DNA of 64,000 bases from Branchiostoma floridae (lineage: Eukaryota > Chordata > Leptocardii > Amphioxiformes > Branchiostomatidae), in contig NC_049990.1 of NCBI RefSeq assembly GCF_000003815.2, positions 9,118,542-9,182,541 on the forward strand, written 5' to 3'. Positions within the stretch are counted from its first letter, which is position 1. The number at the start of each line of letters is the position of its first letter. Below the pieces are notes generated by a model that saw only the letters and a list, made by a program, of their open reading frames with translations, was not told the origin of the DNA and did no database searches. Position numbers and translations under genes: made by a program. Of the stretch, positions 1-64,000 are shown piece after piece.

Positions 1-428
1 CAATTCTTCATACTACAACACAAATATTCAACAATGTGATTGAAAAATATAGGTCTTTTTTCAACAGTTATATTCTTGATGCAAGCTTTTGTGGGGAAAT
101 GGGGAAACTTGCATTTGTATGCATGGTAACTGTTTTTTTGTCATGATCAATAATTCAGACCACTCAAAGCTAGCCTTTACTGCTTTAGTCAAGCTTTCAT
201 AATGGACACACATATTACAATTTGTTCACTTCTTATGGTACAGTTAGACAAATATCTAACCACATGTATCGTAGCTTAAAGAAAACTAAAACTTTACCAA
301 AAGATGTGGTCGTAGCAGCTAGCCTAACTAATAGAAATAGCCCAAAGAATAGGTACAATGATACCATCTGTAAGCATGCACATACACAACAAGGAACATA
401 GCAGACATATATCAAAAGCTCTCCCTAC

Positions 429-2455
429 CTGTTGGTTACAATCTGCAACGGCATCGTCCTGTAGAAAGTCTGGCGGGACCTCTATCTTGACGAGGAACCG
501 TGCGAGGTACGCCCGTTTCTTCAAGTCCGGTACGCGTTGCAGCACCCATTCCAAAATGTGGTACACTGTGGGCTTGTCACCCATGACTAAACCCTGACGA
601 AATTCGCTCCTAGGAAATAAAGAATATAAATGGTCCATATAATTTTTATAAAATAACACTTCTTTTTCAATCCCTTATTTGGCTGTATACAACTTACAAG
701 TATAAACCTTTTTGGCAATGCCTCCAGGGCAGACCCTTTTTGCATGGTGTAACCTGAAGTTCACCAAATACTGCATTACTGTTACTTCTGACTATATGGG
801 GGAAATGAACCTACCTATTAAAGACATAATAGATAACAATACTTTGTGTTACTTGTTACTCCTTGCCTTTGTCAGCGGCAAAGTATGATCAATGAAAGCA
901 CATTTAATATCTTACAGTAAGTATTGTACCATTTGTCTGATGTTACTAGATTACAAGGTGATGACTCACGTGTTGTCTGTCTTGGGTTTGTACTTCAGGA
1001 TCTTTAAGATTCCCAGCATCCTTATGGCTGTTTGATCTGCTGCTTCTTCCCGAATGTCCAGCTTGTTCTGTTGGTGCAAAACATAAAAAAACAATCAGAT
1101 ACTGCTAGTGGTACATTAATACAACATATACATTTGTAGTACATAATACACCAAAGAACATGTGTAACAATTCCGATTTACAAATACAATAATCAGAAAA
1201 CAATGGTCACTGCAGGTTTTGAAAGCTATCTTTTACATTTCAGGGGCACCCCTAATTTGTTTGTATCTTAGCTTACAAATTATATGTATGCATATTCTTT
1301 TCTGTCATAATAGATGTTAAATGAAAGCATTTTCAACATGCTCAGCTCTTAAAAAATTGAGGCAGATTTCAAGAATCCTTTCAACTTTAGAGTGACCAGT
1401 GTTATGGATACTCTGGTATCCATCATATTCAGCTCCTACGATCACCTTTCTTTATGCATTCATGCAAATTACCAAGAGGCGTGAGGAAGTTGAATGTACT
1501 GGAGTAGATTAGACATTTATTTGTACACAAAAATGCAGTATATGATTGTTAAAAATTTGACCTGTGCTCTGCCCAGTGGGGCAGAAATGCACAATAAAGG
1601 TCTTAATTTGTTTAATGGAGACAGAAACTATTCTGCAGGAAAGTGATCGTTGGAGCAAATGGAGCTAGAATAGGACAGATTCCAGGCTTGTTAAGTTGGA
1701 GACTCACACGATCTTTAGTACTGGGGGATCCGGGAGTAGACGGAGACGGAGTGCTTTGTACATATGCATTCTGTGAGGAGAGAGGCAGTAGTGCTAGCAC
1801 AAGGTGCAGGTGATATACAGTAGAGTACAGTAAGCATAGCAACAAGAGAAACTAGTCTGGTGCAGAAAAAAAGAGTACAAAGTTACAGCTTGGAATCACA
1901 CATGTAAGTGTACAGTTAAGTTCCTAGTTCAGTTCTACAAGATGATGAGAATATACATACATTTTTGCAACTTTTTACAAGTTCTTGCTCAAGAATTTGA
2001 GTCAATATACATTAATATCATTCAAAAATCAATTACTGTAAATTCATTTATTTTCTCGAGGATTGTCATCAAGCCTCCACACCTACATGATCGATGACAG
2101 GGAACAACAGACGATAACCGGATAATGAGTGACTTAATTTTGTGATAATATTAAAGGGAAGGAAGTTTTTGCCACAAGTTTGCAGTGCAGTATAAATTGG
2201 AAAACCATCTTTGCTGAGTTTTGGGGAGATCACTACAAAAATAGCCACAAACATTTCAAGATTCACAGTAACGTGGTCTGTGTACATGTATCAGTGGATA
2301 TTTACACTTACCCGCGAGTCAATCTCTGCAAACACATCGTTGAGCACTTGTAAGAGTTGCAGGGGTTCCAGCGCATCGAAGCTAATGAGATTATAGTTTC
2401 TCTTGAACGGCTCCTTGTTCAAGGTTTCCACAATGAACTTCAGCTGCTCACTCAT
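429..2455 (-). CDS. IFT81: IFT81, intraflagellar transport protein 81, N-terminal exons (partial)
   Basis: IFT81 is an IFT-B core subunit that, with IFT74, carries tubulin into cilia; its N-terminal calponin-homology-like domain binds tubulin. Exons read from the right: 2312-2455 (48 codons, start [17 protein letters not shown]), 970-1067 (begins [17 protein letters not shown]) and 429-609 (contains [23 protein letters not shown] and FLQDDAVAD). All junctions are GT-AG and phases match (0, 2, 0). The order and motifs align with vertebrate IFT81 residues of about 1-130 from memory. The gene continues past the left edge. A 19-nt 5'UTR piece (2456-2474) follows an acceptor preceded by TTTTTTTCTGCCACAG, so there is a 5'UTR intron. 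A possible cassette exon lies at 1708-1770 (own entry). Transcription is divergent from SPCS2. Confidence 0.92.
1708..1770 (-). CDS. IFT81: candidate 63-nt cassette exon of IFT81
   Basis: Between IFT81 coding exons 1 and 2 there is a 63-nt open segment with a strong acceptor (TGCCTCTCTCCTCACAG) and donor (GTGAGTCTCC). It is phase 0 on both sides, exactly like the intron it sits in, so inclusion adds 21 residues ([20 protein letters not shown] plus R) without a frameshift. The peptide is rich in Ser/Thr/Pro, like a linker. Vertebrate IFT81, as I recall it, has no such insert at this point, so this is either an alternative exon or a chance exon-like intron segment. Confidence 0.5.
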
Positions 2456-2477
2456 CTTGGCAGTCGATCAGAGTCTG

Positions 2478-3538
2478 TGGCAGAAAAAAATGTTGGTCGG
2501 CATGCTATAAACAGTTAAATCAAGCAAGGTCTTTTCTAATTTCTTTACAGCAGCAGTAAAAATGTGAAAAAGTCTTACTGACAGGTGGAACAGCAACACA
2601 TCTTAATAACCCAACATCTTGTCAAAGAATCATTAAAAAGGCTCAAGGGGTACAGTGATCACATAGAAAGCAGAAGGCTGGACGTTCGATGCCCAGCCAT
2701 GATATCATCCATTCCTCAGCATTAAATTGTTCTTATAGTTAAGAAATCTAAAGAAGTCTTATTTTTGCACTCTTATACAGGATCAAGCTCATGGTTTGAG
2801 TTAGGCCTTTGGGTCGACACAACTTGACAGGATCACAAGGTTATCAAACTTTGAGTTTGAAAGGAACATTCTGTTTCTGTCAATACTCAATAGTGCCAAA
2901 AGCTCTCACAGGAACATCCTGCGCATTGAGCCATAAAAATTCTTATTAATAGGAACATGCTGTCAACAGTGAAAAAAAAAATCTTATTGACAGGAACATT
3001 TTATTCACAACGTTGCTAAGACAAAATTATGTGTAAACTCTCTACTCGAGTACTGGCACACATTTTCTTCAAATAATTGCAGGATCAATCTATATAATTG
3101 CGTGTCTTTATCATACACAAGCACTCATAGAATACACAAGGATCTTGAAAATACAAAATTAACATATTACATACCTTAGCAGCGTGGAAAATACGCAAAA
3201 ATTAAGATAACTGACCTGCCCACCTGTTTCAAACTTTCCTCTAGAAACTATGCAAGAGGTCCCGGATGTTGACCTTTGACAAGCATTTCAACCATTCCAT
3301 TAAAAAATAAGGGGTGATTTTAGATTTTATATGTTTCTTAAAATTTTCAACAAAAGACCAGTTACTAACGTGTAAAATCTACAATCTAAACATATCTTTG
3401 TTGAAAATTGTCTTTCTTCTTGCTTATGGATTGAAACTCTCTGTATTTTTTAAAAATGTTTTCACTCTCCTTGAAACAAAATGGTTTACTCAGATAACGC
3501 GAGACGCAGCGAGAAGACACGTCACTTCAAGAAACATC
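2478..3538. promoter_or_regulatory. IFT81/SPCS2 divergent intergenic region
   Basis: About 1.06 kb between the IFT81 5'UTR acceptor and the SPCS2 ATG. It should hold the IFT81 upstream noncoding exon(s) and both promoters. No clear TATA box. A candidate RFX X-box-like site starts at 3012 (GTTGCTAAGACAAA), matching 12 of 14 positions of the ciliary X-box consensus GTHNYYATRRNAAC. RFX factors drive many ciliary IFT genes, so this fits, but one degenerate match may be chance. Confidence 0.4.
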
Positions 3539-6500
3539 ATGGCTGACAGCGATAAAAAGAAAGCAACCCTGCCGGTAACTTGTCCCTTCCTCCTGCTTTG
3601 ATACATTATTTTAGGTCATAAGGCAATGATATTGATGCATGAGGTAAACCAAGAGGTACACAGTCCAGATTTATGCTCTTAAACGGCACACATGATGAAA
3701 AGATATGGTTTTTCGTTGTCACGTGTAGGAATTAGCGGAGGGACCCATGCGTTTGCAGTTCGGATACTGATTTTTAGCCGCACCAAAAACTGAAATTTCT
3801 CTTCTATGCGTAAACTGCCTTTCTTAGTTTCATCAATGAATACTACAGACATAGCATGCCAGAAGTAACACATTACTAGCAGCCGCGCAGCCCTCAGAAG
3901 AACCGTTCCTCGTAAAGGTCTGCTATATCATATAATAACTCACCATATGGAAAAAAAAATTATGGTTTCTCATGGCAGTCATGCATAGCCACCTGCTCGA
4001 AACAACAACAACAATCAAACACTTTTTATCTTTTACGGACGCATCTCACGTGGCTAAGTAGCTTAAAATGATGCTTTGGGTGATATGTTTAATGTGAATG
4101 CCCCGAGACATACACAAAACACGCCTAAATATGGTATGAAATATGGTGTAGACAAGAGCTGTTTACAAGTTAGTAGGGCCTTCAAATATGACCTCTTCCA
4201 TATGTGGTTTAAACTGTGAACAGACTAAAGATGCTCAAATTCATGCTCGTTAATGCATTTCTTCTTTTTAGTTTGGGGCAGACGAAAAACCAATCAAGGT
4301 GGACAAGTGGGATGGCAGTGCGGTTAAGAATGCCCTGGATGATGTGGCTAAGAAGGTACGACAAGTGGATTATGGCTACATACAAGTATCAGTACCTGGA
4401 CAAAAGCTGTATTTTCTCTAAACTTGTGCGTTGTTCAATGTTTGTCTTTTGTATTGCAGTATTGGTCAAAATTCAACAATGTGACTAGGCTTATTCATAG
4501 TTGTAAGTGTGCATGCATTGTGAGTATATGTGAAAGTTGAAGGCCAATGGCAATACATTAAGAAGGGCTAGAGGCCTCCAATATTGACATAATATTAGCC
4601 AAGTACATGTGAACTTCAAATCATTAACTAGCTCATTCATGCACCAAATAGCAATTGCTCAAGCAACTGGATATGATTTTGAAAACGTCTGAATGTTTCC
4701 AAAATCATATCCAGTTCTTTGAGTAATTGCTATTTGGTGCATCTTATTTCCGAGATTTCTAACCTTCATCGGCATAGCTTATTCATGTGTCTACATTTCC
4801 TGATTTCTCGCTCGAAAATTTCCCGCGTGCTACTTCAGATCCTGACGGATAACGATTGTGGGTATGGCTACGTGGAGAACTTCGTGCTGATGGATACGCG
4901 ACTTCTCATCTGCACGGTGTCGGTGATGTTTGCGCTGGCTGCCCTGGTGTACGATTATCTGCGACCCTTCCCGGACTCGCGACCTGTCCTGATATTGTGT
5001 GTCATTTCATATCCTTTTGATGCCGTATCTTTCCATGCTTGATCACAGTAGTATATACAAGCGTGAATAAGTTGCAGAAATACATCCATAACCATAAGAT
5101 TTTGCCACTCAGAAAGTTGCATTTGGTACTACCGCTTTTTAAGACCAGAGAAAACTGCTTGATGGTGCTTTGTGCTTGTATATCTTTGATGTGTACTTGA
5201 ACTTATTGAAAAGTCTTTAAAAATAGATTTGAGATATCTGTGTTTTTTCTCCAACATAGTAGTAAATCAATATGATGAGCAACAGTTACTAAAAGTTTCA
5301 CAAGGACTCAATAGGCTATAAAGCAGGGCTCGAAATCAACATAGTCCCGGGGCACCAAAAAATTTAGTCCGGGAACACTAAAAATCACTTTGGGACCTTT
5401 TTTGGGACGGTAAAAAAATTATCAATATCAGAATGTAAACCAATCATACGTTTGTCAGGTGCGTGACCTAGCTTTTGGTTCCCAGTCCTAAGGCCCCCAA
5501 ATTTGATATGTGACTGTGCAATTACAGTGTGCGTTTGATCTGCAAATACACTAAATTTAACATCTATATATAGTACCATTATTGATGATATTATTACACA
5601 AAATACAAATGTTTTCCACAGACAAAAAACTACTTCTTCCCAACTTCCACTTGTTTTGCTACTTAAGTTACAGCAAGTGGTCCTGTAAAGGACTGTAGTC
5701 TAGAGTACCAATGCTATTACACAAAATACAATTTTTTCCACAGACAAAAATCTTTCTTCCCAACTTCCACGTGTTATGTTTGGTTTGTCTCAAATTTCTG
5801 GAGATATGTGGGACTGTTTGTCTAATAATAGATCAGACAAGACACGTTTGAATCTGCATTGATTTTGAGTTTATTGTAATTGACAATTAGTTAATATAGA
5901 CAGAAATATTGTACTCTGAGTCTGACTCAACTTTATTGTTGTGATACGGGACTTCCTAAAAACCTGCTTGGGACCATCCATCCTCACTTCGGGACGATTG
6001 GAATTTATTTTTGGGAACACTTCTGGGACAATAGAGAAAACAGTTAATTTCGAGGCCTGATAAAGCTTTATTAGTATACTAAAACAGTGGTCAATTAATG
6101 ACTCACAATTCTAGATTTGCAGTAGAGATACACTCATACCTTTTGCTGTCTTAAGAAGCTGGTCTTAAACAATCTATGCTAATATGGTGATAAGGTGGTT
6201 TGTGATACATTGCAGGCTATATGTCAAATTTGAAGGTCCCTGGCCATTCTTTATGTATTGCCAGGGGCCTTCAACTTTCTATATATTACTAAGAAAAAAA
6301 AAAAGTAACAATGTGTTACTCATAAGTGAAAGCCCTTAAGGTCTATTCCCTAATTATTGTAACCCACAAAATTAGGCTTCACAGGGTCCTCGCGCTACTG
6401 TGGCATTGAATATTTGCTCCTTGAATGTTGGAATTGAAAGGAATAGAGTTGCTTCATCACGTAAAAAAGTGCCCCAAAACATTGACTTTGATAAATAATT

Positions 6501-8788
6501 GAAGTTCTACGACCCTGGTTCAGGCTAATATTGTTTAGCTTGCCTTTAAGGTAATGTATGATACATGTTTGTCTTTAACCACCACCTCACCTACTTTGTG
6601 CTGATGGGAGTGCTGACTGTCTACACAACTTTCAAGGAGAAGAATGTGATCCTAGTGGCCCATCAGAAGGACCAGGCAGGAGTGGACCCAGACAACATTT
6701 GGACAGTCAGTTCTTCTCTCAGGAGGTTGGTATATGGTATTGTTACCTCCATGAAACGGGAGGTAATGTTTTGGACGTGTCTTTTTGGGTATACTGAAAC
6801 TGTGAAAGTTGTAAGGATTTAAGACTTTTAAACCCCAACAAGCTCTGAAAAGGGAAAACCTGTAACTTAGTAACTAGTACAGGCACCCTGGATTCAGTAA
6901 CCATTCCAGGGCTCGAAATACTTTTTTCTGCATACCTGCACGGGTGCAGGTGGCATTGAAAATGACCCGCACCAGACAAATTTTACCTGCACCACTCTGC
7001 ATTTAGGAAGGATGGATCATACTGAAATTGTTCAGGAACCAGTATTTTATACTTACTAGGTGGTAACAGTCAATGCAGCTAATAACTATCCACATGCACC
7101 CACACCATAGGATTTTTACCTCCATGAAATGTCATGGAGGTTATATTTTACCCCGCATTTGTCTGTGTGTGTGTGTGTGTGTCTGTGTGTAAACAAAATA
7201 ACTCATGAATGGTTGGGTGGATTGGTTTCATACTTGGTGTGTTGGTAGTGTGTGATGAAAGCTGGAAATGATTAGATTTTGGACCCCCTAGCGACTCCCC
7301 TTGGTACTGCAGCACAATTTCCGGTTTTGCTATCTCGGTGTTCTGAACATGCTATGGTGACGATTTTTGAATATTAGATAGCTCCTGTGCTCAGAAAAAA
7401 ATGACATAAGTTTGGGCCCCCTAGCGTCTAGTTTTGGGACAGCAGGGGCATTTTTGTCAAAAACTTCTGAAGACGATAACTCAAGAAGGGAACAACGGAT
7501 TTTCATGATTTTTGGTATGTAGATACCTCAGACAATGTTGTACAAAATGACATACTAATTATGCAAAATAGAAGTACATTTGCATAATTAATGAGGATAT
7601 TCTATCATGGCAGTTTTTTCAATGTATCTCTTGTCCTGGATGTGATATGGTCTTGACATTTGGCTGGTAGATTCAGTAGCTTGCAGTGTCATGACAAAGT
7701 GGGGCAGGTTTCAGCCCCCTAACATTTAATTTCGGAACTGCAGGGGCGTTTTTGTCAAGACATTCCAAAGAGGATAACTGCAGAAAGGATTGATGGATTG
7801 GCATCATATTAGGCATGCGGGTACCTTAGGCAAAGATTTTCATAATGATATACATGTTGTGCAAATGAGGACTTAATTTGCATAATTAATGAGGAAATTG
7901 TATAATTCTATTGTTTTCAATAACTAGACTTCAATAAATGTAACACATGTTAGTTATGATAGGTGGAATATAAGCAGATACCAAATATGGTAATGAGGAA
8001 CTTATTTGCATAATTTATGTAAAAGTTGCAAAACCGCTTTATGATTAATAATGGGAATTTTATAATTGTGACATGTGTACGTTAGTCAATGATGAACAAT
8101 ACCATGCATGAATTATGTAAATGTGTTAGTCAATTGCATGAAATTTATGAAAGCTCTAAATTTTCATGGAGGTATGAGGTCGCCGAACTCTAGTTATGTA
8201 TAAAAGTGTTTTTTTTAAAACCTAGTACATGGACTAGTGTAGGTTAGGTGCAGGTAGACACCTGCACTAACCTGCATATGCAGGTGGTATTTCGAGCCCT
8301 GCATTCAAAGGACTGATTGATGAAAATGATTTCTCAGGACAGGGTGGGGTTAACTATGTAAAGATGGGCTGTTTTAATGTTTATTATGAGTAGAGTAGCC
8401 TGATTGACTCGCTTATAGCAGTCCACCCAACATCCGACCAGCCTCCCCTCTGTGGGGAGAGGCCAGTTACGGCCTTGGACAGCAGAGTTTCTGTTAATCA
8501 GGCTATGACTAGAGGTGTTTGCAGTTACCCAACCAGGTTTGACTGTACTTATAAATTAATTATTTCCTACTTGACCAATCAGTTCTTGCATCTCACCACA
8601 GGTTTGATGACATGTACACGCTACACATAGCCTACCAAGACGGCCAGACCAACCAATCACGAGAGGCGTCCGTGGTGAAGTCCGTTGCCTCGTGGTTTGA
8701 TGAAGAGGGCACGCTACTCATGGATCTGTTCACACAGGAAGTCAAGTCCATACACAGCAGCCTACTTACTGAGAAGAAGGAGAAGTAA
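3539..8788 (+). CDS. SPCS2: SPCS2, signal peptidase complex subunit 2
   Basis: Noncatalytic ER membrane subunit of the signal peptidase complex. Five exons: 3539-3574 ([12 protein letters not shown]), 4272-4355 (contains [20 protein letters not shown]), 4839-5008 (contains [12 protein letters not shown]; membrane span 1; ends in LCVIS), 6591-6725 ([12 protein letters not shown] membrane span 2, then VAHQKD and DPDNIW) and 8602-8788 (stop TAA 8786-8788). The total is 203 codons, slightly shorter at the N-terminus than the human protein of about 226 aa. Phases agree at every junction. Exons 3 and 4 have no GT-AG join; the only in-frame join is an AT-AC one (own entry). Possible poly(A) signals are ATTAAA near 9001 and AATAAA at 9231. 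The C-terminus ends in a Lys-rich KKEK, as expected for a cytosolic ER tail. Confidence 0.95.
4639..4742. repeat. short inverted-repeat element (MITE-like)
   Basis: About 45-bp imperfect arms: the left begins TGCACCAAATAGCAATTGCT and the right ends AGTAATTGCTATTTGGTGCA. It lies in SPCS2 intron 2. A degraded relative occurs at about 34133-34235 (AAGCAACTGAATATGATTTT ... TTGCTTGAGTAACTGC), so it is a dispersed family. Confidence 0.7.
5325..6059. mobile_element. non-autonomous DNA transposon, hAT-like ends
   Basis: Left end AGGGCTCGAAATCAACATAG, right end GTTAATTTCGAGGCCTG; the ends are inverted. ATAAAGC flanks both sides (5318-5324 and 6060-6066), a 7-bp direct repeat that fits target duplication. 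No transposase-like ORF. CAGGGCTCGAAAT-type ends recall hAT elements; that family name is inference. The interior repeats words such as GGGA and TTTTTCCACAGACAAAAA (twice). Confidence 0.65.
6230..6275. repeat. hairpin-forming inverted repeat
   Basis: TTGAAGGTCCCTGGCCA is followed after a short loop by its near reverse complement, GCCAGGGGCCTTCAACT. A similar half (GTTGAAGGCCAATGGCAATA) occurs near 4537. Confidence 0.5.
6907..8301. mobile_element. hAT-like MITE (about 315 bp) split by a nested element
   Basis: The outer ends are CAGGGCTCGAAATAC and GTATTTCGAGCCCTG, perfect 15-bp terminal inverted repeats apart from edge drift. The element is full of ACCTGCAC/GTGCAGGT words. It is interrupted at about 7116-8195 by the 1.08-kb element below. 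An uninterrupted relative lies at 37675-37971 and shows the pre-insertion sequence (GGACATTTATGTATAAAA). It sits in SPCS2 intron 4. Confidence 0.75.
7116..8195 (+). mobile_element. 1.08-kb dispersed element, copy 1 (Helentron/HINE-like architecture)
   Basis: Starts TTACCTCCATGAAATGTCAT with a perfect 10-bp-stem hairpin (ACCTCCATGA / TCATGGAGGT), then a TG-rich microsatellite. It ends TTTTCATGGAGGTATGAGG ... CGCCGAACTCTAGTT, so the 5' hairpin arm recurs as a subterminal inverted repeat. The interior has three diverged modules of about 300 bp sharing words such as GGGCCCCCTAGCG, GGGCATTTTTGTCAAAAACT, GAGGATAACT and TTTGCATAATTAATGAG. No ORF. Other copies are at 12613-13690 and 14660-15765, with fragments elsewhere. 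Confidence 0.8.
8396..8505. repeat. MITE-like inverted repeat TAGCCTGATT...AATCAGGCTA
   Basis: A 110-bp segment bounded by TAGCCTGATT and its reverse complement, with inner words CCCAACATCCGACC and CCCCTCTGTGGGGAGAGG. A partial copy ends at about 28024 (AAATCAGGCTAGC) in the CUB-mucin gene. It lies in SPCS2 intron 4. Confidence 0.6.
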
Positions 8789-10991
8789 TATGTGCTGTAC
8801 ATCTACGAGAGAGTAATTATGTTTTAGTAGACATGTGTTTGCCACTAACATGACATCAGCCTTGCTGGATGGATCAAGCTGGAAACAGACGAGAAAATTT
8901 GAATCATTAGATGTACTGTACTTTGGGAAATATTTGCAACGGTTTTATGTACATGGGTTTTGCAGTCCCCCTCCATGTATTTGCAATGTATCAATACTGT
9001 ATTAAAGAATTGTTTCAGTCACGAACTTGACATAAAGAGTTCCGTTCCCCTTCTATATGTACCATGCAAAGTAATTATAGCAATGTAATTATGGCATAAA
9101 CCACATGCAAATTTAGAGGTCTGACACTCCTAGCTTCAACCAATCAGCATGCTGGCTGTGATGTCATGTGCAAACACACTGTAGGGATTGTGTCAAACCA
9201 CAATGTGCATCACAAAAGAAGTAGTTGTGTAATAAATAGATGTTCAAAGATTAAAGACAAGTTTCAAGTTCAATAAGGACAATTTTCAGACTACGTGCTC
9301 AATGCGACGTATCTAAATCCCCTGTCACACATAGCTGATCATGACATCTTAAACTTCTCCAGAGCATGGTTCGTAGTTTGTTGGGAGTAAGGTCATCTCT
9401 GGTTGGGATTTCGTGATGAGCAAGGTCTTAAAAAATCATCTGCACCAGCCAACTATTGATTCTGAAAATCAAAGTTGAGAAAAGCCATATACTGCTTGGA
9501 TGCAGGAGCCAACTGGATGCAGATGTGTGTGGATTCCTTAAGCTTCTCTTAATCCAGTGCTGACCTTGGTTGGGGAGTGGTCAGGAGCAAGGGAAGGTCG
9601 TGAATGTGTGACAGGGGCTTTAGTCATTGTGTCTTTCTTACTTTTGATGTCTTGTAGGTCACATACAGCATGTAGAGGTAAAGGTTTTGTTGGAAGATTA
9701 GATTCTCAAGTGTAAGTGACAAATGAAGTATTTCGATACATTTTGTCAAGCTGTTTTTTTGTTGTTGTTGTGAAATACAGCTGTAAAGAAGAACCAGAAT
9801 TTGTTGACAAACAAAAAAATTTGAATCATTCCTGATTTACATTTTACATGTTTAGTTTAAGCACACAGAGACCAGATTTCATGAGTAATGTTCATGTATT
9901 TGGGATAATGCAGAAGGTAGAATGGGCGCCTTTAGATTCCCAAAGTTATGTTATAAATGGTACCTTGTATTGTAGATTGATGGTACCTTGTACCAAAGGA
10001 GGCCATAATATGGTATTGTAGATTGATTGATGTAGATTCAGTATTTTAGAGGCAATACCTACAATTTGTAGCAATCCCGTGATTCAGTGTTTGAAGTGGG
10101 CATGCACGATGAGATGCATTGTGGGAAATATGTCAAAGTTGAAGATTCCTGAGACATAAACAAAACTCATCTGGACATGTGTCAAGCATGTTCTAGACAA
10201 ATCCTGTTTACAAGTTTGGGGCCTCCACTTATGACATGTTACCCACAATGCATCCAACTGCAAATGTGCAGTTGAAACTGAAAACTGGCTTATTTTGTCC
10301 AAATATGGACATAACATGACCATGTTGCTATGTTATGTTCACAATGTTACCCAAGTCAGATTCCTGTTGTTTGGGTATCGGGAGAAAGGAATTAAATGTC
10401 AAGTAAGAATGAAAGAGATGAAAACTTCTTTGTTTGTTTTTGTTTGTTTTGTAACAGCGGGGTATAAATGTAAGTTGTGAAACATGTATCAATCTGTAGA
10501 TAATCTGTAAACTAATAGTCTCCAAGCAGATGTTGGGAGTCTAAATTGTGACATTTTCTTAGCTACCCTTTTCTGTGACATTAGCTCCCTTCAGCATCTG
10601 CTTGGAGATTATTACCCTATCTAGTGCCAACACCATGTATTGTTAATGTACTATTAGATACAGGCAAAATTGATATAGATATAGGTATAATGGTATAATC
10701 TATTCATAACCAGCCCAGATTTACATCAAGTCGATATATCAGACTATGAAAGCAGAAAAGCTACAATAACAATGCTTTAAATTTTTTATTAGTTCAGTAA
10801 ATGCTGTATACAATTTCTTGTTGGAAAGCAGAATACTGCAAAAGTAACGGGTAACATTAAAATCAAGACCCCACCCCCCCTTCATGTTAGTATCTTCCCT
10901 TGTCACATGCCCATGACTTCCGCTAGTGGTGACTTTTAATCCACTTCCTCCCACTGTACCCAAAACCTTGTGGTGGCTACAAGAAGCCAAC
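8789..10991. other. SPCS2 3' flank and intergenic DNA
   Basis: Holds the SPCS2 3'UTR with candidate poly(A) signals (ATTAAA about 9001, AATAAA 9231), the 9319-9617 MITE, a short hairpin element at 10517-10612 (TCTCCAAGCAGATGTTGGGA ... CATCTGCTTGGAGA) and otherwise no coding sequence I can support. Confidence 0.6.
9319..9617. mobile_element. MITE with 12-bp CCCCTGTCACAC terminal repeats
   Basis: Perfect terminal inverted repeats CCCCTGTCACAC / GTGTGACAGGGG bound a 299-bp element with the inner words CCAGAGCATGGTT and GGGGAGTGGTC. A diverged copy is at about 30682-30930 and a more decayed one at about 11150-11350. It lies just 3' of SPCS2. Confidence 0.65.
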
Positions 10992-13900
10992 ATGAAGTGG
11001 AAAACGCCCGCCATTTTTGTCTTCTGCGTTTGGGTTACGACATCGCTGGCTGTAGGTGAGTTAATATTTGTGTATCATTCTCGTAGCAAGCATTCATGTA
11101 TGCCACTGTCTCAGCCATTGTCAACCGTGGCCTCCTAATCTTCTGCAGACAGTGCTTTCATGGTTGGCCGTCGGCTAGGTGACAAACTTACAAGACATTG
11201 GTCTGAAAGTGTGCCAGTCGACAATGAATTTTGGCAAAATCAAAGTCAGGAAAGTCATATTCTTCAGTGCGACCGGAGATACAATAATTCGAGGCTACTG
11301 CCAACCTAGCGCCAAGGGAGTGGTCGGGAGCAAATTTAAAGTCGTAAGAAGGTAATGAAGGACCTTTACGCTACCTACAATTTTAGAAGATTATTTCCTT
11401 TTCACCATGACAGGTTTAGAAATGAACACGCTGACACTCGCTGCTAGTTTGTAGATTTTCACCATAGAGCGAACACTCGTAATGCTATTAACTAATTGAA
11501 ACATACATTTTGTAATTTAGGCCAAAATGCAAATACATGTACGCAATACACTCAGCTGGCCAATATTTATATGTCGTTCATGGACTATTATTACCTGTGG
11601 GCGAAAGAACCTGCAACCATTGTATTGCAAAACCGGTGGAAGACGAAATACATTATTTTTCTAACTGCCTCTCCAATGACCAGGAAAGAAAGGAGTTATT
11701 TGAAGAGGTTTGCAAAACACACAAAAATTTCGAAACGCTTACCGACGAAAACAAAACTATAAAGCTGTTGACGTCACATAACCCACTCATCATAGAAAAA
11801 GTGGGGTACTTCGTCTTCCACTGCTTCCAGAAAAGAAGTCAAACCCCAAATGCGTAGATTGTAGCTCTCAGCAGTCAATATCATTGCTAGAATAGTCACT
11901 TGTTTACACTTGTCAACATTGTTATCTATACCAAATTACTTATGTATGTTTACTATATCTTCTGTATGCTTCATGTTGCAATTAGCCCTCGGGCAAGAAC
12001 TTGCAAATAAACTTCATCATTATTTCAAAGTATATTTATAATATGCAATAAACGTCATTGTCATTGTAACGCAATATTATGACAAGTTGGGCAATGTTCA
12101 ATACGATCTTGATACACATAACACGCACAGGTCACATGCAACAAATGCCAAATGACCCCATTTCACATCCTGTCCCTTCAGCAACTTTCAACTCCCGTCA
12201 CATTTGACTCCCTTCAAAGCATGTTGCATACTGCAATGTATAAGCTTTTGCCCCATTCCTGAAATAGACATAACGTTACTTCTAAATGGAAGATATTAGA
12301 CACCGTGTTCTCTACAAAAAATGAATAACGTCTTTGAGACAGTTATCTTTCAGATGATACTGACACGTTGATTTGATTATAAGGATGACATGTTCTCTGG
12401 ACACCCAAAACTAGTAGTGCGAACTTGTAAAAAAAAAAACGTTTAGCATAAAAAGTTTTCATTTTAGAATTTACGTGTTCATGAAGGTCAGAGTATGGTA
12501 AACCGAATGATAGAGTCTTAATTTTTGCTCTTGCGCATCGTCCTCTTTGTCTTTTATGAATTTGACTTTGGTGTTCTATGACACTAGTATAGTATCCGTT
12601 TTCCTACATTTATTACCTCCATGAAATGTAATGGAATGGAGGTTATATTTTACCCTGTGTTTGTGTGTGTGTGTGTCTGTGTGTGTGTGTAAACAAAATA
12701 ACTCAAGAACGGTTGGGTGGATTGGTTTCATACTTGGTGTGTTGGTAGGGTGTGATGAAAGCTGGAAATGATTAGATTTTGGGTCCCCTAGCGGCTCCCC
12801 TTGGTACTGCAGCGCAACTTCCGGTTTTGCTATTTTGGTGTTCTGAACATGCTATGGTCACGATTTTTGAGTATTAGATAGCTCTTGTGCTCAGGAAGAA
12901 GTGACATAAGTTTGGGCCCCCTAGCGTCTAGTTTTGGGATAGCAGGGGCATTTTTGTCAAAAACTTCTGAAGAGGATAACTCAAGAAGGGAACAACGGAT
13001 TTTCATGATTTTTGATATGTAGGTACCTCAGACAATGTTGTACAAAATGAAATACTAATTATGCAAAATAGGAGCAAATTTGCATAATTAATGACAACAT
13101 TGACACATAGCAGTTTTTTCTATGTATCTCTTGTCTTGGACGTGATATGGTCTTGAAATTTGGGTGGTAGATATCTTTTAGTGTCATGACAAAGTGGGGC
13201 AAGTTTCAGCCCCCTAACATTTAATTTGGGAACTGCAGGGGCGTTTTTGTCAAGACACTCCAAAGAGGATAACTGCAGAAAGGATTGACGGATTGGCATC
13301 ATATTAGGCATGCGGGTACCTTAGGCAAAGATGTTCATAATGATATACATGTTATGCAAATGAGGACTTAATTTGCATAATTAATGAGGAAATTGTATAA
13401 TTCCATTGTTTGCAATAACTGGACTTCAATAAATGTAACACATGTTAATTATGATAGGTGGAATATAAGCAGATACCAAATATGGTAATGAGGAACTTAT
13501 TTGCATAATTTAAGTAAAAATTGCAAAACCGCTTTATGATTAATAATGGGAATTTTATAATTATGAAATGTGTACGTTTGTCAATGATGAACGACACCAT
13601 GCATAAATTATGTTAATGTCTTAGTCAATTGCATGAAATTTACGAAAGCTCTAAATTTTCATGGAGGTATGAGGTCGCCGAACTCTAGTTTACCCATATT
13701 TTTTTGCACTCAGACTGTCTATGGCTATGCTATGGCATATATTTGCTCATTTTTCAACTGCTTTCTAGGATTTACACTGAGGTTGAAATTCTTTTGTTTA
13801 AACGGCCGATGGTCATTTGACTTTTACGGTGTTTTCAGAGTATATGACGGACCACTGCGGTGAAGTGTTGCCGGTGGCGGGAGGAGGCGTGCTTGTGTCC

Positions 13901-16900
13901 CAGCCTGAGGACCAGTACTCCGGGGGGACGGACTGTCAGCTTACCCTGTCCGCGCACTCTGGCAACTACATCCACGTCACAGTTCACACGATGTCGTAAG
14001 ACTTGCTATTTCATGATATCAATTTTCCAAACAATATCATTGCTTAAACCTACACTCTTTAATGATTTACTTTTATGATAATTGTTTTAATCTGAATTCA
14101 TGATGACTGACGGACAGCAGTGGTGGTAGTGGTAGTGCATGTAGTATCTTTATGAAAACCTTTGCCTTTACTTACAACAAATACTTACCCGAAGATAAAT
14201 TCTAGTAATAATAGAGCTTCTTATTTTTCCATATATATTTCACTATTGTGGTTTTATTTTTCGTTTACTTGTTAGTTTATTTCAGCAATTGTTCTTTTAT
14301 TTTCTCAACAGAATTAATTGTAATGGAGACAGTCTCTCCATATATCGCGGCAGGAGCGTCGCACTTTTCGAGTTGTTGGGCAGCCCAATTTGCGGCACGT
14401 CGCAAATTGCCTTCACCACGGAGGAAGGAGGGTATTTCTCCTCTACCAACAAACTGACGTTACACTTCGTCTCCGACAGCAGTAGCTCTCCGAAAGGGTC
14501 TGGGTTTAACATCACCTATGCTGAGTATAACACGAGTAAGTTGTGATCAATCTTCTATTGTTACAAAGATCGCGATTAGGCGTGATCGGCAATTCTTCTG
14601 GTAGAGATTCGGAACACAGTCTCTAAATTCAGAAATATTCCCTTAAAAGATAGTTGTAATTACCTCCATGAAAAAATGGAGGTATAGTTTTGAGTGTGTC
14701 TGTGTGTGTGTCTGTGTGTGTGTCTGTGTGTGTGTCTGTGTGTCCGCATATTTGTGGTCAGCATAACTTGAGAACCTGTTGATGGACTACGATGATAACT
14801 GGTATGTGGGTAGGGGTTGGGAAGACGAAGGTCAAGGTCAATTTTGGGCCCCCTGGTATGTGACCTTGGTACTGCAGCGCAACTTCCGGTTTTGCTATCT
14901 CGGTGTTCTAAACATGCTATGGTCACGATTTTGTAGTATTAGATAGCTCTTATGCTCAGGAAAAAAATGACATAAGTTTGGGCCCCCTAGCGTCTAGTTT
15001 GGGGATAGCAGGGGCATTTTTGTCAAAAACTTCTGACGAGGAAACTCAAGAAGGGAAGACCGGATTTTCACGATTTTTGGTATGTAGGTACCTTGAACAA
15101 TGTTGTACAAGATAAAATACTAATTATGCAAAATTGGAGTACGTTTGCATAATTAATGAGAATATTCTATCATAGCAGTTTTTTCAATGTATCTCTTGTC
15201 CCGTACGTGATATGGTCGTGACATTTGGGTGGTAGATAGCTTTTAGCGTCATGACAAAGTGGGGCAAGTTTCAGTCCCCTAACATTCAATTGTGGAACTG
15301 CAGGGGCGTTTTTCTCAAGACACTCCAAAGAGGATAACTGCAGAAAGGAACGGCGGATTGCCTGCATTTTAGGTATACAGGTAGCTTTGGCAAAGATGTT
15401 CATAATGATATGCATTTTATACAAATAAGGACTTAATTTGCATAATTAATGAGGAAATTGTATAATTCCATTGTTTGCAATAACTGGACTTCGATAAATG
15501 TAACCCTTGTTAATTATAATCCGTGGAACATATGCAGATATCAAATATGCAAATGAGGAGCTTATTTGCATAATTTATGCAAAAATTGCAAAACAACTTA
15601 ATGATTAATGATTTGAATTGGGAATTTTATTTGTGACATGTGTACTGTACGTTATTCAATGATGAACAACATCATGCATAAATCATGTTAATGTTAAGTC
15701 ATTTGCATGAAATTAACAAAAGCTTTAAATATTCATGGAGGTATGAGGTCGCCGAACTCTAGTTTTTAACTTGATTTGATCCACGTCACTCGAGTATCGA
15801 ATTAAAATGATCTGCTTTTAATTTGCATATATGGGACAAAACCATATAGTCCCGTTTACTGACGATTACCGAGTGTGTATATCCATCATCCGATCCTGAT
15901 ATATGATGAGAGTTAATGTCAAAAGAGACTCCGACCGATAATGATCTAATTCTGCCAGACGACAATCTCTACCATATACGATTATATATACTTAAGTGAG
16001 AGGGGAACTGGAAGGTCACTTTGAAAAGTTCTAGTGTCTTTGGTTGTAAAGTTCTCGTCATTTTAGCTACAAGTTTGATACTAAATAATTCAAATTCTTT
16101 ACCAATGCTTAATGATATTGCGTATTTAGGTCCCTGCAGTTCGGCGGAGTTCCCGTGCAGTAATGCCCGCTGTATCTCCGCGGACCTAACCTGCGACATG
16201 CACGATCACTGCGGAGACGGTTCAGATGAGACCGGCTGCACGAGTAAGATTATTTTCTTGATTACCAGAAGGTTTTGTTTTCGGTAGCGTTTTTTGTGTG
16301 TTTGTGTATTTATTTATTCATTTCTTTCCTTTTCTGAATGTGTGTCTGTATGTATGTTTGCGGACATACTACTCCAGAAGGACTGAATGGATTGTGTTGA
16401 TATTTGGTATGTGAATAGGTCTTGATGAGACCTTGAAATAATTAGATTTTGGGTCCCCTAGCGGCTTGTTACAGTAGTGTAGAGGAACGTCCGGTCAAGT
16501 CCGATTGTTCCTGTCAAATATGCGGACGATCTGACAACCTCTGAAATGCTAATGGCGTCACTTCCTGGTCAAACGCAGAAGGCACTTGACTCCATTGTTG
16601 AATGGGGGGAGGACTACTCTCTCGAGGTAAACGGGAAAAAGACAATGGACATGGTTATCAGCGCAAGGAAGGAGGTAAACATTCCTGTCCCTCCTCATCC
16701 GACAATATCCGGACATGTGATTCAGAGGACTACGTCTTTCAAACTACTTGGAGTACACATCACTGCCAACCTTACCTGGGATGAACACGTTCATTTCATG
16801 TTGACGAAGTCCCGGCCACGTGTGTATTACCTTGCAGCTGCAAAGAAGGCTGGTCTCCCTACTGATGTCTTGCTCCAGATTTACCTAACATTCCTACGCC

Positions 16901-18393
16901 CCTTACTGGAGTATGCCAGTCCGGTGTAGGAAGGACTGCCGAAACACCTGTCAGACAAGCTAGAAGCCATGCAGAGGCGCTGTCTTAGAATCATTGGTAT
17001 CCCATCTGACTCTCTGCCCTCACTATCAGACAGACGGGACGCAGCGACGCTGAAGACTCTACAAGATACACTGCGGGACAGTAGCTCTCCGCTGAGGGAG
17101 TTCTTTACTTCACCTCAGGACAGTTCGTACAGTCTTCGTCGGGAAGCCCGATACAGGGCATCTAGAAGTAAAACGAAGCGACATGAGATGTCATTTGCAC
17201 CCCGCTCTGTACGATTGCTGTACGAAAGTGCTAGATGATCGGTAAAGAATGTTGATTCTGTCATGTATATTTTCTTAATCCGATTGCTGTCTAATTTTAA
17301 ATGTTGTAAATGTATTAATGTTTTAAAGTTGATTCTGTGACTGATGACGTATTTCATGTGTATATACATGCCAAGTCATCCAGGAATAAAGCTGAATCTG
17401 AATCTGAATCTGATATCTCGCTAACGATGTCTTCTTAAATTTCCGGTCGACTTGACAACGAAGTATGACGGTTTTCCATTATACTAATTTATAGTAGTGT
17501 GTTGCTATTCTCCAAGCAGAGGTTGGATCACCGGGATGGTAGAGGCCGGGATTTTTACGTACTCACTCTCCACAGGGGAGCCTGTGTTGACACAATCTCT
17601 GGCCGGATGGGGTTAATGACCCCCTCCTCGAGATGGTGGCAACTGTAAGGCCGGTCGCTAGGAGCGCGATTTTAGTCAGGCTATCCTCAGGGGAGCGAGC
17701 GGTAAAATTCCCGACCAAGTACCAACTCCGTGACCCAACCTCTGCTTGTAGAATGGTGTGGTGCGGCTTCACCACGCCTTCCGTTATAGCCAGGCACACT
17801 ACTCCTGCACCTCTCGATAAGTGTGATGGGTTCTTTTACGTGCAGAGATTTGACGCTTGACATTTACAAATACACAGAACAAATTAAATGCTGAAGGAAA
17901 ACATTTATCCACGCCCTGTATTTTGCCAAATATCTAACAGGTTCATGCTATGTATATCCCATCCCTCTCCATATTGGACTACCGTAATTGAAAATAGTGT
18001 ACAGGTACTAGAAATGTCTCAAAGGCCTTTTCGTCAACTTCCCGACTGTCTGTTGTTGTTTTTTTAGATGGAAGTAACTCCCATCTCAGTGCGGGCAAGA
18101 TTGTCGGAATCATAGTGGGAGTGATAATTGTCGTGATCTTCTTCGCCACTGCTCTAGCTTACTTCACTTGTTTTCGCAGACATGATGATAGTCAAAGTAG
18201 CAAGGTGAGTGACCTCTCTCTGTCTCTCTCTCTGCTTATAACACAATACAACGCTTAAATGAAATGTCTTTTTCTCCTTTATTATGTATTTTTGTGTTCA
18301 TGTTATGTTATGTTTTATGTTATTTTTATCTTCTTTCCAAAGTCGCCGGCTGTGGTGTATTCTACCCGACAGTACCGTGGGCAAAGAGTCTGA
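10992..18393 (+). CDS. CUB-LDLa single-pass membrane protein
   Basis: Six exons: 10992-11055 (signal peptide [20 protein letters not shown]), 13839-13995 and 14312-14535 (one CUB domain), 16130-16243 (one LDL receptor class A module), 18068-18204 (transmembrane) and 18343-18393 (tail, stop TGA). Total 248 aa. The CUB has the four usual cysteines (CGEVL, TDCQL, INCNGD, PICG). The LDLa has six cysteines and the calcium motif DGSDE. The TM ([20 protein letters not shown]) is followed by CFRRHDD and a short tail rich in Ser and Arg. The introns that bound the modules are phase 1, the one inside CUB is phase 2. Probably a cell-surface binding protein; ligand unknown. Introns hold two 1.1-kb elements, LINE remnants and an IR element. 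Confidence 0.87.
11522..12065 (+). mobile_element. LINE 3' remnant (C-terminal zinc-ribbon part of ORF2)
   Basis: The frame from 11537 reads [22 protein letters not shown] and [10 protein letters not shown], the CxxC...H...C module found near the C-terminus of many non-LTR retrotransposon proteins, ending at a stop at 11855-11857. The 3' part has AATTAGCCCTCGGGCAAGAA then AATAAAC, and the same tail appears at about 41212-41260. 5'-truncated; lies in intron 1 of the CUB-LDLa gene. Confidence 0.6.
12613..13690 (+). mobile_element. 1.08-kb dispersed element, copy 2
   Basis: Same start (TTACCTCCATGAAATG), TG microsatellite, internal modules and end (CGCCGAACTCTAGTT) as copy 1, and nearly identical to it across the interior. 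In intron 1 of the CUB-LDLa gene, about 150 bp before exon 2. Confidence 0.85.
14660..15765 (+). mobile_element. 1.1-kb dispersed element, copy 3
   Basis: Starts TACCTCCATGAAAAAATGGA and ends CGCCGAACTCTAGTT. The first module differs from copies 1 and 2 (it carries GGTCAAGGTCAATTTTGGGC, as does the fragment near 48090), so it is another subfamily or a recombinant. In intron 3 of the CUB-LDLa gene. Confidence 0.8.
16505..17415 (+). mobile_element. 5'-truncated LINE with reverse transcriptase YADD region
   Basis: Begins inside a reverse transcriptase: [12 protein letters not shown] with the catalytic YADD box, then [20 protein letters not shown] and the thumb/connection region. A TAG stop at 16927-16929 interrupts the frame (a VW in relatives would be expected), after which the same frame continues [20 protein letters not shown] to a stop at about 17239. 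The 3' end is AATAAAGC plus (TGAATC)n at 17385-17412. It resembles CR1/L2/jockey-type LINEs; exact clade not determined. Located in intron 4 of the CUB-LDLa gene, next to a fragment (16330-16480) of the 1.1-kb element. Confidence 0.8.
17507..17753. repeat. inverted-repeat element TCTCCAAGCAGAGGTTGG
   Basis: About 18-bp arms: TCTCCAAGCAGAGGTTGG at the left and CCAACCTCTGCTTGTAGA at the right, 247 bp apart. The same arm word begins the 10517-10612 hairpin. Intron 4 of the CUB-LDLa gene. Confidence 0.6.
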
Positions 18394-19392
18394 TGCACAA
18401 CTGCGAGCAAGGGCACCATCACCAAACCTTACTGTATCGTTAGAAAATTCATTCAACAGAAAATTTTCCCAAACTTTTAGTTTCATCAATAAGACAGTTT
18501 GTTATCACTTATCAATTGTATTTTAGATATGTCCGTTTTTTTTATTATTGGCATCATGTGTTATATCATTTGTTATTGTCACACCTTTGTGCAATGAGCA
18601 CCGATACTATTCAATTTATAATTTGATAACGGAAATATGATTAAGTTTCCGGTACATGTTGCCGGTGGTCGTGAAATTATGTATATGTAAGGCAAGGTAT
18701 GGAAAGTCACATTGAAATAGTTGTGCGTGGTGTTTAAAGTAAAAATGACGCGGTGGACTGAACTGAAACTGGTTTTACAAACGTACATGATGACGAAAAG
18801 CACCGACTGTTTTGTACTGAATCTTAATCTTCATATGATATCTAATTCGATACTTCTAGTTCGACAAACAGTAGGAATTTCATCGGAAACAAGAACTAAG
18901 GTGCGCGGGCCGGGCAAGTGCCATGTAATTATATGGATAACATCGTATGGAAACCCCAAAACTGATGCGAGCGAGCGAATAAAAAAGAATTTGGCAAAAA
19001 AAAAAAGTCTTCATTATGAAATCCAAGTTATCAGGAAGGTTTAACAGATGACTAAACACGCGGAGTAGGGGGAGGTCCCGTGTTGGAAGGGGTGCCTTGA
19101 GCATGTAAACAGCCGCATTATTCAGCTTGAGTACCTACTATACTAGCTGTAATAATACACCAAGGTAAATAATATGCCATTGCCTTTTGGCACTAGACCA
19201 AGATGGCTGCCATATGCATGACGTTGCCATACCAACGCCGCGTCACAAAGCGTACGGCATTCTCTTTCAGATAGTGTAGATTTACTGTGTAAACAAGAAA
19301 GTACGTAGAAGATTGCTTTGTCACGTTCTTGTTGCTGAATTCCTAACAAATCCACGATTTCTGAGGAAAACTCAAGCTAAATCTGTCGAAAT
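18394..19392. other. intergenic, CUB-LDLa gene to LDLa gene
   Basis: No coding sequence supported. About 190 bp before the next ATG there is CCAAGATGGCTGCC (19198-19211), a good match to the YY1 motif AAGATGGC, so the next gene's promoter is probably here. Confidence 0.4.
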
Positions 19393-20476
19393 ATGGTCGG
19401 GAAAGGAGCCTTTCTGGTTGGGATTGTCCTGCTCCTGACGCAAACGACAACAGTCGCAGGTAAGTAAAGTAGGACAGTTTCCTTCGTGTGGATGATGTGA
19501 GTTGCAGTAGCTCTGCTATGGTCTGGGCCTATCAAATTACCGAGTGTGTGTGAAGGCCTTCCGCAGTATGTTCAAAGACGTTATAAAACGTCCTTACTAT
19601 GTTGAAGAATATGTAACGTTACACATTTCAATATCGTGTGACATTTCAAGTCGAGATGTCATGATGAGATAGTTGTACAAAAGTGGTCAGACTAGATCCC
19701 CCAGGAGGCAAAATGGCGAATGGTTTGACATGTTGTAATTGACACTTTTGTGTGACGCAAGAAAGAAAGAGTGTAATTTCTAGTTTAATCCGTGCTACAT
19801 GGAGAGTTATAGGCTATGCTATAGAAAGTGGTTTCGATATTTATATCTGATTCACAAGTTTGGAGATTTGAGTTCTGTTTTCAATCACGGTATGAGTACG
19901 TATCAGGTGTACCATTTTTAACAGACGGTGACCTCTGAGTGACTAGAACTGGATTTATGTGACCGACCTAATGACCAACATTATAGGAAATAATGCAAGA
20001 TATAAAAGTATGATTTTACAGACAAAAGAGCACATATCAGTTCTTCTTCTTCATTTTTTAAAATTCTTTGAGCCATATGTCGAAGCTCAGCGGTCTCAAC
20101 GTAGCCTCTTTAGTTAAAAGTCGGTGTTACTTCTTGCAATTGACTCCAAACAACAGCCAAAGTGGTTAGCTTGCCATCACTTCTACAATATTACACATAA
20201 CGATATACATAATAACTAGATACCTTACACGGTCTGATCTGCTCCTTCACAGCTTGGCCGTGTGAGTGGGACGAGTACACGTGTACCAACCTGAGGTGCG
20301 TCCCCAACCGTTACAAGTGTGATGGCGACGACGATTGTCGCGATAACTCGGATGAAACTTCCTTGGCAGGATGTAGCTATAACTGGAGCTATACCAGTGA
20401 GTACTTTTCTTTCATTTCCTCCATGAAATTTCATGGAGTTTTTATTTTTGCTAGCGTTTGTGTCTGTGTCTCTTTC

Positions 20477-20512
<36 letters not shown>

Positions 20513-21687
20513 TCTGTGTGTGTATGTCTCTCTCTTTTCAGACAGGAGCACATCTTTGCATTACTAGGGCTTGTTTTCTGACAAATAGGTTATTATTTCC
20601 CACTGCGTTAAACAGCATGAGCCAATGAGTAACTATTAAGCTCTCTGCTTACATCAGCCGGCATGCCATCTAGATTCGGTGTGCGACTTTCCATTGTCCT
20701 CTACCAGATTCAAATAAATCTTATATTTGATATCTTCAAGTTCATAGATAAGTATTTTATGTGATGCGCACTAAGTGGTTGTATTATGATTTTTTCGTAG
20801 CTTGGTATTGGACTCCGAGTGTCGGGACGATCATCGGGATCGTCTTCGGAGTGATCAGTTTCATTGTCTTCATCGTGGTGGCTTCCTACTTCTGCTGCTG
20901 CCGGAGTAACAACACCACACGGACCAGCATCGTGGTGAGTAACGCTAGTTCACCTTTATCCAGGGGGTAACCTAAGTCCGTTGTTTTTAAGAAGAGGATA
21001 TTTAGGGATATCAAGTCCATGGACGGTACAATATTTGAAAATAACCGCAATATTTTAAAAATAGTTCACCTCCATAAAGAGTGGAATTCTTTATCTCAGG
21101 TTTGGATCCACCACAATTATGTAGCGGAGCAATTATCGACAAACTTCCATTGATCTAGAGCATGCTTCTGTTTATCATAGATGGCCACTATATGCTATGG
21201 ACATTCTTAACAAAAAAAAAACATGGTCCTCGTTGGGACACCCCCAAAACAACCAAATACTCTTCTAATAAAATGTAGGTTTGCACCGTGGTGATCAAAA
21301 GAAGAAGAGAATCATTTTTGATTGGCAGATAAAGGGGCGTTGCTGTAGGCTATAGGACATTTAAACCCACTCAGTGTAACACATTCTAATGGACAGTGTT
21401 GAGAACAATGTTATCATCAGTGAATCTTTACCTCCGATGTGTTGCAGGTGCCGACCCAACCTACCACCGTTGCTTACACGACGAGTAGCCAGACGGTGTA
21501 CACCCAGCCGGGAGGATACGGCTACGGACCGCCCCAGGGCCCGCCTGCATACGGCTCACCCCCAGCCCCGGGGCCGCCACCCTACCTGCCACCCCCCGCC
21601 CAACCCAGCGTGGCATCGCCTCCCCTGGGGTCGTCACCCTACAACAACGACCCCGCCTACCCACCGCCCAACCCGTGGGGCAAATAG
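19393..21687 (+). CDS. LDLa single-pass membrane protein with Pro-rich PPPY tail
   Basis: Four exons: 19393-19459 (signal peptide [20 protein letters not shown]), 20253-20396 (one LDLa module, six cysteines, calcium motif DNSDE), 20801-20934 ([22 protein letters not shown], then a CCC cluster) and 21448-21687 (Pro/Tyr/Gly-rich tail, stop TAG). 194 aa. Phases are 1, 1, 0. The tail contains PPPY, a ligand motif for WW domains (for example NEDD4-family ubiquitin ligases), plus [10 protein letters not shown] and other Pro runs. The juxtamembrane cysteines could be palmitoylated. The plan recalls small adaptor-type membrane proteins that recruit HECT ligases, but no family is assigned. Poly(A) signal AATAAA at 22376-22381. 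It may be a sister of the CUB-LDLa gene that lost the CUB exons. Confidence 0.87.
20418..20545 (+). mobile_element. 5' fragment of the 1.1-kb element
   Basis: Begins TTCCTCCATGAAATTTCATG with a perfect hairpin (CTCCATGAAA / TTTCATGGAG), then a TG microsatellite, and stops. Intron 2 of the LDLa gene. Confidence 0.6.
20939..21070. mobile_element. TAACGCTAGTTCACC MITE, partial, beside a splice donor
   Basis: TAACGCTAGTTCACCTTTAT starts five bases after the first base of the exon-3 donor of the LDLa gene. Related to the complete copy at 30012-30221 and the split copy at 56518-56940; the right end is lost or degraded. Confidence 0.65.
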
Positions 21688-23203
21688 TGAAATCAAACTC
21701 AGAGTTCATTCGCTTTTTACCTAGAACAATGATCGTAGATTGGAACTGGTAAGGATAACATCACCTTTCCAAACCGGAGCCCGACCGGGCTGTTCGTGGA
21801 AACGTAAAAAAGAAACGCATACGTAGAAATATACACAAATAATGCCCACGACTATTCTCTTTACGTCTTGTGTAGTTTGGTGTAGTTTATATCATACTTT
21901 TCATTCCCGATTAAAGCTGCCCGGCTGGGCCCCGGTTTGGAAACGTGACGTAGGCCTTACTTGAACCACTGCAGTACTGTATTTTCTATAAGTGTACATA
22001 ATACTATTATAGCCCAGATGTTGTCGTTGTACAATTTATTGCACATATTGTTTATGTTCCATTTAATGATTTATGAGTCTTACCATGCTGTGTATTTGAT
22101 ACGCAATTTTTTAGTAGACCACACAGAATAGGAGCTTAAAACCCTGTGCAGTCTAGTTATGTGTGTTCTATAAGAGTTATGTATATAACATTTTTGTTCA
22201 GTTCATAAAGTGTTACAAGAGAATTTGATTTGTGAATTTGCCATATATTTTTAGTGATTTTGTTTTTATACAACACTAGTATCAGTTAAGTCTTCTTAGT
22301 CAGATTGTGTGCCGTCCTGTACTGGTTAATGTGAATCTAAGACTGTAGAAGTTTAATGTGTTTTACTACAGAGTCAATAAACTGAAAAAAAGTTATTGCA
22401 GACTTCTTCAGAACTGACTTGGAAAGACACTTCCTTTCATTATCTGTTCAAAACTGTTATTTATCTCCAATACAAATGTAGGCATAGTTTTGGCTCCATG
22501 TTGTCTGTGTGTGTGTGTGTATTCAGAGCAATAACAACTGTGGTCTTGTCCATGAACATTGTATCGCTCGAGGGAGGGAAAGATGCTGATTGGTAACGTT
22601 AACAGGTAAGACGTTTCAACTGAAGGATGACCGCCTGCCCTTCTTCTTTAGGAATAATGAACAGTAGTCGACGGACCGGAATTGGTACTATTATTGAGTG
22701 GATCGACTGCTCTCTCTCCTCAGAAAGGGGTGAATTGCAAGGAGCTTACATACCGTGGCCGACAGCAACAATTGGCAGGGCTAACTCACAAGGATTGTAA
22801 TAATAATAGTGACCTCAATACGACATTTAGTCTTTCCGGTGGTGAACAGATAATAAGAGCGATGACAGTTGGAATTTGAACTCCTTAGCTAACGGACATG
22901 GTCCGTAACGATTTTTGGGCGGTAGAGAAATTTCTTAACCTTCGAACCTTAGATGAAAAAGCTCATTGTAAGCTTACAAAGATATCAACTGAATAAAAAT
23001 CAATCCAGCAGACCAAGTTTTGTCTTATACCTTTATTTTCCCCACCACTACGAGATCTTGCATACAGAAATCTAGGAAACATGTTTCGAAAAAAATTATC
23101 ATTAAGAAACACCAGCGTGTAACAGTCATGTAAAAATCTAAGAGTAATCGGCCATTTAGGCTTTATGTCAACCATGGTGGCACCTCTACTTTAGTAGGCT
23201 AGT
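21688..23203. other. 3'UTR of the LDLa gene and intergenic DNA
   Basis: 3'UTR to about 22395 (AATAAA 22376-22381), then no supported gene. A TG run is at 22503-22520. Confidence 0.6.
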
Positions 23204-23211
23204 CTAACGTC

Positions 23212-23503
23212 TAAGCCGGTGCAATGGCCTAGTGGGTAGAGTGTTCGCCTTGCATTCGGAAGGTCGTGAGTTCGATCCCCGGCCGAGTCATACCATAAAA
23301 ATGGTACATGCTGCTTTCTCTGCTTAGCACTCAGCATTCGGGAAAGAGTATGGAAGTTGAACACACACCACTACCAGTAGACTAGCCCCCTGCTGTAGTG
23401 TTTGCGTTGTGTGTGGCCCAGGGCTAACGAAACAGAGATGGGCACCACCCTATGCGCCAGAAATGGGCACTGCCCTTGGCGCGGGAAGGGGACTTTAACT
23501 TAA
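23212..23503 (+). mobile_element. tRNA-derived SINE
   Basis: The head has an A box (TGGCCTAGTGGGTAGAG) and a B box (GAGTTCGATCCC) with the right spacing for pol III, then a body with GCTGCTTTCTCTGCTTAGCA and TCAGCATTCGGG. The 8-bp direct repeat CTAACGTC at 23204-23211 and 23504-23511 fits a target-site duplication. The body resembles widespread marine-animal tRNA SINEs. Confidence 0.85.
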
Positions 23504-23569
23504 CTAACGTCCTTGGAATTCTCTTCGACAAGGCTTTAGTCTGGGCTTTTCCTGTAGGCAGGGCCACTT

Positions 23570-24314
23570 TCACTCGGTACCTGAAAAAATAGAAGTTGAG
23601 TAAGTCTTTCAATTGCAATGATATGAATTGCAACATTGCACAAGTATGTGCACCTGTGTTCATGTGCTTTAAGATACGAGGGTTATACCTGGTTTACATT
23701 AAGTCTTTGTCATTAGAATTCAGCATTAATCCCCGTTAGAAATGACGTAATGATAAACACATTGCATTGCGTTGCCACAATGATAAACACATTGTGTATT
23801 GCACTGAACTGGAATCCTCCTCACCTCCAGGGTTGCCGATGACTTCATCCACTTCCTCCTGCAGCTCCTCCAGCTCCTCCTCCATCAGACCCAAGGCGGC
23901 ATCTTCCTCCACTTCATCAATCTCCTCATCATCATCACCTGCAATCTCCTGGAGAGTAGCCACTTTTTTCTCGAAAGTGCCTCCTGTCAAAAGAACAAGC
24001 GTAAAATGCTAAACGTTTTATACAAATAAGAAGGTTGCAGGTCGTTTTGCCACAATGTCAGTTCGCCAACGTCTGTAATAACATGTAAGAATATAAGAAT
24101 AACATGTCAAACATTGAATTGAAAAGACAAAAAAAAAAACGCATGACTTTCAAAACTTGTACGTAAGAGATCCCCTCACCATCATCGCCTTTCATCTCCT
24201 GCTCTTGCCCCTTCCCCAAATCCAGGAATGCTCCTTCCTTCACTTCGTCCATAACTTTCTCCAGCATATCAGCAGCATTTTGGAGAATCTCCTCCCTCTC
24301 CTCGATGGTCTCCT
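23570..24314 (-). CDS. unrecognised acidic coiled-coil protein, 3' exons
   Basis: Three spliceable exons: 24180-24314 (EETIEEREEILQNAADMLEK ... EMKGDDG), 23825-23983 (GTFEKKVATLQEIAGDDDEE, then EEDAALGLMEEELEELQEEV) and 23570-23580, where the join gives GTE and a stop. Both introns are phase 1 with clear AG acceptors and GTGAGG donors, and the codon pattern looks coding. The predicted product is strongly acidic with heptad-like Leu/Glu spacing, so probably an alpha-helical coiled coil. I do not recognise the family. The 5' exons are not secure: an open stretch at about 24741-25010 (with TPQYRRLRKEITALNKKFKQ) could belong, but I find no donor that joins it in frame. Confidence 0.45.
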
Positions 24315-27131
24315 CTGTAGGCAGATACAAAGTACACATGTAGTAAGGCACAAGATACGAAATGACTTCCTCTTGTTTGTGGAATAGCTGCCCGTGGTCT
24401 TTGGTATGTTATAGCCTATCATTACATGGTGGAGGAATATGGTAGAAGAATAGGTTTGATTTAGAATATGATTAAAATGTTGTTAGGCCATGAATACTGC
24501 TACAACTCACTGCTGTACGTTGGCTGCAGTACGATCAGCTCCGCCGTGATCAAATGAAAGAGGCGTTTAAAAGAGAGAGAGCTGGCAAACTTATGCTCTT
24601 TTTTACATTTTTGTAGACATGACCATAAACATATAAAATTCTTGTATGCACCTTGCTACAAATTTTGAGGCGTCGAATCTTGTCACTTTGGGGTCCTTCA
24701 CCATGTAAATCCCCATAGGTGAAAAACTGTGTTCTGCTAGTCATCCTCTTTGGAACTCTTGAGAGTTCCAGACTTTCTGCCAAGGTTTTTCACTCTCTGT
24801 GATCTGCTTAAACTTCTTGTTGAGAGCTGTGATCTCTTTCCTCAGTCTTCTGTACTGTGGTGTGCCTCCTAACTGGAGTTCTCCTGCGTCTCGCCAGGTG
24901 TCGCCACAGTGCGCTGCTCCTGCCCCACCTCTTTTCCACAGGAGAAACAAATCTAGCGTACAGCCTAAGGCTAACTTCACAATGGTCTTGTCACGCAAGT
25001 GAGGCTAATATAAAGTGCAAACCTCCTCTCAAATATCAGATGACGTTAATTGTAAGCAAGACTTTAAGACACACATTTTTCTCGTGCATACCGCTCATGC
25101 ACCCTTTGTCAAGGGATAAAACGTTACACGAAACGACATTCAACAAGGCCAAAGCAAGTAAATCTTATGGATAAAGCGCGCAGTGATTGTTGCCTTATTA
25201 AAAAAAAAATGTCGTTAACTACTATCACAGTATAGTATCAGTACTATCGCATAACGTCCTATACACCGTAAGTAGATGCATTCCAGCTCTTTTTATCCTG
25301 GTGGCATCTATACGGATCATTCTACGCCAATTAACTTTTTGGCTGGGATATATATACCAACAATGTGTAATTTTTCATGCCCATCTTGTTTTTTGGCGCC
25401 TGCTGCGTGCATTAAAATTTGGGTCTGTAGAGAGGATGTCATCCATAGAATTTACTTGCTGTAGCCTAATCTCCAAACAATGCTCGGAGTTCGACCAAGA
25501 AGGAACAAGTCCAACCACCTTGGCAAATCCTTCACCAACACCCTGTAAACAATGAGGTAGCGCAATCATGATGGTTCTACACACAGCAATTGCACTGGTA
25601 ACTTCATCAACATAGCTATTAAAAGGTAAGTATCTTACCTAACACTTGCCTCTCGCAAACTGAACCTTAGTAAATATCGTATAACGAATATTACAAAGAC
25701 CCCAAGTTGACAATGCCGATGTTATGGTTTGTGCGTATGCCAATGTTGCTGTTTTTGTGTGCTTGTGTGCGTCAGCTTCAAGAGTCAAGTGCAACTTACT
25801 GAAATGCTTTCAACTTGGTTAACGTATTTTATGAGGGGGGGGGGNNNNNNNNNNNNNNNNNNNNNNNNNNNNNNNNNNNNNNNNNNNNNNNNNNNNNNNN
25901 NNNNNNNNNNNNNNNNNNNNNNNNNNNNNNNNNNNNNNNNNNNNNNNNNNNNNNNNNNNNNNNNNNNNNNNNNNNNNNNNNNNNNNNNNNNNNTAGTGTC
26001 CTTGGGGTCAGTTGAGAGGAAAGTCATGTATCATTTACCGTGTCTGACGTCAAAACACAATACTCGTCCAGTCCTCAATAATACAGCGTTCACTATCTCT
26101 TAGCTGCCATAATCTACAACTGAATTATTAATCGAGGTTATTACCATGGTGCTTAGAACACAATTGTGTTACATAAAGGTTGTGAATTCAACAGGGAACT
26201 GAACCTACAATTTGGGCAACAAACACGAAGTATCGAAAGTCATATGCTTGTATGTTAACGTTAGATGTTAGGCTACGTTGGCTATCTCGCAGTGCCACGC
26301 GAGAGTTGATCATAGGGGGATCAGAGGAATAAACAGAAATGACATTTTGACTGAGAGTAAAGTGATTAGCATTTCAAGAACGTCATGTTCGCGTGACTGG
26401 CTATCGCCTTTAACATTCATAATCATTGACACTGATCGATTGAATCTTTTGTATATGTTACCAGACAGATATCTGCGCAACACAACAATTGTACGGTGGA
26501 TCTGTAACAGGGTACGGGCAAGGTAAGAAATTCTTTATAACATCGAAAATTCGCTTTACTGTATATTTGTGAAATGTATTTACAGGTAACAGTGTCCAGT
26601 ATCCTTAAATTTGAGTAGCCTGAGTACCATCCTCCGTAGTGACCGCTGGCTCAATACTTTCGCTTGCTAACCACGGATTAGCAGGCCGGAAAGTAGTGAG
26701 CCAGAGGTCACTACGGAGGATGTAGAATGTGGCTAAAATTGGCTAAATGGCTAAAGTTTGAGCTTCATTTGATCATGAGGTTGTTCTAAGTGCACAGCCA
26801 GCATGAATGTATCTTTATCTACATGTATATACGAGTGTAACCACCTTCGGCGTAACATTTGAAGGCATGACTATTTCTTGTCTTTTGAAATGTGGCGGTA
26901 GATATATTTAGTATGTCCATCAATTAAGTACTGCGAGTAGTAGTCATTTTGCACACCATAGTCTAGTCTGGCCATCTTTCTTCTGTCTTCGAGTCTTGTC
27001 GGAATTGTTCGCACAGATTAACCCGGTAATCTGCAGCTGCCGGGTGTTTTCCAGATGACGGCGGCAGTATGGTCTCAGTGTTCCATGTGAAACCTGGTAT
27101 CAGTCCACTCCCAATGGTCATCTTGACGACG
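24315..27131. other. no supported gene; contains a 149-bp gap
   Basis: Contains a possible 5' exon of the acidic gene (minus, about 24741-25010), a gap at 25845-25993 preceded by a G10 run, and an inverted repeat with perfect 17-bp arms at 26628-26644 and 26706-26722 (CATCCTCCGTAGTGACC). Upstream of 27132 is the promoter side of the next gene. Confidence 0.5.
25845..25993. other. assembly gap (149 N)
   Basis: Preceded by G10, a typical sequencing stall. Confidence 1.
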
Positions 27132-30100
27132 ATGGCATCTTCATATGTTTGGTTACTTTTGCTAAGCGCTGTCAACCTTGGCGAATCGGCAGGTAAGCTT
27201 ATAGTTGACGTCAATGTGATTTGTAGATTCTTAGTACATATATGAATATATAAATGTGATCATAAAATTCAGAAAAGAACTCCATAAAACCAACAAAGTG
27301 GAACTACTTCTACTTATTGTTTGAAGTAAAGTTGTTTTGCATTGCCGAGAATCCCATGCGTATAGACGTCTCATTGTATATAAGGACACGTAAAGACACA
27401 CGTAAAGATGGTCTATGTTCACTGTCTTACAGTTCACGGTTCAGAACAGTTAAAGGTAAAAGTAGATATTTGCTTTAGTATCTTACGTATCTTTACTAAT
27501 TCTATTTTTCATCCTTTCATATATTTTCAACACTTTTCATAACGCAATGTAAAGCGTCTCCTCGCCCTTTCTCTGTGCGCTCGCCATTCCATCCTTTATT
27601 TTTGAAAGGCCAAAATGACAACAGCTTCTTGATCTGTATTACTGCAGCATGTACCAACGGGGGTACGTACACCACGTCGTCCAACGCCACCATCACAACA
27701 GACAACTACCCGTCCTTCTACCCAAAAAGCAGCTGTACTTGGAGTCTGCAGGTCACCCATGGCTCGGTTATCCTGTTGAAATTCAGCTCCTTTGACATCG
27801 AAGAATTCGGAAATTGTGCCTTTGAAAATGTGATCATTTACGACGGCAACACCACAGGAACGGCACTAGGTAAGTTGTTTAGCACAGTTTTACCAAAGTT
27901 GGCGTTGAACTAGTCTGTGTGATACAAACTCTTCTGTCCAGAGCTATAACTGACCCCTCCCCATGGCCCCATGAGGCTGGCGGATGTCGGGTGGGCTGCT
28001 ATAAGCGAGATTAAATCAGGCTAGCAATGAGTTTTGAGAAAAACGTGGATAATAGAGCCTGATCGTGAAATACTTGTACTAACGTTACATGCACACATGA
28101 GACGTGGCTTTTTTTTTGGGCATTTGAGGCGAAGACTCGTGTACAACCAATGAGCATTCATTAAAGCTCCTTGATATAATTTTGACGGGCAGCAAAATTT
28201 CTTTAAAATACTTATTGTAGGAATGATGGTTCAATGAACGCAAGAGAAGACAGGACTTTTCCTCTTCAATTAGATCGCTATCCATTTCGCCATCCATTTC
28301 GCTATATATACATGTAGGTACATCGTAACTTACACTGTTAGCAGCTAGTAGCATCTCATTCACTTTTGCGTGCATAACTTTGACCTCGCCAAATGCTAAA
28401 CCTAACCCTACCCCTACCCCTACCACTAACCCTAACCCTAACCCTAACCCTAACCCTAACCCTAACCCTAACCCTAATCCTAACCCTAACCCTAACCCTA
28501 ATCCTAACCCTAACCCTAATCCTAACCCTAACCCTAACCCTAATCCTAACCCTAACCCTAATCCTAACCCTAACCCTAACCCTAACCCTAATCCTAACCC
28601 TAACCCTAACCCTAACCCTAACCCTAACCCTAATCCTAACCCTAACCCTAATCCTAACCCTAACCCTAACCCTAACCCTAACCTAATCCTAACCCTAACC
28701 CTAACACTAACCCTAACCCTAACCCCTAACCCTAACCCTAACCCCTGTCACACCTAGCCTTAGCATATACATCTGGGGGTTCGAGCTACCCTGTGAGGAT
28801 GCCCCTGCTGTATACATGGTGGTCACTCTATGCGGACAGTTCTTGAAAAAAAGAAAGATTTTTCCATCCATCTTCAACTTACAAACATTAAGTTGTAAGG
28901 GTCTTAGTGTCACTGGTCTTGTTCAAGTTGTTTCAAATGATGTTCCCCAATCATTTCACTGTATATCTTTTTTTTTTTGATGCAGGACAATTTTGTGGAA
29001 CCATCTTACCACCTGCCATGTTGTCTACAAGTAACACCATGACAGTAGTTCTGACAACGTTTGGATTCAGTAACACGGAGTACACTGGCTTCTCTGCTTC
29101 ATTCACAGAGCAAAGCACATCCTCAGGTCAGTAAAACATTAATTTTTCAATTCACTTAAGGTTCACCGCAAAACAAGACATTTGGAGCCACGCCACTCAT
29201 GTGTAATGGGTTACTGTACTGGATCCTGAAGAAATATGTCTACCCTTTACTTAAAACGTTTCAGATTGTACCCCACTGGTAAGCAATCCCGTGAAAGCTT
29301 GTTCCATAAGTGCTGTAATGTACATTCCCTTTGTGTGTGTCAATACACAGAAAAACAAAAGTTCAAGGATCTCACACCTCCGAGGATTTCTCGTAAGTCT
29401 CGTCAGTAGTAGAGTTATAATGCAACTAGGGTTTTGATTGATATTTTCTGTGTCCATTGATCACAGGTCTACTGTCACGCAGATACAAAGGAACCACTCA
29501 TAGTGACATGAACAAGGTTATCTGCATCTAACATAACGTTTTCTCTCTTTAATAAAATGAATTTTCAGGACTCGACTCGGGCTGTTCCAACCTTGCGACC
29601 TGGACCGGTACTGCAGCTGGGTCCATCGCGTCCATGCACTACGGCACCAGTGCTAACTACGACGACAACGCTTACTGCAAATGGGAGATCACCGTCGCGC
29701 CTGGGAAGTACGTCAACTTGACCTTTCACCGGACCTTCTGGGTCGACCCGTTTTGCGTAGAGGCCGACAGAGTGACGGTCTACTCTGGTGTTACCACTGG
29801 ACTGACAGAGCTGGGTACGTTTTCACCCATTTTTGTAAATTCATAAATGTGTAAACAATGTCTCCAGAGCGCCACACAAGATTTTTGACCCATATACACT
29901 GCATATTAGAGTCGTTTGTGGTCGTTTGTGGTGTTTCTGAGTCGTTTGTGGTCGTTTGTGGTGTTTAGGCACACCCCGTTTTCATGTTGTTCTCGAGGCA
30001 GGCACTTTAAGGCTAGTTCACCTTAAACCGCGGGGTAGCCTATATCCGTTGTATTCATAAACAGAGATATCAAGTCGACGGACGGTGGTTTCAAACTACA

Positions 30101-32437
30101 ATGTTATGTTTTAAAATATTGCAATTTGAAACCGCAGAAACGACTTGATATAGATATATGTGTAGATATTCTTTAAATACAACGGATATAGGTTACACTG
30201 CGGATTAAAGGTAAATTAGCGTCTAACTATAGTCGGTTCAGTGTAGAGGCACAGGAAGTGACCATTTGGCACATGTATAATGTTAATTGTGAAATTTATG
30301 AATCACAATAAAACAAAACATACGAGAACCTCTAGATATTTCATTAAGTCATGAGATCTTTGAACTCCTGTTTCCTTTGGAAAAAAAGGAATCAGTTGGA
30401 AGAAAACTACTTATAGTTAGCAAGTAAACTAGAGGTACACTGCCAATACTAACTGTTCTATTATGAAATAGATGAATAGATGTATAGATATGTAATTAAG
30501 TGTGTTTTCCCTTTTCAGATTCATTCTGCGGTCACACAGCTCCCTCCTCACTTCAGTCATGCTCGAACAAAATGACTGTAGAGTTCACATCGGACTCGAG
30601 CAACGAGTACACTGGCTTTCTCGCATCATTTTCACAATCAGGTACGTGTTGAACACTGTCTGTAGACATAGGTGAAGCCTTTGTCACACATGGCCCCGAC
30701 TTTTTCCAGAGCATGGTTGGGAGTCTGTCGTGAGCAAGGTCATCAGTGGTTGGCAGTTTGTCGGCGAGGTTGCCTACTAGTGTTTAAAGTCAAATTAATG
30801 TCAGTGAATTCAATTAATATAAACTGCCGCATGCGATCAGAGGCAACTCCAAACAGCGCCCACCTTGGCTGGAAAGTGGTCGGGAAAAAAGTTGTGCGAA
30901 TGTCCTAAATGTATGACAAGGGTTTGGAAGAAGACAGCACAGTAGAAGACCGTCCGTCTTTCGTAATTTCATACCTTGAACTATACTATGATACAACTCT
31001 TCGTCGTTTTCAGCTTTTCATCGACGAGGGACAAAATTGTTTAGAAATAATTGTTGTTTGAATATTACGTGTCCGTTGCGTTGTATCTTGTAAACCATAA
31101 AATATGTCTTAACTGTGCAGACACAGATCCAGCTTGTGCTTCCGGTACTGCGTCGATGACGTCAACTGCTGAGAGAACGTCAAGTGCCGCCATGACGACA
31201 GGTTCGACTACAACACGCCAGGTCACTACACCAGTACGAATGGTGTCAACCGCAAGTACACAATCGCCGTCTACGTCACGTACAACGTCATCAACAACAA
31301 CTGCACCGCAGCCATCCACGTCACGTACAACGTCATCAACAACAACTGCACCGCAGTCATCTACGTCACGTACAACGTCATCAACAACAACTGCACCGCA
31401 GTCATCTACGTCACGTACAACAACAACTACGTCACCGTCATCCACGTCACGTACAACGGCATCAACAACTACACCGCAGATATCTACGACGCGTACAACA
31501 ACTTCAACAACTATTACACCTGCACAATCTACGTCACGTACAACAACAGCTACGTCACCGCCATCTACGCCATCTACGCCATCTCCGCCATCTACGCCAC
31601 TAGAACGTACAAAAACAACTACGTCACCGTCATCTACGTCACGTACAACAACAACAACAACACCAACAACATCACCACCGTCATCCACGTCACGTACAAC
31701 TACATCTGCGGCTCCCGGTGTGTCAGCCACGCACCGAACTACAACAGCAGAGACGACTCGAACCAACCCTTCGGTACCAACATCATCAGCAACACAGCAT
31801 GTACCGACTTCATCTACGCCTACCAGCGGTGGGTCAGCGGTGTATACAGCCTCTACAACGTCTGCACAGGCGACAACGTCAGGTAGAGGTACACATGCTG
31901 CAACCACTACAGGTTAGATATAACTATCACTTACGGTATTTGTAGGAAGTTGTCAACGTGAATAAGGTTTAACTTTCACTTAGTTTGAAAGGACACCCTT
32001 TTCTCTATAACATGCGCATACCATTACTTTCTGTTTCTGTAGACGTTACAGCGTTCTCAGTAAGAGAAAGGTTTCAAATTGACCTTATTTACATTCGGAC
32101 ATATAGCCTATCTAGACTACACGGAAGCATGTAGCGTGTTCTCATCGTACTAAACTTGTTATGCAAAAAAAATCTTTTTGTCTTGAAAAGAAGCATGTGA
32201 ATTTGTATAACATGCCTTGGTGAACATACCTAATGGGATGACCATAGTTATTGATTAACAGATATACATTTCTGTACTCCAAATGCAGGGTCCGCCAAAG
32301 CCCCAAAGAAAAACGTTGTTCAACTGTGGGTTATTGGATCAGTGGTCGGATCTGGAATGGGTGCTATCGTCGTGGCTACCATGACTATCTTCTGTTGTTG
32401 TCTTAAAAAGGATGCAAACCGCGTCACAACAGTGTAG
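27132..32437 (+). CDS. CUB-CUB-mucin single-pass membrane protein
   Basis: Seven exons: 27132-27192 (signal peptide MASSYVWLLLLSAVNLGESA), 27648-27869 and 28986-29126 (CUB 1), 29569-29814 and 30519-30641 (CUB 2), 31121-31912 (Ser/Thr/Pro mucin-like stalk, about 264 residues) and 32289-32437 (TM, FCCCLKK, tail, stop TAG). 577 aa; every intron is phase 1. CUB cysteines are visible (CTNGG, SCTWS, GNCAF, QFCGT; GCSN, AYCKW, PFCVE, SFCGH). The stalk repeats a 15-residue unit (PSTSRTTSSTTTAPQ) about three times, then variants, as expected for dense O-glycosylation. Start choice: ATG 27132 gives the cleanest signal peptide, but ATG 27114 and 27069 are in frame upstream. Likely an epithelial surface or innate-recognition type protein; function unknown. 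Confidence 0.88.
28396..28745 (+). repeat. interstitial telomere-like (CCCTAA)n array
   Basis: About 350 bp of CCCTAA units (TTAGGG on the minus strand, the usual animal telomere unit), with CCTAAT variants at fairly regular intervals of 18-30 bp and CCCCTA variants at both ends. Lies in intron 2 of the CUB-mucin gene, followed directly by CCCCTGTCACAC, the end of a MITE family seen at 9319. Confidence 0.95.
30012..30221. mobile_element. TAACGCTAGTTCACC MITE, complete copy
   Basis: A 210-bp element with arms of roughly 45-55 bp: left GCTAGTTCACCTTAAACCGC and GTAGCCTATATCCGTTGTAT, right ACAACGGATATAGGTTACAC and GGTAAATTAGCG. The centre has ATATCAAGTCGACGGACGG. In intron 4 of the CUB-mucin gene. 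Confidence 0.7.
30682..30930. mobile_element. diverged CCCCTGTCACAC MITE
   Basis: Shares TGTCACACATGGCC, CCAGAGCATGGTTGGGAG, GTGAGCAAGGTCATC and the end ATGTATGACAAGGGTT with the 9319-9617 element. In intron 5 of the CUB-mucin gene. Confidence 0.55.
31261..31480 (+). repeat. 45-bp minisatellite in the mucin exon
   Basis: The unit TCTACGTCACGTACAACGTC plus ATCAACAACAACTGCACCGCA repeats about three times almost exactly, then decays into shorter ACGTCACGTACAAC variants to about 31700. In-frame (15 codons), so copy number can vary without a frameshift. Confidence 0.8.
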
Positions 32438-34546
32438 CTTCTTAGAACACGGAAGTATAGGTGTTAAAGAGCTGTTACTTGTAAACAGTGTAAAAACAAC
32501 GGTGGGACTTTGCATGGAATGTCTGTAATAATTAATCAACCACTTTTCTAGATAGACGTGTTTGTATTGAATTGTTTCTGCCAGTTAATTCTAGTGACGC
32601 TGAAGTTGTCACTCGAAAGAGATTGAGATTGTATTTGTATATTGTTTACCGTGTCTGTAATACAAAAACAAACATTTAAGCCAGTTCACGGTTTGAAGTG
32701 CGCATTTATGGTGAGATGTATTGTGGGTATGTCATACTAAATGTTGGCTACATCTATTTTAAAACAATGTCACGGTTTAAGTATTCAAATTAGTCTACTT
32801 CTGCTAATTTCCGTTCGAGCATATGTGCATGAATGAAAAATCCCGCTAGAGGTCGCTGGTAAGATAGGGATTATCAGATGCGTAGTCAAATGCAATGTAT
32901 CCCATAATATGCATTAATGAGAATTTGCTTAAAACCTTACCTACAGATTAAACAGCTAGATTAATTTTTATAGGTCAAAAGCTGACTGTCCTTGCGATAT
33001 TTTTCGATTATCATAAAAGTACCAGTACCAATTTCGGCAACACATCTTACAATAAAATTTGTAAGATTCGATTTTAAGTGTTGTCTTTTTTTAACGATAT
33101 CACCATGTATCATATATTTCAGAACGTACTTTACAAATTATGATGTTTGATATAAAGTTATGAATGACAATCTGACAATCAAATATCATTCAACCAAAAT
33201 ATCTTTAATATGATTGCCTGATGTAGTAGTATCACAAATAGTGCAAAAAATACACAACAAATGCAAAAAAGTCCCACCATATGTATGGAGCAATCTAAGC
33301 CAACATGAACAATCTTGCTAATCACTACTCAGTTTTGAAAAACGTCTAAGGGTAGATTTCATTGACCATCCAAGGACTCTTTTTTTAACCTCCTTGGACC
33401 ATCCAAGCATAACTTTTGCCTGATTTGTTTGTTTTGCATGTTTTACCTTTTCTTTGGAATTTGATAGCAAATCACTCAAAATATTATTCTTGCAAAAGTC
33501 CGACTTATTTCTTTATAATTTGTAAATTGTGTTTTGTATTTTCATTGATCATTTGTAAGCTAACTTCATTACGATACTTCATGACGGATTATGTTATGAT
33601 TTAAATTTTATCTTAAGTCATGAGTTATTTTGTTCAATGCCTGCCTAAGTGCCTTGGCCAGGGGCTGGCCCCTAGCTCCGCTCCTGGCCTAGGCACTTAG
33701 GCAGGCATTGAACAAAATTTTATTCGATTATGTATAATTTAAACATTTCAAAGGATCTAGTTTCGGGGATGGGGGCTCACAAAAAGGAACATAGGCTTCT
33801 GCCACCCCCTGCATTATTTTGTTCTGTATATTATATCTTATTGATTTGTTTCTAATGAATGTAATTTATGCGAATAAATAAAGTCAAAATCAAGAAGCAT
33901 ATTCAACTTGACCTATGACTGATATGATAAATAATATTATGTTCTTCTGAAACACCAATAAATAAGAAAATGTAACTACTCTGGAATATTTGGAAACCAC
34001 TTCTCCACTTGCAAGGTGCTCTAATATTCTCCTTTCTAGTAAACACGTTATCAGGTAGCATCGAAAATGTCACGTATGCTTCGTCGATGAAGGTTAGACA
34101 TCCAGGTAATAAGATACGCTAAAGAAACAGATACTAAAGCAACTGAATATGATTTTGGAAACGGTCAGACTCTTCAGACAAGCATCCGGTGTCCGGTGTC
34201 CGGTTGCTTGAGTAACTGCTTTTTGGCGTCATATATGCGTGTTATAATCATAGTGTGTTCAAATACAGGAAATGGAATATTGATTCAATGTTGGATCTTG
34301 TTGCAAAAAGGTCCTAACATAGTTTACGAGTTTAATGTAGATCGCCTTTATAATGGTCAAAAGTCTAAATGAATTTGAATCATCGTTTTTGCCCATAAGA
34401 TACAGATAAGTACATACAGGTCACTACTATATGTCAGGATACATGTTAGGCCACGTTGGTTTTATTACTTTTATACCGGCGCCAATATTAATAGTGTCTG
34501 GTGTTTTCGGTGGAAGAGTGGCGGATCCAGGACTGGTAGGACACCT
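32438..34546. other. intergenic DNA between the CUB-mucin gene and the CaML cluster
   Basis: No coding sequence supported. Holds an AATAAA (33051), a strong hairpin (33627-33718, own entry), an old retroelement-like 3' tail ending GAATAAATAAAGTC near 33887, and a degraded MITE at about 34133-34235. Confidence 0.5.
33627..33718. repeat. 92-bp hairpin (long inverted repeat)
   Basis: Left arm ATTTTGTTCAATGCCTGCCT with AAGTGCCTTGGCCAGG; right arm CCTGGCCTAGGCACTTAGGC with AGGCATTGAACAAAAT. The arms of about 36 bp are nearly perfect, with a loop of under 20 bp. Probably a small MITE or foldback element. Confidence 0.8.
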
Positions 34547-38279
<3,733 letters not shown>

Positions 38280-40686
38280 GGCTTTTATGATCAAAAGAAA
38301 CGTTTCAGGATCGAATACACTTTGCCATTGAGTTTTCTATGTGATCTAACATTATAGTAGTCAGCATAGAGTGATCACAGTATTTAAAACTGTCCAGAAA
38401 TGAGGCACCATTGAAGACATGTTATTGTGAGTAATTACTACTTTTTAAGAAACGTTAGAACAGTTTTTATGTATGTAACCATTTGGTATTCTCAATTAGA
38501 ATTTTAAGACAAAACTCTTTATTCCAAGGAAAATTTATGCTGCCAATTTCATGCATAAGCACAAGTGCCCCCCCCCCCTCACCATGAAGTAAATATCTAA
38601 TGTCCAATAGCCCAATTGTGAGTCCGCTGCGGCAGTGGGCTGTTAATCTACTGCGTTTTGGGTCTTGTATTGGAATGTGAAGCCAATCCCTTTGTCCAGC
38701 ACGTGTACCGTATTACCTATCCAACCATGCCAAAGTCACGCATTCCGGCCTAGTCACAGAGCTTGTCTTGAGAAAAGCACACTTATCGGTGAACGCCATG
38801 GGTACGCCTTCATGTTCTAAGCCCAAGGACATTATGTAGGGGTATACTGTCAATACTAAACCCTATGAAGTCTACCTTGATACCCAAAATGTTTTTCAAA
38901 ACAGGCCGGCGTTGCTTGTTAAGCAGCTTGTCAACATGACAAATGTATAGAAAGAGCATTAATACGGGTGTGGGTGGGGGGTGTGGACGAATGTAACATA
39001 CCAAACTTGTCAAACTAGTTATTCCGTGGCGCCTTCTTGAACACAAAGTTACCTATATGTTTACTATTTTCTCAATTTGTGTATGGATCATAAACAATAC
39101 GTACCTTAATTCTTGACGCCTCGTTAGATTATACGCAGAATCTACCAACTATTGATAACTTTAAGCTTTAAATAGATCGCACAACGAAGAGGTTTAGAGT
39201 CCCAGTGGTAACCTTTTGGAGATAATAACACAGGTGAGGTAAAAAGTCAAAGGGCATGTCCATGACCTTAAATAATGTCTGTGTCTTCAACAGTAGTGGT
39301 GGGCGGAGCTAAACAAACTGTCAGAGTTCCAAAACAACAGCATGGGCGCTAGTCTCTGAGTACCAGACTCCGCTAGCCGTCTAAAGAGTTACGTTATTTG
39401 CACGTAGCGGACTAATCTGTATTGGCGATGACCAGACAAGTCCTCTGATAAGATGTTGCCCCTATTGTGACCAATTCTTCCGTTTTTCGTGTTCGCCAAG
39501 AGGTACACGTATGGGGGAGAATGCATCAATGCTTGGAGCAGAGGATGGGATAACAAGGGATACATTGTACTGGAAAGATAGGCATCAAACCTTGGCGGAA
39601 ACAGGCAGTTACACAATCGAGAAATACCAGACCTTAGTAAGAACAATTTGACCTGTGATTTTGTTACATAGTGATGCTATGTGAATAAAGAAGGTAGCCT
39701 AAGGGTGGTGTGGAAAATGGTAAAGAAGTTCCAAAGTAAATATTCTACAATCGTGGTAGTTATTAGCTGTGTAAACATGTCAGGACATAGTCTATGTGTC
39801 TAGGGTATGGAACCGTTAGCAATTGTTAGATTGTAGCAGTGTAGATAGTCTCCAATGTTCTATACTTTGTGAATCATAATAGTACGTTGTGTGAGTTTTC
39901 TGTTTCATGTATCTTCAAATGCATTTATCTTCACTGATAGCAACAAATGAAGAGCACGACAACCGCTGTCACTATAGCTATGAAACTTCCACAAAAACGA
40001 TCACAAGTTACCTAACGTTAACATTCTTTACAAGAGATTAGAAAAAAGACGCTCATTTCTATTTCTTTGTAAATACAGTCCATAGTTGTGCTTTGAGAAT
40101 CAATACTCACATGATGATATCTTCTTGCCAAACAATGAGACAGAACAGAACAAAATTTTTCAAGGCCACCATCTCTTTATTGTTTGGTTCGTCTTGATGT
40201 TCATGCGAAAGAGATCATCTGCTCCCCTCCTCTTTGAAGGCAAAGCTGCAACAATTTGCATAAAAGTTTATACAAAACTACGCTACTTTCTTCTCAAACC
40301 CGTAAGAACTATTCACAATACCTGTCCGAATTTGTAATGTGTGTGACATATCAATTGTTTCTTAGTTATGAGCAAACAGTCATTCCTAACTTCTTTTCTG
40401 TCAACATATGCAGTGGATGACTATACCAACATGGGTCCCTCACGAATTCAGTACATGTATACAAAATTAATCTAGAAGTAAGGACGTTAACGGTCTGGTT
40501 TTAAATTGGTAGATAGAAGAATTTAACATTATAGCATTTGAAGAACTAGAACATCCCAAAAACACAGGCCAAAAATATATGTATCTAAATACTGGGATTG
40601 TTTTTAAATTGTGAAAACTGAATAGTAGCATTCCGCGGTTGCGTTGCATGCTGGGAAACCAAGATGGCGGGAAATCTTTCTGGCGA
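38280..40686. other. upstream of CaML-A and 3' flank of the CaML-B duplicate
   Basis: No supported gene. A C9 run is at about 38570. From 38731 on, the sequence is repeated at 42427 onward (assembly redundancy, own entry). Confidence 0.5.
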
Positions 40687-41744
40687 TTACTTCTCAGTCA
40701 TCATCGTCACGAACTCTTCGTAGTTAACCTGCGTGGAGAATTGAAACAAAGATGACATGTACATTTTATAATATATTAATGGTGTCTTGAGAGAACAGAA
40801 GCACCGAAACGAAATTTACAAGGTTTGAAATATATTCATGGCAATATCTACACTGTACATTTATTTGGTGCATATTTTAGTCTGTCTTCTTTCAACATTG
40901 CTTCCCTTTAAATTTTGATAAAGTCTCTTTGTCTTCTTGTTTTTATTTTTCTATAGCTCCTCGTGAACTAGCAGGCTCTTACAATGACTCCATAATCTGA
41001 AATGTCTATCAGTTGTCTATCAGACTTCAAGCCTGATAAATTACTAATTCTGGTAACTCTGAGCTTCACTTCGTGTCACCCTGACCTTTACATCATACCA
41101 ATATGCGGTGAGCATGACGAACATATGAAACATGTGATAACTTAGTGTTAGCTTTTACTAATTTTAGACTAGAGTAGTACCTTTGATATTGTTTTTTACT
41201 TCTCTCATGTTACCTGCAATTAGCCCTCGGCAAAGAATTTGCAATAAACATTATTATTATGATAATTGCAGAAACATAATAAGTAACCAAACAGAGAGGT
41301 ACACCAAATATAACACCTCCGTTCATGGGGTATCAAGTGGTAACGTTAGTAATGTTTCCAATTGTAGAGACAATAATGTGAAAATAAGCTGGACCTATGT
41401 TTTAAGTTTCGCTACTTTAGAACATTTGTGTTAAATAGTTTATGTACTTAGACAATTGTCTTGGATAATTATCAGTCCATGTAAACTTCGATTTGTATTG
41501 TCTTGTCTCTGTCAGCAGGGCTAACCATTTGCAATAGCCACAGGCTATAGCTAGCTGGACAGCCCTGGCTGTGTGTATTAAACAGCCAAACCAATAAATA
41601 GATAACGAAGGTTTCCCTAACCTGCCCATCTCCATCTACATCAGCCTCTCGGATCATCTCATCAACCTCTTCATCTGTCAGCTTCTCTCCCAGGTTGGTC
41701 ATCACGTGACGCAGCTCCGCAGCACTGATGAACCCATTACCATC
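40687..41744 (-). other. second representation of CaML-B exons 4 and 5
   Basis: Exon 40687-40728 ([13 protein letters not shown], stop) and exon 41622-41744 ([20 protein letters not shown] ...) are identical to 44383-44424 and 45407-45529. They have no EF-hand 1 and 2 exons of their own, since the first contig breaks at 42088. Best read as the same gene assembled twice, not as a partial paralogue. Confidence 0.85.
41212..41270 (+). mobile_element. LINE 3' tail fragment
   Basis: TGCAATTAGCCCTCGGCAAA then AATAAAC and (ATT)n, matching the 3' end of the LINE remnant at 11980-12020. Also present in the duplicate at 44908-44966. Inside the intron of CaML-B between exons 4 and 5. Confidence 0.55.
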
Positions 41745-42088
41745 CTGTAGACAGGTAGATACAATGTTTAAATGGAATAGATGTTAAGAAAAGCACAAAA
41801 CAGTAAAACAAAGATTCTAAATCTTTTTATATCACTTTGACAGCTTTGGAGCTCAACATACTTACTCGGACCTGCATTTCAGATCGAAATTTTCTTAAAA
41901 CATAACAAGAATCAATATGACACTCAGGATTGACAAGATTATAATTTAGAGGATAAAAAAATGAAATATGTAGAAAAAAGTTAGCTTCGATCTGGAAAAG
42001 GTTTGGGGTTGGGAGTATCCTAGATTTCTTCCTATATTTAGCTCCGGTTAGCTCCTCTGATCGCATTGCAATCAGTTTATGACTTAGC

Positions 42089-42426
42089 NNNNNNNNNNNN
42101 NNNNNNNNNNNNNNNNNNNNNNNNNNNNNNNNNNNNNNNNNNNNNNNNNNNNNNNNNNNNNNNNNNNNNNNNNNNNNNNNNNNNNNNNNNNNNNNNNNNN
42201 NNNNNNNNNNNNNNNNNNNNNNNNNNNNNNNNNNNNNNNNNNNNNNNNNNNNNNNNNNNNNNNNNNNNNNNNNNNNNNNNNNNNNNNNNNNNNNNNNNNN
42301 NNNNNNNNNNNNNNNNNNNNNNNNNNNNNNNNNNNNNNNNNNNNNNNNNNNNNNNNNNNNNNNNNNNNNNNNNNNNNNNNNNNNNNNNNNNNNNNNNNNN
42401 NNNNNNNNNNNNNNNNNNNNNNNNNN
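42089..42426. other. assembly gap (338 N)
   Basis: Separates the two copies of the redundant segment. Confidence 1.
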
Positions 42427-44382
42427 CAAAGTCACGCATTCCGGCCTAGTCACAGAGCTTGTCTTGAGAAAAGCACACTTATCGGTGAACGCCATGGGTA
42501 CGCCTTCATGTTCTAAGCCCAAGGACATTATGTAGGGGTATACTGTCAATACTAAACCCTATGAAGTCTACCTTGATACCCAAAATGTTTTTCAAAACAG
42601 GCCGGCGTTGCTTGTTAAGCAGCTTGTCAACATGACAAATGTATAGAAAGAGCATTAATACGGGTGTGGGTGGGGGGTGTGGACGAATGTAACATACCAA
42701 ACTTGTCAAACTAGTTATTCCGTGGCGCCTTCTTGAACACAAAGTTACCTATATGTTTACTATTTTCTCAATTTGTGTATGGATCATAAACAATACGTAC
42801 CTTAATTCTTGACGCCTCGTTAGATTATACGCAGAATCTACCAACTATTGATAACTTTAAGCTTTAAATAGATCGCACAACGAAGAGGTTTAGAGTCCCA
42901 GTGGTAACCTTTTGGAGATAATAACACAGGTGAGGTAAAAAGTCAAAGGGCATGTCCATGACCTTAAATAATGTCTGTGTCTTCAACAGTAGTGGTGGGC
43001 GGAGCTAAACAAACTGTCAGAGTTCCAAAACAACAGCATGGGCGCTAGTCTCTGAGTACCAGACTCCGCTAGCCGTCTAAAGAGTTACGTTATTTGCACG
43101 TAGCGGACTAATCTGTATTGGCGATGACCAGACAAGTCCTCTGATAAGATGTTGCCCCTATTGTGACCAATTCTTCCGTTTTTCGTGTTCGCCAAGAGGT
43201 ACACGTATGGGGGAGAATGCATCAATGCTTGGAGCAGAGGATGGGATAACAAGGGATACATTGTACTGGAAAGATAGGCATCAAACCTTGGCGGAAACAG
43301 GCAGTTACACAATCGAGAAATACCAGACCTTAGTAAGAACAATTTGACCTGTGATTTTGTTACATAGTGATGCTATGTGAATAAAGAAGGTAGCCTAAGG
43401 GTGGTGTGGAAAATGGTAAAGAAGTTCCAAAGTAAATATTCTACAATCGTGGTAGTTATTAGCTGTGTAAACATGTCAGGACATAGTCTATGTGTCTAGG
43501 GTATGGAACCGTTAGCAATTGTTAGATTGTAGCAGTGTAGATAGTCTCCAATGTTCTATACTTTGTGAATCATAATAGTACGTTGTGTGAGTTTTCTGTT
43601 TCATGTATCTTCAAATGCATTTATCTTCACTGATAGCAACAAATGAAGAGCACGACAACCGCTGTCACTATAGCTATGAAACTTCCACAAAAACGATCAC
43701 AAGTTACCTAACGTTAACATTCTTTACAAGAGATTAGAAAAAAGACGCTCATTTCTATTTCTTTGTAAATACAGTCCATAGTTGTGCTTTGAGAATCAAT
43801 ACTCACATGATGATATCTTCTTGCCAAACAATGAGACAGAACAGAACAAAATTTTTCAAGGCCACCATCTCTTTATTGTTTGGTTCGTCTTGATGTTCAT
43901 GCGAAAGAGATCATCTGCTCCCCTCCTCTTTGAAGGCAAAGCTGCAACAATTTGCATAAAAGTTTATACAAAACTACGCTACTTTCTTCTCAAACCCGTA
44001 AGAACTATTCACAATACCTGTCCGAATTTGTAATGTGTGTGACATATCAATTGTTTCTTAGTTATGAGCAAACAGTCATTCCTAACTTCTTTTCTGTCAA
44101 CATATGCAGTGGATGACTATACCAACATGGGTCCCTCACGAATTCAGTACATGTATACAAAATTAATCTAGAAGTAAGGACGTTAACGGTCTGGTTTTAA
44201 ATTGGTAGATAGAAGAATTTAACATTATAGCATTTGAAGAACTAGAACATCCCAAAAACACAGGCCAAAAATATATGTATCTAAATACTGGGATTGTTTT
44301 TAAATTGTGAAAACTGAATAGTAGCATTCCGCGGTTGCGTTGCATGCTGGGAAACCAAGATGGCGGGAAATCTTTCTGGCGA

Positions 44383-47300
44383 TTACTTCTCAGTCATCAT
44401 CGTCACGAACTCTTCGTAGTTAACCTGCGTGGAGAATTGAAACAAAGATGACATGTACATTTTATAATATATTAATGGTGTCTTGAGAGAACAGAAGCAC
44501 CGAAACGAAATTTACAAGGTTTGAAATATATTCATGGCAATATCTACACTGTACATTTATTTGGTGCATATTTTAGTCTGTCTTCTTTCAACATTGCTTC
44601 CCTTTAAATTTTGATAAAGTCTCTTTGTCTTCTTGTTTTTATTTTTCTATAGCTCCTCGTGAACTAGCAGGCTCTTACAATGACTCCATAATCTGAAATG
44701 TCTATCAGTTGTCTATCAGACTTCAAGCCTGATAAATTACTAATTCTGGTAACTCTGAGCTTCACTTCGTGTCACCCTGACCTTTACATCATACCAATAT
44801 GCGGTGAGCATGACGAACATATGAAACATGTGATAACTTAGTGTTAGCTTTTACTAATTTTAGACTAGAGTAGTACCTTTGATATTGTTTTTTACTTCTC
44901 TCATGTTACCTGCAATTAGCCCTCGGCAAAGAATTTGCAATAAACATTATTATTATGATAATTGCAGAAACATAATAAGTAACCAAACAGAGAGGTACAC
45001 CAAATATAACACCTCCGTTCATGGGGTATCAAGTGGTAACGTTAGTAATGTTTCCAATTGTAGAGACAATAATGTGAAAATAAGCTGGACCTATGTTTTA
45101 AGTTTCGCTACTTTAGAACATTTGTGTTAAATAGTTTATGACTTAGACAATTGTCTGGATNNNNNNNNNNNNNNNNNNNNNNNNNNNNNNNNNNNNNNNN
45201 NNNNNNNNNNNNNNNNNNNNNNNNNNNNNNNNNNNNNNNNNNNNNNNNNNNNNNNNNNNNTCCATGTAAACTTCGATTTGTATTGTCTTGTCTCTGTCAG
45301 CAGGGCTAACCATTTGCAATAGCCACAGGCTATAGCTAGCTGGACAGCCCTGGCTGTGTGTATTAAACAGCCAAACCAATAAATAGATAACGAAGGTTTC
45401 CCTAACCTGCCCATCTCCATCTACATCAGCCTCTCGGATCATCTCATCAACCTCTTCATCTGTCAGCTTCTCTCCCAGGTTGGTCATCACGTGACGCAGC
45501 TCCGCAGCACTGATGAACCCATTACCATCCTGTAGACAGGTAGATACAATGTTTAAATGGAATAGATGTTAAGAAAAGCACAAAACAGTAAAACAAAGAT
45601 TCTAAATCTTTTTATATCACTTTGACAGCTTTGGAGCTCAACATACTTACTCGGACCTGCATTTCAGATCGAAATTTTCTTAAAACATAACAAGAATCAA
45701 TATGACACTCAGGATTGACAAGATTATAATTTAGAGGATAAAAAAATGAAATATGTAGAAAAAAGTTAGCTTCGATCTGGAAAAGGTTTGGGGTTGGGAG
45801 TATCCTAGATTTCTTCCTATATTTAGCTCCGGTTAGCTCCTCTGATCGCATTGCAATCAGTTTATGACTTAGCCGAGCTCGAGCTTGATTCGTCAAAATT
45901 CAAAGAAACGTCATAATGATAGTAGACTGGCGAAGACTACTAGACAATCCCAGTAGCCTAGTTGACCAGCCACAGATGATATTGCTCACAGCCATGGCAT
46001 GGAGAAGTCTGGGCAGCCATGGTAGGCTATATGTATAAACAGAGGCTTAACTTAAGCACCATTTGTCCCTGAAACACAGCTATTCATGCCCCTACCTTGT
46101 CGAACACTTTAAACGCCTCCCGCAGTTCCCCTTCCTCGTCGCCATCCTTCTTGCTTCGAGCCATCATGGTGAGGAATTCTGGGAAGTCTATGGTTCCGTT
46201 TCCGTCCGCGTCAATTTCATTTACCATATCCTGCAAAAAACCTTAGGGTTTTCACACTTGTATGGTTCAAGCTGTCACCAAAGGCCGGCCACTAGAAAAT
46301 ACTTATAGTATGTCGAATCATACGCTGTCGTGTACGTCCTCTTGTTTCTTGTCACTTTTTTCTTAGTTGACTGATATATCTAACTCCATTGATCTTGATA
46401 TCCAATAAACAAGCAAAACTGTGTCTACAGAAAAATGCAATGATCTACTTGACAAACTAGAATTGTTCTATAAGACAAATCTCTCGGCCATGCTACTATT
46501 TGTCACTACGTATACATACATGGCATGAATAGTCGTTTCCTTGCATGGTCTGTGCTTTACATACCTAAGCTTATCTTTCAGCTTTATTCAAATAATACAG
46601 ATGTCATATGATAGAATGAAATATCATCTTGCCAGGTAAAACAACAAAATGACATGCATATTAAGAAAAAACGTACACGCAGTTCAGCTTCAGTTGGATT
46701 TTGACCCAGCGATCTCATGACAGTCCCGAGCTCTCCAGTTGTGATGCTGCCATTCCCATCCTTATCGAACAAGGAGAAGGCCTCTTTGAACTCGGCGATC
46801 TGCTCCTCTGTCATTTTCTCTGCACCGCCCATCTTTCCCTGGGGACAAGTTAAAAATATCAAGCCACTATCAACTCGTGAAAATGTTTATCCGTTATGAC
46901 ACATTTTGATGCAGAAGTATTTGTCGTTTTTCATTTATTGTTGTATTTGTTTTTACTTTTCAGCCTTGACCTTGGTCTTCCATTATGATGACATTGGGAG
47001 ACGAACATCAAGCCATCTTACACCACCGCAACCAAATGTAACTCGCGCGTGCCACCATCTTAATCGCATGTCATCTGATTAGAGACTTGATAAGACGATT
47101 GGCAAATATTAAAGATAATGCCTTAAGGAAAAGGGGAAGATCCATCAGATAGCAAAGACAGTAGCACTTTCGTCTCGTCTAGCTTTTGTGCTTGTCATCC
47201 ACAATGGTGGCAAGACTAAGCCTGTCAGACTAAACTCGTCCGACAAGGTATAACCGTCGGCACGTTTCNNNNNNNNNNNNNNNNNNNNNNNNNNNNNNNN

Positions 47301-47429
47301 NNNNNNNNNNNNNNNNNNNNNNNNNNNNNNNNNNNNNNNNNNNNNNNNNNNNNNNNNNNNNNNNNNNNTTTTACAGCAACAGGTTTTAAACACAACTTAA
47401 GGAATACCTACCCTTCCTTTAGCAGACAT
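44383..47429 (-). CDS. calmodulin-like protein, CaML-B
   Basis: Exons from the right: 47412-47429 (MSAKGR), 46677-46838 ([20 protein letters not shown] ...), 46096-46230 ([20 protein letters not shown] ...), 45407-45529 (EF-hand 3 and start of 4) and 44383-44424 ([13 protein letters not shown], stop). 159 aa with a ten-residue N-terminal extension. It is the closest of the set to true calmodulin: [20 protein letters not shown] and [15 protein letters not shown] are close to standard. The linker between the lobes is changed ([19 protein letters not shown]). All four calcium loops are intact. Intron 1 contains the gap at 47269-47368 and intron 4 the gap at 45161-45260. The stop is followed by CCGCCATCTTGGTTTCCCAG (see findings). 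Confidence 0.94.
45161..45260. other. assembly gap (100 N)
   Basis: Round-number placeholder in intron 4 of CaML-B. The other copy (41454-41475) shows that almost nothing is missing here. Confidence 1.
47269..47368. other. assembly gap (100 N)
   Basis: Placeholder in intron 1 of CaML-B. Confidence 1.
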
Positions 47430-47899
47430 GGTTGTTCAAGCAGAACTTTAGAAGAAGGAAAATTTGGTCGAAAGCTGTGGAAAGAGATGTTCGAAATAAC
47501 TTCACGCGTTCACGGTTGACTCGTCCTAGTTGCCCCACCTCTCTAAACAGTCGATCTCGTCCTTGTTGCAACGACCTGAGGGTAATTGTGACTAAAGGTC
47601 GGAGGTAAATCTCTGTGTACTAGCATCATTCACCCCGTCGTGTACTAGCAAGGGGTTTTCACCACACCCCTTTATTCCACGGTGTCTATAACCCAAATGT
47701 CCGCGCGCGTACTAACACACAGTATCTACCAACGCTTTAGACAAACACGTGTCCTACATTTAGCTACTTGAGCATAGTTTGTCCTTCTAAAGTGTAAATG
47801 AATTAAGACAGATGAAGTTCAAAACGTTACAAATGTTTCAGAACAACTTCGCTGCCATTATTTCTGTATTCTCTTAGAATTTGTTTCGGACAAAGTAAG

Positions 47900-47963
47900 A
47901 GAGACTTGTAGGTGTGTGTGTGTGTGTGTGTTTGTCTGTCTGTGTTTTCGAATAGTTTTGGTG

Positions 47964-47998
<35 letters not shown>

Positions 47999-48235
47999 GT
48001 GCTTCTTTTTTTGTAGTCAGCATAACTCAAGAACCTCTGAATGGTTAACAATGATATTTGGTATCTGGATAGGTGTTGGAAAGACAAAGGTCAAGGTCAA
48101 TTTTGGGCCCCCTGGTATGTGACCTTAGTGCTGCAGCAGAAATTCCGTTTTTTGTATCTTTTGACCTGGATGTGCTATGGTCCTCATATTATGGTTGGTG
48201 ATAGCTTGTGACGTAAGGAATAGGTCATAATTCCT
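47900..48235 (+). mobile_element. fragment of the 1.1-kb element with (TG)n and (TCTG)n
   Basis: A TG run (47913-47931) and a (TCTG)n run (47966-47999) precede words of the copy-3 module: CAGCATAACTCAAGAACCTC, GGTCAAGGTCAATTTTGGGC, CCCCCTGGTATGTGACCTTA. Truncated at the right. Upstream of CaML-B. Confidence 0.65.
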
Positions 48236-48371
48236 TTCATTTATTTTATTTTATTTTCATTTTATTTCATTTTACCAGGGTAACTTAAAGTGGTAAATGG
48301 TTGGAAAATCAACATTGTAACCAGTGTAAGTTATTCAAAGGTGTACATAACCAAGCATAGATTATGTAAAT

Positions 48372-48431
48372 GTAGGCATTCTCTTCTTTTAATTCTGAGA
48401 TTTAGGTCGAAGTAAAAGAAGAGAATGCATC
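48372..48431. repeat. short hairpin
   Basis: GCATTCTCTTCTTTTA and TAAAAGAAGAGAATGC are perfect 16-bp inverted arms around a loop of about 25 bp. Intergenic between CaML-B and CaML-C. Confidence 0.7.
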
Positions 48432-49066
48432 AGGACACTGATATCGTAACTCTATAAACACACATACACTTTACAAACACAACTATATCTACTTTTGAAT
48501 GCACAAACACAATTATGTACTTACTAGACTGAACATGCTTGCTATACATTCTAACATCAACTGTTCAAAACCTAATTAACCTGTTAACAGAATGTGAATT
48601 GCTGAAAGATGATTACGAATTTTATTATCTAGATCGAAACGTTAACGTCCCTTTAATAGTGTGAGGTTCCACACTCATCGTACAAACATCATAGGTCTTT
48701 TCATCTATCCAATTGCAGAGCATTATAGGTAGCTCGAAGGTGTGACAACAAGTGTGTGATCATGCGTAAATGTCCTGTCCGGTTTTGTGTTGTCCCCCTG
48801 TGCTACCCATAGCTATGGTGACCAGCGTTCCCCAGCATGCAATGGCATCTGTAAAAAAGATTCGGAAGCTGTCCTCTTCTGGTAACATTTTCAAGTACTC
48901 ATTGCTAAAGTCACATCGATGCTCAGGGCATTTTACCACTAAACCATTTGGAATTAGGCCGAGTTGGGGAGGCGTTTTAGTTGTTACAAACTACATAACT
49001 TTGCGTGGCATGCTGGGAAGCAAGATGGCGGTGCCAGTCATTGAAGTCGTTGAGTTTCGTTGGCGA

Positions 49067-50823
<1,757 letters not shown>

Positions 50824-52174
50824 TTTTTTTTCGATCCGAGTGACGTTATGAGAAAGACGTTAGAAGTTGCGTCAAAAGCTGTGAGCAGATCTAGCCTAAC
50901 ACTGGGGCGTTTACAATTCGGATGTTCTGTTATCTCCGCCTTTTTGAACACATTGTTGGTGACGCCCAAGGTATGATCGGGGTCAGGGGTAGATCTCTGT
51001 CAAGTGTTTTTTCTTTGAACTTATGCTTATTCATCAAAGCTCATATCGACCTGTAGGACGCTTTCTTTTCATTGAGGTCATGAGGGAAGAGGCAAGGGTC
51101 AGAGAAAGTATATAGTACTAGTACAGTTTACATCATTTAATGAACTAATGAGTCTTATAGGTCTATATACACAATTTTATATACATACTGCAAAATACAT
51201 AATAGTGGGGGCTGCTACACGAGTTCATTTCGGTCGTTTCCGTTACTTTAAGAGTGTATTAAAGGAAGCCAGAATGTTGGGGCTGTGCGTATGTCTGGTG
51301 ACTGTTCAAGATGTTGGTCCCACGGTAGGCGATGACTCTTCTGAAGGTTTGTCGCTGAAGTTTTGGGACAGCAAGTTGATTGCTTGTGCGTTGTCTGTGT
51401 GTGAGCAAACCAAGAGCCCTATATTATCTACCATGCACAAAGCTACAATGTGCGAATGGGTGATCATGATGCTTCGAAGTGAAATTTACATCGTGAGGTC
51501 CTTTATGTGAATTACATCAAACACAAACCAATGTCACCTGTACAAGCTACACGTATTCGAAAATTGAAATCATTTTTGTTGTTGGGATCGGATGACTTTG
51601 CATCATTAAAATTGGGTATGATAAAATACGCTATCAGTGGGTCAGTTACATTGAACAAAGTTATCACCGCCCAATTTCTATACTGGTCTTATTCTTTTGT
51701 GTAACGACCTTTGAAACCATATATTGTTGTGAAAACACTAAAGCACGGAGTGACTTCCATACGTGCATTCGTTTATGTCTCTGTCTGTCTGGTAATTTGG
51801 TCGAAGGAAAGTATGTAGAATTTTGGCAGCAAGGCATGATAAATTTTCATTATCAGCTGAGTAGTAGCAGACACAGCAGATATGTCTACCCACCCATAGA
51901 CATAGTGATGAGTGCGTGTGAAGATGTCATACCACAACTGTATCGGCAGAGGGTGCTTCAGTCTGCACTCAGGAAACACAACAGCATCACGGTGACCTTG
52001 CAGCCTACACCACGAATTTCGTCGCTAGTGGTGGAAGGTCTCGTGCATGACATATACTAACCTAATAATGAAGAGACGCGTGACAAAGTTTCAGAGTTAC
52101 ACCATCTTTATTGCCAAGTTGCCCTTATTGGTCACATTGTAACAGTGGGGGTTTAAAAGTTACCATATGCAGCT
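50824..52174. other. intergenic, CaML-C to CaML-D
   Basis: Holds two long plus-strand open stretches (51148-51510 and 51797-52060). Neither matches a family I know, neither has a good splice context, and they sit between tandem genes. Could be decayed mobile DNA. AATAAA for CaML-D (minus) at 52107-52112. Confidence 0.4.
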
Positions 52175-55100
52175 TTATTTCATGGCCACCGCCTTGACGA
52201 ACTCTTGATAGCTGATCTACAGAGGAAATGGAAACATAAAAAGTTTATGAGTTGGGAATACGAAACAGCACAAAATAGAAAGCCCGATAAAACACTTAAA
52301 ACGCGTCAAAAACCTCTGCATGTAGAGTAGTCACATCGTACGCAAGAAGATTTTTGTTCCGGTTCTGACCTGCCCATCCCCATCCCTGTCTGCCTCCCGG
52401 ATTATCTTCATCAACTCTTCCTCCGTCAGCTCCGTCCCCAGGCTGGACATCACGTGACGCAGCTCCCTCTTAGTGATGTACCCGTTACCATCCTGGAAGT
52501 TATGATATTATCATATAGACTACAATGATTTGGTTATGTAGATGACATCCTCTGGGCACCTAAACGCCAAGCAGATCCTACGATGGCATAAGATATTACT
52601 AAACTGGCCAAGGAGTGTAGTCGACTAAGAGGTGTACCCCGGTAGCCAAACCTACTCCTAGGCCGGCTTCACTCCTCTGGCATTTGATACTATCTTATGC
52701 TACCGTGGGATCTGATTGGAGATTATGGGCACCTCCAAACTTATGTGAGCGTGCGATTAAAGTAAAAAGAAGGGCCTGTGAAAATGCAGTTGATTTCCTT
52801 ATGTTCAGGAGAAATGTTAAACCAACGAGGTTCCCTTTTCAACCTCCTTGGTTAAATACCGATGATTGGCCACACAGAACATGGTATACCAAACAATAAA
52901 CCCCATACTATTCTTCTTTGAGATCATCTCCTCTGACTTTGGAAGACTTCTCTGAAGACCCTTCTATACTTTTCGGCATAGATGTACTGATATGTCAAAC
53001 ATATATCAGGTAAAAGGTATTCCACGACCTTAGAATTCGTTTTTCGTTATTTTCTTACAATTTACTAATTATGCAACTTTTTACACTATAGACACATTTT
53101 TTTTTGGAAATGGACAAAACTGTGCTCGGAAGCCATCCATATAATCAAGGCAATGTAGCCTAAGATAAGGAGTGCAGGGCACAAATGTCATTTCTTTACC
53201 CCCCGTACATGTGCTTGGAATGGTATCGCTCAGCCGGTTCAGACCGGTTACGGTGTGACAGCGTATGGAATCTTCAATGACAATACACTTAGAGGCACCC
53301 TTCTCCTGGTTATTGTCTCATCCTTGCACGAGTATCTCTGTAAGGTGATTCTCACAGTAACAAGGCTGTTCTACGGGCTATTTTATGCCCCTGTCCTTGG
53401 TGCTGAAATACCCCAATGCGGGAGCTGCCCAAATTTGAATTCCATTTCGAGAATAAGAAAAACAAACACTATTGGGCGCTTGATGCAGTTACATTGTGCA
53501 AGGCGTGTTTGAACTACACTACAGTTTAAATATAGGATATTGTTAGATCAAAGTATGCAGCTCACTTTAGCTTCATAGAAATCATTGGATACATAATGCG
53601 CAATACTTATATCAAGTATATGCGTGGTAGGAAAGAACCTCTGAGTTTACTTTACTTATAGCAATGACTTTAATGACCCATTGCCGTTGGTTATGTGTCA
53701 CTATCTAGCCTACAAAAAACGGTTAAACCTTCTCGGTGGCATGTGATTTTCTATGGATTTCTTTGACTGAAATATTGCGAGTTTTTTTTTTTCTGATTGC
53801 TCGCACGCATGTTCTGACCTGGCCAAGCCTTACTCGATTGTTAACCCTGAAACCACATGATATTCGTGAGTGATCATAAAACGGCGCAAATCAGTCATAG
53901 AAGCCATATAAATTTCCACAGACACATTTACCCGCACAGACACATGTTTTGGGGGCACCGGTGCGGCACTGCGGGGTTCGTTCACTGCGGCACTGTTGTT
54001 TTATTTTCGCCGATTTTTTTTTGTAAATATTTTATATTGCGTAACACGTGAAAGTATGACATACAAGACAACAAAATATACAAAACGTAAGAAAATTCGT
54101 TCTTTAATTTATCTCTGAAATTCATTGAGTAATCTTTCAAATCCCGCAGTGCTGCACCGGTGCCCCAAATGCAGAGCTGAAAAGCAGTGAGATACCACAT
54201 TAACTGTTACCTTGTCGAATGCACGGAATGCATCCAGTAGCTCCTGTTCCGTGTTTTCTCGTGTGCTCTTTCGAGAAACGAGGCGCAGGAATTCCGAGAA
54301 ATTAGTGGTTCCATCGCCATCCACGTCAGCCTTCTTTATCATATCCTATAAAATATCAATATGTAACTTCTACGTGTGATATGAATTGTAACAGTTATTA
54401 TAAAATACTATTATGGTTGAAAATTGAATACTCTTCCAGGTCATTTCATTTGCTCTTTTGGTGCACTAACAAATAGTTATAAGTAGCTCTATTAATCACA
54501 ATATGCTAAAAGAAACAGCCAGAAACTGTTGACATGTAACAATATCATTTTTTAAGTGGCCAACGTTCTGACAGGTTCAACATGTCAAATTGTGCAGTGA
54601 ATTACAAGTATTAGTATTGACATTTTTTCATGCAATTATTTTTGTTTTATGATTTCCCTTCTTTTTGTATTTATTGTGTTTTAATACTATTTCAGTTATC
54701 GACTTTGGCAACTACAAAAAAAATCAAGACCTAGGATAGGATGTGTCACATGTTCTAGTTTTCCTAATTTGTGGCATTTTCCTGGCGTTTTGCATTTCTT
54801 GATCTTAAATTAAATTAAATTCTTTCATTTGCATTTTTAAAAATTTATTCTTTACATTTCTATCTTTCATTGCATACCGCATACAGAATATGATGATCTA
54901 TTCTTACATTCTATAAAAGCCGTTTAATTGCACACCAAATTTGCCAGTATATTTCGTGCAATCATTCGGATGATGCAACAAAGCGAAGTTATCCAGCTGT
55001 ACCGCACCACTACTTTTTTTTCATTTCATGCAATCAACAGAAGTGTGAGATTATGCGTTGTGCAATCAATTGGCTTCTACTGTATCAGGAACTTCTACCG

Positions 55101-56959
55101 TGAGACATTCTGTGAATAAAATTGAAGTTAATACCCGAAGCTCGGCGTCAGTTGGGTTCTGCCCCAGCGCCCGCAGCACGTTTCCCAACTCGGCAGTGGT
55201 GATGTGCCCATCTCCGTTTTGGTCAAACATATCGAAAGCCTGCCTGTACTCGGCTATCTGTTCCTCCGTCAGTCGGTCAGTGCTCGCATGTCCCTGTGTG
55301 AGAGTGTCAACATCTATACATTATCCCTTCTTGGGTTATTCTCCTTCAAAGTTTGAAACTAACCCGGCTCCTGCAATTCCATAAAGCCGCTAGGGGACCA
55401 AACATGCACCACTTACTCTCTGCCCGAAGAGCTATCTACCACTAAAAGTCGCGACCGTAGGATGTCGATGACTCGAGATATCAAACCCAGAAGTTCCGCT
55501 GCAGTACCGTAGCAATTTGCTAGGGGGCACAAAATTTAATCGTTTCAAGGTCTCATCAAGTCCTATCCACGTACCAAATAACAAGACAATCCATTTCGGC
55601 ATTCTGGAGTTCTGCTTAGCTTGTCGACTACATACAAACACAAACGCTACGAAGGTAACGGACACGACAAAAGAACAGGGGCTTTCATAAGGCCATCTAC
55701 AGCCATGCATACCAACATGTGGATACAAAGCTACCTACAGTCATATGTATAAATCGAGATATTGAATTTGATGTATCATCTGCAGTTGAAAAGAAAATAA
55801 TTCATTAATAGCGTGGATTTGTCAGTTTGTCGGAGTTTGTTTATGAAAGCAAACCACGCAACGCATGGGCTATATCAAATATATTTGGAAATCTACTACA
55901 CAATGTCTATAGTATGGCCTCTCTTTATCTTCCTATATTTATTTGGTTACAAGGACAAAGTTCTCAGTATGCGTTCCTTTTTGTTTGGTAATGTCCAATG
56001 AATTATTAACAACGTTCACTGTAAATAAATGCTTACAACAATAGTGGCAAAGATCGAATCAAGGGTTACACGAGATAACGGGACATTTGACGACAATCAT
56101 CGAGGAAAGGAACATTGCTCTGGTATGGCAACGTTTGTAAATGATTTTATAGACGCGGTTTGGTGGCACACATGCTTTACTTCTATGGACATAATGCCAA
56201 TGTAGAAACAGTACCAGTGTCTACACTACAACTCTCTCGTTTGTTGATATTTCTAAGATATGTACCCGTTTCATTTTCATCTATGTCCATCTGTTGCTTA
56301 ATAAATATTAGTCCTGTTGGCTAAATCGGTTACGAAAAATCACGGAAAAATTATTTTATTTACAAAATGACATATTCTAAGATTTAAGGCAAAATGTATT
56401 AAAAAATACACCACGTACTACTTCTTGCTTTTTAAAAAAAAGCAAGAAGTTACATTCAGTGACATGTTATTTGGAATAAGCATATAAATGTATAACTTAG
56501 ATACTAATGAATATTTGTAACGCTGTTTTTGTAACGTTGTTTTTGAAAATAGGTTATTTAGGGATATCAAGTCCACGGACAGTGCAATGTTTTGAAAATA
56601 ACCACAATATTTTGAAAATATTCCAAGTTGAAACCGCTGACCGCTGACTTGATATCCGAGGTATCATATCATTATCATGTCCTGTTCATATATCTGCCTA
56701 CGTAGGCCAATTTATTTACAACTCATTGCAAAAACGAGATAATGCTTTATGATACTCACTAGATTGTTTATACTGTTATATTATATTACATTAGTTGTTA
56801 GTTATTTGTATTAGTATATAGTTGTTCACATTGCCATACATTGTAACTGTTACAATTGTTGCGCAATAAAGTTCTTCTTCTTCTTCTATCTAAAAACAAC
56901 GGATATAGGTTACCCCGCGGATAAAGGTGAACTAGCGTTATTACCTTTGTTCCTGCCAT
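52175..56959 (-). CDS. calmodulin-like protein, CaML-D (divergent)
   Basis: Exons from the right: 56945-56959 (MAGTK), 55135-55293 ([20 protein letters not shown] ...), 54211-54345 ([20 protein letters not shown] ...), 52370-52492 ([20 protein letters not shown] ...) and 52175-52216 ([13 protein letters not shown], stop TAA). 157 aa. All four calcium loops are intact ([48 protein letters not shown]), so calcium binding should persist, but the target-binding surfaces differ much from calmodulin. The trimethyl-lysine motif LGEKLT is LGTELT, so the site is lost. The central linker is [20 protein letters not shown]. Intron 1 begins 4 bp from a MITE end. AATAAA overlaps the stop (52174-52179), with another at 52107-52112. 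Confidence 0.93.
52563..52735. mobile_element. MITE with AGATCCTACGATGGCATAAG ends
   Basis: Left arm AGCAGATCCTACGATGGCAT and right arm ATGCTACCGTGGGATCTGAT are inverted over about 23-28 bp; inner GGCCAAGGAGTG/CACTCCTCTGG arms too. A right half of the same family occurs at 60480-60560 (CTATACTCCTTGGCCAGC ... GGATCTGCTTGGAGAT). In CaML-D intron 3. Confidence 0.65.
55490..55600 (-). mobile_element. minus-strand fragment of the 1.1-kb element
   Basis: Reverse complement words TTGGTACGTGGATAGGACTT, GATGAGACCTTGAAACGATT and TTTTGTGCCCCCTAGCAAAT correspond to the first module of the element (compare 16415-16470). Intron 1 of CaML-D. Confidence 0.55.
56418..56450. repeat. perfect short palindrome
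   Basis: ACTTCTTGCTTTTT followed at once by AAAAAGCAAGAAGT, with a few A's between. Intron 1 of CaML-D. Confidence 0.7.
56518..56940. mobile_element. TAACGCTAGTTCACC MITE split by a LINE 3' end
   Basis: Left part TAACGCTG... with GGGATATCAAGTCCACGGAC; right part ACAACGGATATAGGTTACCC ... GGTGAACTAGCGTTA. Between them about 56670-56890 is a foreign segment ending GCGCAATAAAG(TTC)n, which looks like a LINE or SINE 3' tail (compare TGTATAATAAAGTTATC near 58020). Confidence 0.65.
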
Positions 56960-57249
56960 TTCGACGAAATAGGACGTCTAGTCACAAGCTGTGGGTAGAG
57001 ATATTCGTGTTGTTAACGGTTAGCGTGGCCTTCTGAATACTCTTGTTTTGTTGTAACGCTAAGCGATGATTACATGTCATGAGGCGGATCATTGTGTATC
57101 AGTAACCATACCACGTGTTGCTGAAATACATAATTTATGAGATGATAACATCTGTAGGTGTGACGCAGGAGAGTTGACAACTAGAGTTCCACGAACACAG
57201 CCAAGTGATATCGTTCTATTTCAGAAACATGAATTAGCTGGTAGATAAT

Positions 57250-57291
57250 CTATGTGCTCAGGATCGTTTTCACGAACTTTTCGTTGTTGAA
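57250..57291 (-). pseudogene. relic of a CaML last exon
   Basis: Reads FNNEKFVKTILST and a stop, aligning with [13 protein letters not shown] of the cluster. TTCACGAACTTTTCGTTGTT (plus strand) resembles GTCACGAACTCTTCGTAGTT of genes B and C. The AG acceptor is missing and no other EF-hand exon is near. Lies between CaML-D and the tail exon at 58.7 kb, as expected for a decayed array member. Confidence 0.6.
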
Positions 57292-58218
57292 ATATGGAGC
57301 AAATGTAATGCAAATAGAGCACCTGTAGATAACACTTGCACATCTCAATTTAATGAATAACATCTATCTGCAAAGCTACGATCTCCACGCTTTCGAAGTG
57401 TTTGCGTTGATGAGTGTAGTTATTTGAATACGCCGTCAGAGGATTGGCATGAAGTGAGTCGGAGGATGGCCGCATAGGTGCTAGATAGAAGAGAGTATCC
57501 AGAGTCTTGTGGATGAAGCAAACATTTAGTTCACCATTAGCTCACCCATGTGCACAATTACTAGAATGCATTTTAACACATGAACACCCTCCCAAGCCCT
57601 GGGGTAAACCATTTTCAGTGCCTTCCAAGTATTCGGCCCAGCTGTTGTATCTTGTGCTATATGCTCTAACCTGTATTCAGACAGGTCGACATGAACGCTG
57701 TGATTTTTGACGTCTTGTGTGAACTGGTAGAATTTGGTGTACCCAATCTATTCAAACTTGTATGGAAGATTCATTAAAGTGGGCGTGTGGTTCACAACAA
57801 ATGCCCCACAAGCCAAGACAGTAGTCTAATCCTCAGGGGAATACGTCTTGGGGCCGGAGGTTTGATTATACCCCTGTCACATTATCCACCGGATCTTCGG
57901 GCGTGTCGATGGAAGATCGGTCATATTTAAGATCGACAGAGGTTTGCGCGTATTTTTCACCCGAAAACCGTCCGTCCCTGTCACATATAAGCTATGCTTT
58001 GTACCTTGTACAATTGTTGTATAATAAAGTTATCATTATAAGCGAGGCTCGGGCGATTGTCGCAAAATCGTCGTCCGTCTTGGACCAGACTCTGTAATTT
58101 GTGGGGTAGAAACGTTATGCACGAGATGTACTTAGTTGTTCTTTATATAAAAGGGAATGTTCGCATCTTACGTTTGACTACGAAAGACCATATTTTGCTA
58201 TCTAATGTTCTGCTCCAG

Positions 58219-58251
58219 CAAGGAGCTTTTATCAGTGATAAAAGCTCCTTG
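58219..58251. repeat. perfect 33-bp palindrome
   Basis: CAAGGAGCTTTTATCA, a single G, then TGATAAAAGCTCCTTG. Confidence 0.85.
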
Positions 58252-58686
58252 TTGGATCCAGTGACTTGTAATGAATCTTTCATAACGTTGGATTTTATGC
58301 ACAATTCATACGTATACGTCTATTCCGGGTTGGAAGTTTTTGTACAACAGCTAACCCTTTAGCAAGAGTTCTCTACAACAGCCTAAAACAAATAACATAA
58401 ATCAGAACTGCAGTTAAACCGTTTTATTCAGAAAATCAAAGTTGACCATATCAATATTATAATAATAACCATATCTATTTGTGAATAAGTGTATATCCCG
58501 TAACATCGCCGAATGCATCCCAGCTGTTAACTTGTAGCACAATTCCAGGGCTAGACTATTAGCTAAGAAATACAAAGAAATGTTTTAACATGCTAGTCTT
58601 GCTATATGTATCTTAGGTCACCTTACATTACTCGTGGATGCTTGAAAGCAACTTATTCGAATCATTGAGAGAATGTGGGGCTACTC

Positions 58687-58926
58687 TCAGTCTTCCTCCT
58701 CTTCCTCTTCTTCCCCTACTTCGTACTCGTCCTCTTCCCCTACTTCGTACTCGTCCTCTTCCCCTACTTCGTACTCGTCCTCTTCCCCTACTTCGTACTC
58801 GTCCTCTTCCCCTACTTCGTACTCGTCCTCTTCCCCTTCTTCGTACTCGTCCTCTTCCCCTTCTTCGTACTCGTCCTCTTCCCCTACTTCGTTCTCGAAG
58901 CTCTTAACGAATTCTCCATACTTGAC
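58687..58926 (-). CDS. last exon of a CaML gene with an acidic repeat tail
   Basis: After an acceptor (CTGTCTCTGCTATAG) the exon opens VKYGEFVKSFENE, the end of EF-hand 4 at exactly the usual calmodulin intron position (compare VNYEEFV), then runs into seven near-identical units of eight residues (GEEDEYEV or GEEDEYEE) and ends GEEEEEED with a stop TGA: 79 residues, frame intact over 240 nt. Calmodulin ends about nine residues after this EF-hand, so the tail of roughly 65 residues is an unusual extension. Function unknown; an acidic Tyr-containing tail could bind calcium weakly or basic partners. The exons for EF-hands 1-4 are not recognised upstream (59-64 kb), so it may be a fragment, or those exons may lie beyond the window. 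Confidence 0.7.
   Translation of the reverse strand, partial: VKYGEFVKSFENEVGEEDEYEEGEEDEYEEGEEDEYEVGEEDEYEVGEEDEYEVGEEDEYEVGEEDEYEVGEEEEEEED
58703..58900 (-). repeat. 24-bp minisatellite encoding the acidic tail
   Basis: The plus-strand unit GTACTCGTCCTCTTCCCCTA plus CTTC starts at 58723 and recurs every 24 bp (58747, 58771, 58795, 58819, 58843, 58867), seven copies. Variation is confined to CTAC/CTTC. Because 24 is a multiple of 3, copy-number change keeps the frame. Confidence 0.92.
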
Positions 58927-59260
58927 CTATAGCAGAGACAGGAATGGTCAACAATCTGTCATAGTCTATGCAGCGGATGTCCTTATCTGAAAAGCTCAAC
59001 AACTTCCACAACAACTTCCAGTTTATCGTGTCATAGGACGAAGTTTTAAACTTTGTTTTCAACAGGCCGAATGGAGTGCCAAGTTGTTTCACCCCAATCA
59101 TCATCAAAATTCTTGTTATTTCTTCTTCGCGAATAGGTGATTGAACTGATAGAATCGATTTATCTGCAAAAACTGTTCTGTGTCTTCTGTGTCTATTGTT
59201 AGAATAATAATAATAATATAAGATAAAACTGGCACCCATGATGTAATCATAATGAATGAA

Positions 59261-59327
<67 letters not shown>

Positions 59328-59328
59328 C
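59261..59328 (+). repeat. (AGT)n microsatellite
   Basis: About 22 perfect units of TAG/AGT. Confidence 0.97.
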
Positions 59329-59380
59329 CCATAGCCTTTTGAATGAATGAGTGAACGAATAAATAGATTAAATGACGGGT

Positions 59381-59454
59381 GAGTGAGTGAGTGAGTGAGT
59401 GAGTGAGTGAGTGAGTGAGTGAGTGAGTGAGTGAGTGAGTGAGTGAGTGAGTGA
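59381..59454 (+). repeat. (GAGT)n microsatellite
   Basis: About 18 units of GAGT, 50 bp from the (AGT)n run. Confidence 0.97.
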
Positions 59455-59499
59455 ATAAATTGATGATTTATCATCATCAGGTATAACAAGCATATCTCA

Positions 59500-60960
59500 G
59501 TCACAGGCAGCTGAATTGAATACTTTTTGGCGACGCCCCAGGGGCGAGCCTAATATTATAGTTTGCGACCGTTTGACAAGAATTCCCAGAATTTCGTAGG
59601 CATGTGAGGAATTTTTACACGCATGCGTAGTATTTTCATCTGAGTATTCCCCAGGGAATTTGTTTCGATGAGGTTTTTAGTATGTTTTGGGGGAAATGGG
59701 TATAATACGATGACAAAATCGATGTAAAGAACTATGAATATTATGTTAAGTTTTTTATCCTTTTTCGTTTCACGTATTAAGTCTGATATGTTTTGAATTG
59801 TTAAAAATCTATTGCTTTGTAGGTGGTAACATGTAGCCAAAGCATTGTTTAGTGTTAAGTTCTCCGACCGACCAAATGACTATACAGCACATTACATTTT
59901 ATAACAAATTACCAGATATTATGTAGCAATAGGGAAGGTAAGTGGGTCAGCAATATATTTTGGTTTGCATTTAGGACCATTTGGTGTATAGATGTCGTGT
60001 ATGTATGAGGATTGTGATGTTTTGTATGAGGGTTTTTATTTCTTTGTGTTATGTCATGTATGGTTGTGTGACTCGTGCTATTTCACGATTTTTTTGTGCT
60101 GTGATGTTCATTTGATTTTTTTCTGCAGTAATATGGTCGCACAGCCCAAACCATCGCGACCAGGGCTCGCGCTAGTCAGTCGATTCACTCTGTAACCTTA
60201 GGGTTGTCATGACGACGTTTACCTGTGTGCATATAGAGGGAGAGAGGAAATATATGAATAAATTGATTTCACAATAAGTGATAGAAACTAGGAAACTTTT
60301 GTTTGTCCGGATCGGTGGAAATTAAATTATTCTGTCAATTACAACACACAACAATACATCCGAGGATGCTAACGTGTCATCACTTTGACCGATGAAGACT
60401 ATATCTCTCATAACCAGAGGTAATCTCGAACCACATCCACGGTGGCGTAATATATAGCATCAAAGTACCGGTGCCCATTTGACTCCCTTTGGCCGGCTAT
60501 ACTCCTTGGCCAGCTTTGATACTATCTGATGGCACCGCAGGATCTGCTTGGAGATGAAACCAGAGGGAACAAAAACGCGGTAACTTTGGTGGAGCCCTAG
60601 TGTCGAAACGTAAAAGAAGTAAAAGAAACACAATACACTGCCGATCCGAGTACAATTGTAAAATAATGATTATTACAGGATTCTGACACATATGGGCTCC
60701 ATATGGAAGCCTCCGAATACCATGACGCAGGGGTATTTGTCTGCTGACCAGTACCTAGAGACTTGAGGATTCTGAGAAAGGCTATCTTGTGCCCTCTTGA
60801 GACCGTCGACAGATGCGGCTCGCTTAGAGAATGACATGATCTATGGGCATGTGGTTTTAATAGTCTGTCCCCGTCGGTTACATAAACAGTAGTGATGTTA
60901 GGACCGGTCCGAACAGATGAACTAGAGAAGCGAGAGGAGCAAATGAAGTGGGAATAAAGA
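59500..60960. other. no gene recognised
   Basis: Contains a half copy of the AGATCC MITE family (about 60480-60560) and otherwise no structure I can assign. Confidence 0.4.
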
Positions 60961-61016
60961 ACTGTGCGAATAAAGATCATTCCGGCCGGCAACGACAACA
61001 TTGCGTCTGTTCTCAC

Positions 61017-61070
61017 TTTCTTTTCTTGCCGGAGATCCTCTCCTCTACGACCAGCCCCGACTAGACTCAT
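61017..61070 (-). CDS. possible short first coding exon
   Basis: ATG at 61070 opens MSLVGAGRRGEDLRQEKK and then a donor GTGAGAAC, phase 0. CaML-B to D also have a very short, basic first coding exon ending in phase 0, so this could start the gene whose last exon is at 58.7 kb. The link is speculative: exons 2-4 are not seen between. Confidence 0.25.
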
Positions 61071-61404
61071 TTACACAATAAATACGAACACATCAATCTC
61101 TATTTCTCGGCTTGGCTTCGCGCAAACGAAGACACAACAATACACATGTGGAAACTAACGTTTCGGCACAAACGACTGCAATATGCAGTGCACAGTGCTA
61201 GGGTGACACTAGCCTAACGTAAAACTGAGAATACCGAATCCGTTACCTATCAAACAACTAATACAGCTAACTGCAACAGAAATCTGACTTCTATATACGT
61301 GAAGAACGCTAGAAAAAGTGATTGACAAAGCGAACTTCTAGACAACGACTACAGCATCAGTAGCCTGTAAAAAAACAGAACGAGAAAAGTCATAGAGTAC
61401 GCTC

Positions 61405-61790
61405 ACCGCTTTTAAACTGCTTGGTTGGCAACAGGGAATCAGGTCGCTGGTGCAGTTAGGGCTACAGGCGGACACAGCGTGCGGACGGCGGGCGGATCGA
61501 TGGGAGGATGGCAGCTCCGGTCCGGCAACCGTCGGTCAATTAACGACTCGTGCAGTCTTCAGCAGTAAAGCACGATAGAAACGTGCAGGACTAGTCCACA
61601 GGCGATAAAGGGTAAGAGAAACGCAGAGTAAAAGATGATTGAGAACGGGGACTCCGGTAACAAATCGTATCTGTGACCACGAGAGACACAAGCCTTTGTT
61701 GTTGCTTGTGCGGCCGCCAAAGGGCAAGTGAATGACTAAGAATTCCAGGAAGACGGCCTCATATAGTGCTGCTATCTTCGGCCAATCAGA
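61405..61790 (-). promoter_or_regulatory. promoter-like stretch on the minus strand
   Basis: Inverted CCAAT box (CTGATTGGCC, about 61781-61790), then TATATGAGG (TATA-like, 61757-61765), then about 330 bp of more GC-rich DNA ending AAAAGCG|GTGAGCG at 61405, a good donor. This fits a TATA promoter with a noncoding first exon, or an LTR-type promoter. No transcript evidence. Confidence 0.3.
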
Positions 61791-62035
61791 GATCAGTAAA
61801 CAACATCTGGATTCACTAACAAACCACCAAACACTGCCGAAACATAAACACAGATAGATAAAGACTAATTCATACACAACACAATACGCCTGTAAAAAGT
61901 GCCAAACGCTACAAACTACCACAAACGGGTCTAATATGACATAAAAATGGGACACATTTACTTTATTCTGCAACCTAAAATAGCTCAAAACAACAATGGC
62001 GAATGAGAATATTAACCCTGAACCTTGTTAGTATT

Positions 62036-62086
62036 AAGTTTTAACGGCTACATTGTTTCCTGTTTATTGGCGAAGCGTAAAAGGTG
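62036..62086 (+). repeat. 50-bp direct repeat (also at 63485-63533)
   Basis: AAGTTTTAACGGCTACATTG and TTTCCTGTTTATTGGCGAAG recur as AAGTTTTAACGACTAAATTG and TTTCCTGTTTACTGACAAAG about 1.45 kb to the right, same orientation. They could be the ends of an old composite element. Confidence 0.6.
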
Positions 62087-62947
62087 TGCTTCAACGGTCG
62101 GCCGTATGATTTTTGCCCGTCCTGATATTATCTAGTCTTATAACAATAACGAGTTCAGCTTGTCATTAATCAGTGTTAAGGCGTGCGACGGAAACATCCG
62201 GGACCTACATAGGGTGTTTAGATCCATATGTTCGAAGACATCGGCGAAAATAACCCGCAACCCATCCCTGGACAATCCGTCCCAAACTAGGCATATTGTC
62301 CACTATCTAATGAATAATGTCTTCTGTCGAATAGCTTAGTTCATTTTTGTTTATCATCCATCAAATACTGAGCCATTTCAAATTCGAAAACTTCCGTTAA
62401 ATATACTGTCCCGGTTTTACTGACCTCCTATTTTCTTGTTCCTAAATGTGACTTCATGGAGATTTCAACTCTTAGGTATCATCATCATCATCACCCCATA
62501 ACTCTGAGGTATATACTAGACCTCTAGTCTCTAATAAGGTACAAAAAAAGGTCACGTTTGTATCCTCTCCGCTACATCTATCTTCTATTCTACAGCTGTT
62601 ATACTGGGAGAAAGATTTTGTTGTTTCGATTAGATATAACAAAATCTAACAACATTGATGTCTTTTCTTCGTACTCAACGATGGGGGTCGGGTTACCAGG
62701 ATGTAATTGACACCAGAAGTATAACTAATTTGGTGACCTGATAATGTCAGAGAAGCCAAGACAAATGACCCACAGGCTCCTCTAGGGGTCACAGGTATAC
62801 AGAAGCGGTGGGAAAACAGTTCAAACAAACAAACAAACAAACAAACAAAGAAAATTAATGTTTTACGTGGTTGACTTATGTAAGTTAGTGAAGTACCGTC
62901 GGGATTTGGATACCGTCAAACCCGCAGACCTGTTTAATCTCAGTTTT

Positions 62948-63400
62948 TACAGATTTTGTGTTACGTGATAAACACCCGTTGCAGATTGACTTTGTGCGAT
63001 TCGATCCAGAAAACCTCCCTAAAGAAGAGCCCACCTGGATAAGATACCAGCATGGTGCTCGCCCTTCTGCGGCCTTACAAGTGCGCATCACGTTATTGTT
63101 GGGTGGAGCGCTGATTTGCGCTTTTCAACATTATGCAGTGTAGATAATGTCTCCGCCATTTGGACCGCGAACGACCTTGCATACACATACCTCAAACCCT
63201 TTGCCATGGATGTGCGACCTTCACGCAATAAAACGCCACCGGTGCAAGGAATTGTTCACGCCCCGGCCCCCCTTACCTATGAGCGACTAAAGACCACCAT
63301 ATCACGGCCAGAGTTAGTCAATTTCAAAACAGTTAGATGTCTGTCACCTAAACAACACACATTTCGTTTAATTGTTCCCTTTTGTCATTCATTCATAATA
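62948..63400 (+). other. unrecognised coding-like stretch in two overlapping frames
   Basis: After TTTTTACAG (62950) one frame reads DFVLRDKHPLQIDFVRFDPE and then NLPKEEPTWIRYQHGARPSA to a stop at 63141. A second frame from about 63116 continues DNVSAIWTANDLAYTYLKPF and PPVQGIVHAPAPLTYERL. Composition looks protein-like, and the change of frame suggests a decayed gene or mobile-element ORF. Not recognised. It lies between the two 50-bp direct repeats. Confidence 0.25.
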
Positions 63401-63888
63401 GTATGATGACCATGTGTTTATTTAAATGGAAGATGCCTCTCTTCCCACAGGTACACAATGCTAAAAAAGTTAAAACTACTTCTAAGTTTTAACGACTAAA
63501 TTGTTTCCTGTTTACTGACAAAGCGAAGATAAATAATAAATAAAGGATATCCGCGCGTGCGCAATTGCATCATCCCTTTGGAAGGGAATGACTCAGAAAG
63601 GGGTTGACGGATGGACGTGTTGACAAGTACCTATGTAAAGTGTCGCGATCCGTATGTATTAACGATAAATAACCCACAGCTCGCCCTGATAATCTGTCTA
63701 ATGTCCTTGCACTTGGCCTACCTTCTAGAAGCTAAAACAGCCTGCAATTACTTCTTGCTACCTCCGGTTTGGAAGTCAGGTTCTCTTCATAGGTGAGACG
63801 TAGAAGGAAGAAGTTCACATTTTCTATTATTCTAAGAGTTGTTAGTAATGCAATAGCCGCCGTGCTATCGATACAGCGGTTCTGACAT

Positions 63889-64000
63889 CCGTATCCCCAA
63901 GTTGTGTCCGTACACCCATGTAGTGTCCTTACCCACAAGAAGTATCCATACCCCACAGTGGTGTCTATACCCCAAATTGTGTCCGTCCCCCAAGTTGTGT
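63889..64000 (+). repeat. degenerate 19-bp tandem repeat at the right edge
   Basis: About six units of the form GTATCCCCAAGTTGTGTCC with drift (TACACCCATGTAGTGTCC, TACCCCAAATTGTGTCC). It runs off the window. Confidence 0.75.

Follow-up and report, generated by a model that had tools for sequence, protein, structure and literature searches.

The window analysed is a stretch of 64,000 nucleotides of the Branchiostoma floridae genome (C12:9118542-9182541; genome of 513,431,437 bases in 431 contigs), and it was extended by the 100 kb of scaffold that follow it, so that 164 kb were read and coordinates above 64000 continue the window numbering. Between about 34.5 and 126 kb of the extended stretch, the minus strand was found to carry calmodulin-like (CaML) exons. 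Self-comparison of the 57-83 kb region related three genes, here called A, B and C, and gene A is, by its homology, one of three divergent neighbours within this tandem CaML cluster. Its last exon and part of its last intron lie in the window (Table 1).

Table 1. Features of gene A and its surroundings located within the window.
Feature	Position	Strand	Basis or remark
Last exon of gene A, stop TGA at 58689-58687	58687..58926	-	Acceptor TCTCTGCTATAG, phase 0
Minisatellite with 7.9 tandem copies of a 24-bp unit (98% matches)	58709..58897	-	TRF
AATAAA poly(A) signal about 260 nt past the stop	58423..58428	-	Matching flank, also in gene C at 79026-79021 (extended)
3' flank/3' UTR, homologous in pieces to gene B (71155-71747) and gene C (78347-79401, extended)	57568..58686	-	68.8-90% identity
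Last intron of gene A, portion within the window (whole 58927-69639; exons 2 and 1 beyond the window)	58927..64000	-	Sequence homology, splice sites
Left copy of 8-bp target-site duplication ACTTTTTG; right copy 69492-69499	59522..59529	.	Gene B has one copy at the corresponding site
Window part of the insertion (whole 59530-69491)	59530..64000	.	Self-comparison with gene B

Gene A comprises three exons with phase-0 junctions, which together give a stop-free spliced frame of 147 residues (27+41+79). Exon 1 (70456-70376; C12:9188997-9188917) corresponds to MAEQEEQDLQEENNPPPLTDIFKQFDK and is followed by the donor AAG/GTAAAG, and exon 2 (69762-69640; C12:9188303-9188181) corresponds to EGNGYITRDEIRQGMSENGQELGDEELNEMLKEIGIDEDGK and is followed by the donor AAG/GTTAGA, slashes marking exon boundaries. 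The second donor is the usual one in this cluster, since GT[T/C]AG, and not GT[A/G]AG, was present at the EF3-exon ends of 13 of the 14 CaML copies (35104-113124; 12 exons taken from the motif, 11 of them with GT[T/C]AG, and two more read separately, both with it). The last exon carries 79 codons before its stop, and its boundary reads tctctgctatag/GTC AAG TAT GGA GAA TTC GTT AAG AGC..., with an acceptor rated good at the calmodulin last-intron site. Both the position and the phase of this intron within EF4 are of the calmodulin (CaM) type (DGK/VKYGEF, phase 0, compared with DGQ/VNYEEF in copies of the cluster). The first-pass annotation had placed this exon at the conserved calmodulin intron site, beginning with the end of EF-hand 4 (VKYGEFVKSF), in a tandem CaML array, and both statements held: it is a CaML-type last exon with a proper acceptor in phase 0, and the upstream EF-hand exon fits it in frame and phase (EIGIDEDGK/VKYGEFVKSF). 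The acceptor, frame, repeat and stop that had been read directly were all reproduced on the minus strand.

The position of this exon is no chance resemblance. A survey of the 164 kb for the last-exon motif behind an AG on the minus strand returned 16 rows, two of which (69639 and 73524) were dropped as read-through of the preceding EF3 exon. Twelve of the 14 remaining candidates have a stop 12-15 residues past the intron; one, in gene B, enters a run of N, and one is gene A. Two stretches of another EF-hand cluster on this contig (C12:10.896-10.976 Mb and C12:11.016-11.076 Mb, 40 kb apart) were surveyed with a slightly wider last-exon motif behind AG, and an acidic array was found in neither of the two last-exon matches. 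When a shortened version of the tail was run by local tblastn (E<=0.01) against the 164 kb and loci L001-L008 and L019-L032, it matched only gene A itself.

Other observations were made along the same stretch. Two CaML copies at 38731-42088 and 42427-45873, beside N runs, are 99.93% identical over 2,736 bases and 100% over 613, so that either a tandem duplication took place very recently or haplotypes stand side by side here. At 28396-28744, about 58 copies of the telomere-like hexamer CTAACC (91% matches) lie far inside the 22.97-Mb contig, not at its end. On the plus strand at 31051-31917, a 288-codon open frame with mucin-like Thr/Ser repeats runs over imperfect 36-123-bp repeats, and a 282-codon frame is likewise open on the opposite strand.

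The body of gene A departs from the calmodulin plan. Exon 1 begins like gene B exon 1 and ends like the second exon of gene B (PLTDTFKQFDK), indicating that an in-frame deletion of EF1, the intron and EF2 fused the two, with a junction at about 70420. The four EF-hands in two lobes are consequently not found in gene A; gene B keeps all four, as also recognized by Pfam. In the spliced gene A product, Pfam EF-hand_7 matched residues 19-78 with 48.4 bits (cut-off 30), that is, one EF-hand pair, and PDB sequences gave 381 matches at E<=0.001, the best 60 of the 381 being headed by EFCAB6 and calmodulins. The canonical Ca2+ ligands are not all kept in EF3 and EF4: by the loop numbering that we take to apply, gene A has Glu at EF3 position 3 and Gly at EF4 position 1, and gene B has Asp at both. 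The 5′ flank of gene A is homologous to those of gene B (71.2% over 617 columns) and gene C (69.4% over 556 columns).

The last exon encodes VKYGEFVKSFENEV followed by (GEEDEYEE)2(GEEDEYEV)5 and GEEEEEEED, and then the stop. Read by codons, the array consists of seven 24-bp units at 58884-58717, with the two GEEDEYEE units first and the five GEEDEYEV units next, and TRF reported it with period 24, 0 indels and a score of 357; a 24-bp minisatellite encoding a seven-unit acidic tail with a Glu-rich end, as proposed from the sequence initially, was therefore recovered. It is an in-frame tandem array of near-identical units, as expected of a coding minisatellite. Coding VNTRs, or in-frame minisatellites, have periods that are multiples of 3, near-identical units and length changes that keep the frame; gene A shares with them the period, the near-identity of units and a probable in-frame change of length, and differs in that its array sits on the C-terminus of an EF-hand protein and is seen in one assembly. 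That the repeat frame is open says little by itself about use: five of the six frames are stop-free across the array. The tail amounts to 65 residues with a calculated charge at pH 7 of about -45, and the whole predicted product to about -61. Dense Glu/Asp runs beside a Ca2+-related domain are also present in acidic low-affinity Ca2+ buffers such as the calreticulin C-domain and calsequestrin, to which the gene A tail may be likened in composition.

The last intron of gene A has received a large insertion. The segments 58889-59529 and 69492-69773 of gene A match 72788-73386 and 73379-73658 of gene B, respectively, so that a stretch contiguous in gene B is split in gene A, and ACTTTTTG occurs twice in A and once in B; together these are the signature of a roughly 10-kb insertion with an 8-bp target-site duplication. 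The insertion is nominally 9,962 bp long, of which 2,946 are N, so its real length may differ. Inner inverted pieces were found at 59872-60003 and 68126-68247 (75.8%); a clear terminal inverted repeat was looked for in the insertion and none was seen, and none of the 10 open reading frames tried from it had a Pfam match at E<=0.1. The same intron carries (TAG)22 at 59261-59327 and (GTGA)19 at 59379-59454; a GTGA run is also present in the gene B intron (73160-73255), so this microsatellite is probably older than the duplication. The loss of EF1 and EF2, the insertion and the low constraint described below had escaped the first-pass annotation because they lie outside the window.

The two sister genes bear on the origin of the tail. 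Gene B has exons at 77796-77650, 76433-76308 and 73647-73525 and a last exon from 72825 (INYEEFIKSLENDE), which turns acidic at the same place as gene A (ENDE, then D or E) before entering an N run at 72781-71750. This run may stand for a gap in the assembly or for sequence that was withheld, and as it starts inside acidic codons, one might guess at a longer array there. Gene C has exons from 81482 and 80527, at 79830-79708 and from 79448, the last corresponding to INYEEFAKSINM and a stop. Its stop in the last exon (79448-79380) comes 12 residues past the intron, and an in-frame acidic remnant follows it (NQTEDEEED, then TGA), with EDEEED aligned with acidic codons of gene A and the same final stop. 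Over the tail end, stop and 3′ flank, A 58619-58708 and C 79312-79401 are 90% identical. The aligned EDEEED and TGA of gene C and the ENDE of gene B suggest that the acidic C-terminus came first: most likely, a short ancestral acidic end was expanded in place in gene A and was shortened by an earlier stop in gene C.

Gene A shows little sign of constraint, as seen in its altered Ca2+-loop residues and in the comparisons with its sisters. The A/B dN/dS, counted without the repeat and the codons flanking the deletion junction, was 0.64, from 18 replacement and 6 silent changes in the 75 codons that could be aligned. Gene C served to polarise the changes in 51 codons, which placed 9 replacement changes and 1 silent change on the A branch and 2 and 1 on the B branch, 4 being left unpolarised. 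Moreover, the exon is no better kept than the intron, with 111/123 exon bases and 123/136 of the following aligned intron bases identical between A and B.

These results leave room for a young relaxed gene or a relict, two readings that have the same anatomy and differ in use. As a relict, gene A would be a decaying copy with EF1-EF2 deleted, a 10-kb intron insertion and damaged Ca2+ loops, and its tail would be a neutral minisatellite in a gene of no further consequence, with a frame kept open only by a stop-free unit whose 24 bp are divisible by 3. The 9:1 ratio of replacement to silent changes on the A branch, the A/B dN/dS and an exon no better preserved than the intron all fit this reading, as do the openness of most array frames and a simulation in which 10-15 random changes in 55 codons left 61-71% of copies stop-free, so that the open frame by itself does not show use. 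However, the three exons, their splice sites, the poly(A) signal and the 5′ flank have all been kept, and both the deletion and the array preserve the frame. We regard the relict as a serious but lesser possibility; with its frame, its splice sites, the AATAAA in common with gene C and the homology of its 5′ flank to those of B and C, gene A is somewhat more probably expressed but loosely constrained. The likelihoods that we attach to the rival readings overlap and do not sum to one.

The remaining alternatives concern how the exon is used or how the locus came about. The first-pass annotation had taken the tail for a foreign minisatellite captured as a new C-terminal extension, a view in keeping with the absence of a tail from 12 of the 14 last-exon candidates and with the 98% internal match, which makes the 24-bp array look young; the in-frame acidic codons and final stop of gene C and the acidic beginning of gene B speak against it, and capture is now unlikely. 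It is also conceivable, yet quite unlikely, that the EF3 exon remains unspliced and continues as ...DGKVRLKDFILISISNLKQTCFLMCYVMIPEQLCS, the tail exon being unused or alternative. The continuation does keep an EF-like pattern alignable in A, B and C, but the GT[T/C]AG donor recurs at nearly all EF3-exon ends of the cluster, including those of CaM-like copies with a VNYEEF exon next, INYEEF is intact in B and C, and gene C has Asn (VRLLNF) where A and B have Asp. Mis-assembly of a gap-rich cluster could in principle have produced the deletion junction or the array length, considering the 13 N runs in the 164 kb, some of them inside the insertion and next to the gene B tail, and the almost identical copies at 38.7-42.1 and 42.4-45.9 kb beside N runs. 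Nevertheless, the exon, array and 3′ flank share one N-free stretch (50103-64000), the deletion junction lies in another (69298-71749), and the A/B divergence of about 10% is too large for collapse, all of which makes such an artefact very improbable.

In the whole model that we favour, with some reserve, gene A belongs to a divergent CaML trio, has been rearranged and had its tail expanded in place. Genes B and C suggest that the ancestor was a CaML in which four EF-hands and introns at CaM-type positions went together with a C-terminus that was short and acidic. In the lineage of A, an in-frame deletion linked the beginning of exon 1 (some 9-12 codons) to the end of the EF2 exon, so that a single EF-hand pair was left, and the element entered the last intron with its target-site duplication, leaving the splice sites untouched. 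Before or after these events, acidic codons (EEDE..) were probably duplicated as a 24-bp unit, which slippage or unequal exchange would have multiplied to the seven copies seen. If made, the product would be an EF-hand protein of 147 residues with one lobe and a polyanionic tail that is presumably disordered. The loops of this product should bind Ca2+ more weakly than those of B or C, given Glu at EF3 position 3 and Gly at EF4 position 1, and the tail might serve chiefly to bind cations with low affinity and high capacity, or as an electrostatic arm.

A CaM multigene family in B. floridae is cited from Karabinos and Bhattacharya 2000 in the available part of PMC4987107, and two CaM genes in amphioxus are mentioned from the same source in that of PMC6171432. 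Gene A resembles the amphioxus CaM/CaML family in the last-intron site and phase of the CaM-like copies of the cluster, in its EF-hand pair and in its tandem setting, and differs from it by the missing EF1-EF2, the Gly at EF4 loop position 1 and the acidic repeat tail of 65 residues. According to the available part of PMC5983762, plant CMLs differ in length and carry N- or C-terminal extensions; gene A shares with them a CaM-like body and an added terminus, but theirs is an unrelated lineage and no acidic repeat tail is described in that part of the source. Among the literature matches listed, mostly open-access and judged from titles and abstract starts, no CaML with an acidic repeat tail was found.

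A further-reaching proposal, speculative and rather unlikely, would see in A and B two live CaMLs, the first with one lobe and the second with two, whose acidic tails can expand and in which the repeat number sets tail charge and cation capacity, yielding a length-polymorphic Ca2+ buffer. If gene A is transcribed, it would be a clear case of a CaML gene rebuilt stepwise by lobe loss, intron insertion and in-frame repeat expansion into a long polyanion, and it would offer a system to test tail length against Ca2+ binding in an EF-hand protein. If it is not transcribed, the locus would show, in good preservation, how a tandem duplicate decays while its frame survives.
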